NCBI GenBank assembly: GCA_018902385.1
Contig: JABSSW010000040.1
Coordinates: 310,001-374,000 of the forward strand
Length of the DNA stretch: 64,000 nt
Direction of reading: 5' to 3'
Source of the DNA: Physcia stellaris
Lineage: Eukaryota; Ascomycota; Lecanoromycetes; Caliciales; Physciaceae
Shown in pieces: positions 1 through 64,000 of the stretch; position 1 is the stretch's first letter, and every line of letters starts with the position of its first letter. The notes beneath the pieces were generated by a model. The model saw only the letters and a list, made by a program, of their open reading frames with translations. It searched no databases and was not told where the DNA came from. The position numbers were made by a program, and so were the translations under genes.

Positions 1-228
1 CTACATTTTTGGTGGTTGGCCGCCAAGTAGACCCTGAGCTAGCTAAATCGGGAAAGAGTGCCGCAAATCTGAAGTCCATAACTGGGGGTCTCAATGCCAG
101 GCATGGAGTCTGAACTGCAGAAATTGCAGTCATTTGACCATATCTTCGAAGCATATCATGGTTCTCGATTGGGTATAGCGCAATAGGGTATCAGGATAGA
201 TTTGCCCTGATATTGGCCATTCTGGATA

Positions 229-1733
229 CTATGTACATATGCTGGTCCCAGAATTCTGACTGGCCTGGCCATCTGCGGCAGAGATATCGAGAATATGCCA
301 TACAAATCGGGCCTGTTTCTCCAGCGAGGTCTTCTGGCTTATTAAGGCTCGAAAAGCTCGAATCTGCAGTCTTTGCATCGGTGTATGCCTGCGGAAGTGA
401 TCCGCGCATGGAGGCATTCGGTGAGGCATTCGGTGAGGCATTCGGTGAGGCATTCGGTGAGGCATTTGCTGAGGCATTTGGTGGAGCATTCGGTGGAGCA
501 TTTGATAAGGCATTTGGTGGAGGTCGATTCGGCCTGAAGAGGGCAATTCGTGGAGGTTATATCGACCATGGCATACTCGAGTAAAGCTCTCTTTTTGCTT
601 CCATTTATGCTCGTCTGCTTCGGTTCTCAATTCAACCAACTCGCTCCATTGCACTCCCTCGTCGTCGTCAGAACGATTGTCAGAATCGATCGATTCGTCG
701 GTCATATATGTATCGTCCGACTCATCAGAATCGTCCGGCTCGTCTGGCCAAGCTGAATGCTTTTCCCTTTCTATTCTTGTTGCCTCCGCTTTCACTCTTT
801 CGTTCGCCTTTTTCGCCCGCTTGATATCCTTTGCAAGTTGAGCTTCTTCGGGGTTGGGATATTGTGTGGAGGATCAAGTTTCCATCTCTTTCTTTGCATC
901 GCATTGCAGGCGTATTTCGTCAACGATTTGAGAAGAAAACGACTGCTATGTCTGACTATTTCCTCCCTCATATGCAAGCGAATTTTCTCCTCATCGTTGG
1001 CTCGAACAGCCGTAGAAAGAGGAGAGTAATACTTCTTGAATTTGCAATGAGCATAACCACTCCATACAGAACGCTCCGTCCAAGGTTGAAAACGAAAATG
1101 CTCTTGAAACAAAGCCCCTCCAGACAGTCCTAACCGATATTCGAGATCCGAAGAAAGTTCTCCATTGATTCGTATGATTTCAGATCGTTCCAGTCGCCAA
1201 AAGTATTGAAAGATCTGACCCTCCCAAGCTTCCTGATCCTTTTGCAGCAGTTTTTGCTGTGATTCCACCTGAGAACGCGTATGTGTCTTAACCTTTGAAA
1301 CATCGAATGCAACGTCAAACATGGGACGTGCTTTAGTCATTGGATCCTGAATAATAGCTGGCTGTGGGACCGGATAGATTCCAGGCTCTTGTCTATCCAA
1401 CGTCATTCCATTTCGGCCATTGATTGTGTAGTGAGGCTCTCGAAACTCGACGGGTGTTTGAGGTGTAACAGTCATTGAATGACATTCGTAGGGAGCGCTG
1501 ATTTCGATCGATGCAGCAGCAGAAGTAAAGGTAGACGTAGAAGTAGGAGTAAGTTTCTGGAGAGCACCCCGTTTCTCTCGCTCTTTGGCATGGCGATTTG
1601 CTGCACCACGCGAACGCGCCGTAGTAGGAAGGCCTAAATCCAACGTCAGCTGCATGATTTGTTGGGATTCGTTGAAATTCTCGTGGTTGAGTTGGTATGA
1701 AGTTGAAGTTGATGTTGTTGATGTTTGAATCAC
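229..1733 (-). CDS. Unrecognised hypothetical protein, one frame break
   Basis: I do not recognise this protein. Two consecutive minus-strand frames belong together. The first (1733 down to about 850) starts at an ATG and has a Ser/Thr-rich N-terminus and a basic RKRG-type stretch. The second carries a charged helix rich in K, R, E and A, then an acidic Asp/Ser-rich stretch, then a His-Arg-Met-Pro repeat encoded by a 12-bp minisatellite. The frame changes near the four-G run at 850-853. One more base there gives 1506 bases, exactly 501 codons plus a stop, and reads smoothly through IPTPEEAQLAK, so a sequence error is more likely than a pseudogene. No splice pair fits as well. Its 5' end lies about 250 bp from the AT-rich block, so it may be a fast-evolving or low-expression gene at a repeat border. 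Confidence 0.45.
411..518. repeat. 12-bp tandem repeat (about nine units)
   Basis: The unit gaggcattcggt is repeated head to tail. The first four units (411-458) are identical and the next five drift (gaggcatttgct, ggagcattcggt, aaggcatttggt and similar). Read on the minus strand in the frame of the gene around it, each unit encodes four residues, His-Arg-Met-Pro or a variant, so the array can change length without breaking the frame. Confidence 0.9.
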
Positions 1734-2274
1734 CGAACTCCGAATTCATCAATTTGTATGCGATCAAAACTCCGCATTTCAATAATTCAATGCGCCCACG
1801 TCAGAATCCAACAAATGTTACAGCATTGAATTCCTCTCATTGAACTCTACAATTTTGACTAAACAGAAAAAAATCATATCAAGTTCTTGGTTGGTGTGCA
1901 ACGTGCGAAGAAGTTGCACCAAAACTTTGATGTTCTTCGCCAAGATTGGTCTAACCCGATAAGGTAGTAAACTTTTTGTAGAGGGAACGATAGATATTTT
2001 TTTATAGGGTGTGTTCTATAATTTTTCAAATTCAATGATTGAATTTTTGAAAAATTGTGTAAAAACAAATCATTTTTTGATTATTCAATTGTTAAAAACA
2101 TAAAAAAAATTTCTCGATAAAAAAAAAAAAATTTATTGAAAAATAATCATTTTCGAATCATGTGTTTTTCGCGTGATTTTGCTGATCAACGATGAATTAT
2201 CACGAATCATGTCACGATTATTTCACAACAAAAATAATATTCGATTCATTTGTGTTCGAAAATTCAATGTAAAC

Positions 2275-2326
2275 GAAAAAAAAAAAACGAAAAAGAAAAA
2301 CGAAAAGATTCAAAAGAAAAAAAAAG

Positions 2327-2371
<45 letters not shown>

Positions 2372-2376
2372 GACGC
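2275..2376. repeat. Long A-rich low-complexity tract
   Basis: About 100 bases almost wholly A with scattered G and C, ending in an uninterrupted A run at about 2333-2370. An open frame through it encodes only poly-lysine and is not a gene. It could be the remnant of a poly(A) tail or simply the end state of G-to-A and C-to-T mutation. Confidence 0.7.
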
Positions 2377-5300
2377 GAAAAAAACGATATTTCGCAACAA
2401 TTTGAAAAATTTTTATAAAATTCGAAAAAATTTCATATTTACAATTTGAAAACTTGTTAATCGATCGAGCGAAACAATCGATAATGATTCAATTGTAAAT
2501 TTCGAAATTATATTGTTGTATCATATAAAATTTCTCGTTTTTCGTAACGTTTTTGAAAAATTTCAAATTGTATAATGAATCGAAAATTGAAAAAATGATT
2601 ATACAATTCGTTATCAATTGCAAAAATTTTCACTCGTTTTATTTTCGAAATTTCAATTTTTTTCATTTTCATTTTTTGATTTTGAACAAAAATATTTTCG
2701 AAAATGAAATTAAATGAAAAAAAAATCGTTGTGCACATTGTTTATGTCATGAACGAATAATCAAAAAAATTTCGAAACAGTTAAAATTTTCATCAATTCA
2801 ATATAAATAACGCAATGCACAATTTAGAAATATCGAAAATTAAATGAAAAAAAACGTCAATAAATGTCAATCATACAATTTTTCAAACGTCATATCAAAT
2901 GTGATAAAAATTTTAAACGTCATGTTAAAATTGACAACGCAAAATGAATATTTTATGATCGCATAAATAACAAATAAATGAAATAAACAAAAACAAAAAT
3001 CGAAACGAACATAACAACGTTTGATTGAAATAACGCAACATGAACAATAAATAAAAATGAATTAATTTTCGATAACGTTTGTCGAAAAAAATCAATAAAC
3101 AAAAATTTCGAATAAAAAATAAAATATTGAATATTCATCAAGTTTTGATAATTTTAATCGAACAAATAAATAAAATCAAAATCATTTTTGAAAAAAAAAA
3201 CGAACGTTTTTTTTATTTTTTATTTTTTTTGTACATCGCGCAAACGCACGAATTCATTCGATTTAAAATTTTCGTATTTATTTTGTTTAATTATCGTGTC
3301 GTAAAATTTCACGATTCAAATGTTTTATAAATATTTGAATTCGACAGAATTTTTCAATCAATCGAAATAAATTTTTATACGAACGATCAAATTCAAATAT
3401 ATGATTACAAAAAAAATAAAATGAAAAATGTTTTCAAAAAAATGCGAATAATTTATTTTTCATAAAATTTATCATTTTCGAAAAACATTTGAATCAATCG
3501 ATCAATTTAAAAATAAATTGTCAATTATTTTCGATTATTTGAATAACGTGTTTGTTTCAAATATTCGCAAAAAAAATTTTAAACAATTTGAATTCGTTGA
3601 TGTTATCATAAATTTCGTCATTTTTTTTGTTCAACGAAATAACATTTTTTACATAATTTTAAATTCAAATAAATCAGCAAAAAAATCAACAATGAATTGA
3701 AAACATATATTTTAAATTTTTTCAAATGTTCATATTTTCAATTAATCATCAAATGTTTGTATTTGTTTTTGATTTTTCGATATGTTTCATCATTTTCGTT
3801 CATTTTTTCGAAAAAATTTTTTATTTCGTAATCAAAGTTTTCATGAATGTAATATCGAATCATGTTGTAACGATTGTTTCTTTTTAACTTGTTCACAAAT
3901 TAAGAAATTTTTTTTTTTGATTTTTTTTTCGTCGTTAATTGTTGTATCGCAATAAATTTTTTTCTTTTTCGTTTTTGAAAGAATGCATGATTTGACGTAA
4001 TGATGTTCGAACGATGAAAAAAACGAAAAAAAAACAAATTGTTTTTATTTCGTGCGATTTGCGCATTTCAAATTATTAATATAAATTATAACGAATGATT
4101 CGAAAAATATTCACATCGTTATTTGAAAAAAAATTCGTGATGTTATCACGATTCAATGTGAAATTGTCATCGTTTTTTTTTTGAAAAAATCATGTTTAAT
4201 TTAAACAAATGATTTAAAAATTATGTAAAAAAATTTAAACGACAAATTCGTAACAAAATATTGATCAATACAATGCACAAATGAATTTTGAAAATGAACA
4301 ATAATTGCTCGAAAAATGAAATCGAAACGAACGAAACGAAAAACTTTTGAATTTTCAATTGCGACTAAAATTCAATTCGTTTAAATTTTGACGATTATTT
4401 TCGCATCATAATTTTGCGTCATTTTTCAATTCAAATTTTTTTAATTTTTTCAATAAATTTCGTTTTTTATTATTTTTTAAAATATTTCGACAAATTTTTT
4501 TCGATTTGTTCGCAAAATCATGTTTTGATTTCTTATCATTTTTCGCAATTTTGCATTTAAACACATGCGTTCATTGATTTTGTTTTTTTATCAATTCGCA
4601 TTTTTAAAGTCAAATCGCGACATCAACGCATACATTTTCGCTTGTTTCAAATATTCAAATCGATGCGTTGAAAATTTTAAAATTCAAAATTTTTTTCGTT
4701 TGTCGTTAAATCGTCTGTTTATCGTATTGACGAAAAAACATTGCGATTTTCATTATTTTTTTCGAAAATTACAGCATTTTTGATTTCGAAATTTTGTTTC
4801 GAATTGAATTTCACGATTCGTCGTTTTTAGAATTGCGTTTTCAATTTGAATCATTTTTTTTTTCGATTTCAATGTTTGATGTTTTTTATTTTTATTTTTT
4901 TCAAAAACACAAACACGATTATTTTTCAATTCAAATTCAATATTGAAATTTTTTCTCGATATTTTTACAAAAACTTTAATTAAAATATCACGATTGACTC
5001 ATTCATATGTCGTAAAAATATGAAAGAATTCGTATGATTTGTTATTGAATCAAAATTCATGTTAAATTTTGTCATGATTTTGAATATACAATTACAATTA
5101 ACATTTTAACATTCAACAAAAATTTATATCTTGTCAGTTCGATTGTATCTTTATTGTTTATGATATGTTTTCACTTGAATTGAAAAATGAAAAATCTGAT
5201 GAAAAATTTTAAAAATGACAAAAAATCGTTAAAAAATTCGTGAAAAGAATTTAGAAAAAAAATGAATATACAAAAAAAGAATGAAAACGCAACGTTGAAA

Positions 5301-5694
5301 TAAATTATTTGTAAATTTCGTTTGTCGTGTTTATGACGCGATATTTTCGTGCAAGTCGTGAAACAATTCGAATTTTTGTTTTGTGTTTGAAACGATTTCA
5401 ACATTTGAACGTTTATTTCTATTAAGTTATCGTGATTTGTTGATGTCGTTTCTTTTTTGAAATCATTGTAAAATGTAATCAATTGTTCAAAAATACAACG
5501 TTATTTCGATTTTTTCAATTTCAATTTTTTTCGTAACGATTTTAATTGTCATTTTTAATTAACGCAATTTTTGTTTTGCATTAAAAACGCGAAATTCAAA
5601 ATTTTTCGTTCGTTATTAATATCGAAAATCATTTTCGTTTATCTCGAAATATTGTATTTGTGATGATTGAACGAAAATTGTTATAACACGCAAA

Positions 5695-8600
5695 ATGTTT
5701 CGAAACGCAATGTTTCATCGTCGTTTTGTTTTTAATTTTCAATTTTTCGCAAAATTTTCATCGAAAAACGAAAAAATTCAAAATAATGTGAAAAATGAAA
5801 TGTCATCAATTATTGTTTCAAAATTTGACAAATTCACAAATTTATTAAAAATCGAAAAAAATTTTAATATTGCAAATAACAATAAAAATCATGAAAAAAC
5901 GCGTTTGAACGACGAAAACATAAAAAAATTGTTTTCACGTTTTCGACAAAAAACGCATATATTAAAAAACGCAATGAATGTTGTTTCGAATCGCGAAAAT
6001 ATTAAAATTAACGATAAATTTAAAATGCGAACAAAATTTTTTCGATTTTTGCGACGATCATGAAATCAAAATTCGAAATTGCGAAAACATTTTTCAATTC
6101 GTCGCATCAACAAAATTTAAAAAAAATGTCGATTTTCGTTATTTCGAAAAATTTATTGTTTGTTCAATTTCAACAATTTGTGAATGTTTTGAAAAAATTA
6201 CAATTTAAAATCGTTAACGTATATGACGAAAAAAAAAATTTCGAAAATGATAAATTTTAATTCGATAACAAATATTTCGTTTACAATGTTTTTTTCGTCA
6301 TTTCGTCGCGCGTTCGTTTCTGATCGCGCGTTCGTTTTTGATATTTTTGAAACGTTATTTCATCAACGAATTGATTTGTTATTAAGCGATTTCGTTATGA
6401 TTTTCGCAATTTGAACGAAAACAACGAATTTTATTCGCGTCATTTACAATTTTTTTTTTGAAATTTTTCGATTGTTTTCAAATCTAAATATTTTAAACGA
6501 ATTATTTGAAATTTTTGACATTTTCAAAATTCGATTTCGCGTTCAATTTTTTTTATTATTTTTACGATTTCAGAAAATCAAAATTGAACGAAAACAACAA
6601 TTCAATCTGTCAATTACATTTCGTGAAAAATTCAAAAAAAACATTCGAAATTTGATTTTTTTTGATTTTATATTTCTGATGTCGCGTTTGTTTTTTTCGC
6701 AAATTTTTTCATCGAAACAACATCGTGATATGACAAAAATCGTTGATAAATTTACAAAATTTTATCATTTTCTCAATTGAAATTTTTTTATTCGTTTTAT
6801 TTTCGATGTTTTCGTTTTTTATTTCGATAAATTTTTCATTTTTTTTTCGAATTTTTTGAATTTTGAATTGAACGACATTTTGCGTTTAAATCGTTTGACA
6901 TTTGTGAACAAAAACATACGAAATTCGATTGCGATTAAAAACAAAATGACGATATATGTTCAAAAAATAATTCAAATCAAAAATTGACAAAATTTTTGAA
7001 CAATCTTTGCGAATGACACGACGTTTAATGACATTTTGTTTGAAACAAATGAATTGTTATTGTTCGAAAATCGAATTCATTACATTTTTGAAAAACATGT
7101 TCGTCGTTGAAAAAATGATGTTTACAATAATTGAATTTTCGACGATTTCAATGAAAATTTTTATTTTTTTGACATGTTCAAAAAACGCTATTTTGTTAAA
7201 AAAATTCTCAATGTTGATCAGCAAAAAATTCGAATTTTTAATTTATTCGCATTAATTCGAAATAAATTAAAAATCGAAACATTTGATCGTCAATATTTTA
7301 CAATAATTTTTTTTTCATCGCAAAACAAATATGATTGAAATAATTGATCAATTCGCACGAAAATATGTGTCGATGTCATTTTTTATGTTTTTCGACGAAT
7401 TTGAATTTTTTAAAAACATTTATCGATCGATAATGAACGTTTACATTATTTTAACAATTTTGAATTATCGAAAACGCAATCGACGCGCGAATTGTTTGAT
7501 TTTGATTTTGAAATTTCACGAAATCAAATTCGTTGATGTTGTCGAAATTTTTATCGAAATTTTCGCAAAATTTGACAAAAATTTGTTGATGAATATTCAA
7601 AAAAAAAAAATTGTGTACGTTTACATTAAAATTTTCATAAAAAATATGTTTCAACAATATCACAACAAAAAATTCATGATTTTTGCGATCATTTATGATT
7701 GCAATTTTTGTTTCATAATTTTCAAAAAACGCGCAAATTTGAATTTTGATATTTATTTTCGAAAACGTTATTATTTTTCGATTTTGAATTATCGCGAAAA
7801 AATTGATCGTCGTAATGCGATCGCAACGATCAAAAAAAAAATTTTTAACGTCGTTGACATGTTTGAATATTAAACGTCGTTCATTCAATTTATTTTTGTT
7901 TTTGATATCATACGTTTTCGATCAACGAATATGATTCATTTTGAATTTCGCGATTTGAATAAAATGACGCAAAAATTATTATTCACAATTATTTTATTCG
8001 AAAAATTTCAATTCGTTTATTTTTTCGAATTTCAAATTTTTTTTTTTTTCATGATTCAAAATACAATTTTCAAAAAAACATTTAAAAATATGATCAATGT
8101 CGAAAACGAATTGCGTCATCATAATTATTTTTGTATTATTGCGATGTTGATTTCGAAAAAAACATTTTGATACACGATATCGACGAACAACATAACGCGT
8201 ATTTTTTCATGATATGATTGAACACAACATTACGATAATTGACGTTATTGTCAAATGTTATGTTTGTTTCGTTGAAAATAATGTTATTATTATCGCATTC
8301 GTTATTCGTGTTCGAATAAATACAATTATATTCGAAACACGCTCGATTATACAAAAATTATTCGAAATAACGCAACAAACAAAATCGACATTAACGATCA
8401 AAAATTTTTCGCGCAATCGAATCACATCGATAAATTCAATAATTAATGTAATTATTGATCATCGTAATAAATCGAATAATATAAAAAACGATTTTAAAAC
8501 AAAATTTGTCGAAAACGATTTGTTGCGAAAAAATTGAAATGATAAAAATATCAACAAACAAATACAATTTTTTCAAAAATTTAAAAAGCGATTTAATATG

Positions 8601-9164
8601 CATGTGAAATTGCATTATGAAAATGTAATGAAAAAATTCGTTTTTTCAAATAATTGTGACATTTTTTTTGATGAAAATAAACATCGATATGTTCATTTTC
8701 AAAAAAATTGATTGTTTTAATTATTGTAATTTTTTTAAAAACATAACGTCGTATATCAACGTTGTTAATGTCGAAATCACGTTCATGATTCGTAAAAATT
8801 TTCAACAAATTATTCGTTTCGTTTTTATCAACGTTTTCGTCGACATTGAAATTTTTTGATTATTCAATTACAAAAATTTGAAAAAAAATGTTTCGAATTG
8901 ATGCGAATTATTTTATCAATTTTTGAACAACGTTTGACGATCGAATCAAAAATTATTATCACAATTATGAACGAAAATAATCAAATTCGCGTTTTGATAT
9001 TTGAAAAAATAAAATCAACATTTGTTCAAAACATTTTGAAATTATTCATTTTTACGCGTTTTTTCGAAATATTGAATTTCTTTTCATTTAAATTACGCAA
9101 AATTTACGAAATTAATTACGAAAAAATCAATTCAACACGATTTGATATTAATATTTTGCGATAA
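5695..9164 (+). mobile_element. Degraded DNA-transposon transposase, Plavaka/CACTA (Tnp2-like) type
   Basis: Plus-strand fragments in this stretch follow in order the layout I know from large fungal Tnp2-like transposases. About 6472-6780 ends in an IVDKFTKFYHF-like segment (family: IVD-PTEFYHS). About 7331-7873 has YRS-MNVYIIL-LN, RKRNRRAN, a DVVE helix, a V-VYIKIFIKNMFQQ segment (family: V-AFTM-F-GDMPQQ), C-FC, and ANLNFDI-F--RYY (family: RGNLDYDI--RGRYH). About 7931-8170 has an HFEFRDLNKMTQKLLF segment (family: HSE-RGL-K), and about 8593-8860 a basic RFNMH-LHYE segment (family: RPN-H--LHY). Pro, Ala and Thr positions of the family are largely replaced by Leu, Phe, Ile and Met, as C-to-T change predicts. 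The gene is dead, with many interruptions. No terminal inverted repeats were found. The family match is by memory. Confidence 0.55.
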
Positions 9165-9436
9165 TATTTGAAAATCTCGTTCACAAACAAATAAAAAATG
9201 ATTTTATTTTGCAATTTTCATTTTTTTTCATTCGAAGAAAAATTGAAATCATTTTCGAATCAATGATTATTTGAACATTGTTGTTAACGTATCAATAAAT
9301 TTTTTCAAAAACGTTTTATTTTCAAAATTGAAAATTTCATTCGTTGTCGCATTTACGATTTTTGTCAAATCGATCGCATTTTTGTTCACGAATTTCGTTC
9401 GAAACAACGACGAACTTTTTTGATGATAATTGTAAT

Positions 9437-9462
9437 GAAAAAAAAAAAAAAAAAAAAAAAAC
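9437..9462. repeat. Poly-A run
   Basis: About 26 consecutive A within the AT-rich block, just downstream of the transposase relic. It is probably an expansion of mutated sequence; no function is implied. Confidence 0.6.
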
Positions 9463-11646
9463 GAATTCGATTTTTCGCATGTTTTTGATGCATTTTTTCG
9501 ATATTCAATTGATTGTGAAATTTTCAAACGTAATGATTCAAAACATTTGAATATTATTCGTGAAACGAAAAAACAATCGTTTTGAAAAAAAATTACAATT
9601 TCAAAAAAACACATTTTTGTTACGTTGTTTCTGAAATATTCGTTTTTTATAATAATTATTCAATACGAATTTTAAAAAACAATATACAACGAAACATTGT
9701 CGATGATCGCAAAAAAATGTGTTTAATAACAAATAAAAAATCGACAATTGTCAATTTTCATTTTAATTGTGAAAACATTAATTAAATAAAATTGCTATTT
9801 ATAGTAAAAATTTATTTTCAAAATATTTTATTTTGTATTTTTCGATTGATTTTCGTCGTGATAACGTGATTCGTTAAAAACACGTGATTTTTTTTTCGCA
9901 TTTTTTCGACATTTTTTTTTTCGTTCGTTCGAATTTATCGTTTTCATTTTCGTTTTTGCGATGTATTTTCATTTCATTTTTAAATCAAATTTTTGAAATC
10001 ATTGTTTTTGTTTTCATTATCGTCAATTTTTTCAAAAAATTTCGTTGAACAATTTTGAAATTCAATAAATGCATCGTTGTCGTTTCAAAATGATCGCAAT
10101 ATTTAATTTTAAAATTTTTTCATTTATGTTTTTCATTTTTCGCAATTTTGTCATTTTTGCGAAAAATACACAACGAGTTTTGAAACATTACACATTTTTT
10201 TCGTTAAAACGAATTTTTTAATTAATTTCACGAATTATTTAATTGAACATGTCGTTATTGTCGTTACAAACGAATTTGATTTTTCAATTTGTTTTTATTT
10301 ATTTTTTTGACATGTCATTGTTAATTGTATTTTTTCAAATTTTCAATTCACAATTTACGTTATTTTGAACACACGTTTTTGTTCAAAAACAATTAACATG
10401 TTTTTTCATTTTTTTATCAACATCACAAATTATACGAAAATTGTTTTTGCATTTTAAATTTGTTATTTCATGAAAAAATTTGTGTGTATAATTATATTCG
10501 TCAAATTGAATTATGAAAGTTGTTTTCGTATGAATATACACATCATGATTCATATTCATGTTATACACAATTTTTTATACGTTTTTTACGTTTTTGTTTT
10601 GAACACGTTTTCGTCTGTTTTGATATCATGATTTTTATGACATATTGAATGAAAAATTTTAAAATTGCAAAAATTGATTGTGAAAAAAATTTGAAAAAAA
10701 AATGAAAATAGCGAACGACACATCGACAATTCGCGAAAAAAACGTTTCGATAAAATGTTGAATTCGATATGTTTTTCGAAATGTTTGTGTTTGCGCATGA
10801 AATTTAAAAAAAATTCGATATTGCATTTGATTTCGAATATATTTCAAAAAATAATTGTGTTGCGCAATATTGATTTTGAATTTTTGATAATTCGAAATGA
10901 AATGAAAATTGTATATATCGAAAATCGTTGACATTGATTTTAGATTTATTCGCAATATTTAATGTTGACATTTTTCGTTCATTTTACATTTTGTAATGTT
11001 TGTTCGTTCAACGTTCAATTGCTATTTTGTTTTTGAATTTATTTCGATTTCAACATTTGAAATTGAAAAAACGAAATGATTCGCAATTTGTTTTTGCGAA
11101 AATTGTTTTTTAATCGATTATAACGTTATTTTCATTTTTTTTTTTTCATAAATCGTTCAAATTGTCGCGATGAACATAGCAAATGAAATTGCGTATGTCA
11201 ATTAACAATTATCAATACGTTTTCATGATTTAAAATTGAAATTAAAAAAATCAAAAATTTGAAAAAATTTGAACGAATGCGAAATACACAAACAAATTTT
11301 TATTGTTTTGTCAAAATGTTTTTTGAATCAAAACAATTGTTTTCAAATTTGCAATTCAACAAAAACAATTTTGTGAATAAAATGAAAAATGAATTTTCGA
11401 ATTTTTTTGAATTTCAAATTTTAATATATCGAGCGTCGATTTTTTTCAATGTTTATACATTTTTGAAATAATTTTTGTTTTTTTCGTTTCAATCATTCAA
11501 ATTACAATTAATTTGTTCAACATTTTCGATGCGTTTTATTATATTTGAAATTAAAATGATCAATGAAAAAACAAATACGAATTTCACACATATTCGAATT
11601 TTTCAATTTCAATTGTTCATTGTCACATTGAAATTTTGTTTTCGAT

Positions 11647-11682
11647 AAAATATGATTTGAAATTTCGATCAAATCATATTTT
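11647..11682. repeat. Perfect 14-bp inverted repeat, 8-base loop
   Basis: The arm aaaatatgatttga (11647-11660) is exactly complementary to 11669-11682, separated by aatttcga. It is one of three perfect hairpins with 12-14 bp arms clustered between 11.6 and 12.9 kb, near the right end of the AT-rich block. It could be a sub-terminal structure of a dead DNA transposon. Confidence 0.7.
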
Positions 11683-12118
11683 GTGATGTAAAAATCGAAA
11701 TTATGAAAATTCGAAACGTGAAATGATTTTTTTTTTTGAAATGTTTTTTTTTTTTTTCAATTCATTCGATGTCGTTTCGATATCGATTTCAATTTTAATT
11801 TCATCAATTGTCAAATTTTTTACGATACATTTTTCGTTTCGAACAATCAAAATTGTTTGAAAATTTCAATTCAATCATTTTCAAGAATTTAAATCTGATC
11901 AATTTGCAAATTTTGAATTTACAATTTTTGAATTTCATATTTTTGAATTGCACGTTTGTTTGTCGCAAATTCGAATTTTTCGCGAATATATCAATTTTTA
12001 CAAAATAATTTTTACACAATCATTTCATTTTCAATAATTTCGAAATTTCAACGTTTTTTTTCATGAAATATGTGAAAAATTTTTTTTCGTTGAACTTTGC
12101 AATTTTTTTTTTATAACA

Positions 12119-12240
12119 AATTTTCGTCTGCGACAAATTTTCGTTTAAAACACATTTTTTTACGACAAATTTTTTTACGACACATTTCTCTTTGCGACAA
12201 ATTTTTTTTTACGATAAATTTTCTTTTACGACGTATTTTA
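12119..12240. repeat. Degenerate tandem repeat, about 20-30 bp units
   Basis: A motif close to ttttacgacaaat recurs about seven times (forms include tgcgacaaattttcg, acgacaaatttttt, acgacacattt, tgcgacaaatttt and acgataaattttc) with unit spacing of roughly 20-30 bases. The array is only visible because the units kept the acgac core. Sub-terminal tandem repeats are common in large CACTA-like transposons, which fits the transposase relic upstream, but the link is an inference. Confidence 0.6.
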
Positions 12241-12483
12241 TCAATGCGTATCAGTCATGACAATTCAACAAACAACGAAAAATTGTCTGTTTGATGTAAC
12301 AAAATGTATTAATAAAAACGACGAGATAAACGACAATATGTAATCAATGAAATTCAATCTTTTTTATTTTGATTGTTCACGATTGATATCAGAACATGAT
12401 TCGATTATTTCAAAACGACTTTTGATTATTGTGATTCAATTTAATCATAATTCAATGATTGTTGATTTAAAAAATCATACGAA

Positions 12484-12515
12484 ATATCAAAATTATTACA
12501 AGATAATTTTGATAT
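12484..12515. repeat. Perfect 13-bp inverted repeat, 6-base loop
   Basis: atatcaaaattat (12484-12496) pairs exactly with 12503-12515 around the loop tacaag. Confidence 0.7.
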
Positions 12516-12814
12516 CATTGTTTGATTTTTATATTGTTACGTTCAAATCATTGCAAAATAATGTGATTTGTTTTTTGATTGACAAAATTCTATCATTCGT
12601 TAATTCTTGATTATCAATAATTCAATGCAAAATTTAATCATTTTAAATTGCTGTGTTTTCGCATATTTTTTTTAATACATTATGATTGTATAGCGATTGA
12701 GTTGAACATATGATTGAATTGCGTCAATTAATTTTCGTTCATTTTTTGCGTTAAATTATTTTTGACATGAAATAATGTCATTGTCATATTTTTGATTGTA
12801 ACTATAGATTTGAT

Positions 12815-12844
12815 TCAATGATTAAAATTCAATTTAATCATTGA
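12815..12844. repeat. Perfect 12-bp inverted repeat, 6-base loop
   Basis: tcaatgattaaa (12815-12826) pairs exactly with 12833-12844. It lies at the extreme right edge of the AT-rich block, about 25 bases before base composition turns normal. Confidence 0.65.
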
Positions 12845-12914
12845 TGTATTCAAATATTGATCAAAGTCAATGTTTGCAACTGCATTCTGCAAATTTCAAT
12901 GATAGGTTTCAGGC

Positions 12915-13550
12915 TGCTAATCTATAATAATCCTAGGATGATTTCCTAGGACCCCCTCCGCCCGCTAAGGTAGCCTGGGTTGCCTTATCTGCCGCTACCA
13001 CTAATTTTAACCTCTCCACAGGTTAACTGCTTGTTTTTTCAACTCTTGACTACCTCTCCATTTTTACACATAACATGCGACTCTTCTCTACAATAGGCTC
13101 AAGTATCCATATCGCTTCTCAAGATCGAATTTCCTATCTAAGTAGACATCCAGCAATCCCAAAGCAGGGAGGCAAACAAATGTGGAGAGGACGATACGAC
13201 GGGCGGCACATTCAACTAAGTGATATCAGAGCCTTGATCTCATGACCGTCTCGCGTCCAACGCTTTTTTACGATTTTTCTCCCATCTGATCACGGCGTCG
13301 TTGTCACTATTGTTGTGTCTCTTTCGCTTTGCGCGTCTTTTCCGTCTCTACCTCCTTTCCTGCTAGTAATACTCCTGTCAGTGGGACTTCGAATAAGTGC
13401 TCCAATTCACGGCTTTTCGCCGCTTTTCGGCTTTTAATACGTTTTACGCCTTTGATGATTTGGTTGTTCGATGAGGTTGAGCTCTTGTACTACTCAATCA
13501 GTTTACATTTCGAGTCTCTAGCTATATGACGCTCTGACGAGTTGAGGAGA
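12915..13550 (+). mobile_element. Copia-type LTR retrotransposon fossil, 5' end only
   Basis: A GC-normal stretch starts at about 12915 with a TGCTAATC-type edge, carries a pyrimidine-rich tccgcccgctaagg segment, and ends at about 13215. It is followed by tgatatcagagcc at about 13221-13233, which resembles the initiator-tRNA primer site (TGGTATCAGAGC) of Copia elements. The parts are a probable 5' LTR of about 300 bp, a primer-binding site, and a short piece of leader/gag-side sequence up to about 13550. The element is broken: no pol and no second LTR are seen here. It has escaped the base change seen immediately to its left, so it looks younger than, or outside the reach of, that process. 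Family assignment rests on the primer site only. Confidence 0.4.
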
Positions 13551-13562
13551 GGAGAGGAGAGG
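13538..13562. repeat. GAGGA microsatellite
   Basis: A short gagga/ggaga pentamer run (about four units). It sits at the far edge of the Copia 5' remnant. From here to the kinase gene at 14276 (about 700 bases) I see no gene. Confidence 0.6.
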
Positions 13563-14275
13563 CTTGCTAGTTCAATAACGCCATGTTTGGCTAACTTCAC
13601 TGTGCGCGGCGCATCGCTCTCAAGGTCTAACGCACACTGAACCATCGAGCCAACGAGACAACAAACTCAAATCTATACATCAAGCTCACCTACCCATACT
13701 CCAATCGCGTGCAAGATAGTACCAAGTACCTGAAAAGATGTTGTATGGTAGGCCGGAGAAATACCCCAGTTTATGGAGATAGTGTATACATTTATATTCA
13801 AATCTGCCAATCTCTACTATCGAGTACCCTGTTTCCTTCGTGAGACTGTCTATTTCAAGGACTAATACGGTGCTTGCTTGCTGTTGTAGTTGTTACTGAG
13901 TGTCCGATCGCCTGGCATGATGTTCGTGGGACCTCTGGCTTCGTATGCCATCGCTTAGCCGACATCGGGATCAGAAACTTCCCAAGCTGTGCTTCTGACA
14001 TCTTTGGCTGCACTTCGTAAGGCGGTGAGAAGGCCCTAAATGTCTATTTGTGGATATGTACGAGTTGGAGTATTACAAGGTCTAAGGTGAGTTGTGTATG
14101 TGCTGTTGTCGCTGTGAATCTGCTTGCTTCGCCGGACCCCAAAATGCCAAAGACCACAGTATCCTGGACCATTGCTGGAAAGGGCAAACAGGGTCTCAAA
14201 CTGCCAAATGAATTTTCGACCATCCACCGATTCAGTTACGTACTCTCAAGAAAAGAGCCGGAAAGCTGCTCCCAC

Positions 14276-15784
14276 TCATATCAGCTTCAGCTTAAACCCA
14301 CCCCCTTTCTCCTCCTCTTCCCTCCCCGCAAAAATCCCTCCGAAATCAATCGCTCCGTCCCCGATCCTCGGCGCCTCGCCTCTTTTCGGTGCGCTCGGAC
14401 TTGCCATCTTTCTCCGCTTCTCTTGTCCCGCTTTGCTCGGAAAAGTAGGGAACATGGCCGTGTTTTTGGGCTTCGGGTCTTCTCTGAAGTATTGATGGGA
14501 GAGGATTTCGGAGGCCGTGGGGCGGGACGCGGGGTTCAGGGCGAGGAGGGAGGTGAGGAGGGATGTGCCGGCCGAAGTGAGGTTGGTGAATTTGCCGCCG
14601 AGGACGGAGCCGTGCATGCGTGGGTCGGAGGGAAGTCGGAGGGAGCGGGCGTTGGGCAGGCGTTTGTAGCCCGGCCATGTCTGCTCGGTTGGGAGGCCGA
14701 GGAGTTCGAAGATCTAAAGGCAAATGATTTTGTTAAATGCTGGAGATAGGGTAATTGGGGATGAATACCTTCGATAGTTGATCGACCTCGTTCTTGCCTT
14801 GCAGCAACGGTTCTTTTAGAAGAAGCTCGCCGAATATGCATCCTACGCTCCAGATATCTACTTCCCGGCCGTACTTCTCGGCGCCTAGCAGCAGCTCAGG
14901 TCCTCGGTACCAAAGCGTTACTACCAGCTGAGTCATTTTCGGCGGCGGGTCGCCGAAGTATCTCGCCATGCCGAAGTCTGCTATTTTCATTTGCCCCCGG
15001 TTATTCATGAGTAGATTGCTCGTCTTAAGATCGCGGTGTAGAATCCAATTATCGTGCAGATACTGGACAGCGGAGGTGAGCTGCAAAAGTAAAGTCTTAA
15101 TCTCCGACGGTAGAAAGGGTTCTTGCATATCCTCTTGGAGGGTTTTGAGGTCATGTTCCAGGAAATCCATTACCAGGAATACACTGGTCTTGATAGTTAG
15201 ATTCAACTTAACATCAGGCCATCATTAGGCACTTACTCTCCCATCCCATCACCCATGACGACCTCTCTCAGCGCTACAACACCATCATGCCGGCATGTCA
15301 TTAAGGTCTGTATTTCTCGTAGCCCAGTGACCGGAAAGCCGTCATTGGCAGGCTCCATCTTCAACTTTTTCAGAGCGACAACCTCGCCTGTCGCGTTTTC
15401 CCTCGCTCTCGAGACCCACCCGTAAGATCCCTCCTCGATATGGTTCAGCTTCTCGAAATTATCAACATGCCTACAGGGCCCCCACGAAGGTGCAGGGAAA
15501 CGTAGCAATTTGCGGGGAATATCAGTCGGAGGCGGCGATTGAGATAGACGACGACGCTTTTGAGGCGGCTCCGTTGGTTCATTGGGGCCAGTGTCCTGTG
15601 ATGTAACTCCGTTGAGGGAGGCATGTGAAAGGGAAGCATTGCTTTGAGAGGTCGCTGTATTTTCGAGCTTTCGCTGCTTCTCGGCTTTCGCACGCTTCTT
15701 GGCTTCTTTCTCCTGCTTGCGCTGGGCTAATAGAGCCTTGTCATCTTCGTCGTCAGCCCAGCGCGACTTATTTTGGCTCGCCAT
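14276..15784 (-). CDS. Cyclin-dependent kinase, CDK10/CDK11 (PITSLRE) type
   Basis: Three exons, 15784-15237, 15183-14769 and 14713-14276, with introns of 53 and 55 bp, give 466 residues. Residues 1-100 are charged, with RAKAEKQRK-like and KRRRLS (nuclear-type) segments. The kinase domain follows: glycine loop GSYGWVSRA at about 119-127, the VALKK lysine, [10 protein letters not shown] in the place of PITSLREI (about 149-158), catalytic [11 protein letters not shown], a [12 protein letters not shown] activation segment, and [13 protein letters not shown]. The C-terminus is the basic tail seen in fungal CDK11-like kinases (S. pombe Ppk23 and relatives). Expected role: a nuclear, cyclin-dependent Ser/Thr kinase linked to transcription and RNA processing. 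ATG 15784 was chosen (MASQNKSRW) because it begins the conserved acidic N-terminus; an in-frame ATG lies 15 codons upstream. The gene is divergent from NDUFAF7, 179 bp away. Confidence 0.92.
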
Positions 15785-15963
15785 TCTGGAGCAATTGGCT
15801 TTGTGGATTAGCTTGAGAGAATGGTGCACTGTTCAATTGGCATTTGATCTGAACTCTAGGAACCCGCTTAAGCCCGCAAAAGCCGGCGCTCAATGAAATT
15901 ACAGTAGCGTGGATGTCAGCTTGACGAGACTTGCACTCCGCAGTGAACATGAGGTAAATTGAT
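15785..15963. promoter_or_regulatory. Bidirectional promoter of the kinase and NDUFAF7 genes
   Basis: Only 179 bases separate the two divergent start codons, so both promoters and 5' leaders must lie here or overlap the coding ends. I see no clear TATA box. Confidence 0.5.
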
Positions 15964-17654
15964 ATGAGCAAGAGTGCAAGAGCTGGCATCAAGCTCTCGG
16001 CAATTTCAGGACCTCTCTACTTTCATCCACGAGGATGGCTATCCCAAAACTCCATCCATCGGGCTTCAACGTCTGCCGGACAATGGTCGACACCCCTGGC
16101 TAAGAACATCGCTGAAGCAATTTCGGTAAGAGTACTAAGATCTCCCATCTTACTCTTTGCTGATGATGTCTAGACTACTGGTCCGATCTCCCTAGCCTCA
16201 TATATGCGCCAATGCCTCACGTCTCCTGATGGCGGTTACTACACTACTCGCTCCACTTCAAAAGATCAGTTCGGCGCATCTGGAGACTTCGTGACTTCGC
16301 CTGAGATTTCCCAGATTTTTGGCGAGCTGGTTGGAATATGGATGGTGACCGAATGGCTTGCGCAAGGCAGGAAGAAGGAGGGTGTGCAGATAATCGAAGT
16401 TGGGCCTGGGCGAGGAACGTTGATGGACGATATGTTACGCGTGCGTCATGGATGATTTGGGCCGAAGCAGACCAATGTGCTGACGGAAATCCAGACTGTT
16501 GCGAACTTCCGAGGTCTAGCCTCGGCCGTGGAACAGGTTTATGTCGTGGAAGCAAGCCCAACTTTGAGGGAGACCCAGAAACAGCTATTGTGCGGTAAGG
16601 AGCCTTTTGAAGAAGTTAAGGACGGTGTACGGTGCAAAAGCAAGTACCAGGGACTGCCAATCACTTGGTATGAAGACATTAGATTTGTGCCTAATGGTAT
16701 GATTGCCGACATTAAGTTCACGTACTCATCGCTAATATGCGAACAGAACCCTCGAAGACTCCTTTTATATTCGCTCACGAATTTTTTGATGCGCTACCCA
16801 TACACGCATTCCAGTCTGTAGCCCCGACGCCCTCCGATACCGTACTGACAACCCCGACCGGCCCCTTACCTTTTTCCAAGAATGCATCACAGGCAAGGAA
16901 CGCACAATGGCGAGAGCTTCTCGTTTCGCCAACGCCTCCGCCTTCAATCCTGAACCCAAAGCCTATCGCAGACCCGCGATCCCCAGACTTCCAACTCTCA
17001 ATCGCAAAAGCATCTACTCCACCTTCTCTGCTTCTACCTACCTTATCAGCCCGTTATCGTGCTCTCCAGGCGAAGGCAGGATCCGTTGTTGAGATCTCAC
17101 CCGAATCACACTCATATGCTGCAGAGTTTGCACGTCGGATTGGAGGGGCTTTGCCTACTAAGGGCTCATCGCTGACCGCGCATGAGCAGGTTATGAAACC
17201 TGAACCATCCGGCGCGGCACTTATCCTTGACTACGGGCCTTTGGACACAATTCCCGCGAACACGCTTCGGGGTATCCGCTCCCACAAGCGAATGTCTCCC
17301 TTTTCCTCACCTGGTCTCGTTGATCTCTCCGCCGACGTAGACTTCACGGCACTTGCCGAAGCAGCCATAGGTGCAAGTGAAGGAATTGAGGTGCATGGAC
17401 CCGTCGAGCAGGGTTTCTGGCTGGAAAGTGTTGGCATTAGGGAAAGAGCACAGATTCTCTCCAGAGCAATGGACAAAGAGGCTAAAGAAGGCAACGAGGA
17501 AAAGAAGAGACATATCCAACAATCAGTAGATCGACTTATCGAAAGAGGTGGAGGCGGCATGGGAAGGATTTATAAAGCCATGGCTATCGTGCCCGAGGCC
17601 GGCGGTAAAAGAAGGCCTGTGGGCTTTGGCGGCAGTGTACAAAACACCGCTTGA
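15964..17654 (+). CDS. NDUFAF7/MidA-type mitochondrial protein arginine methyltransferase
   Basis: Four exons, 15964-16125, 16174-16440, 16495-16696 and 16747-17654, with introns of 48, 54 and 50 bp, give 512 residues. The N-terminus is rich in Ser, Arg and Ala with almost no acid, as in a mitochondrial presequence. SDGGYYT-like and GDFVTSPEIS segments follow, then the methyltransferase motif EVGPGRGTL at about 129-137, VYVVEAS, HEFFDALPIHAFQ, and LILDYG. This is the DUF185 family. The human member dimethylates an arginine of NDUFS2 during early complex I assembly, and the same role is inferred here. The intron after MLR is read to the second possible acceptor (16494), because that restores the family text MLRTVANFR and has a CTGAC branch site 14 bases upstream. 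Confidence 0.93.
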
Positions 17655-20600
17655 TCTAACGATATACAGATCCAGCAGGCATTAAAATTGAAGCAGGAAA
17701 TATTCAGGCATCATGCATACTTCTAAAGTCGGGTAGTTGCGGATCGAAACAAGTAGACCCGAATGCGTCGAAGAAGATGAGAGACTCTATTGAGCTACAG
17801 AATGGGACGAGGTCAAGATGAAGCATTCGCTCTCCAGCTTGATGAGCTAGTGAAAATCAGTCTACGGCGTGCCGTTTATGAGAAGATATGGGGCTGACTG
17901 AACTCCTCGCCATTATCAGATCGTATGGACTCATTTGGAGTCAATTAAAGGCCAATATCGCACGGATCGAATGCCAGGACACCCTCAGCGGCGACGAAGT
18001 CGATCTCGATATTCAACGGACATTAGCACATTGGTTTCCTGCTGGCTAGGTTAGGCTACCCACGACGTATGTCTGATATTAAGATTCTAGGCCAATCGCA
18101 TAATAAGCGGGCACAAAGGAGTCTTATCTGGGGCGTGTTCTACAGCAACGCTGGTGCTGATGGGTCAACCTGTCCCTACAAGGTGCGCGTGGCTGGCTAG
18201 AGGAGTTCAGCCCTGGGGATACAAGCAAAGATAACTCATGCAGGAACGAGATAAGACGTGCAAGAGCTGAACGTGGAAATATCCCTCCCATTATCGACAG
18301 CGTAGAAACTCCAATCTCCACGCCTTGTAGGAAGATGAAAGGGGTGGTCAGCTCATCGAATAGCGTCTTCCCTTCCTGGGAGGGAGATGAAGTGGAGTGT
18401 CAGCGCCGAGCTGTCTTTGGTTACCGATGACCCAACCCCACGTGGATCCTTTAGCTGTACCTGAGACACGAGAATATCATTGATTAGAGGAGCTACGGCG
18501 ATACCGACAGGATGGTTGGTAACCGGATTCGGTCTGACAGCCACGTGGATGTTGGGGTCTCGCAATACGATGCAGCGCTATCGATGCTCGTGTTACCCAT
18601 AGCCTATGCTGTATGGATCAGTTCATTGCACAGAAGTGGAAGTCTTCTAGAAGGGCGCTTGGGGCTAGGACAAGCCCACGAGGTGAAAGGTAGCCATACA
18701 TGTAACGTTGCGATCTCCAGTAAAGCCACATTAATTAAGATGTCCGTACTTTGAGTACCTAAGTTGAGGAACGGTGAGTATTACTTGCCCTCAGGATCTC
18801 GTGACGGAGTGCTAGTAGGCGAATTTCACGTGGCAGCCCAGATCCGCGAACAGTTGCCGTAAGCGGAAAGCCCTCTTCGCTTGATTGTATCGATTAGGGC
18901 TTGGTGAGTAATCACACAAAGACGTTGCAGTGTTCTTCTAATTAGCTTTGGCTGAATCGTCATAGATTTATAAGCTGCTAGATTTCATGCTTCGACGAAG
19001 CATCAAGCTTTCCTGGTGCATTTTTGGATCGATAGTCCTGAATAATGATAGTATGGAGTCGAAAATTCCAAGATTGCGGAGATTCGCAGTCGCTGTGAGA
19101 TGAACTTGATGAAGTAGCAGCCAAGACTGCCAAGCCAAGCCCCAATGTCACCTTACCTACTTACCCAGGGCAGCTGCAAGTCAATTGGGTGTCTTATGCC
19201 GTATGTAAGCATGCAAGGCATTGAATAATGGGGCTTCTAGAAGCCTATCAAGATCCATGCTCCCTGGGTACTTTATTGCGCCTACTTACTTAACATTGCC
19301 TAAGGCTGACTCAAAGCAATCAATGCATTGCAACGGCGAGCCCTAAATGGCCAAAGGCTTGTGTGGATAAAAGAGCTTGTTGCAGCAGCTTACTGCAGTA
19401 GTAATGAGTGTTGTGTCGAACCAAAACAGCTTGGCGTCCGACAGAGTCAATTGACCGCTACACAAGGTGACTCCTAGACAGCGGTAAAGGACATGATCAT
19501 GTCTGCACGGTAAGAGCGGTCAAATGTTGGAGCGACGGGGATTGCTTCAGTCACAGATAACCATCTGCGGACCAAGTAGCGCTCATTATCCAGTGCTCGG
19601 ATTTTGATAGGCGCTATGGTGCAATAATGATAACCACCATTTGCTCTAGAAAGTCAAAACGTGGGGTAGCTTACTCGCTTGATAATCGGACGATTGCAGA
19701 TTCCGAGAAACACGGCTGCCTCGTTATTAATTATTTGGCTTCAGGCTGGCGAGTAATCAAAATTGGCACCCCGCCAAACGCTAATATGGCTGGAGGCAGC
19801 AAAGAAAAGCCCATACTCTCATTCGCTGGTGTCCTTAGGATATTGCGTGGTCACAGGTCAGGCAGAATGATAAAGTACTGTACGTACTTTGGAGGATCGT
19901 GCGACCATAGCCCTACGACGTCGTTGAAGTGCTGCAGAACAACGTGGACGGCGGCTGATGGGGGATCCTACACTGTGGCTTGCGGGCAGGGCGACGCTGC
20001 TTTGGGTAACAGACGCGACAGCTGCCAGATGGATTGGAGATTGGGGTGACTCAGCCATGGCGCTTGTGGATGACACTGTTGAGGATTGAGTGAGTCGACA
20101 GGGGAGGGGGGAATGCTTTCGTAAGACGAGCTTCGCATACTACTCGCATGAGAGAGTGATTGGTGGAAGTTGTCAGCTTATGTGCGATGAGCGGTCTGAA
20201 AGACTGAAACTGTCGGATTTTGCTGCATCAAGCGACACTAAGAGAGTCTCTAAGTCACGGAACCCTGCAACCCCCGGGCGTTCACTTCTGCGGTCACAAC
20301 TATCCGAGAGCCCGGATAGGGCGCGTCCTCCATTCCGTAATCAGGAAATGCGTACGGACACGGAGCAAAGGGTCCCCTTGGCTCGGAGGTAAGAAAGCTG
20401 AGCAATACAACATGACCAGCATGGACAAACATAAAGGCTTCCTCATTCCCTCTTCAGGCCATCATCCACTCCATACTCTACAGTCAACCATCTCCTATAC
20501 AGTCATCTGCAACTATCATCAACATCATCAAAGAAGTATCGGCATCACGATACTGCCTAACCATATTCTGTCAAGTGGACCCTGGTTCCTGATTGGTTAG

Positions 20601-20680
20601 TCACACTTGTTTCTGCCTGCAAACAATTGCGCATCAGGCATCTGACTCATTATCCAGAGCAATCACACAATTTGCCAAAA
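17655..20680. other. 3.0-kb intergenic stretch, no supported gene
   Basis: Base composition is normal, but frames are short and show no recognisable domain or splice-compatible continuity. The longest, 140 codons at 19627-20049, has no family features. It may hold promoters, a noncoding transcript or very old decayed sequence. I see no tRNA and no terminal repeats. Confidence 0.5.
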
Positions 20681-21520
20681 ATGTCTTCACGTCTACGATT
20701 CTCTACTTCTCCCTCCACCTTCGACACACCTCAAATCACTCGCAAATCAATTGCCTCTCCACCTGCCAAAAAGCAGAAGATGTCTCTCACTCAGACATAC
20801 TACCTCGCCCACACTGCACGAGGCAAGCTCTCTAAGGAGGCTGCCAAGGCAGACCATGACCTTCGAAAGCTCGTCGGCCACGCCAACCTTCTCGACGGCT
20901 TGATGCTCGACCTCGCTGATGCCGAGCGGGAGCAAGAGAGCTGGTTCAACCAGACCGTCAAGGGCGCCGCCAAGGCATCCGAAGAAACCGAGAAGCCAAA
21001 GCACATTCAATGGGCCGACTCAATACCAGAAGAGGCCATTGATGATGAGGATTGGGACGCCGAGGCCTCAGACAACGAGTCCGACTCTGATGACGATGAG
21101 GAGGAAATCTTCCACGCCCAGCGCATGCCTCTCCGCCGCACCAATGCCTCAACAACAGTCACTGCCATGGAGCTCGACGAGGATGAGGACGAGGATATGG
21201 AAGACGACGAGGGATTCGAGGAGGACCTCACACTCACACGCACATCATCGAACCACCCACCAGAGCTTCTCCACGAATCCGACTCAGAATCCGAAGACGA
21301 GTCAATGCCTCCATCACCTCCGGCACCAGAAATGCAGTTCGGCTCATTGTCGGAAAAGCAACGACAAGCGATCGCTACCACATCATTCTACCCTTCAATA
21401 CCCGCCAAGGCCGACGCTCCACAATTGACGGCGTCGGAACAAGACTCCTTTTTCGACGAAGGGTTCTACATCCCTCAAAGACAGCAACAAGGACTCGTCA
21501 GCGCCATCAGTGTCTACTAA
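20681..21520 (+). CDS. Conserved acidic fungal protein of unknown function
   Basis: A single exon of 279 residues. The start is the ATG at 20681 in the context ccaaaaatgtc; the frame is open 18 codons further up, but that text is not protein-like. Residues 1-33 are Ser/Thr/Pro-rich and end in a small basic PAKKQKM patch. About 34-110 forms a helical segment (SLTQTYYLAHTARGKLSKE, then HDLRKLVGHANLLDGLM and LADAEREQESWF), which I recall as a block conserved in filamentous ascomycetes. The rest is acidic and disordered (long Glu/Asp/Ser runs), closing with FYIPQRQQQGLVSAISVY. No enzyme motif is visible. The basic patch and acidic tail suggest a nuclear or chaperone-like protein, but that is a guess. 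Confidence 0.85.
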   Translation: MSSRLRFSTSPSTFDTPQITRKSIASPPAKKQKMSLTQTYYLAHTARGKLSKEAAKADHDLRKLVGHANLLDGLMLDLADAEREQESWFNQTVKGAAKASEETEKPKHIQWADSIPEEAIDDEDWDAEASDNESDSDDDEEEIFHAQRMPLRRTNASTTVTAMELDEDEDEDMEDDEGFEEDLTLTRTSSNHPPELLHESDSESEDESMPPSPPAPEMQFGSLSEKQRQAIATTSFYPSIPAKADAPQLTASEQDSFFDEGFYIPQRQQQGLVSAISVY

Positions 21521-23814
21521 ACATCGTCGGTGCTGGCACGACTTGACGACTTTGCTTCTTTAGCGATTTAGCGATGCAGCGATTATACCCGTGCGATTGA
21601 GCGCATTTCATCTTTCTACAGTCTATGTTTGAGACTACATAAACACTCTACTCAAGAGAGCTGGCTACCATGGGAGATCTGGGTTGGGACTTTAGTAGCT
21701 AATATTCTCCCTCTTAGTCCATTAGGATAGAGGTCGAGGCTCTTGGTAGATAGGACAGAATCCGAACATTCAACTCATGACCTTCCATCCTCTTTCCTCC
21801 TGTGACTCTGATTCCTCCAAATTCCTTCCTTAAATCCGATCCGGTGATCTGTATGATGACTCAACCCCCAAGATCCCTGTCTAGCGCGTAGATCAATAAT
21901 CGGGAAAACGTGGCCTTCAAAGTCCGACGGCCCGAATTGGAGATACCCCTGTCCCAAATGCTCGGTGCCCGTGCTCGTGCTCCTGTCGCATCACTTGCTC
22001 TTTTCGTCATCGTCGTATCTTCTCCATCTGTCGCATCGGAGACTCCGGCCAGACGATATCATTACCTTCTCCTCCTTCGTCGACCCATTTTTGTTGACTT
22101 TCATAACACATCATGACACAGACCTCGCACAGTCAATGTCCTGTTCGTCGCTCAATGCAGGCTTTGACCGAGCACTTACCGAGGCAGCCTGCCAGCCAGA
22201 TTTTCTCGAGCGCGCAGGACTAGAGGGCGTCATCCTTGATCGTACCATCACCCCTCCGAGCCTTCGTTCAACGAGCCTCTTGACTCGCTTCGGACCGCCG
22301 AATGGGGTTCTGGTACTGTCCACTAAAGTTACGCGCACAAGTCACGCTTAGACTAAGCTATGCTCTGCCCATACGTACTTTGCCTTGTTTCTCTCACTAG
22401 TTTCCAGGGCCGCAAGTATGGGGCCAAGGGGGCTTATAACGTTGAACATACAGAACATCGCAACTAACACGGTACTCTGATCGCAGCAATGCCACAGCAA
22501 TTACGCTTATCCTACGGTCACGAGCCATGCCATGGGAATCTTGACAGATAGCCGCAGAACCTTAACGGTGTGCATTAGGGACAACTCTGAGATGTTTTCA
22601 CTGTTGTGCGTCACCTTCAAAAGGAGAAACGCATGCGACAGAATCTGGAAAGCTTCACCCGTTATATATTGGAATCACCATGGCCCCACAGCGCCCTTTT
22701 TAGAGTATGACCCAGAGTGGCATCTCGTGCTGTGTACCCTGCTTTGGGCCGTAATCCCCGGCAGACGGGAATACGCGTTGAACAAGGTAAGGCGACCTCA
22801 TTAATATTGATCTCTTCCTAGTGTTATGTTTTCAGATTGTTTTTACCTTATGCTATCTATCTCACCGTATTCGGTGTCTATATCAGAGTAATAGTTGTAC
22901 TTTCGGAACAAAGTCCGGAAACCTCATCGGGTATCGATTAAAGGTTCTACAATATCTTTTAGACTCTTACATTCCAATCTATTTAGATTGGATGTTGTAC
23001 CAAGCCAAAGACCCTGGTCGACTTGAGATCACCTCGACTAATTGCGTTATTCAACAATTAGTTCATTCCCGGTCGCTAGATACAACACCCTTTGCTGGAT
23101 GTTCGCGGACGATTCACTGCCAGCGGAGATTGGCAAAAGCAACTGAACATCGGGATTATAGTCTCTGGTACACTCAACACCAGCAATGACAGGGTTAACG
23201 GAAAATAGGGAGGCAATGCACGCAGAGGTGTACTTCCATTGTTTTGCAGTGCTCCAGATCTCCGAAGCCTGATCGCCTGGGCGTAGAAGAGCGCGAGATT
23301 TGAGGACTTAGTCCTTTCCTACCCATGTCAGTTCTTTTGCTCGTCAGTCAATTAGATAGACTAGATAGAATTTCAAGTGTAGAGCAATACTACTGCCCAT
23401 TCATCCACTGAGTCCACTTGATAGGTTAAGAACCCTGATTTTCCTCACGTCTTCGCTAGCGAACGTTGACAGTGAACACTCTTAAGAACAGCCCTTTGAA
23501 TAGTTGAACACTCCAATTTCCCCAGAGGCCGACAAGAAAAAAAGTCCTGGTACAACAAATTGGAGAGGAATTCGAAGCACTGACAGGACTGAAGGCTAGT
23601 GATTTTGAACATCTAGAGTACACCCCACGTGGTTCCACCCTAATCGATAAGAGCTGTGCTTCAACGCCTCGAGCACTAACCTCAAATGGTGTCCGCATCC
23701 CAACCACGGGAATCAGTCTCGCGGTGCATTTGATTTAATTGACTTCAACTCAGCTCATGGCAGCAGTCCTCGTTCCCGGAGAATCGAGGGGTGCGTTCCT
23801 CATAGACATCCTCT
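21521..23814. other. 2.3-kb intergenic stretch, no supported gene
   Basis: Only short unrelated frames are present (for example 21965-22351), with no conserved motif and no consistent splicing. The right part is the upstream region of the GPHR gene; an ATG at 23757 precedes the real start but its frame closes at once. Confidence 0.5.
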
Positions 23815-25689
23815 ATGCTTCCATCCGGCTGCGATGAGTGCAAACCTGAAGGCCGCCGCGGGCTGCCTAGTCCAACCAGCTTCTTGTTCTCATCGCTGCC
23901 TTTCTTAGCTACCTTCTTCCTGGTCTTCGTAGGTTATTCCAGCTACTAATCAACCTTTATTCCAAGTCTAGAAATACTGATTCTGTGTAGATTGTCGCGC
24001 TCCGCACAGCTTTTCCCTTTCTTTCTCGTGAAAGCGCCCTCAAGCGCTCTGATACCGACAAACATGCTGCAGCCACTGCGCGACCGGTAGCCAAACGTCG
24101 TACGTATCTCATCAGTCACCTGTGTATGAAGATGCTGACTTTGTCTGGTAGTTTCGGGCCTCACCTTCTCGACGACCATTGCACTGGCTACGATCCTCAT
24201 TGAATTGATCCTGTGTGAGATTTCCAACACCGTGGACCCCGAGGCTAGAGGACTAGCTCTTCGCACAACTGTCGCACTGCTCCTCTTTCTCCTCGTCGTC
24301 GCTCTGCCTGCCCTTGAGATTCAATCGGTCATCTCCGCAGCCGGGTACGAGTTCATTGGCATCCATAGGGGGTCTCTGCGGCTAGCATGGGTATTCCAGA
24401 TCCTCATAACTACTGCATGGCTCCTTGTCTTTTGGTGGAGTCGACCTGCACAACCTCCGAATTCCCAGCAATCTTTCAGCGAGGCCTGTCTCGAGAGGGT
24501 AGGCGTTATCGGCATCTCTTTTATGGCACTATTGTCAGGCTTCGCCAGCGTCAGTGCTCCCTGGCAGAACTTCTTCACTCGACAACGTCTTGTTTCTGAA
24601 ATAGACCTTACGCGAAAGGAGACTGGTCTCGCTGCTACACAGGATATGCTTGTGGCCAAACAATCTCGACTCCGAGCCCTAAGTAAGCCCCCAACGCAAA
24701 TACCCTCCTTTCCCCTAGTGCCTCTACACAGCCGAGACCCAACAAATCAACGCTTATATGGGAATGGACATGCTAATACTCACTGGTTAGAGCGCAAGCT
24801 CGCTGATCGACCATCGGAGTCCTATTTTCAGAAAGCACTCGGTACGATTCGGCCCAATGCCGAAGCGAACGAACATAGAACTCTAGAGCTGGAGACCAAG
24901 GGGCTCGAAGCCATGGCCCTTTCCCTCTCAACTTCGCACGATATCCTTCGAACGCGATATACACAGCAACAGCGCTCCAAAAGCGCCACCGGTCGAGTCT
25001 GTCTTTCCCTCTCATATGGCTTGTAAGTATTACTCGGAGTCTGCGAGAGAACCACGACTTTGACTCAATGGTTACCCGAGAATGGAAATACTAACTCCAT
25101 ATGCAAACATAGCTCTCTCTTTTGCCTCTACCGCGTCTTCAGCATCGCCTTCTCCGCCTTCCGCCGTTACGTCATCCAGTCTAAGAGCCCAAACACCGGT
25201 TCCGACCCCGTAACTACCTTTCTCGCCCTCCTCGCAAAACACTACGACCCCTCCCTCGACCAAGCCGCCTGGTCGCGCCAAATCTCCCTCCTCCTCTCCT
25301 TCCTCATCCTCTTCGCTTCCTTCTCCTCCGTCCTCCAAACCCTCCGCCTCACTACCACCCTCCTCCCCTCTCTTTCCCACCTCTTCTCCAGCACTCTCCA
25401 TTCCAATCTCCCATTGATCGTCGCTCAGCTCTGCGGCACATACGTCATTTCCGCCACATTGATGTTGCGCGGCATGATCCCAGGGTCCGTGATCGGGGAA
25501 GGGGTTAAGCAGTTGGGGGGAGGCCAGCTGAGCTGGATAGATGCATGGTTCGAAGCCTGGTTTCTTGGGGGCGTGGGCGTTACGGTTGGGGTTGTTTGGG
25601 TGGGGAGACGGTTGAGGGGGGAAGGCTGGGAGGGAGAGGATTGGGGGAACGAGGGGGATGATGTAGAGAGGGGGCAGAAGAGGAGTTAG
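23815..25689 (+). CDS. Golgi pH regulator family anion channel (GPHR)
   Basis: Five exons, 23815-23928, 23991-24099, 24152-24682, 24791-25022 and 25113-25689, with introns of 62, 52, 108 and 90 bp, give 520 residues. The protein is polytopic, with hydrophobic segments in the first third (FLFSSLPFLATFFLVF; ALRTTVALLLFLLVVALPAL; a third around ILITTAWLLVFWW) and more in the last third (LLLSFLILFASF; VAQLCGTYVISATLML). A long helical loop lies between them (LVAKQSRLRALK, then LELETKGLEAMALSLS). This is the GPHR/ABA-GPCR layout, with the family fold-back YGFSLFCLYRVF after the loop and the EGVKQLGGGQL C-terminal part. Family members are Golgi or ER membrane proteins that set luminal pH. The C-terminus ends in an acidic Gly-rich tail. 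Confidence 0.93.
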
Positions 25690-25967
25690 GGGTGGAATGG
25701 ACATTCAATCTGTGTAGAGAGGGGAGGGAAGAGTCATTAGGGTGGGAATAAACACTCGAATTGGGAAGAGCTTTAGACATATATGAGGGCTGGAGATTGG
25801 TGTATCGAATCAGCATCGCCATATCATGGACTCATACACAGGAGCTGTTAAGAACTTCGCATTCCATCGTAAAAAGGCATGATACAAACAAAAGGCGAGT
25901 TTCGCAATGTATCCGTTATATTCTACCTACAGCGTCGAACCACCACCGAAACGATGCACTTCCTTCC

Positions 25968-26776
25968 CTACTCCAGCCCTAAAATCCCTCCCATCACCAA
26001 CCCAGCACCAACCCCAACTCCAAATCCCACCAAAACCCCCAAAGCCAATCCGCAGCACCCCATCCTCCATCCCTTCTCATCAAGGGGGATATCCTCCCAC
26101 CCCTCCCCATACCCATACCCCTCTTCCTCCTTCCCATCCCGCCCAGCCGGAAGCGAGAAATCAAGTCGGGAACGGGGTATTAGATGCGCCTCCATCTCCA
26201 TCTCCATCTCCTCGCGTTCCAGCTTCGGAGCCAGAGCCTCTGGCTCCAGGAAATCAGGCCACGAGCCCTGCAGCGTTTCTCCGTACCGCGCGCCGCCGCC
26301 GCTCATCCCATAGTCATCGGTCCATTGTGGGAGGAAGCTAAGCTGCGATTTAGTTTTAGGATTAGCATCACCGAGATGGGGATATAGGGCATTGAGCCCT
26401 GAGTGCATGGCGTGTAGGGATCGGGATCGCGCCAGAGACGAGGGGGGGAGGAAGTCCTGGTTGTCGGTGCGGTGCTGGGGATAGAGTGGACAGGTGGGGT
26501 GGGGTTGTGCTTGTCGCTGGCTTTTTTGGTCTCGCTCTTGGAGATTGCTGTGTTCTGGGGATGGGTAGTTGGGGATTGGCTCTTCGATTGAGGCCTGGGA
26601 GGGGTGGGTGAGTAGGGGGTGTAGGGGCTGCGAGCTGAGGGGGTGGAGGATGAGTGAGGTAGGGACATGCAGTCCAAGCTGTAGGGTGGTGGGTTGTGTT
26701 CGGAGGAGGGGGCGGATGTGGTGGAGGGGGAGGAGAGCTGGAATGGATTAAAGGATAAGGGAGGTAGGGTCGGCAT
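25968..26776 (-). CDS. Hypothetical Pro/Ser-rich protein with C-terminal membrane segment, one frame break
   Basis: I do not recognise the family. An N-terminal frame (from ATG 26776, MPTLPPLSF) is Pro/Ser/Thr-rich and disordered. A second frame continues with SGLNALYPHLGD, KSQLSFLPQW and an acidic Met/Glu stretch. It ends in a single glycine-rich hydrophobic segment (about 25 residues, CCGLALGVLVGFGVGVGAGL) followed by only a few residues, the shape of a tail-anchored membrane protein. The frames meet at the seven-G run 26442-26448. One more base there makes the whole 810 bases, 269 codons plus a stop, which supports an under-called homopolymer rather than two genes. It is convergent with GPHR; 278 bases separate their stops. 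Confidence 0.5.
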
Positions 26777-27238
26777 TGCTGATAAGTTGGATTTAGGTCT
26801 TGGTTGGATCGTTTATTGACGGTGATGATGGTTGATAGGGTTTGGGAGATAGAAGATCTGCTGAATGGTTTACTTGAAGGAAGGGATAATGGTGTAGTAC
26901 AACAGGTAATGGTAGGAGGAGTTCCCTATGGATGAAAATTGGTGGAGCTCTCTTGTTGAGTCCAACGCCACATCTAAGTGGAGACATCCACCTTGCTGTT
27001 TGGTCGCAGTCAACTGAAGTGGTAAGAAGCTTATATAGATGTGCAAACGAATAAAATAGCTGAATCTACGTCAATAAAGCCAGAGAATGCGAATACCTAA
27101 AGATGTATGATGAAAAGATCTTCAACCCAAGTAGATGCTGGCCTTTGCCAAATCCATGTTGTGCTATTATGCATACACCTACTATGATTTGCATGAGCAT
27201 ACCCATCATGAGTCTTTTAAAGCGTGCTCCAATTCTGT

Positions 27239-28503
27239 TCAAGGCTCCTTGGTGTAGCTAGTGTAATTATGCCTTTGTAGTGAGCTTTCCGGATAATCGG
27301 TAACCTCTAACGAATGGAAATGATTGATCGGTCCGCTGCCTTTCCCCAAGTCAGTTGCAGTCCTGATACCAACCTCCACATAACGACATGCGCGCTCTAC
27401 GGCGTCCACCATACTGTAGCCTAGGGCGAGGTTCGACGCTATTGCTGCTACATTGACTGGTTAGCATACTTGATTAGGCCCCTGAAGAGTCCTGATAGAG
27501 AATGGAAATTGCGGTATTGGTGTGACATACAAGCCAGCGAACAGCCTGTCCCATGAGTGTTCCTCGAAGACTGATACCGCATGTAGTACATGGTAACTTT
27601 TTGGTCTTTGTCACATAAAATGTTCGCCACATATTCGCGCTCCGCTTTAGATTTCGCGATATCGAAATGTTTGTTCAGAGGTTGATGTCCGCCTTTGATG
27701 AGTACGTAGTCTGGGCCTAGGGCTTGGACTTTTCGCGTAAGATCAATCAAGTCTTCAAGGCCTTTGATTTGGATCGCTAGGTGATTGGGGTCATCTTCTT
27801 CATGTAGTAAGAGTTGGGCTTCGGGGATATTAGGTGTTAATATGGTAGCCAGCGGGAGCAGATGGAGGCGTAAAGTATTGACGGCAGTTTCGGGAAGAAG
27901 TTGAGAACCACTGGTGGCGACCATGACCTAGATGTTATCTCGTCAGTATATCCCAATGACCTCTTGAATTGGCGAAAAACGTCCAAGTATTCGCAGGCGG
28001 TGTCGCGGTGGATCTGCATCGTTTCAAATCATCCAGTCGTGGATCGGGATATTTAAGCAAGGAAAGTGAAGGCGGCACCCACTGGATCAATGACCGTTAC
28101 AGGTTTCCCATGTCTTTCGAGAGCATCTGCCACTACATCGATTGTCTCCGCCGAAGCGAGCATGCCTTCGAATAGTCAGGACCACGAGATTGATTTCGTG
28201 GGAGGAGCTGACCCACCAGTCTTTACAACGTCAACCCCAATGTCCTCGATACAAGCGTCAATCTGTTGTTTAACAAAAACTGGAGGTGTATGGTGTATCC
28301 CGTTCACGCCTAGTGTGTTCTGAGCAGTGAGGGCAGTTGTGGCAGTCATAGCGTAGCACTTGTGGGCAGCCATGACTCTTTGATCGGCTTCCAGACCACT
28401 AGGAGAGACGTCAGACATTGACAATGTTGAAGCAGTTGTCTGTGACTGACGCTCCGCCAGAACTGTCCGAGCCAGCTATGACAAGTATCCTTCTCCGATC
28501 CAT
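27239..28503 (-). CDS. Hydroxymethylpyrimidine phosphate kinase (ThiD domain)
   Basis: Five exons, 28503-28451, 28398-28217, 28165-28083, 27927-27531 and 27447-27239, with introns of 52, 51, 155 and 83 bp, give 307 residues. The ribokinase-fold family text is clear: ILVIAGSDSSGGAGLEAD at the N-terminus (substrate site), TALTAQNTLGV, DVVKTGMLAS, VTVIDPVMVATSGSQLL, LTPNIPEAQLLL, VLIKGGH, the anion-hole motif NTHGTGCSLA, and GKGSGPINHFHS. It phosphorylates HMP and HMP-P in thiamine synthesis, in the cytosol. Yeast Thi20-type proteins carry a TenA-like thiaminase domain after the kinase. Here the frame stops about 25 residues after NHFHS, and nothing TenA-like follows in the next 250 bases, so this is a kinase-only version. 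Confidence 0.92.
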
Positions 28504-28839
28504 GTTATGAAGTTCTTGATTGAACGATAGGCCGACCAGCTTCGTAGTGTAGCGTCAGAAGAAGCTGCAGAGTGTTTGCTTTTGTCAGGAGGCTTTTAGT
28601 GTCAAAATTCTGCGAATGAAGAACAGATCGAAGATGAAGATGAATTAGAAAAATTTACATCGGGTCATACGAGAGATGGAAGAAGGGAAGTGAAGGCAGG
28701 TGAAATGCAACAGCTCAAGCGCCTTTACGCGAGCTAACACTGGCCAAACGGAAAGATACGTCATCAATAGCTAGGTTGTGTGACAGAAGCAAAAGCGCTC
28801 TGTCTGCGTCAAGGAAGCATCATCGTCTCTCGCGAGAAA

Positions 28840-30823
28840 TCAATCCGAGTCGCTATTTTCAAATTCTGACACCTCAGGATCTGATCATGATTAGTGCTGG
28901 ATATATCGTCTGATGCCGTGAGATGACATTGAAATACCTCTTAGTAGCATAAAATTAAAGCTGCCCCCGACCCGTTTGGTCAAAGTATCCCGGATAAGTT
29001 TCTCTTCGTGAGGTTTAAGTTCGCTTTCCATATCTGCCATCATAACGGCCAACTCGAACCCCTCATTTCCTGGTCCGAGGCCTTCAATGTAACCTAAGAG
29101 ACCTTTCGCTGTGAAGCTGGTAATGGCGTTGAACTGAAGTCGCTTTAGGTACTTGAGCCGTGCCAGATCCCCCACACTTCATCTGTAATACCCCATCCGG
29201 TAGTTGCGAAGCTCTCGAGTTTGGGGAGATTTTGAGCCAGGAGGCAAATGTGTTCGCTGTTGAAGTAATCCGAAATGTTCTGCAGCCTCAATTCTGTCAG
29301 ATTCTCCAGCTTACACAACGAGCCCACCAGGATGTTGTATCCGTCGGTACCAGGATCATCGCCTTCTCCTTTTAAAAAGAGACTTTGCAAGCTTGGTTGA
29401 TGCACTAGAGCCCGATGTACATTCTTTCCTACCGTCATGGTGTACTCATCAAGCTCCAATTCAATCAGTTTGATGTCGTGCTCTAGCAGGACTGGAGTAA
29501 GGAGAGACGGTGCGCTGAAGAAGTGCTTTAGCTTGAGACTCTTCAGTCGCTTGCATTCCTTAAGCCAGTCAATGATCTCAAGAAAAACATCATTGTGCCT
29601 ATGTTCCAAGTCCGTCGTGGACTCACCGCTCTCGGAAAGCTGTAGAGAAACGATATTGGAACACCCTTTCAGTAGGTTCAGCGAGACCATAGCATCAGCG
29701 CCGATGCTGTGCAGATGAAGCTCGGTCAAAGAGTCTCGATGACAATTGAGCGCCCGAAAGCTCTCCGGTCCAACCTTTGAGACACTGAAGATCTCGAGTG
29801 ATTCGAGTGATTGCTCCTTGATTTCGTTGAGAAATGAAGCCATTGCACTGTCTGCGTCAGAGTTCGTCCTATTTTACGTGAGAATTCTATCTGCTATGGA
29901 GGTATATGGAAAATACCAGCGCCAAAATTTTAGCTCTGCAAACGAAGGACAGTGTGTACGGATGGGGACTCCTGTATCGCGGAGTGCTTCACCTTCCCAC
30001 AAATTCAGATATTTTAGCCTAGTGAGTTTCGGAATCCAATTGGACAAGGCGCCTTTGACGACTGCCATCATTCATCAATTATTTGACTGCTCAAGTGTGG
30101 CCTTTAAGCTTACTGTTGCCTCGGAGTTCTTCCAACATTGGAGTCTGAGCAATGAGAGCTGCAGCAGCATCAGAGAAATACTTGAAGTATTCGCACCACA
30201 TGCTTTACCTTCTCCGAGCTTATTGACTGTTGCTATTGGATCGAGTTGAACCGTGCTCTTCTTTTTACCGTGATAGGTTGATTCTCTCTCGATTTTCAAG
30301 GGGGCAAGGTCACCCCCAAAGAAGTAACTTTTGTTCGTCAAAAATTACATGATTCTGATGGTTTATCAATGCGTAAGGACGTACTCATTTAACTTGTTGC
30401 GGAACCTCGCTTCTTGTAAGAGCTCTCCAAGATCCTGCAGATCGAGTGTTCGGATGAATCGGGAGTAAGGAAAAAGGGTTTTTCTAAGGCTCGCAAGTAT
30501 CATCGTTCTCCAAAGACCGGCCCACTTTAAGACGATATCCTGATGTCGTCCGGCTTGCCACGCCGACTCTAGAGCTGAGATTTGATCCTCGTCGCTTCCA
30601 CCATTGGTAACAGGCGCAACGTCTTGCATGCTTACTATTGTCAGCCATAGGACTTATGATCTTGGCCTGGCATACTGGAGATGTACCGATATAAGTGTGT
30701 CAATGCCGGAATTGTAAGTTTCTTGCCTGTGAGACTACAGTTGAAAAGTGTGTTGAAATCCCTTTGCTCCCACAGTTGTGTACAAATCAAATACAAAATA
30801 TCATCTGGCAGTGAAATTGCCAT
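28840..30823 (-). CDS. F-box / leucine-rich-repeat protein, two frame breaks
   Basis: The N-terminus ISLPDDILYLICTQL is a standard fungal F-box, and the middle and C-terminus are LRR-like (LTRLKYLNLWEG, ESLEIFSVSKVGPESFRALN, NLTELRLQNIS). Such proteins are substrate receptors of SCF ubiquitin ligases; the substrate is unknown. Proposed exons are 30823-30687, 30630-30385, 30327-30114, 30061-29917, 29868-28938 and 28880-28840. Splices at 30686/30631, 30384/30328, 29916/29869 and 28937/28881 keep the frame. Two places do not. The five-C run 29169-29173 needs one more base to join ITDEVWG to DLARLKYLKRL. One base is also wanting just after the acceptor at 30061 (about 30053-30061). With both, the CDS is 1716 bases (571 residues). 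The alternative is a recent pseudogene. Confidence 0.7.
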
Positions 30824-31395
30824 GGCTGATGAGATGATAATGAAGATTGATGATGATTGAAAAGCCAAATTTTACGGCAGAACAGATCGAAAACGAGTAG
30901 GGTCTTTTGTAGAAATGAGTGAGAATCCCGGTCAGGTATCTTCTTGCCGAAGAGAGGATCTAAATCCGGCTCACGCAGCTGATTAATATGTAGTCTGCTG
31001 GATTTGGACTTCTTGGATTTTGAGGGCCGAAAGACAAGCTCAGCAACGTGAGGTGGTGGTTCGATCCTAATTATCGGCTTCTTCAAGCTACTGTTTCTAG
31101 GGTAATGAAGCAGTCAGTGGGATGGACTTGTCCAATGTACTTTTTCGTTCCAACGGCGCAGCTGACCATGGTCTTTGAGGCCTAGGTCGCAAGAGTCTTT
31201 CCTGCGGAGTGTTTACAACATCGAATTGGTTCTCTGCATCGAGTTGTTTGGAATCGAAGCAACACAAAATTACGTCACGCGTTTATTACGATACATAGCT
31301 TCACTAGCGTGAACCTTGAGTTAACATACTCTGCCGCTTGCAACAACTTCAATGCCAAACGTTATGATGGGCTAGGAAGTTGTCACTCATAAAAG

Positions 31396-33131
31396 ATGGC
31401 GTATACACTTGCATTCGCCTTGAATGATGATGGCGTTGTACGCATTCACGATGCTGTACTATGCCTAGCAAAGTTCGGGGAGCAGGTTTCACTGGAAGCG
31501 CGACAGGATAGAGTGGGCAGATCTGCTCAGGCTCTTTGTAGTCTGATGTGACTAATGAATAGCTATCCTTCAGCTTACTCTGGCCGCTCTAAATTCGTCA
31601 AAGTCCGCGTATGCCTCATTCTGCTTGGACAGAACCGCGTTCTTCGATAAATACAATTACAGCCCCAGTGAATCTCAAAGCCAACAAGCAGGGGATGATG
31701 CTGAAGCTCGCTTTACTTGTCAAATTCATAACAAAGTATGTCCCGAGCAGCTAATTGCTTGGTGCCAGTAACGTATGATGGGGATAGGCGCTTCTTTCCG
31801 TGTTTAAAGGCCGGTTATCCGACAACAAAGAGCGTGACACCGCTGTTGAGAGATGTGAAGTCCATGTTCTAGACGAGGCTGGCAATGCGGAATGTCGCCT
31901 TGTGGTGAAAATGATATGTCGCCATGGTACGTAGATCTTAATTTGTAGACAGTATCAGTCTGACAGTGTACTTCTTGAAGGTGTGATCAAGACCTATAAG
32001 CTTACGTACGAGTCTGTCGAGGTGATGCATGCGCTGTTTGATAAGAAAATCGCGAGGAACAGATGGAAGATCGGATCAAATGTGCTAAGGACCTTCATTG
32101 AGTATTTTGGTGCTGGTACAGAACAACTTGATATATACTCAGACGAAGGACGTGTAGCTTTCACTAGCTACACGGAGAAAATTGCGACGGACAAAGGTCT
32201 GAAATTCAATGGACAAGTAGAGATCGTACTTATGATCCACAGAAATTCTTAAGCATCCTTTGCACACTTCCATCGCCATTGTTACATTAGATTTCGAGGA
32301 ATTTAAAGTCGAGGAGAAGCTTCGTATCGGCATTAGTGTCAAAGACTTCAAGGCTATCGTCTCGCACGCGGAGAGGCTCAAAACCAGCATCAGCGCCTTC
32401 TATTCATATCCAAATAGGCCGATGCAGTTGATGTACCAGGAGAATGGAATGCTTTGCGAGTTCACTCTCATGACCATTGGGGAGTACCGAGCTGGCTCCA
32501 TGACGCCTGCCCCTGTCGATGTTCGCAGTGCATCGAGGGCCGCATCCGAGCAACAGCATACTCGACAATCCTCTCGTCAGCGATCAGCCGAGCCGTCGGG
32601 TCAGCCCTCCCGCCAGCACTCAGCTCAAGCGCAAACCCCACAGCGGTCAGCCTCAGCATACATGCCACCTCCTACTGAGCCAGCATCTCGCGGCTTTATC
32701 AGAGATCCTCAGTCACAGAGACAACAGAGACCCACGCCGCCCCCGCCAAAAGCAAGTCTGGATCCTAATAGCCTCTTTCTACCCGAAGATGCTGAGGAGG
32801 AGGACCGGGTTTGGGGTGAAAGATCATATGAGGATGAGCAGGACGTCCTTGGTTGGGATTCTCACGCCAAAACAGTGAGATGAGAGCAGATCTGCCAGAA
32901 TTCTTGTACTAAGTCAGGATTGCAGGAGCCATTCAGCCAAAGCTTTCACAGCCTTCGACAGGACGACGGAGGCTCGAGGCCTGCTGTTCCTCAAGAGTGG
33001 CCAAAAGACAACGAATTGCGGGTCCCTCCAACCCAACGACTCTCGGATGTGAGTCCTCGAATCCAAGTGCCGACATTCTACCTTTCCGCGCTAATTGATC
33101 TCAGCTACGAACGCTGTTCGACGATGAATGA
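31396..33131 (+). CDS. DNA-damage checkpoint clamp subunit RAD9 (9-1-1 complex)
   Basis: Seven exons, 31396-31512, 31574-31735, 31788-31926, 31981-32196, 32243-32874, 32926-33048 and 33105-33131, with introns of 46-61 bp, give 471 residues. The N-terminal two thirds are the PCNA-like Rad9 fold: AFALNDDGVVRIHDAVLCLA, LTLAALNSSKSAYASFC, VIKTYKLTYESVEVMHALFD, KIGSNVLRTFIEYF, EILKHPLHTSIAI, DFEEFKVEEKLRIGISVKDF and MQLMYQENGMLCEFTLMT. The C-terminal third is a disordered Ser/Arg/Pro/Gln tail, as in Rad9 proteins, where it is phosphorylated and recruits TopBP1/Rad4. It closes with LRTLFDDE, encoded mostly by a 27-base final exon. Expected role: with Hus1 and Rad1, a nuclear clamp loaded at damaged DNA. 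Confidence 0.93.
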
Positions 33132-33450
33132 GGTATCCCATGTCAATGCTACTTGGGCTTACAGCAGGATGGTTGGATCCTAGAATGCAACGTCCCTTTG
33201 CTAGCCTACGCTGGGAAACGGTATAAGTGCGGGCTGCACCTGGTATCGATAGCTTGCAAGGCGACACAACCCTTTGAGCTTGATCTTTAAGGTTGATGAT
33301 GACCTCTTGGATCATTCGATCAGAGGTATGCCTGATAGCCGAGCTTTCGATCAGCCTACACCGATCTGATGCTAACGCAAGCTGCTGGCTAAAGATTGTG
33401 TATATGTTGGGATTCTGCAGGATCGACCGGACTGAACGTGACGATGGAAC

Positions 33451-34554
33451 TCAAAAACTGGGAATATCGGACGAAGTCCAAACAAAGCTTGTAGCGCAGC
33501 CAGCACCAAGTCCAAGGACTTCACCATCGCTAAGAAGCGTCTGCAACGGAAGCTCCTGCCATCCATTCTTGACATTTCCACCTTCATCTATACTTGATCC
33601 ACAATTTCCGTGCTCACCCCACCCCCATGCAAGGACATGGCCATATTCTGTCAATGCAAGAGCGTGCTCACTTCCCACAGCGAGCTGTTTGATAGGTGGT
33701 AAATCTTTAGGCGCAAGTTGACCTCGATCATTACGGCCCCAAGAAATGACCTTACCCAAAGAATCTAACACACTGATACCGCACCAGCTAGATCCTAATT
33801 GTTTTCTGGTGAGGGTTTGCGACCAAGGTACCTGAGGTGCATCGGATTTAAGACCCCATTTCTCTGAACCTAAAAGCTGATAATCCGACCCAGCAGGATC
33901 ACCTACGACGTAGGTAAATTCTCGGCCACAGGTGGCTTGCTTAGCTTTGATGGTGAGGCCTGAGATTTTTAGAGGACTTGGGACGATGTCTTTTATTACG
34001 TGTCCTAGTTGGCCCTTACGGCCATTGCCCCAGCCATACACTTCTCCGTTGGACAGTACTATGACAGTATGTCGAACACCACTGGCAATATCAATGATGC
34101 TGGTATTTGGTGGAGGGAAACCGAGAAGTTTTCGCGGGATGTTGGATTGTTCTACTCCAGTACCGAGCTCGCCATTAGGTCCGCTACCAAAAGTGTAGAC
34201 TTCATCGTCCTCGGTCACAATGACTGAAGCTTCCCATGTAGCAGAACATCGCTTTACCTTCTGTGACTTGGACGGGAGAATAATTTCAGTGAAAACGGTA
34301 TCTAGCTCTGCTGGAAGCGATGGGCTTGCAAATCTAGCTTTCGGTCCCGCCTGACCGACATCGTTCGAGCCCGCAGAGAAAAGCCTCCCGCTCTCAAAAA
34401 GGACCAACGTATGATTGCCCCCCGAAGTAATTCGGACCGGCGTCCCAATAGAGTCACTATGGTGGTAGAAAATGCATCTCTGCGGGTTGTTTTGGTCGTC
34501 GGTATTGCCAATGCCCAGCTGGCCTTTGCCATTTGACCCAAAGGCAAACAACAT
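33451..34554 (-). CDS. RCC1-repeat protein, ATS1-like
   Basis: A single exon of 367 residues from ATG 34554 (MLFAFGSNGKGQLGIG). RCC1-type blade motifs recur along the whole protein: FAFGSNGKGQLGIGN, LFSAGSNDVGQAG, VYTFGSGPNGELGTG, VYGWGNGRKGQLGH, VISWGRNDRGQLAP and VLAWGWGEHGNCG, with SGGNHTLVL, SGVRHTVIVL and VGSEHALALT in between. The layout (about six blades, no other domain) matches fungal alpha-tubulin-suppressor ATS1 proteins, which act with the Kti11/Dph3 system in diphthamide and Elongator-dependent tRNA modification. A generic RCC1-like regulator is the alternative. It ends 320 bases after RAD9, in convergent orientation. Confidence 0.88.
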   Translation of the reverse strand: MLFAFGSNGKGQLGIGNTDDQNNPQRCIFYHHSDSIGTPVRITSGGNHTLVLFESGRLFSAGSNDVGQAGPKARFASPSLPAELDTVFTEIILPSKSQKVKRCSATWEASVIVTEDDEVYTFGSGPNGELGTGVEQSNIPRKLLGFPPPNTSIIDIASGVRHTVIVLSNGEVYGWGNGRKGQLGHVIKDIVPSPLKISGLTIKAKQATCGREFTYVVGDPAGSDYQLLGSEKWGLKSDAPQVPWSQTLTRKQLGSSWCGISVLDSLGKVISWGRNDRGQLAPKDLPPIKQLAVGSEHALALTEYGHVLAWGWGEHGNCGSSIDEGGNVKNGWQELPLQTLLSDGEVLGLGAGCATSFVWTSSDIPSF

Positions 34555-35788
34555 CGCCGGTCATTACATAACGTTATAGCGATGTATGGAGCAGAAAGTC
34601 TGCCAATACGGAGTAGGTGGGCAGAACTTCCGACTGATGCCAAGAGGTGGAATTGAGCTTTGAGTCCATCGCATTAACCAGAATCCCGACAGTGCTACGT
34701 AATAAACCTCGAGAGGGTTTAGTGCAAACATCACTCTTAGCGAATGTCATCTAGCCTCGATCTGGCCTAATTCTATATCAAGCAGTTTTTACACAGAGTA
34801 AACAGATCAATACACATATATTACTACTCATCAGGCCCGAAACTCGGAAACTCTCCCCAGTGAAACTTATGATCCATGATAGCGCACTTAAGAGTCAAGG
34901 ATAGCAGTAACGGGTCGGAAGTAGTAGTGACAAAAAGTGGAAATGCAACATGTCAGGTACCCAAGGAGTAAGTAGACCCGCGAGGGCCGGTAGGTAGACT
35001 CCAGATCTTGCTCCGTACATGCATTTCATCCCATATTATTTTTGCAGCATGGTACGCCGTTCATTGCCAGAAATCTCTGCTGGGCTATTCGCAAGGTCAC
35101 CTGGGAATGGCCTCGACGATCATGGTGCGAATCATGCAAGGAAACGGAATATCGCGAGTGTATTGTTGCGTTGGAAACAAAAGCGGAACTCCTTTGCACA
35201 AACGTTGAAGGTTCTGACTGATTATTGAAATTTTTGATTAAGTTTTCAATGTCGTCCCTCGCAACTTACTGGCCCTGACTGAACATTCTTGAAATCGTAT
35301 TGAATCATGGCGGATCAGCAACACTGCTCAAGGTTACGGCCTACTGACAACGGCCATGATATTGTGGTTGGCGCCTAATATTTGAGAAACGATTGTTAGT
35401 CACCGCGTCGTGCAAGATTGTGAGATTATAGTCATAAGCTCCATACGCACCAAGGCCCGCCGTTACCCCGCTCCTTCCCTGCTGCACACACATGCCGTTC
35501 ATAGCCACCGCTGCTTGCCACAGATCATACCAGGACGCCGTGTCCTCCCGATTTGCGGGAGCAGAGAAAGTGATTTGGCATCCGCCCTCTCCTGTTCCCA
35601 GCCATGGTAATTAGCACATCTACCAGCTCAGCTTCACCGAGTACGATTCATATCCATGGGAGAACCTCGGAAGAGAGAGAAGAGGCTCAAAAAGCTACAA
35701 ACATGAAATAAAAACACGGAGAAAAGCTGAACGGGAATGGAGGTAGATGAGTGAAACATAAGTAGACGAATAGGGCAGGAGACAAAAA
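34555..35788. other. 1.2-kb intergenic stretch, no supported gene
   Basis: The upstream region of the ATS1-like gene and downstream region of the secreted protein gene. Small frames at 35008-35228 and 35410-35610 overlap each other and lack any conserved text. Confidence 0.5.
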
Positions 35789-36692
35789 CTAAAGGCGAAC
35801 AAAGAAAAACCTACTCAAGGTTTTCGGTAACACTTCCTGTACGCCCTGTGCACCCCTAGCCCCAAACCTCATCGGCCAGCTAATTACATTCATGTCCCCA
35901 ATCAGCGTCTGACAATCAGTCAACACAGGACGAAGACTCGGGACTTTACGTGTGCACCGCACACTTGGGGGAATGTAGCCCCGAAGCGCGAGGTTGAAGT
36001 CGTCCTTCTCGCCTAAAGCCATTAGCTTCCATCAGTCAACCCAGTGGAGTAGCAGATCAGCCAGACGTGGATACGTACCCAAGCCGAGAGCGTGCCCGCC
36101 ATTGATTGGAAAGCCCGCCCGTATACACTGCGACTGGATACCCAGGGCGCTCGAATGAAGATCTGTGTCTCGGACGAAGGATGGGGCGGCGGATTGTCGA
36201 AGATCGATGATACAACGGCCATCCGCTGTTCGAACCACCACGTCAGCTTGCATTTGTTCGTATAGCGTTTCTTGCGCAGGAGCGGTCGCTCTGATAGGCA
36301 AGAGGTGTTAATTACATACAGCTGATCCACCGCTTCGGCAACCCCACTTCCCAAACGGCTAGCTCTCGTGGGCCGTAGCTGCGCGGCGGATCAAATGGAC
36401 CTCTGGAGAAATCGTTGCGCATACGGCCTATCACCTCGAGACAGCTTGCATATGGTGGGGCTCCCATGGTGGACCTCTCGCACCTGATTTGGACGGCGCC
36501 GAGGTTGGCCGTTGTGTCTGGATTCAGTTGCAGGAGTGGTTGGATGGTGGAGTTTGTTGTTGTGTTGGTTAAGTCAATGTCGGCGAAGGAGGGATTGGAG
36601 AAGAAGCTCGTATCGTCGGACGATTTGAGAGGCGATGAGAGAACGAGAGAAGGCAGAAGATGGAGTGAAAGGAGAAGGTAGTTTGGAAGCAT
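35789..36692 (-). CDS. Predicted secreted protein with two repeated Cys modules
   Basis: Three exons give about 254 residues: 36692-36320, then about 36246-36079, then 36012-35789. The ATG at 36692 begins a signal peptide (MLPNYLLLSLHLLPSLVLSS); an in-frame ATG 17 codons upstream would bury it. The mature part has two similar modules: IRCERSTMG...CLEVIGRM...YGPRE...LPK near residue 60-115 and VRCTRKVPS...CQTLIGDM...FGARG...LPK near 200-245, separated by GRCIIDLR and a GGHALGLG segment. This resembles a common small secreted family of filamentous ascomycetes with no assigned role. The acceptor of intron 1 is uncertain: 36247 gives a 73-bp intron, 36289 a 31-bp intron, and both keep the frame. 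Extracellular location is inferred. Confidence 0.75.
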
Positions 36693-37518
36693 GGTTAAAG
36701 CTTGTGAGCGGAGATACCTTAGTATGAATAAGCTCAAGCTCATTCAAAATACTAAGATAAAACAGATTATCTGAGAATCCATGTCTCCACGCCATGGTCA
36801 TAAGATGCGGAACCGGGAAGCTGGCTGTCACTTTTAATAATTAATGCTAACGGTGCCTAGCATGCGGCTACAAGCTAGAGATTCGAACCGATGCGACTGG
36901 CGCCAGCAGCGTCGCTTGACGAGTGAGATGGTCTTCATGGCAACCACACTGTGTCGTATCCTAAGAACATAAAAGAAGAAATCCGCTGGAACAATAAGCG
37001 CTGAAAGATGGAAAAGGAAGGTGCGGAACCTTTTGATTGTATACTCTAAGTTACCTAGAAGAGATATTTGTGACAGAGGAACGGGCAGTACTATCGTAGC
37101 AAGCAAGATCCTGTACATAAGAAGGCATTTTCAACAACGGAAGATGTGTGGCGACTCATCGAGTATGAGCTCGCGCCTTCTGATATACCTTCTCCATCAT
37201 GGGCCTATGGGATAATTTCCGTGAACAGAAGGGAAGCGTATTGCGTTGTCAATGTATTTAGTTGAAGATATGATCGAAGACAGAGGGAAATGGAACAGTG
37301 TTGCGCCTACGGAGGAATGCCTGAAAGATGGCCTGTATCTACATGTAGGTACTCAAAGCACGATCTCATTTGAGGTGAATGAGGCCTCATCGTGCCAAGC
37401 ATTTTTGTAAGCTAGCCGGCTACTAGCGTACTCACTTAGCGAGATGCCCACTGCCAATTCGGAACGTCGAATTGAGCTGGAGAACCTCATCCTCAACCTT
37501 CAGCATCAACTACACAAC

Positions 37519-38124
37519 ATGTCTGCTCCACAAATGGTGCAGTGCTTCGGCAAGAAGAAAACTGGTAAGCTCAAAGTACAATGGATAGTGCTAAGGAAAG
37601 GCGCTGACATCCGACCAGCAACCGCTGTCGCACACTGCAAGGTTCATCTCACTCACGACCATTCCGCAAGCGCGCCTTCATACTCACAATCTCTCTACAG
37701 GCAGGTAAAGGCCTTGTCAAAGTAAACGGCAAACCTCTCAACCTCGTCCAACCCCAAATCCTCCGCTTCAAAGTACTACAGACCCTCTCCTTCCCCTACC
37801 TTCCCAAAACACCATTCACTAACCCTTTCCCAGGTCTATGAACCCCTCCTCATAGTAGGCCTTGAAAAATTCTCGAACGTCGATATCCGCGTCCGAGTCT
37901 CTGGCGGTGGTCACACCTCGCAAATTTACGCTATCCGCCAGGCCATCTCCAAATCAATAGTTGCATATTACCAGAAGTTCGTGGATGAGTCCGAGAAGAA
38001 TATAATCAAGCAGGCTCTGGTTCAGTATGACCGGACGTTATTGGTGGCGGATAATAGGCGGTGTGAGCCGAAGAAGTTTGGTGGACCAGGTGCGAGGGCG
38101 AGATACCAGAAGTCGTATCGTTGA
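37519..38124 (+). CDS. RPS16: 40S ribosomal protein S16 (uS9)
   Basis: Four exons, 37519-37564, 37619-37641, 37701-37772 and 37834-38124, with introns of 54, 59 and 61 bp, give 143 residues, the usual length. Conserved text includes [59 protein letters not shown] and the universal C-terminus RYQKSYR. It is a structural protein of the small subunit whose tail reaches the P-site tRNA. The early introns close to the start codon are typical of fungal ribosomal protein genes. An ATG 25 codons upstream (37444) is in the same frame without a stop; since uS9 begins at [11 protein letters not shown], the extension is probably leader sequence. Confidence 0.97.
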
Positions 38125-38349
38125 TGGGAAGTGGAAAGTGGAGACAAGAGCGCTTTGTGCGTGGTGCTTGGTGGTATCTGTCTGTTTACTAGGGAATGAA
38201 TAGCTGCAGAACAAAGCACCTCAAAAGACTGGTTTCTGAGAGAGGACAAGATATGCAATATCACGGATTGATTCAGCATTACCATCAGAGCACCTTCCTC
38301 TACGTATCCACCAGCGCCTTTCGTTATGCAACAAAGGGTATTTGGACCT

Positions 38350-39514
38350 TCAAAGTTCGACAATGACAGGAGCATACTCACCTCTTTCATCCTCCCCTTC
38401 CATATCCTCAACCTCCATCTCGATCTGCTCTCCATCCTCCAACTCCAGCATCCCCTTCCTAACAAATGAATCACTCAATTCCCACCCATACTCCACTTTG
38501 AGCCAAGCCTCAAAATCCTCCATCTCTCCCTTAACCCCTCGCCCTCGCCCTCCCCAAAGACCTGCCCAAGGATAATCTTGAACCCTTTTAGCAAGGCCTT
38601 AAGATACGCCCCTCCTTCATCGTTCATATCAAAGAGACCTCCCTCCACGTCCCCACCCCTCTCCAATTGCATCCTCAGCAGCCGCAGAAAAGCAGCGAAC
38701 CACCCCTCCCTCGCCCTCACAGCCCTTCTGCACGTAAGGACCAGTCCCAGTATTCTTTTCCACTCCTCCAAGCAGCTGTAATTCGCAACCGTGAGCACCA
38801 TGAGGAAGCAAACTTCCATCTCCCCCACAACGACATCCCCTCCTCCCTCCTTCTCACTGTTGAAGCGCTCCTCCACTTCCCCAAGCGCCCAACTCCGATC
38901 CAGCACCGCCTCAGTCCTCTCTCGTCCCACGGCTCCCTCCCGCCACGTGCGCTTAAGATCAATGCCGAGGAACTGTAGTTCGCGTTCCTCGAGACCAGTT
39001 TCCGAGGCGCTGAGACCGGGGATGTGGTCCGCGTCCTGGGGGCTGCAGCTTGCAGACGTGATACGCCAGTTGGTATCGCTGCCAGTGAAACGAGTCAGCA
39101 GCGCAGGGTTTATGTGCGCTGTGAGAGTGGGCCAGTCCCCCTTTCATGAGCCCCTTCCTCGGCCAACGTGCCGGCGCTCTGTCGATACGGCGTCAGTCGC
39201 TCGCGCCATATCTCCCGCAGGCTGCCTGTTGCTTTTTTGTGTTCTTCTGTGGTGCAAGGTATTAGACTGCTGCTCGCGGGATCCCATTTCCGGACGATGA
39301 GCGAAGGAGGGGAGGCGGGTATGTGGAACCAGAAACCGTCGCGGATGGAGTATGAGGTTGTTTCGGAGGTGTAGAGGAAGTGCCAGCCGGCTGGAAGGTC
39401 TTTGACGCCGAGGAAGCGGGGGGAGGTGGTGAATGTGATGAGGTCGATACCTACGAGGAGGGATGGGGGGAGCGAGAGAAGGAGCAGGGCAGGAGTGCTG
39501 GCGGGGGCGGACAT
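38350..39514 (-). CDS. AAR2 splicing factor homolog, two frame breaks
   Basis: The N-terminus from ATG 39514 reads ALLLLSLPPSLLVGIDLITF, FLGVKDLPAGWHFLYTSE and RDGFWFHIP, the AAR2 N-domain. Later frames give DWPTLTAHINPALLTRF, ERELQFLGIDLKRTW, FNSEKEGGGDVVVGEMEVCF, a helical YLKALLKGFKIIL segment, and the C-terminus GEYAPVIVEL. AAR2 chaperones Prp8 into the U5 snRNP in the cytoplasm before nuclear import. The frame changes at the five-C run 39137-39141 and at the four-C run 38535-38538. One base more at each makes 1167 bases, 388 residues, close to the human protein. A 32-bp intron (GTCTTT...TTAAG) could explain the second break, but it is very short. I therefore favour under-called homopolymers over a pseudogene. 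Confidence 0.8.
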
Positions 39515-39980
39515 TGGGTGCGCGATCAGAAATGGGTGCGAGAGGAAGGAACGTCACCTAAAATGTGCGAAAGCAATTAAGATTGAAGTGTGTCATGGAT
39601 TTGATATCGAGATATTATTGACGGATGCAAATGCTCTCCTGGGGTTAAACAGGAGATGCCTACAAGCATCGCTGCCATCGTACGAAACCTAGCTTTTGGG
39701 CTTGTTTTAGAGATTGTGGTACACGTTTGGAGGAAGATGTCGGAACGAGCAGAGAAGGAAGGAAAATTTCGAGGTCGTGTCGCAATGAGGGCGGTGCAAC
39801 CTAAAATCACGTTTTCCGACCATTCAATCAAGGGTATCTTCAATAGATGAAGCCGCTAGAAAAAGATTTGGTATTGTAAATCTAGCTCAAAGTGAAGACC
39901 AGGTAGAAGCCGTTCTTCTCGTTTTTCAGAGCACGCAGTTTCCCACCGCAAAGATAGCCAGCACCTCCATAAAGAAACGC

Positions 39981-40629
<649 letters not shown>

Positions 40630-41048
40630 GACTAGATCTCGTCAGACAGCCAAATAGAGGAAATGAATTGGTGAAGCGACTGGGATAAGGTGTCGAGGGT
40701 GTACGGTATTGAAGATCTGAACATAATTTAGGGCATTCGGTCGGTGAGCCCTGCGCTAGCGACTAGCTGCCGATCTCTCGCGGAAATAATCCGAATTGAG
40801 ACTTTGCTGGTCTTACTTGATCCTGTAAACTTTTGGGCGGGCAATGTTGTATGACTCTTGGTGGGGCTACTCAGGTCCTACCTGAAGCTTCCTGCAACAT
40901 GGAATTCACACTCGTCAACTTTGCATTGGGTAGGAGCGCGCATTTCTGCGACGTCTCAAGGAGTGGACAATAGAGAGTGTTCCGAAGAATATCCCGTTCT
41001 CCTTAACATATATCTGGAAAGGCCTTCGAGCACCATCATTGTGTCAGC
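40630..41048. promoter_or_regulatory. Divergent promoter region, RPS14 and TYR1
   Basis: 419 bases between the two divergent start codons must carry both promoters. Pyrimidine-rich stretches on the RPS14 side fit ribosomal-protein promoters in general; I recognise no specific factor site. Confidence 0.45.
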
Positions 41049-42962
41049 ATGGCGAAAATGGACGAGATTACCGTCGGGATCATTGGAATGGGAGAGATGG
41101 GTAAGATGTATGCCCGAAGGATCAGCGCTGCCGGTTGGAGGTAAGCAGCTGTGGTCACATAGAACTTCGATTAATGTACTCTGATGTAAGCAATCCCGTC
41201 TGCTCGTATCTCTCACACCCTCTACTGATGACTTGAGTGCATTTGGCTCGAGCATACCTTGTCGGTTTGACCATTGTCCATTCTGGGCGACTTGATAGCC
41301 GTCAAGGTGTCACTGATGTAAAATCTCAGCTACCTAAAATTTTGATGTCTGAAAACTTGCCAACTAAGCATTCGCATAGCCATTACGATCAATGCGCTGC
41401 GAACAAAGCTGACGTGATCTGATAGACATTATGGTAGCTGATTCAGTCCCCGTTTAGAGTTGTAGCCTGCGATAGACCTAGCAAATACAACGAGCTTAAG
41501 GAGGAGTTTTCTGACTCCGTAAGAATCTGTGCTATGTCTTTGATGTGTTGACTTCGCTGAGATCGTCTTAGCCGAAGGTACAGATACTTCTGGATGGTCA
41601 TCGAGTATCTCGACTGGGCGACTACATAATATATAGCGTCGAGGCTGAAGCTATAGACAGCGTCGTAGCTCTCTACGGCCCCTGTACGTGATGTCTCGCT
41701 TGCCCACCCCCAGTGATTAGATCAACTAACCAAATTAGCGACTAAGCAAGGTGCTGTTGTTGGTGGCCAGACTTCGTGCAAAGCCCCTGAACTGGCTGCT
41801 TTCGAGAATCACCTTCCTGAAGACGTTGACATCGTATCCTGTCATTCCTTACATGGACCAAAGGTCGATCCTACGGGCCAGCCCCTCGTTCAGATCAATC
41901 ATCGTGCTTCGAAAGAAAGCGTTGGCCTGGTCAGACAAATCCTATCCTGCTTTGGGTCGAGAAGGGTTGAGATAACCGGAGAAGAGCATGACCACATTAC
42001 CGCAGATACCCAAGCTGTAACGCACGCCGCTTTCCTGAGCATGGGCACAGCTTGGTGCGCTAACGATCAATTCCCTTGGGAGACGGACCGCTATATTGGC
42101 GGTATAGAGAATGTCAAGGTCAATATCATGCTTCGAATCTACTCAAATAAATGGCACGTATACGCTGGCCTAGCTATCTTAAACCCTTGGGCCAAAATCC
42201 AGATCAAGCAGTATGCCACATCGGTAACGGAGTTATTCAAGCTAATGCTGAGCGGTGAGCGAGATCAGCTTGAAAGAAGGGTCAAAGCCGCGGCAAACAC
42301 TGTCTTCCCTCCTCGCCAGAGTGACGAGAGTCTCCTTCTGAGCGACGAAGTCCTTGATCGTTTCTCCCTTGGTAAGGCGCCGAAAGAGAAGAAAAGGAAC
42401 AATCACCTTGCTCTTTTGGTATGTCCACCACCATTGCTTTCCTGCTCCATCTAGGCTCAAGGCGTGCTACGAGGGAGGTTCTTATCCCGAATTAACAGTT
42501 TGTTCATCTCTGTTGACTTTTCATTTCCTACATTGTCAAAAGGCAAAGCTTACGATAGAGGTTTGATCAGGCCATGGTCGACTGCTGGTCTCAACTACAA
42601 ATCGTTCCCTATGACCATATGATATGCTCAACTCCGGTAATGAACCCCGAAATCTTAACATACGTCTTCTGATAGATCCTTCACAGCTGTTCCGTCTCTG
42701 GCTTGGCGTCACCCAATACCTGTTTCGGAAGCCTGGCCTTCTTGACGAAGTCTTGAAGACTGCCATAGAAGATCACTCTTTCAGACGAGATGACCTCGAG
42801 TTTACCTTTGCTGCTCGCGCTTGGTCCGAATGTGTTTCTTTTGGCGACTTTAAATCCTATCGTGACCGCTTTGAGCGGGTCCAGGAATACTTCAAACCTC
42901 GATTTCCAGAGGCTACGAGAGTTGGGAATGAGATGATCAAAGTCATTTTCGAGAAGATGTAG
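41049..42962 (+). CDS. TYR1: Prephenate dehydrogenase (tyrosine synthesis)
   Basis: Six exons, 41049-41140, 41458-41518, 41572-41683, 41739-42418, 42571-42636 and 42687-42962, give 428 residues. The dinucleotide-binding motif GIIGMGEMG is at residues 9-17, followed by RVVACDRP, DYIIYSVEAE, GAVVGGQTSCKAPE, IVSCHSLHGPKVDP and GTAWCANDQFPWE; the C-terminal helical half has NVKVNIMLRIYSNKWHVYAGLAILNPWA in the dimerisation domain. The enzyme oxidises and decarboxylates prephenate to 4-hydroxyphenylpyruvate with NADP in the cytosol. The first intron is long for this window (317 bp), and the fifth exon is only 66 bases. The exon after VVGG joins cleanly and all phases agree. Confidence 0.95.
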
Positions 42963-43205
42963 GCGCATTGAATTTGACGTGGAAAGTGTGATACCGAGAT
43001 CTTGCACCGAAGAAAGCAGCGTGAGTCTTTATTGGGTAAATCAAGGGAGAAAGCGAAACTCTGAAGTGTTCAACATTCGAGAGCATTGGGACATCCCAAA
43101 TGGCAGAAATTGCGGGTGATGAGTTGCTGGATATACCTCTATACTACTCGAACAGTTTCATAACATATCCGAGGCATGTCAAGATCTTAACACTATGGCT
43201 GCGAA

Positions 43206-44267
43206 TCACGAAGTCGACGTTGCTTGATGCCCCTCTTGAGGCGCCTGCTTGGTAAAGTAGCTCCACGGCATCCAGCTCGCACCGCTCGCCTTCTCCTCGG
43301 CCTCGCCCTTTTCAATTCGCTCAAACGGGGTACCGCTCCTGCTCTTTCCGAGACTCTCTGAGCTCCCTTCCGTACCGCTACCCATTCGTCTTTCCACATC
43401 CTTTTCAATCATCTCTTCCTGTGAAAGCTCTCCAGCCTCCTTATCTAAAACCGTCAACAACATTCTCAACCTTTCTCTCTGCGTTGACAAAAAGGTTATC
43501 TTCTCCGCATTACTCGTCATGCCCTCCGGTATCACACTGCGACCCATATTCTCGACCTGCGCTTCCCTGCTGGTACTACCACCGGAGCCCAATTGGCCCA
43601 TAGTCGCACTCAGCAACCCATAAACATCTCCCGCAGGCGCCGCAAGTCCTTGACGAGCATTTGGTAAATTAAACCTCGACAACAGACTCTGCGCATAATT
43701 TCCACCCTGGCTCTGCGGCGCAAATCTCTGCTCCTTCGGTTGTATACCTAGCAAATTATGCTTTACAAATTCGATCGCCTTCTTCAGATACTCCAGCCCG
43801 GCCTTCCTCGCGTTCTCATGCATAGACGCAATAGCTACATCGATATCATGCTCGTACCTCGCTAAGAAGGGGTGGACATGGCTTTGGTAGAGCAGTCGCG
43901 CGCCCTGGGTTTGCGGGAGGACGAGGTACGAGAGGAGACAGAGGCGGAGGTAGGCGTAGAAGGGAAGCCATCCGATGATGAAGTAGGTCCAGTTTTCGAT
44001 GAGGACGAAGATGGAGTAAACCACCCAGTACATGAGCCATGGTGTCAGGAGAGCAGGATCCGAGGTGCGAAGAGCTTTGTAGGAGGCGAAGATTGGGAAG
44101 AGGATTGTCAGGATGGAGCTATAATACGATGAGCTTTGTCGTTTTCGCTCCCGTGCTCTCAAGATGCGGGAGCGAGGCTAGCAAGCTGAACAGCTCGCAC
44201 GAGAGGTTTACGAGCTGCGTCTCGGAAATTTAACTTACGAGAGGATATTGGGGATTACATCGAACAT
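43206..44267 (-). CDS. ER-shaping protein of the YOP1/REEP (TB2/DP1/HVA22) family
   Basis: Exon 1 (44267-44239) encodes only MFDVIPNIL and part of a serine; after a 120-bp intron, exon 2 (44118-43206) encodes the rest, 313 residues in all. The family core SILTILFPIFASYKALRTSD, TPWLMYWVVYSIFVLIENW, IIGWLPFYAYLRLCLLSYLVLPQTQGARLLYQ occupies about residues 10-100. Hydrophobic hairpins of this type wedge into the outer leaflet and bend ER tubules. A long amphipathic helix (HDIDVAIASMHENARKAGL) and a polar, Ser/Gly/Glu-rich tail follow. This makes the protein much longer than yeast Yop1 (180 residues) but similar to other HVA22-like proteins of filamentous fungi. Confidence 0.92.
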
Positions 44268-44599
44268 GGTCGCCGAGATGGTTTGGACCTTTGAAATAGG
44301 CAGTGTTCAGATAGGGAGAAATGTTATGTAGGATTCAGAACGTTGTCGCCTCTTTGAACAACGCTGTCGCCTTGATAGCAAGGAGGGGCTTATCGATAGA
44401 ACTTAGCTAGTCATGCAGACTCCCCTTGCCGTACTCAAGCGCAGCAGGCGCGCGCATGAGATGTGAAATAGGTAGTGCTCCACTCCCTGTAACTTCATCT
44501 GATGTCTATCACGGAGAGATTACAAGTGTGCCCGTCTGACTGTAGCACACGCTTTTCTCCAAAGCTTTGGAACCCGTCAATACTAAGTCTAGAAACGAC
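44268..44599. promoter_or_regulatory. Divergent promoter region, YOP1-like and TANGO2-like genes
   Basis: 332 bases separate the two divergent start codons. No recognisable TATA element or factor site is visible. Confidence 0.4.
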
Positions 44600-45603
44600 A
44601 TGTGCATCGCACTCTTCTCCACAGCACATCAAGACTATGCTCTCGTGCTGATCAACAATCGTGACGTGAGCAGTCAGGGGATAGCATCCGACATAGTGCT
44701 GAGATAGCCTAGGAGTATCTCAATCGTCCAACTGCCCCTGCAGCCTTCTGGCCTCCACCTTACGCATATATCTTAGGAGGCCGTGATCTGCTCCGAGCAG
44801 AGCAAGGAACATGGCTTGGCGTCACTGAGCAAGGTCTTATAGCCGTCCTGACTAATTATCGAGAAGAGGGTGGCCATTTGCAAGATGCTAGAAGTCGGGG
44901 CGCGATGGTAAATGCCTTTCTCAAACAACCAATTCAAGAAACCCAGGGTACGGAAGCCGTCCTTCGCAATCTCCTCGAAGGTGATGGACTCAAGGGCATC
45001 GGCGGCTTCAGCCTAGTATGTGGCAAACTTGGTGAGCCATTGGCTGTCATCTCCAATCGTACGCCTGATGTAGAAGGCGTAACCTGGCTGGCAAGCCAGA
45101 GAGCGGAGACTGTAGGCTTAAGTAATGCAGCCTTCGGTGATAGATCTTGGCCCAAAGTCACGGAAGGCGAAGAGCTCATGGAATCAGCCATCGCTAGAAG
45201 TATTGCACGTAGCGACAACACGGAAGCGTTTGTGGAAGAAATGATGAAATTGCTGAGTACCGAAACGCTGCCGAAACGGCAGGGGGGACAAGGTTGGGAC
45301 GCCTATGTGAAAGAATTACGAAAGAGCATTTTTATACCAAAGCTTGGTGGTGAAGGTATGGATGGCATGAGAGCTGAAGACGTTGCGACTGCGAAGAGTG
45401 ATCAGCATGTTCAAGGCTTGAGTGGAGTCTATGGAACGCAAAAGCAGACCGTTGTGCTGGTGGACCACCAAGGTCACGTCACCTTTGTCGAGAGGACTCT
45501 GTATGACGACAAAGCTCAAGTAGTGGAGGACGCAGAGCGCAATAAGTGGTTCGAATTGGATATCAAAGACTGGGCTGCGGGTCGGGGACGATGTGCCGTA
45601 TGA
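44600..45603 (+). CDS. NRDE / TANGO2 family protein
   Basis: Exon 1 44600-44665 and exon 2 44713-45603, intron 47 bp, give 318 residues. The N-terminus MCIALFSTAHQDYALVLINN-RDEYLNRPT carries the defining NRDE motif at residues 20-23, right across the splice junction. GGRDLLRAEQGTWLGVTEQG, LIAVLTNYRE and GGFSLVCGKL follow, in the family order. Members form an Ntn-hydrolase-like fold with a free Cys2. Human TANGO2 and yeast relatives are linked to Golgi organisation and to heme or lipid handling, but the reaction is unsettled. It is followed after about 165 bases by a tRNA-like, hairpin-rich sequence. Confidence 0.92.
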
Positions 45604-45767
45604 AGAGTGTTATGAAAGGGCAACAAGATGCTTGGGGGACCAAAGGGTTGAGCAAAAAGATATCATCTAGGTGCAAGGGATCAGGAGACCATCAAAATAT
45701 CGAAACAAATGGCAAAAGTCTAGTCCCACGGAAGGGCGGCGGCCACTTCGGTGGGAGTTACACAAAC

Positions 45768-45793
45768 CCCTTGAGCTTCGAAATGCTCAAGGG
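45768..45793. repeat. Perfect 9-bp hairpin
   Basis: cccttgagc (45768-45776) pairs exactly with gctcaaggg (45785-45793), with an 8-base loop. It lies just downstream, in the minus direction, of a tRNA-like segment and may be part of the same element. Confidence 0.7.
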
Positions 45794-45799
45794 ATTTCA

Positions 45800-45915
45800 G
45801 TCCGATCGGGGATTTGAACCGGGGGCGGTATGCGGCACCACCGTTGTCCTGAACTCCGCATACTGAAGCGCGCTAGAGCCGCCGGGTGGCCGAAGTAGCT
45901 GGGCGTCCTAGCTAC
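45800..45915 (-). repeat. tRNA-like sequence, possible SINE head or tRNA relic
   Basis: Read on the minus strand, GGTTCAAATCC matches the internal promoter B box of tRNA genes. About 30 bases upstream of it a perfect 8-bp stem GTATGCGG / CCGCATAC encloses 20 bases, like an intron-bearing anticodon arm. An A-box-like GGCGGCTCTAGCGCG precedes. However, the T-stem pairs poorly (CCCGG against CCCCG) and no 7-bp acceptor stem closes the structure, so it is not a working tRNA. The tail contains further hairpins (45768-45793). A tRNA-derived SINE or a decayed tRNA gene are both possible; copy number would decide. Confidence 0.35.
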
Positions 45916-45919
45916 GACG

Positions 45920-48900
45920 TAAGCCGACGTATCTGCTGTACTAATTAGTGAGATGAAGTTGTCTTATTAAAGTATAAAACTTCTCTTTCAAGTGTGTCAA
46001 GCACCCACACCGCGAAAGTTGACGTCTCCAGCGCTTTGGGATCTTCTCGGACGAGTGATATTCAATGCAATTGTCTCATTGCTCAACATCTTGAACCAGC
46101 CCATTCTAGTTGTATACCAATTCTTCGCAGTTGGGTATACCACCATCTTATAATGGTGATACATCCAGATTGTCAATTCGCCAATGTTCCTACGCATTCA
46201 ACTTCCAGCCATAAAACCACTACACAGAGTCACGAAGGAAGCGCGTCACTGAACAAATGGGCTAGGTTACAAGATACTCTTACTACATTCAACTTCCGGA
46301 TTATCGCACCATGGAATACCGAGACATGTGCTAGCCTCTAAAGCGTATTAAGAGTACAGCCGCGATCTAGAACCATGGAAATTAGACTTAGAGGATATCC
46401 ATCATGATACAAGGCGTTTTTGAGTCCTTCCCATGATAAAACCAAGCCAACATGTTCCCTTTCGCTTGGAGCTTTACGTCTCAGTTTCAAGCGATTGAGA
46501 ATCATTATCGAAGTTTTAGCAGCCAGATTGGGGTTATCAGCACGCTCATCCTCACAATGATGCAGGATATCTAGCCAGTTCACTGAATTCGAAGCTTACA
46601 AGAGGCTGTGGTTGTCGAGGTTGCTGGGAATAACGCTGTTAAAGTGCATGGTATACGTATGGCCAGAGATGTGCGAACCCAATGAATGAAAGGGATGAAA
46701 AGGGGGAAAGAAAAACCACACAGAAGCCGGCTAGCAAAAGTCAAAATGCTGTACGAGAACTTCTTTCAAACATATCATTAGTCTCCCAGTTGTGCTTTGG
46801 TATCTACCCTAAACGGTAAGCCAACGGAAGCAGTCAGCCCCCAATGTGTTTACTGTCATCGAAGATTATGTAGCTGACTCCAAAGACGTGTTTCGGCAAT
46901 CAAAGCATTGGACACAATTGTGCTATATAGAAGATGGAGAACTCAAGTGTTTTACCCCAATGGGTCTCACTGTATGATCTGGGTATTATCTTTAACATCT
47001 CCCTAAACTATCCTTCTACTACACAACTCTATAACGACTGAGCTTCGCGGTTTGGCGAGCACACAGACCGTCAAAGCTTCCGCTCTCTATGGTCGCTCTT
47101 GGGGTACTGTATTTGATGCTTTTTCGACTGCGTCTGTCTTTCATATCCACATAGCTCACCACAAATACAAGATTGTGGTACGCCTTCTTGCGGCGGGTGC
47201 TATCATGCCATGCAACTCCGCACTTTCCATCGCTTCCCCTCGTCACTACGAGACTCGTTACAGTTTCGTCAACCCTGACTACTACTATATGAAACCAAAA
47301 TTGAGACCCATTCTAAAGAATAACGATCATGCCAACACAGAGCTTTGACACTAGGAAGACTCATTTACCTCGCGATGCATCTGTGGGTCGCTCAGGTGTC
47401 ACTATTGCTATCGCTATTTCAGAGCCGCATTGATGACATCTGATCCCCCTGATTGCGGTTGATTCAGTATAGACCATAAGCACTGGCCACGGCCACTTCC
47501 TTGGATGCGCCAGACGAACTACTTTCGAATATCTTCACCGCTTTGCCTCGATATGACCGAAGAACTGCTCGTATCAGTAGATCTTTTCAGAGCACTTTGT
47601 CCCTTTCCTGATCATTTTCGAGGCTTTGGGAGACGCCGTGTCTTTCGGATTGCCCGATGGACATGTCATGCAGCTCAACTCTTGCCATAGTCTAGCAATG
47701 CTGAGCCTGAATGCCCGACAGCGGATCGTCGATGGAGCCACGTGGGCGTTGAGTATTTGTTCACTCGCCTGTAAGTGCAACTCGGAACGTTCTTTGCCTC
47801 CCAAAGCCTATAACATGGACTGATGTACAAATCCAGGGCAACACCAGGCCTTTTACGGTGCCGGGTACCTGAACATGGGATATCATCAGTGATGACTTGT
47901 CTTCCAAGAATACCAAGGCTGATTTGAGTCCAATGACAGGTACTTCGCTCCTCACACAGGCTCGATAGAACCTTTCAAGAACATTGTATCGAAGGGGTAC
48001 TTCCGTAAAGGGATCAAAGAGCTGTTCTATGACGTGAGGTTCTTCGTCCCGCGTATGCTGTCCCGCCAGGTAGGTCTTTTGGATTGATTAATTTCTCCCC
48101 TGTATTTGTCGCAAAGCTGCAATAAAGATCATAAGAGCAGTTTGCTCAAGAGACACTGGCGACAAATAAAATTGAGCACCGAAGCGACCTGAACACGTGG
48201 TAGCTCGACTTTGGGGATGAAGTCATACGGTCATTTGAGTTCCAAGACGAATTACCACAATTTCGGCTCTATCTACTTACCTTTGGTGCTCAATTTAGTC
48301 CGGGGTGATCTTGTAATCTAGTATTTACCCCAGTCTAGTAATGCTGACTCCGAAAACTCGGTAGGCATTCGAAAGAGAGTACGATCAGCATCAGCGTAAT
48401 GTGACTGGATGCCAATCCAGCAGTCAAGCTTCGGAATTGATGTGCGCAGACTTATCTAAGTAGAGAGTTCTATTTCGAACAGCAAGATATGATTGATCAG
48501 GGACTAGACGTGAAAGTGCTTATTAAAGGTCTCAACCTGCTGCGTACGAATCTTATCAAAGTCTCAGTTCTCTCCGACTTCTCGCAAGCGGATTGACTTT
48601 CATGAAGCGGTCGAACACACGTGGCATCAAGAACAATGCCAGCAGACATTCAAGGGGACTCTGTTGCCGGCTCGGTAGGAGCACTACTCAGCGTTGAACT
48701 ATACTGAGGGCCGCCTTCAGTAGGACTCTGGAAGTATCGCTAGCCTATTCCAGGCTTTTTAATCCACCGACTTTCAACTCCGGACGTTGCAAATCGATTC
48801 ACGAAAAGAAGCAGTGCCCTTGGATGTATTTCACTGCTCGCTAACGGGGCTTTACCCGCGACAACTGAGCTGTCTGAAGATTCTTTGTTGTTGCTCTTGC

Positions 48901-50386
48901 GGATCAGGTAATATGGCTGCAGATAACGACAATGAGTACACGCACACAGCACAGGGCTTACAGGACCTCCTTCGGAACAACACCGGCTTGCATTCTCTAA
49001 CTGCCATGACCGGGGGCACAGACGAGATCTGTCCATTGATTCGTCCCGAGGGCTGGGCGCCGATACTTCGGGTGTTAGTCTTAGCACAGCAGTCAATGAA
49101 TCCCTCTCATCTCGAACCTTTCGTCATCGCGTCTCAGCTGCAGGAAGTAAGGCTTCGACATATACTGTAAAATCCTTACCACAGTAATGGAGTTGCGGCA
49201 GAATGAGTACAAATTGCATACAGAAGGAGTGGTCAACTCAAGAACCTGCAATATGTTCAGTTGGTCCGGACCTTGAGTACGTCCCCTTTGGATGTAAAAG
49301 CCTGCCGAATCAATGCGAATGGTAAATCTGTGAAACAGAATGGCTGACGCAGGGTTTTCAATAGATGACTTATTCTCACATGACAATAGCCAGTCTAATC
49401 TCAACGCCGTACATGCTTTCGACACAGGTTATGCCTTCTTCCGCTCGAGGGATCTGAATTCTGTGGAGCATGAGAGAGTCTGCGAAGGAGTCATAGTAAA
49501 GGTAAACACGTACTCTGAGACAGCAGGACTCGGCTGCAGGAGGAAGGCCTATTAGAACAAGTCGAGATATTTGATCATAGGTAAATTTGTTACATGGCGA
49601 GGCTAGCGGCATACCAAAGGAGGAAGGTTGACTTGCGGAGCATATGACTGTAGGAGATGAGTTGGTACTGAACGTGAGGATTCCGTCTGCAATAATTCTC
49701 ACCCAACTCTCGTATTGGTCGCTTGACCAAGGATCTACTCGACTCTCAGATGCCCGAAACATACCATTCTGTGGGTAAAGTAGTCGGACGTAGCAATCGA
49801 CTTTGGTGGAGCAAACTCCGGGTGATCTACTCAGCTGACACACATCCCACGAAAAAAAGCAATTCCAATATGGCTAGTTGTAGTCATGAAATGTTTTACA
49901 ACATTCATGGTAACTGTACCTAGACCGATCCGAATCTTCGAGGTAATTGTCTCAGCGGTTGTAAATAAAACAGGATCTGTTGCTATTCCGGAAGCTCCAG
50001 AAGCAATAATCGAACTTTTTGGTTGGCGCGCCCTGGCATAAAAGGTTCTCTGCACGGGTTCCTGCATCAAGTCTTTCCAACAAGTCAGGTATGGACTGAA
50101 AGCGATAACACAAGAAGCTGTGCTCCTTCGAGGCTGATTTATTGATTTTTCTGTTTGCCGGTACACTGTTGCGTACAGGACAGGAGGAACATGCGCTGGC
50201 AAGGCAATAATTATCTTGTTTCGTTGGCCGTGCGATTAGTTTGTTTGATCAAACAGGCTTGACAATAGCTGTAGCAATGACGCCTGACAACGGGTGGACT
50301 TGTATATGAAATGCCGATCTGATTCTGTATCCCTGTCCCTCAAACAGAATTTCCATACGATACTAAGAATATCACATCCACTAGCC
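45920..50386. other. 4.5-kb gene-poor stretch
   Basis: No supported gene. Several frames of 60-155 codons occur on both strands but do not join by splicing and show no clear domain. The most protein-like are 47574-47823 (plus, text like FGLPDGHVMQLNSCHSLA) and 48787-49170 (plus, with a hydrophobic repeat reminiscent of an LRR end). Both may be remains of old genes. Composition is normal and the CpT/CpC depletion is absent. Confidence 0.45.
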
Positions 50387-50953
50387 ATGAGGCAAGTAAG
50401 ACCAGAGAAATGGGCTTATGGTCTTTACGGCCCTGAACCACCGCGACATCCACGGAAACGCGCTAGCCAATTTGTATGGCCTCGGGACAAGCCACATAGC
50501 TCCATATTTGGACGTTGGAAGGATGTATTGAAGGGGAAAGGGCCGGACGTGTGGGTGACGCGTCGAGGTAGCGATGGGCCTCATCGTCCAGTCTGGTCAG
50601 GTTGGAGAACTCGAGGACTGAGATCTCATGGGACTGTTGAATATGACAACCTTGGATATAAATACGTGGAGAAGAAAGACGGACCTGATTTACCGCTTGG
50701 TCATCGTGCAAAAGATGAGAAATTTTACGATTTCAGGACCCGGACGTTCGGTAGACACGACAAACCTCATGCATACACAGACATCAAATACTGCAAGCAG
50801 CACCGTGTCCCAATCTACCATAGGGGGAGACATGAGGCAGACGACTGGTGGGAGAATCAGTTCGCCGCAGACGGCTCAAATCCATTCGAATACCGTCGTT
50901 GGACACCTTATCATGACTGGGACGAGATCCCATACTACCATGACCATCCATAA
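50387..50953 (+). CDS. Conserved-looking hypothetical protein, Trp/Tyr/Arg-rich
   Basis: A single exon of 188 residues from ATG 50387 (MRQVRPEKWAYGLYG); the frame is open further upstream, but the leader text looks non-coding. The protein is strikingly rich in Trp, Tyr, Arg, His and Pro: RHPRKRASQFVWPRD, IFGRWKDVLKGKGPDVW, DNLGYKYVEK, DEKFYDFRTRTFGRHD, DDWWENQFA, WTPYHDWDEIPYYHDHP. I know no domain of this kind. The basic, aromatic composition would fit a protein that binds RNA or a ribosome, but that is only a guess. Its stop codon is 9 bases from that of MED27 on the other strand. Confidence 0.7.
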   Translation: MRQVRPEKWAYGLYGPEPPRHPRKRASQFVWPRDKPHSSIFGRWKDVLKGKGPDVWVTRRGSDGPHRPVWSGWRTRGLRSHGTVEYDNLGYKYVEKKDGPDLPLGHRAKDEKFYDFRTRTFGRHDKPHAYTDIKYCKQHRVPIYHRGRHEADDWWENQFAADGSNPFEYRRWTPYHDWDEIPYYHDHP

Positions 50954-50962
50954 TTGTGCGGA

Positions 50963-52009
50963 TCAAGGAACTTCTTGGATTCCAGAACAGCCTTCATGGA
51001 GTGCTTTCCACAGTCGGGGAAATGTGCTGTCGCCAGGCTTGGTTCTCTGTTCGGCTCTCACCGTTGGAAATTGAGCATTGCGATCCAGAATTCGGTTGCA
51101 CTTAACGCAAGGTCGTGACCTCATGTCATGGTAAGAAGCTAGCAATCCCTGCTAACAGTCAGCGATAAATTAGCTGACAGTTAAACAAGGACTTTACCAG
51201 TAGGTATTCTAGTGTGGTGTTAGGCGGTCTCGCAGCGATCGTACGAAGAACAGCTGAGTGGATCTTAGATTTCTCTTTGCAGGTCACGATGGGCGTCGAG
51301 GAGTCAAGGTTGATTTGAAAGTGTATGGGAGCCGGCGGAGGAATAGTCACCTAGGAGAATCGGTCTTAGTCTTTGCCTGTTTGATATAATGGCGCAAAAT
51401 AAGGGCACATGCGATCTCACCTCAATGACTTTATGGTTTCCTTCTTGCAACTTAACATCGATGCGGGGATGGTCAACTTTGAATTGTTCCAACACCACAG
51501 AGGCATCCTGTCCTGCTTGGTCCGCAGACTTCACGGTATCTTGAGGTTCTCTATGAGCTGATATATCACTTTCATCGTCGAGTTTACGAAGTTCCAGCCA
51601 GTCCGCGTGCTCCGTGACCATCCAAGGGGTAATGCCATCAGGCTCTGCGGTCCTGCTGTCCTTCGCCCTCTGTAAGATCTCCTGGTATTGATGGGTTTCT
51701 ACAAGATCCGCTAGAGCTCTAATTTCTTTGCCAGTGTCTAGAGCATTCTGCGAATATCTTATATAGAGATCCTCTGGCGAGCCGTGCTGAAGGAGCAGCG
51801 GCTCAACAAGTCTAGGGATGGTTCCTCGGACCTGCCGAAGCTGTTTTGCATCAGTCTTCGAGACTCTTCGATTAACCATTGTGTTCAAGAACCTGTATGT
51901 GCATATTCTGGAGCCTGTCGAGCGAGGAAAGTATCCTGCTTTCACTCCACTCATTGTCCATTGAAGTGACAGCGTTTGTCATGGAAGCCGAAGGGGCTAC
52001 GGAAGCCAT
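50963..52009 (-). CDS. MED27: Mediator complex subunit 27
   Basis: Four exons, 52009-51893, 51840-51421, 51350-51198 and 51148-50963, with introns of 52, 70 and 49 bp, give 291 residues. The N-terminal helix (EWSESRILSSLDRLQNMHIQ, then LRQVRGTIPRLVEPLL and SPEDLYIRYSQNAL) and the C-terminal cysteine segment (ASYHDMRSRPCVKCNRILD, FPTVRAE, LWKALHEGC) match the fungal Med27 family. The CxxC at about 244-247 with the later Cys probably binds zinc. Med27 is a tail-module subunit of Mediator, acting between activators and RNA polymerase II in the nucleus. All splice phases agree. The acceptor at 51149 was preferred to one 11 bases further, because only it keeps the frame. Confidence 0.88.
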
Positions 52010-52605
52010 TGCGTCGGCACTAAAGTGATTCTTGCAAACAAAGTGGAATTAGAGCAAGGTTCGGAAGAGCGGTATAAACTAGAGCAGAAGAAAAGCATGG
52101 CAAAATTCACGAACAAAGAGCTGGTGCTGTGTGATTGGACTACCTTACCTTAGGTAAGTACTGTAGGCACGCAGATGATTAAATTACCTGACTAATGATA
52201 CACTAGAGGTATAGTATGGCGAGGATATACGGTACCTTATATTACCGGAAATCAGAGTGAGAGTCTATTGAGGCCGGATCAACCTATCTATGCAAGTGTA
52301 GCTGACAGCTTGGTAGCTACAGTCATTTTCATGGGTAGAAAGGTCAATTACGGGAGGGGAATTAGCCGGGAATCTCTTTTTATCAGCCATACGTTCGAGT
52401 CTACAGCGACTCAAGACTACCTGCAGGAGCTGAAAACTCGGTTACTTGACTTGACGCTGACGCTCAGCCGCCACTAGGCGGTCCAACAACATAACGTTCA
52501 TGCCCATTGCTGTTTTGTTAAAGTACTTGGAACTAGTCTCCAAGCGTTCACCTGAATCCACGACCGCGAGGACGAGGATACAAATTGTCACTGTAAAGAC
52601 GGCGA

Positions 52606-53695
52606 TCATCTCTCTCTTCCGAAATCTCTGTTTCTGCCTTCATCCCTTCGATTGTCCTGCCAGGTGTCTCGGCGGTCATCCACATCCACATCCATTCGAT
52701 CAGACTTGGCCTCAAAGCCATAACTGCCATCTTGAAATTCAGGCTCTGCTCGCCTTCTATTGCGATCGTACTCCTCTCTTTGTCGATCGTAGGGTGACTC
52801 CTTGCGCGTAAGATCGATGTGAGCAATTCGAGGTTCAACCGCTAGTTTGGGCGCTGGAGCCATAGGTGCTGAAGGTGGTACTGAAGGTGGCCCTTGCTTC
52901 ATGAACAGATGGAGAAGACGCCCATCAGCCTGTCTAGGTGTCAATCGGTCATTGAGCAGAAATGATTGGACACATACCTTCTTGTTGTTGAATGTGGATA
53001 TGACAGCCTCGGCATTTTGCTTCTCCGCAAAAACCATTTCAGCAATGACGGTTGGACTAGAGCTTATAATTCTGCAGCTTTGTATTTCGCCTGCTGTCGG
53101 CACCATTGCAGATTCTATATCAGCTGCGGTTGTTCCTGGGGCGAAGTTTTGCCCAATGACAACGTAAGGGCCAGCAAGCCCACGAATGCTCAGACCGTCT
53201 CCATTTTGTTGGGAATTGCTCAGCGCCGCATCGTAGAGACGTTCATTGCGACGATCCGTACGTGTTGACCGAGTCATTGGATTGGACGGTGCAGCACGAG
53301 GCTCTTGTGGAATACGAGGGCTGTCGAGCGTGGGCGACTGCTTGGTGAAAGACGTGCCATTCGACTTGAGCCTTGGCGCAGAGGAGATCGAACGTTGCGA
53401 AGCCTTCACATCGTCGTCAGAGAGCTTGTTTAGTGAGGCCTAAGGAACTAGTACCTTTGCTATGCCGATTCTGCTGGCCAAGCTGGGACCCGACCCTGGC
53501 TTGCGATTACCATTACTATTGCTCGGGGTGCTTGATCGACGACCTTTTCCAAATATCTCTTGTGCTAGCGCTTCATTCTTCCTTCGCAGTCGATCTAGTC
53601 TACTTAGCTTTATGTAACAGATGCGCTTCGCGATCATAATGCTCACCTGCTTGTATGATGTCGTCGAAAGAGATGGTTTCCTTGCTGGCGGCCAT
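52606..53695 (-). CDS. RRM-domain RNA-binding protein
   Basis: Four exons, 53695-53647, 53594-53455, 53403-52978 and 52929-52606, with introns of 52, 51 and 48 bp, give 312 residues as read. The N-terminus ETISFDDIIQADRLRRKNEA, then LAQEIFGKGRR and GPSLASRIGIAK, is followed by an RRM-like domain at about 133-210 (GLSIRGLAGPYVVIGQNFAP, AADIESAM, CRIISSSPTVIAEMVF, ADGRLLHLFMK). The C-terminus is rich in Arg and Asp. The other frame just past the stop runs DDRRLYSDNLYPRPRGRGFR to 52548, a typical RGG-like ending, so a length change in the TC/GA dinucleotide run at 52609-52617 may hide the true C-terminus. The role is presumably in nuclear mRNA handling; no specific ortholog is assigned. Confidence 0.85.
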
Positions 53696-54052
53696 ACTAG
53701 TACTTAATTCCTTAATCGAGAGAAGCGTTGATGAAACATTGACTGGTGTCAAGTGAAGGATATTAATATTATGTGGTACAGCGCCTAGGAAGTCGAACGT
53801 GCTGTCGGTCTTAGATTTCCATCGGAAACTCTGATGTTCTGTAACGCTAGTGAGAGTTTCATTACAATTCGCCTGCCGAGGCGAGCGAGGCTAGAAATGG
53901 ACACGAACTACAATAATGGCAATGTTTGCTTCACCTTCATTCGCGTTGGCACTGGATGCTAAATGGACGATTTGTAGGTGGTGTCTTACTGCTCCAGCTG
54001 CCGGCTTGACATCCTGAAATGTTCAAAAATAAAGAGGGACCAAAACTCAAAA

Positions 54053-54135
54053 TGGACGTAATGGGATTTGAACCCATGACCTTTCACAAATGCATACAAT
54101 GCGAAGCGAAAATCATACCCCTAGACCATACGCCC
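54053..54135 (-). tRNA. tRNA-Ala (anticodon CGC) with short intron
   Basis: On the minus strand the acceptor stem GGGCGTA (54135-54129) pairs fully with TACGTCC, including the G3:U70 pair that identifies alanine tRNAs, followed by discriminator A at 54053. The D-arm is GTC...GAT, the anticodon stem TTCGC/GTGAA (one G:U), and the T-arm ATGGG-TTCAAAT-CCCAT, perfect. The anticodon loop is TTCGCA...T with about 11 extra bases after position 37, the standard intron position. The anticodon CGC reads GCG codons. A T-run follows as terminator. Confidence 0.9.
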
Positions 54136-54259
54136 AATGATTGGACGTTATAAAATTATCCGTTATTAATAATTATTAACACCTGATAGCCACGTACAGC
54201 ATCCCTCACTCGAATTACACATCAACTCCTAAAAGTACGAGTTAGACTGACTTGAGATA

Positions 54260-55081
54260 CCTTAACGGAAGGCGATGGTTCATTTTTACCGTAGGGTTGC
54301 GGTTATTTTAGGGTTGTTAAATAGTCACGTAACCAAAAAGCTTGGCTGTCTAAAGGCGAGGACAACTCTGTAACGTTTTCCTCGTGTCACCGTAAAAAAA
54401 TCAAAAACGTTCACACATGTTGACGGTGTTTTTGATATGTCACGTATTCGATATATAACGTTGCAAATGTCAATGACGTTTCATGATATTGAACGTGTCA
54501 GCTGTAATTTAAAATACCAAAGTCCAAAACGATATACCAGGGTCCAAACCAATGCGCGCATCGGCATGCATCGGGCGCATCGCAAGTCAATCACAATGCG
54601 CAACACCAACGCCACGCACTCACTAGGTCTGAGTAGCGCTCTCGCGTAAACTTTGCCTGAATCGCTTGATTCTGATGTTCAAATTCACAAAGCGTGGATG
54701 TTCGTACAATCACAGTGTACTCGAGCTGTAGGCTTGGCAAGCTTGGCGTAACTGAACGGTTATTTGACGATTACTGACACGAAACGGTTATTTGACGGTT
54801 ATTGCTGTGAAACAGATATTGCACGATTTTTGAAACTATACGTAACGCTTTTAGTACAATTTTATTTGAATAACGAACATGCTATATAACGTTTTATATT
54901 TAATTACGTTGATTGATTTTTACTCTAATTTTACAATTACATTTCAAAAACGATCAGAATTCGAAAACGTCTCAGAAAAGTTAACGTAATTTCAAAAGTA
55001 CGCTAAAAAACCGCCCTTGGGCGGTTATTTATCGATTACGATAACTCTACGGTAAAAATAGACCATAGCCTTCCGTTAAGG
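54260..55081. mobile_element. 822-bp TA-flanked MITE (non-autonomous DNA transposon)
   Basis: The ends are inverted repeats. 54260-54298 reads CCTTAACGGAAGGC, one mismatch, ATGGT, two mismatches, ATTTTTACCGTAG, one mismatch, GTT against the complement of 55043-55081, 35 of 39 positions identical. Both ends are flanked by TA (54258-54259 and 55082-55083), the target of Tc1/mariner-type transposases. The interior encodes nothing. It holds two direct copies of aacggttatttgacg about 28 bases apart (about 54754 and 54783) and a perfect aaccgccc-tt-gggcggtt hairpin at 55009-55026. It sits 124 bases beside the tRNA-Ala gene. The TIR sequence is not one I can name. Confidence 0.85.
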
Positions 55082-55083
55082 TA

Positions 55084-56484
55084 TTCAAGTGTCCTGTTAC
55101 ATTCTATAAAAGACTGAAAGTCAAGCCGAAAGGAAATTGAACAAAGAATACTCCAGGTTTGTAATTTCGTGGAAGGCTACTTACTAACTTACACCATTGA
55201 TAGCTTTCATCATACGAATCGGTCCATGAGTCTATCATCTGTTCATTTCTCATAGCTGGATCTATGATTATGACATCTTGATGGTTACCTCAAGGGATCA
55301 TATGCTCCCTCGTAACGTCGACCTCTCACGGCTCGGTCCACTGTACACGTGCTTATTATCTCTTGAAGCTATCCAGCGGAGTCCATAAGAACACCCGCAG
55401 CCTTGATCAGGGTTGTCCTGAGAGTTTTCCAGGGTGCATATCTTCTTAAGGATGTCAGTCTGTTCGGGTGAGCATTGAGTGAGACTCATCGTTCCAGCAT
55501 ATGTCCTCAAGGAACCACTTGGGTTGAGCATGTTCTGAAGGAATATTTTTTATCTTTCCACTCCTGATCAGCTGTACAATTAGCTGGCTGTCGGAACAAA
55601 ACTTCGAGTCTTTTCCGGGAACAAAGCTCTGAAGCAAAACAGTTGATGGCCTCAGTGGAGAGTGGGACGATATCAGGTTTCTTTTCTTCCTCATCATTGC
55701 TCGTCAATGCGCAATGCTTTTGTATAGCGTCCGTTATCTACATGGTCCCTCACCTTAGTTGTTAAAGATAGCAGTGGTGTCCCTGGAAGAGCTATCGTCG
55801 GACGCCGCGGTGATACGGATCTTCGAAACTGTTCCTGCGACATCACCTCGACGGGCTAATGCACCCTGCATTGCACCATGCACCTCGACAGCTCTCGAAC
55901 GGATCGGTGACGCAGGCTCTGTAAAGCGTCTCTATCAACCGTGAGTATAGCTCCACTGCAAGACTGTTTTGCCGAACGAATTCTTGAAATTATCATCAGC
56001 GTCGAGGTGAACATGCTGTTGGTCTGTCTAATTGGAGCTGTCAGGTTCACTTCATGGTTCTATTTTAAAGGATTGGACTGCACTATATCCTCGGTGTCTT
56101 TAAGACAACTTGTAATTCAATATGCATTACAAAGAAAAGATTCGAAAAGCATTCGCTATCTACTTCTCTTCAATATCTTAAAATTCACTCAAGTAGAGAG
56201 ACATTCGGCCTCCTACGCTACCAGTCACCTGACGGTAAGATAGCGGAAACCTAGCCATGGCTACTACATGTGTCCTTAGTGATTGAATTCAAGTCAAGGG
56301 AGGTGCGCTTCGTCCACGCAATAAGTCCAAGAGCAGACTCCTCGGATCAGATCAGGAAGGCGCCACTGAAACCATACCCAATGACAAGACATCTCTCGTC
56401 CAAACCCAAGAGATGCTCCCCCATCTTTACATCTTTTCAAACAGCACTATCATACTTATCAATTAAGCTAAAGAAGACAAAGAC
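55084..56484. other. 1.4-kb stretch between the MITE and the acidic protein gene
   Basis: Two overlapping minus-strand frames (55298-55707) contain protein-like text (DIVPLSTEAINCFASELC; SPEQTDILKKICTLEN), but no splice arrangement joins them convincingly and I recognise no domain. The plus-strand frames at 55759-56243 are also unrecognised. The rest is the promoter and leader of the gene that starts at 56485. Confidence 0.35.
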
Positions 56485-58194
56485 ATGGAAGACACACCAT
56501 ACTACCACTATCATTCACAAGAAGAGCTCGATGGACCCAGAGAGTGTTCCAAAGAAGAAGAAAAAGAGTCGGTACTTGTTAAAGAGGAGGAGGAGAAAAT
56601 CTCGGCCAAATCTGCCAGCAAACGAAGAATATCTTGTAGCGAAGATCCAGATTATAGCATCGATGTGTCAGCTTATCCGGATACCGATCCATCGCCCATT
56701 GTACAAAACATTCCCAAGGCCGAAGAAGCCTCGACTGACTCTTCCCAACACAAATCATCAAGCCCGCCGTCTTCCATGAAAGGGGACGACGACCTGTCAT
56801 CGATCGAACATCATGATAAACAAGTACAAGACAGTAACAAATGGGAGGATAGTCGTTTAAGTTCCAACAACAACATAGTTGAACAAGCTGATCCATCCGA
56901 GTGGACACCTAAGTTGCCGCCGACTAAGGTTCGCCCTACCACACCCTGGAGCACGTTTAGGCCTTCCCCTCTAGGCCAAAGTCCAATGAACGCTTCGGAA
57001 CTTGAAAGTCCTCGGTTACCAGCAAAGGCTCTCCTACCAAAAGAGCCATTGAAGAGCAAAAAGAAGAGGATAAGCCAGATGAGTGAAGATCTATCTGATT
57101 TTGGGGGTGATGGTCATTCAGAGGATTCCGGTCATGCTTCAGTCGAGCGGGGTCGGACATCAAAGAGGAGGTCAAGTCGAGGAGACGCTGAGATCGATGA
57201 AGATGAAACGACGGTGGACGCCAGTGTAGGAGATATCATTTCTCATACAGTACCTTTCCAGCATGAGTTGCCTCCAACTTCTCAATCTTATGGAGAAGGT
57301 GTTAGCAGATTGGTGAGAAGGACGTCTTGGGAAGTAGGGAATGAAGAGAATTCTGCAATAGACCGGCTATTGCTATCCGCCGAGGACTCTGACCGAGAAT
57401 CGCAACGATCATCAAGTCCACTCACGCAAGATCGCAAACGTAAATCATCCTCCTCTCCACCGTCACCGCCCTCTCCAAAACGTTCACGAACATCAACCCC
57501 GATAATTCAGGTCTCCGAAGAACGCCTCCCACTTCTTTTTGTGCTCCTGTCGCCAGACAGGTTCCTCCAACATCGTCACGTCGTCATTTCACTCCCTACC
57601 TCGTGGTATGAATTTCGCCAAATGACAATTCAGGTCTTTGCTCGCGGATCATGCGGTCCAGATATTCCTACCGAGATTTCGGATCAAGCAAAATTCATAA
57701 TGAGATGGAATAAGCTCAGGGGTCATGCGCACTGGACAACATTCCCTGGTGAGACTGAGCTTTGCGGCGACAACATCAATGCTGTGCTCCAGTGGACGCT
57801 TCATAATAGCTCGTACGACTTCTGTGAGATCCAAAACGAGCAGGAGACTGGAGCTGTCCCGAGCAAAGATTCTATCTCGGCCAAGTCCGGTATCAGTCAG
57901 GATAAGATGAATAGCATCGAAACAGTCGCTGAGACGGCACTAGGCTATGGTGGCGAGGGTGAAAAGGTCGGCAATGAACAGGCCCGGACGGTCAGCCGAA
58001 GGGCTAAGTCTAGCCAGAGTGAGTGTTTCAGATCAGAGAATATCGGACGAGGCCAGGAAGCCGAAAAAGAGATCGAGAATGCAAGGCCCACTAAGGCAAC
58101 GAAATCCAACACTGTATTGCACAGACCTCAGGTTGAGTTGGCCAGTGACCCGCAGGAGGATGTCGAGGATATGTCGGAGAACGAGGAAAGCTGA
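56485..58194 (+). CDS. Large acidic, mostly disordered protein of unknown function
   Basis: A single exon of 569 residues from ATG 56485 (MEDTPYYHYHSQEELDG). Residues 1-340 are disordered, dominated by Ser, Glu, Asp, Lys and Pro, with several basic patches (KSKKKRISQ, RGRTSKRRSSRG, KRKSSSSPPSPPSPKRSR) that look nuclear. About residues 345-460 form the only folded-looking part: LPLLFVLLSPDRFLQHRHVV, ISLPTSWYEFRQMTIQVF, FIMRWNKLRGHAHWTTF and INAVLQWTLHNSSYDFCEI, alternating strands and helices. The tail is again charged, ending DMSENEES. I know no family for the central block. Intact length and lack of introns argue for a real gene, possibly lineage-specific. Confidence 0.75.
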   Translation: MEDTPYYHYHSQEELDGPRECSKEEEKESVLVKEEEEKISAKSASKRRISCSEDPDYSIDVSAYPDTDPSPIVQNIPKAEEASTDSSQHKSSSPPSSMKGDDDLSSIEHHDKQVQDSNKWEDSRLSSNNNIVEQADPSEWTPKLPPTKVRPTTPWSTFRPSPLGQSPMNASELESPRLPAKALLPKEPLKSKKKRISQMSEDLSDFGGDGHSEDSGHASVERGRTSKRRSSRGDAEIDEDETTVDASVGDIISHTVPFQHELPPTSQSYGEGVSRLVRRTSWEVGNEENSAIDRLLLSAEDSDRESQRSSSPLTQDRKRKSSSSPPSPPSPKRSRTSTPIIQVSEERLPLLFVLLSPDRFLQHRHVVISLPTSWYEFRQMTIQVFARGSCGPDIPTEISDQAKFIMRWNKLRGHAHWTTFPGETELCGDNINAVLQWTLHNSSYDFCEIQNEQETGAVPSKDSISAKSGISQDKMNSIETVAETALGYGGEGEKVGNEQARTVSRRAKSSQSECFRSENIGRGQEAEKEIENARPTKATKSNTVLHRPQVELASDPQEDVEDMSENEES

Positions 58195-58833
58195 ACAACG
58201 GGATTTATTCTTCAAGCCCAGAACGGTTGGGCGTTGCATGTCGGATCAGTATATTAGGGCTATGATGAGAGTCTGCATTTCGAAGGGACAGGGTAGTAAG
58301 GTCTGCGGTGATTAGTATTACCCTTCCAGATAGTCCCACTAGCAATTATCCCACGGTCTGGTAGTAAGTGGTGCTAATTCTTATGATGCACTGATAGATC
58401 AGCGATTACCCGACTTGGGACAAAATCAGAAGATGATGTTGTCTTCATGTCGCCTTCATATGCTTTGTGCCAAACACGGGTAAGCGTATTATCATATTCG
58501 GTGAATCCGTGACGACGCATGGAAGGCAAGATAGCACCACACCAGACCATGGGATAGTTACTAGAATAGCTGGCAACTGGCAATGATGGTTGTCGCGCTT
58601 TGCATCAATCTGTGGCAGCTGGTGGCAGATGTCCGCTCTCAGATCTTTGCCTTCCCCCTGGACAACATCGAGCACTGAATAGCACCAAGCACGTGGTAAC
58701 CAGAGCTGGGAAGAAAACCGGCTTAAAAATGCTTTCAGTCAGTCATTCAACTTCCAAAAACGGGCTACGATGTTCCCATCCTTCTTTTGATGCTTCAAGG
58801 CGGACGCGTCCGAAAGTCATATAAACTTATGAC

Positions 58834-59301
58834 ATGTCCATCATGCTTCGATACCATCGCCTTCGCTGCACTCCAATCAGATTAATCCCAGTTGACCGAC
58901 GACGTCCTCGCTCGAGAAATGCAGTCCTCTTCAATACGCAGCCATCAAAGCCGTTCCTGTTACAGACCTATGCCGTACGCTATATGACATCTAGGCCAAA
59001 GATCCAGCGGTCGAGAAAGTTTTAGCGTCGCCAATCGTCATCAGCGTTGATGACGATACCGAGACCATACCATCGAGTTAGAAGCGAAAGTGAGATGCTA
59101 AAGATATTCCGAAGCACGAGAAGTAGTAGGAGGCCGAACACAGCGACGGGAATTCTCTCGAAGGAAGTAAAAGCTGACAGTCGACGACCGAGCACGCGGT
59201 GCGCCAGGTGTTGGAGGTGCCTGGAGCAGTTCGAGGTACTCAAGTATGAGAATAGAGCCTGTCGTTACCATCCAGATATGAGTCTGCTCTGCCGACCTTG
59301 A
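58834..59301 (+). pseudogene. Possible decayed gene with a zinc-binding C-terminal motif
   Basis: One plus-strand frame, interrupted by a stop at 59023-59025, runs from 58834 to 59301. It ends in CARCWRCLEQFEVLKYENRACRYHP-like text (key residues C-x2-C-x2-C...F...N...C-x-YHP), the shape of a small zinc site found at the end of several fungal multi-domain proteins. Other frames here contain PIVISVDDDTETIPSS, equally protein-like. No start and splicing pattern makes a complete gene, so decay is the simplest reading. The flanks (58195-58833 and 59302-59628) contain nothing supported. Confidence 0.3.
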
Positions 59302-59628
59302 CGCCTAGGTGAGACTGAGTTCGATGAACGAATTGCTAGCGTTTATTAGGCTTATGGCAATTGGGTGACGATTGACATGGAGTTGCTGCCAAGAGATCGG
59401 CTCCATGAAGGGATTGCAAGACTGAGAAGCATAAAGAGACCGACGATGAGTCAAGTAGTGTGTGGAAACGACTTCAAGCAGGATTGGTGACGTCCGAGTC
59501 GCTGAAGGAATATGAGTGACTTTTCAGGCCTAACTAATAGGGTTCAAATACCTCACTGATAATGAGAGACTGGAAAATGTCTCGCAACTATGGGGTATCA
59601 AAAGCACTAAAACTCCAGAGATAAAAGC

Positions 59629-61991
59629 TCAGCCAACAGTGACTTCGTCGTTACTAAATCTCCCAGAGATTGAGGGATAAGTCGACTTCGGCGCATCGGT
59701 TCCAGTTAAAACCATACGACGTTCGTCTTCTCCAAGCATCGTTGCCCGGTCTAAGAAGATAGCTTCAAACCATTTCCAGTCTGCATCGATTCGGTTCTTC
59801 GTCGCTGTCTCCATCCTTGAGACATCTTCAGCCTCTAGGACTTGCGCACTTAATCTCTCTTTTCTCGCAGCCTCACATTTCCAGTCAAAGTCCTCCAAGA
59901 GCACACTGGCACGCTTCTGTAATTTCTGGATCTCGCGAGTCTGCTGCTTTCGTAATGTCGATCTCTCCAAGTCCTGTGCATGGAGCAGTTGTTCGAGGAC
60001 GGCGGTTTGATCGATGCTGGCGTCCGCCTCCATGGCTTTGTTCAACGTCATTAGATAAACGTCTTGGTCCTGGCGGTGTCGACCCACCGTCTCAACCAGC
60101 TGACTGGCATGCTTTTTCCGCGCAGATTTGATCGGTTCTTGTGTTTCCATTGTTAATTTCTTCCTCTCCGAAGCCATCTCTTGCTCCTTGTCTAGGAGCC
60201 GGTCACGGGAAATAAGCGCTGCTTCCCTCTGTTCCACCTTTGCTAGATCCTCGTCATGGCGCCTTTGTATTGCTTGTTTCTGTTGCAGCCGGACGCTCTC
60301 TAGCCTCTCGCGAAGGCGCTCGAAGAACTCAGTGATCGCTTCCAATCTTTGGTACTCTCGGGCAGTGATTTGTCGAGCTTCTTCCGCCAATCTCTCATCT
60401 TCGGCTTCTCGTTCCTCGGCTACTAACCGCTCAGCAGCTTCTACCGCAGCGATTGCAGCCCTAACTTCGGCCTCTTCTGCCCTTGCCTCTGCTTCGAACC
60501 TGTCCAGTCGCCGCCTGATTTCATCCTCTCTCCGGCGCTGATCCGTCTCCGTACATAAGCATGTTTTCCATTTTGCACCACAAGTATAGCTGTACCATTT
60601 GTCAACTAAGCTCGAGTTTCTCCGTCTTGAACTTACCAGAACTCCGCTCCGCATTTGCAGGTGATATGCCTACATCCTGTGTTCAGCTCCACAACTGCTC
60701 GACAGTTGTAACATCTTTGCCAACCTGCACGCTCGGCCTGTTTCAATGTAGCATCAAGACCGAAATCGTGAGGACAGTCCTGGTTTTTGCCATGAGCAAC
60801 CCCACGACACATCGTGCAAACAGCAATTCTACAATGCGGACATTCCAGTGATCCATCAAATCCGTGTGCCCTACGGACATCAATCCATTTTGCACACTCG
60901 GGCGAGGGACAATAGTAACGATTAGCAACCGCAACAGCATATTCGAGCGCCTTCTCGTCGAAATGCACCATTTCCCGCACTGATAGGTGTGCGAGAATCG
61001 TCTTCCTTGGTATCTCCTGCAAGCAGCACTTGGGTGGGAAGGTCGACTCCGATTGGATGGCGGTGCTTATAAGTTGCGAGAAACACTCGGAGCAATAGCT
61101 GTGGCGGCATGATAGTAGAACAGCTTTTTTGCTTGGAACATCGTCAAAACAGCTCGTGCACTCATTGGTGCGTAGATTCTCGTTGTCGGAATAAGCGAGG
61201 TCTCGTTCTTTCCCTTTTCGACTGGCCAGAAACCTAAATACTCCTAAGGGCCTTTTACGAAAAGTGGCTCTTATTCCATTCGGTTCACTCACGTCATCCT
61301 GGGAACTGGCGAAAGTCGTCTGAGTGTAGATGGTTGGCGGCTTCAACCGATCAGGCTCTGATCCACTAGAACTCAAGCTCGTTTTCGATTCAAGACCACT
61401 TGATAATTCGCCAGACATTGATGAATTCGTTCGCCGGATAGACGCCGAGGCGGAGCTCTCAGACCCAGTCGTTGGAGCACCATCCTCGTCGCTTATTCTT
61501 GACTGAGTGATGGTGGTTCTGACAACGATAGCCTGGGTTCCGGATTGCCTTGAAGCCTGTAAGGCACGATGCTCATCAATCGACTCCTGGACTATGTTTC
61601 GTATTTCATCTGGTGCATCGACGTGAATACACTCAAGTTCGGATGGGATCTCGGAATCCCGCCAGTCCTCGGGGCTTTCCACAGCATGCTCGTCAGGTAT
61701 GTTTTTGACAGTCAAAGATTCAGCATTGACATTTGAAAGCTCAGGACGAGTTTCGGTAAGCTGATGAGGTTTGTAGTTGGACGAATCCACGGCCTTGAGT
61801 GTGAAGTTTTGCCGAGTGCGTCTTGGTTTTGCTGCACTAGGGAGGTTCTGCCTCCGATCAATTTTTTTCGCTGCTTGGGCCTCTCGCTGCTCCTGTGTAA
61901 AACTCATAGATCGGATATCCTGGCCGAGAGGTAGCATAATACTAAGCCTCTGGCACTCTACTCCCTTGGGTATTTGGCTATTGGTCGACAT
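59629..61991 (-). CDS. RBR-type (RING1-IBR-RING2) E3 ubiquitin ligase with long coiled-coil tail
   Basis: Exon 1 (61991-60637) and exon 2 (60589-59629), intron 47 bp, give 771 residues. Residues 1-275 are disordered, Ser/Thr-rich. RING1 (about 278-323: CTSC...CRHSYCSECF), IBR (about 350-407: YYCPSPEC...CPHCRIAVCTMCRG...QDCPHDF) and RING2 (about 427-462: CYNCRAVVELNTGCRHITCKCGAEFCYTCG) follow. The catalytic cysteine of the family corresponds to the one in NTGC (about 440), and the splice junction falls inside the FCYTCG motif. After RING2 comes about 250 residues of unbroken charged helix (RRREDEIRRRLDRFEAEARA and onward), a predicted coiled coil for self-association or substrate docking. ATG 61991 (MSTNSQIPK) was preferred; another is three codons upstream. 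The substrate is unknown. Confidence 0.93.
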
Positions 61992-63090
61992 GACCTGCAT
62001 CTCTTTTCAGGGTCCAGGGAACAGATGAGCGCTGAGATAGTATGGGTCCTTGGTCAAATCTAAGTTATACCCGACTTTGGAATGTACCATTGGATTTGCA
62101 TAGAGTTAGTGTTCGGGGCGATCGATTGATCACAGGTTAACAAACACGATAAGAGATACAGGAAGCCATGAACAGAGATACGTGAAGGACGAAGAGCGAA
62201 AGGCACGCGGGGGATCTATCGAGGGGGGAGCAGGGGTACTCTTGTAGATGGAGGTAGAGCTACATGGCGTTGTAACATGATTTCATGCACGAATACGGTT
62301 CAGACAAATCAGACCCAGCAACCAAGCCGCATTCGAACGGCTAAGCGGAGATTGCCTTGAGGGTGGCTGCGAACTGCACCTGTTTGACCTTACCATGACC
62401 GCAAGACATCTGGGGAAACTCCAAACTGCCTAAAAGGCAGCTTTCTAGAACGCGGGGCAAGTCTTCTGTCTCAAACCTGCACGCGGTCTAAAAGATGATC
62501 AAGACGAGCAAGGTTCATAGAGTTGCGAACCGTCCCTCCTGATCGGTCGATGGAGTATTGGCGCGCATTCTCCACGCACGCTCCTCGTCGTTTCAGGCCA
62601 TTTGAGCCGTTCGTCGCTTTCCAGTTTCGAAGCGGAAAGCCGTTCTTGCAGCTTTGCAGGTGTGCGGACAGGCCGATTGTGAGGCTCCACGTCGACACGA
62701 GAGCGCCGTGTACCTGCATGTCCAGATGGTTCGAGCGGTCTCGATAAAGCTCCTAGCGAGAGTTTTCGGGGGTCGTTGGTGTTGGTCTTTCCTTGGCTGC
62801 AGCATATAGAAAGTTGTTGATCTTTGCCTGTCTGAGGTTGACCAGCAGTGATCACCTAGGTAGCGCGCTTTAAGGCCAGACTAGAAGCTTAGCATACATG
62901 TAAGTAGCGATGGTGGCTTCAAATGCTCAGGGATTGACGATTGGACAAGTGCCTCCATTCGTTTGCAATTCTGCCTTTACAATGATACTCGTAATAATAA
63001 TCAGCCCAACACCACCCCATCGGGAGAATTGCTTACACTGTCAACATCGCCCCCATCTATACCGTGAAGTCGCCCCACCACGCCTCGATA
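61992..63090. other. 1.1-kb intergenic stretch, no supported gene
   Basis: The upstream region of the RBR gene and the flank of the Copia fossil. Overlapping frames on both strands at 62471-62855 are mutual shadows without conserved text. Confidence 0.5.
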
Positions 63091-63209
63091 TGTTGAAGTA
63101 GGAATAGTTCATTGATTATATCGATGATAATGCTAAGTGTACAGGATTTGGAGTTGAGGTTTTCACCAGGCTTCCTGCAACCCTAACCCTAGATGAGCTA
63201 ACTGCAACA
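63091..63209 (-). mobile_element. Copia LTR (3' LTR of the fossil at the window end)
   Basis: On the minus strand the LTR begins TGTTGCAG at 63209, right after a purine tract (GAGGGGGGG, about 63218-63210, the polypurine primer), and ends ...CAACA at 63091. That makes 119 bp with 5-bp inverted ends TGTTG/CAACA, a standard LTR signature. Inside it lie two telomere-like CCCTAA units (63181-63191), probably chance. A 17-bp palindrome ctcgaacc-g-ggttcgag (63216-63232) overlaps the purine tract. Base composition is normal, unlike the element interior. Its partner LTR would lie beyond the window. Confidence 0.65.
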
Positions 63210-64000
63210 CCCCCCCTCGAACCGGGTTCGAGTAAAGTCTACTGACGAAAATGAATTTATCACTCAAAATTGATGTGAATCTCATTTTACGCTGTAAAAC
63301 ATTCCAATATTCAATGTAATGATTTAAAATCGAAAAAATTCAACATGCTATGACAACAATACAACGCTTTTGAATTTAATTCATGCTCAACATTTGAATA
63401 AAACAACGAAACTTGATAAAAATCAGAATTTTGATAAATTCGTCGACAAACATGTTTTGAATAAAAATGTAATGTAAACGAATTCGATTAGTTTTGATTT
63501 CGTTTCGAATGTAATGATAAACGATATCGACGTGTTTGATGCGATCATGATAAATTGAATTTTCGACGAAAATTTTGACATTTTGATTATCGATATGTAT
63601 TTGTAAAATAACGTATTTGTCACGTTGATGATAAATGTGTAAATCGACGAACAAATTTCGAAATCATGTGATTTTTTTAATAATCGTCGAAATGATTATA
63701 TATTTTGCAACGCATGTGAAAGTGATCACGATAAATTGAAATTTTGACATTCAATTTATTGATTTTTCATTGAGAATGAAAACGTAAACGTCAATTGATT
63801 TTTTAATGATCAAATCGTTATCGTAATTGACGTCACAATAGTTTTGTAAATCAAAATTTTTTTTTTCGTAAACGATATTTAAACGATCAATGATATTGAA
63901 ATAATCGAAAATATCGTTTGCGACGTTCATGTGAATTTTGCTTGAATTTTGAACGAAACGATTGACGATGAAAATGACGTTAAAAACATTTGATTTGATT
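63091..64000 (-). mobile_element. Copia retrotransposon fossil, 3' part, interior heavily AT-mutated
   Basis: Minus-strand text at 63654-63376 matches the end of the Copia RNase H domain: IDNQNVKIFVENSIYHDRIKHVDI, then YHYIRNEI and MFVDEFIK-L (family: DNQ-AI-LAENP-YHARTKHIDI, YH-IRE, ADGLTKPL). The parts seen are RNase H, the purine tract and the 3' LTR; the element continues past the window end. It is broken. The interior shows the same CpT/CpC depletion as the block at 2-12.9 kb (63661-64000: one CpT, three ApG, no CpC or GpG in 340 bases), so it was probably mutated by the same process. It looks old, apart from the LTR. Confidence 0.7.

Follow-up and report, generated by a model that had tools for sequence, protein, structure and literature searches.

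What process could remove the cytosines that precede a pyrimidine (CpY) from a block of DNA and leave those that precede a purine? The question is raised by the window, a stretch of 64,000 nucleotides from Physcia stellaris (contig JABSSW010000040.1, here C40, positions 310,001 to 374,000), in which an AT-rich block with this property was predicted at 1980..12870. The counts behind the original prediction were reproduced. Positions 4021-4320 contain 17 CpA, 13 CpG, 20 TpA, and one CpT, with no CpC, ApG, or GpG; CpT, ApG, CpC, and GpG are all absent from 6001-6300; and a line of coding sequence (57001-57060) has 5 CpT and 7 ApG. The coordinates hold as well. Mutation sets in at about 2018, directly after the end of a younger inserted element, and tapers off near 12,870, roughly 100 bases before the right end (12,972) of the older element that it affects.

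Over 1980-12870 (G+C 0.23) we counted 654 CA, 639 TG, and 535 CG, beside 54 CT, 48 AG, 4 GG, and no CC. The observed/expected ratio is 3.8 for CpG and 0.40 for TpA. CpT and ApG stand at about a tenth of expectation in 2018-12880, while CpA and CpG are kept. Together, the four depleted dinucleotides (CC, GG, CT, and AG) occur 98 times in 2010-12870, compared with 1232 ± 23 (minimum 1159) in 500 base shuffles. CpC is thus wholly gone from the block, yet the usual RIP indices read negative: product, substrate, and composite values are 0.44, 1.51, and -1.07 (0.72, 1.27, and -0.55 for 14000-54000), which by the thresholds that we take to be customary means not RIPped. The expectation that TAG would nearly vanish as a stop codon is borne out by 18 TAG vs 590 TAA and 673 TGA on both strands of the block. 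Its corollary, that chance frames would run long, is only partly right. Frames average 17 codons in the block vs 24.7 in 14000-54000. They count as long only when set against random DNA of equal base composition, for which hand arithmetic from the base counts of the block gives about 11 codons.

The mutated interior (2018..12880) belongs to an 11.4-kb element with terminal inverted repeats, of which the genome holds three complete copies. The left end of the window's copy is at C40:309138, upstream of the window, and its right inverted repeat, the reverse complement of TACCTTAGCGGGCGGAGGGGG, is at 12952-12972; this repeat has six occurrences in the genome, corresponding to two ends in each of three copies. 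The other full copies are at C44:138808-152658 and C24:147615-159064. Between contigs, alignments of the copies extend over 10 kb, and the differences in them are mainly C-to-T in one context. From the least changed copy (C24) to the window's copy, which is the most changed, C-to-T affected 46/46 CpC, 711/768 CpT, 145/1325 CpA, and 22/1063 CpG; from the C44 copy the figures are 3/3, 381/413, 126/1296, and 20/1057. Pfam searches with ten stop-to-stop frames of the window's copy, and with nine frames of the least mutated copy read with TGA as Trp, gave no match over the cut-off.

The damage fades just inside the ends of the element. At both ends, the CpY share of C is 0.48-0.62 outside and 0.79 in the outer 50 bases, falling to 0.26-0.44 at 50-100 bases inward and to at most 0.18 at 100-400 bases. 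Accordingly the terminal stretch (12881..12972) looks unmutated in its outer 50 bases. Right outside the element the share is 0.62 in the first 200 bases and 0.50 in the first 1000, and the gene-rich flank (12973..53999) has normal dinucleotides with no spill-over of mutation. The hypermutation is therefore confined to the repeat, and unique DNA is spared, at both ends of this copy.

Two further repeat families, unrelated to this element and to each other, show the same spectrum. For a Ty3/gypsy element, we compared an unmutated copy with five mutated ones, picked among the 38 listed besides the unmutated pair. C-to-T changes affected 83-97 per cent of CpC, 46-92 per cent of CpT, 2-12 per cent of CpA, and 1-5 per cent of CpG. 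These copies carry 290-465 C-to-T changes per 1.7 kb and 11-27 other differences (ratio 17 to 26); in one of them (C95) there are 290 C-to-T, 7 T-to-C, and 4 transversions. For the younger element, comparison with three old copies gave from 157/181 to 162/165 CpC and from 114/217 to 198/218 CpT changed, with 4-10 per cent of CpA and 4-16 per cent of CpG. The old copy C122 has diverged further than the others, with 374 C-to-T and 117 other substitutions, and with 31/198 CpG changed. In most copies changes other than C-to-T are rare, and the C-to-T changes fall on both strands.

Pooling eight mutated copies of these two families, hand-picked from the listed matches to span the range of identity and each read against an unmutated copy of its family, 1472/1601 CpC, 1259/1824 CpT, 110/1849 CpA, and 73/1756 CpG were changed. 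This is not the classical target, in which CpA is preferred. In tests made copy by copy (those of common ancestry not being independent), CpT exceeds CpA at P < 1e-30 and CpC differs from CpT in eight of eight (P <= 0.013); an excess of CpA over CpG is significant in only two of the eight. CpC is mutated before CpT. The CpA component is late, weak, and mostly at CAT or CAC, reaching 9-12 per cent in the most damaged copies. Having T rather than A as the 3' base alters the hazard 11- to 67-fold. The effect of the 5' base is weak, with a nearly even yield and a slower GCT, which fits an enzyme that recognises the base on the 3' side. Across three repeat families, then, comparing degraded with less changed copies supports the predicted RIP-like loss of C before pyrimidines, on both strands and near completion, with the expected preference when changes are tabulated by the following base. 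Neither CpA loss with TpA gain nor a lack of 3'-pyrimidine preference was seen in any copy or stretch that we read.

Beyond these families, we divided stretches similar to the block, flanks of the window, and arbitrary contig starts (a non-random set) into 233 one-kilobase bins, one of which (C40:373001-374000) was counted twice. The CpY share is at most 0.29 in all 99 bins with G+C below 0.30 and at least 0.43 in all 108 bins with G+C of 0.44 or more; repeat status was set for three families, and the other AT-rich blocks were recognised by composition. The 5 kb of C29:24300-29299 retain a single CpT and no CpC, ApG, or GpG.

Premature stops follow the same context, arising by TGG-to-TGA and not by CAA/CAG-to-TAA/TAG. 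All five mutated gypsy copies have TGG-to-TGA at four of four Trp codons, and at 21 Gln codons one mutated copy has a single stop and the other four have none. Among reverse transcriptase matches in the genome (150 of 527 candidates tallied), 140 contain stops, comprising 250 TGA, 33 TAA, and 3 TAG, and ten have none. Nine of ten DDE_1 matches contain stops, with 44 TGA, 3 TAA, and no TAG. As nonsense is almost only TGG to TGA, dead elements stay nearly open under a code in which TGA is Trp and could mislead gene finders.

Some repeats appear unmutated. The younger element (about 2.5 kb, starting at C40:309541), whose right-hand part occupies 1..2017 of the window inside the mutated element, is found at 22 places, the window's own included, with 92-100 per cent identity. 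These young copies of about 2 kb, at 92-99 per cent identity, appear unmutated, two of them having been read base by base, and three older relatives read elsewhere in the genome carry CpY damage. Two frames of the young element matched no protein family. The gypsy pair on C12 and C5 is 96 per cent alike with little or no damage (C12 to C5: CpC 15/237, CpT 9/243, CpA 3/220, CpG 6/240). Either the mutator is not acting on these copies now, or they have spread since its last action.

A search for methyltransferases of the RID/Masc1 type, suggested with the original prediction, identified two diverged genes (C5:498855-499792 and C6:791557-792528). Both encode a PF00145 domain with intact PCQ, E-T, QRR/QNRRR, and GNAVPP motifs, show E-Q-T or E-E-T in place of the ENV of other cytosine methyltransferases, and share an intron position and an N-terminal domain; by these motifs, which we take to be diagnostic, we class both as RID/Masc1-like. 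In a catalytic segment of 174 residues the paralogues are 40 per cent identical, and their matches among solved structures are general cytosine methyltransferases only. A third gene, an extended reading frame on C3, carries DUF7893 and PF00145 over the cut-off, contains ENV, and scores 608.6 bits against the solved cytosine-5 methyltransferase 9bap_A. Its BAH region scores 19 bits, below the cut-off of 30.8. ENV, the BAH region, and PF00145 are presumably marks of DIM-2, and we call this gene DIM-2-like. Taken together, the RID-like and DIM-2-like genes point to a filamentous ascomycete.

The spectrum, the boundaries of damage in the window's element, the graded saturation, and the paucity of other substitutions in most copies are direct observations, and a repeat-directed CpY mutator has very probably acted in this genome. 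A compositional, assembly, or base-calling artefact might be suspected in a block with 77 per cent A+T, and can be dismissed with near certainty: the deficit of dinucleotides relative to shuffles is too large, coding relics show TGG-to-TGA at Trp codons, and context-specific C-to-T changes in 10-kb alignments across contigs contradict it. Shuffles and copy alignments likewise rule out chance or low complexity. Classical RIP at CpA is ruled out by the C-to-T spectrum and the stop codons, and CpG-directed mutation by the CpG excess in the block and the few CpG changed in the pooled copies. Slow spontaneous deamination of 5-methylcytosine at CpY in silenced repeats would need no dedicated mutator; non-CpG methylation occurs in fungi, and the gypsy copies are graded in their damage, from 46 to 92 per cent of CpT. 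We nevertheless consider it improbable, because those copies have so few other differences beside their C-to-T changes and because slow decay amid other mutation would hardly bring the C29 stretch down to one CpT with no CpC, ApG, or GpG.

The choice of enzyme is less settled. An AID/APOBEC-like or other DNA cytosine deaminase editing single-stranded transposon DNA could, if processive, explain a 270-base tract by which the sister gypsy copies C95 and C51 differ, with 28 extra one-strand changes in C51. A methyltransferase working on one strand at a time would be just as likely to leave such a tract, and all deaminases known to us take their context from the 5' base, which here changes the yield little compared with the 3' base. 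A deaminase with 5' context is thus disfavoured and this whole class very improbable. (Looking for the NAD1 deaminase family gave nothing, but neither did the controls, which makes this search uninformative.) It is also unlikely that the CpY mutations come from the DIM-2-like enzyme, working via heterochromatin, and not from a RID-like one. In Neurospora, a second branch of RIP that does not depend on RID can run through DIM-2, and the C3 gene is a candidate by its domains and structural match. However, DIM-2-mediated mutation concentrates in unique DNA between or beside repeats, unlike the damage seen here, which is evenly spread through the repeat and dies out over the last 100 bases or so at each end. 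We lean toward a RID-type enzyme as the agent.

The block is probably a dead copy of a repeated transposable element that underwent RIP-like hypermutation (CpC > CpT >> CpA, CpG), with a RID-like agent and a homology trigger as its putative components. DNA homology between copies would start the process, which like RIP would probably belong to the sexual phase, and one of the two RID/Masc1-like enzymes would do the chemistry, its recognition of the 3' base having presumably shifted from A to C or T. One paralogue may make the main CpY damage and the other the late component at CAT and CAC. More tentatively, a RID-family enzyme of this lineage might have turned its 3' recognition from purine (A) to pyrimidine (C ahead of T), with paralogues dividing the work and the genomes concerned scoring as free of RIP.

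Several features resemble RID-dependent RIP in Neurospora crassa: heavy C-to-T mutation of both strands in repeats, near saturation, a 3'-base context, onset some 100 bases or less from where the element ends, and the presence of RID-like genes. The RID-like pair is like the Masc1/RID family in E-Q-T/E-E-T, PCQ, N-terminal domain, and intron position, and differs in being two diverged paralogues. Classical RIP prefers CpA and leaves DNA TpA-rich and CpA-poor; here CpA is spared, CpC goes first and CpT next, and TpA is depleted. The target preference is inverted relative to the classical fungal rule. Among RIP variants, CpA plus CpT is mutated in Podospora and CpA plus CpG in other ascomycetes, so the 3' base does vary between fungi and CpT can be a target, but we know of no variant that hits CpC first and almost leaves out CpA. 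In Microbotryum and similar basidiomycetes, C-to-T mutation in transposons is directed at CpG, which here is the best or second-best preserved context.

We know of no stronger mutator of fungal repeats than RIP, and the indices by which genomes are scored presuppose its preference for CpA. Since CpA and TpA are left untouched, genomes with such a system would score as RIP-free, and CpY-type RIP, if our reading is true, may be commoner than thought. With unmutated and graded copies at hand and few enzymes under suspicion, the residues that set the target choice of RID-type enzymes become testable. By composition, a second block with the CpY signature begins within the window at 63250..64000 and extends to about C40:378,500.

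Almost every cytosine in the mutated interior of the window's 11.4-kb terminal-inverted-repeat element (1980-12870; 10.9 kb, G+C 0.23) is followed by a purine. The block contains no CpC, 4 GpG, 54 CpT and 48 ApG, and CpA (654), TpG (639) and CpG (535) are kept. All dinucleotide counts behind the original prediction of a CpY-directed, RIP-like signature (i.e. directed at C before a pyrimidine) were obtained again on recount. CpY and its other-strand equivalent RpG total 98 between 2010 and 12870, against 1232 ± 23 in a base shuffle. TpA is low (observed/expected 0.40), so the product expected from CpA-directed repeat-induced point mutation (RIP) is absent. Across 233 one-kilobase bins from the window and 20 other stretches of this genome, the CpY share of all C was at most 0.29 in each of the 99 bins with G+C below 0.30 and at least 0.43 in each of the 108 bins with G+C of 0.44 or more. 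In the 5 kb at C29:24300-29299 one CpT survives, and CpC, ApG and GpG are all absent. The CpY-directed mutation signature is real and strong.

A second saturated block with the same signature runs from window 63250-64000 on to about 378,500 of the same contig (C40). Window 54000-55250 is partly AT-rich; CpY is less depleted there (CpY/CpR ratio 0.65) and TpA/ApT is higher (0.93). It is possibly an old, eroded target or has a differing history.

A genome search with a 2.8-kb piece of the block found two full-length relatives (94% and 90%), and the three align across ~10 kb. The genome has exactly six instances of the 21-base terminal repeat, one at each end of the three copies (C24:147615-159064, C44:138808-152658 and the window's, C40:309138-322972). 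None of ten stop-to-stop frames of the window copy or nine frames of the C24 copy translated with TGA as Trp matched a Pfam profile above cut-off. Damage is graded, least in C24, intermediate in C44 and greatest in the window, in keeping with repeated rounds. From C24 to the window, C-to-T changes affected CpC at 46/46 sites, CpT at 711/768, CpA at 145/1325 and CpG at 22/1063, bearing out the proposal that C was lost when a pyrimidine followed; other changes comprised 67 T-to-C and 64 transversions. The same order held from C24 to C44 (CpC 43/44, CpT 511/767, CpA 63/1330, CpG 17/1065) and from C44 to the window (3/3, 381/413, 126/1296 and 20/1057). The 5' base had nearly no effect (ACY 94%, CCY 93% [13/14], GCY 93%, TCY 92%). 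Within CpA, CAT (18%) and CAC (14%) changed more than CAA (7%) and CAG (5%).

Two further families provided unmutated copies. One carries RT and RNase H domains, and we take it to be Ty3/gypsy; two normal-composition copies (C12:59899-61699 and C5:1166108-1167906) are 96% alike, and 38 further copies at 71-82% were among those listed (40 of 191 candidates scored). We read six copies: the C5 partner, with little or no damage (CpC 15/237, CpT 9/243, CpA 3/220, CpG 6/240), and five mutated ones. Changes at CpC, CpT, CpA and CpG, respectively, were 177/213, 106/230, 4/210 and 3/234 in C95; 193/215, 122/231, 5/210 and 3/233 in C51; 206/220, 170/236, 4/211 and 3/234 in C2; 201/220, 177/232, 10/210 and 3/234 in C34; and 213/219, 215/234, 26/211 and 11/234 in C3. 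The second family is a young element, whose window copy we compared with three old copies: C92 (162/165, 198/218, 23/264, 11/193), C21 (163/168, 114/217, 10/264, 8/196) and C122 (157/181, 157/226, 28/269, 31/198). C122 is an outlier: CpG is changed most in this copy, which also carries 117 substitutions of other kinds. Pooled, the eight mutated copies gave CpC 1472/1601, CpT 1259/1824, CpA 110/1849 and CpG 73/1756, with hazard ratios of 1.4-4.7 for CpC:CpT and 11-67 for CpT:CpA; CpA and CpG differed significantly in only two of the eight. GCT lagged other NCT at intermediate damage (0.35 vs 0.51-0.58).

CpA-directed RIP is expected to yield TAA and TAG stops in number. Each of the four TGG codons in the gypsy reading frame is TGA in all five mutated copies. 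The frame has 21 CAA/CAG codons, of which a single one turned into a stop, in one copy; the remaining four copies have no such stop. Stops were present in 140 of 150 listed matches to a genome-wide RT search (TGA 250, TAA 33, TAG 3) and in nine of ten DDE_1 matches (TGA 44, TAA 3, TAG 0).

The methyltransferase search suggested with the original prediction did turn up RID/Masc1-like genes. PF00145 has four matches in three genes (4 of 4 candidates scored). The C3 gene combines DUF7893 with PF00145, has BAH below threshold, and scores 608.6 bits against the solved structure 9bap_A; by sequence it appears DIM-2-like. Those on C5 and C6 are RID/Masc1-like: EQT and EET take the place of the ENV of other cytosine methyltransferases, and PCQ is intact. 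They share 40% identity in the catalytic part (70/174), a related N-terminal domain (34%, 50/149) and, judged by eye, an intron position. This shared intron explains one of two TGA codons flagged in C6, and the other looks like it lies within a second intron. The 3'-base dependence and slight 5' effect seen here form the pattern that a RID-type cytosine methyltransferase would give, in contrast to deaminases that read the 5' base. The candidate agent may be among these methyltransferase genes, and assignment to any one would be inference. The gypsy sister copies L049 (C95:25737-27465) and L050 (C51:5403-7134) have 276 mutated sites in common and differ mainly in a 270-base tract (reference positions 587-858), where C51 has 28 extra one-strand CpY changes. 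This is suggestive of events acting on a single strand at a time; alternatively, the tract may reflect mosaicism through gene conversion.

On either side of the C40 copy, mutation starts within the element, not outside it. Immediately outside, the CpY share is 0.48-0.62. In the outermost 50 bases it is 0.79; 50-100 bases in, it is 0.26 on the left and 0.44 on the right, and from 100 to 400 bases in it does not exceed 0.18. The G+C-rich terminal repeats are intact at all six ends of the three copies despite being repeated, and may be protected or too near the homology edge.

The process resembles RIP in that both strands are mutated, damage is bounded by repeat ends and the genome has a RID-like gene; it differs in lacking the classical target preference. 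RIP indices were 0.44 (product), 1.51 (substrate) and -1.07 (composite) for the block, and 0.72, 1.27 and -0.55 for 14000-54000, so by the usual thresholds the block scores RIP-negative. CpT is a secondary RIP target in Neurospora and Podospora, as is CpG in other fungi. We know of no fungus in which CpC is the leading target and CpA is left largely alone; this target choice may be a new form of RIP-like process.

One younger element is nested in each of the C40 and C44 copies. That in C40 (C40:309541 to window 2017, i.e. C40:309541-310000 plus window 1-2017; ~2.5 kb) is unmutated, and its counterpart in C44 is 98.7% identical with no mutation excess. With 40 of 97 candidates scored, at least 22 locations, counting the one in the window, carry the element with 92-100% identity, and both of the two read base by base were unmutated. 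Either these copies have spread since the process was last active, or they escape it. RIP is known to act only in the sexual phase, and a long asexual stretch would fit. Neither of the element's two long frames had a Pfam match. A short TTAGGGTTAGGG stretch lies at the left end of the element, and window ~400-510 contains a short in-frame tandem repeat, one frame of which encodes runs such as EAFGEAFG.
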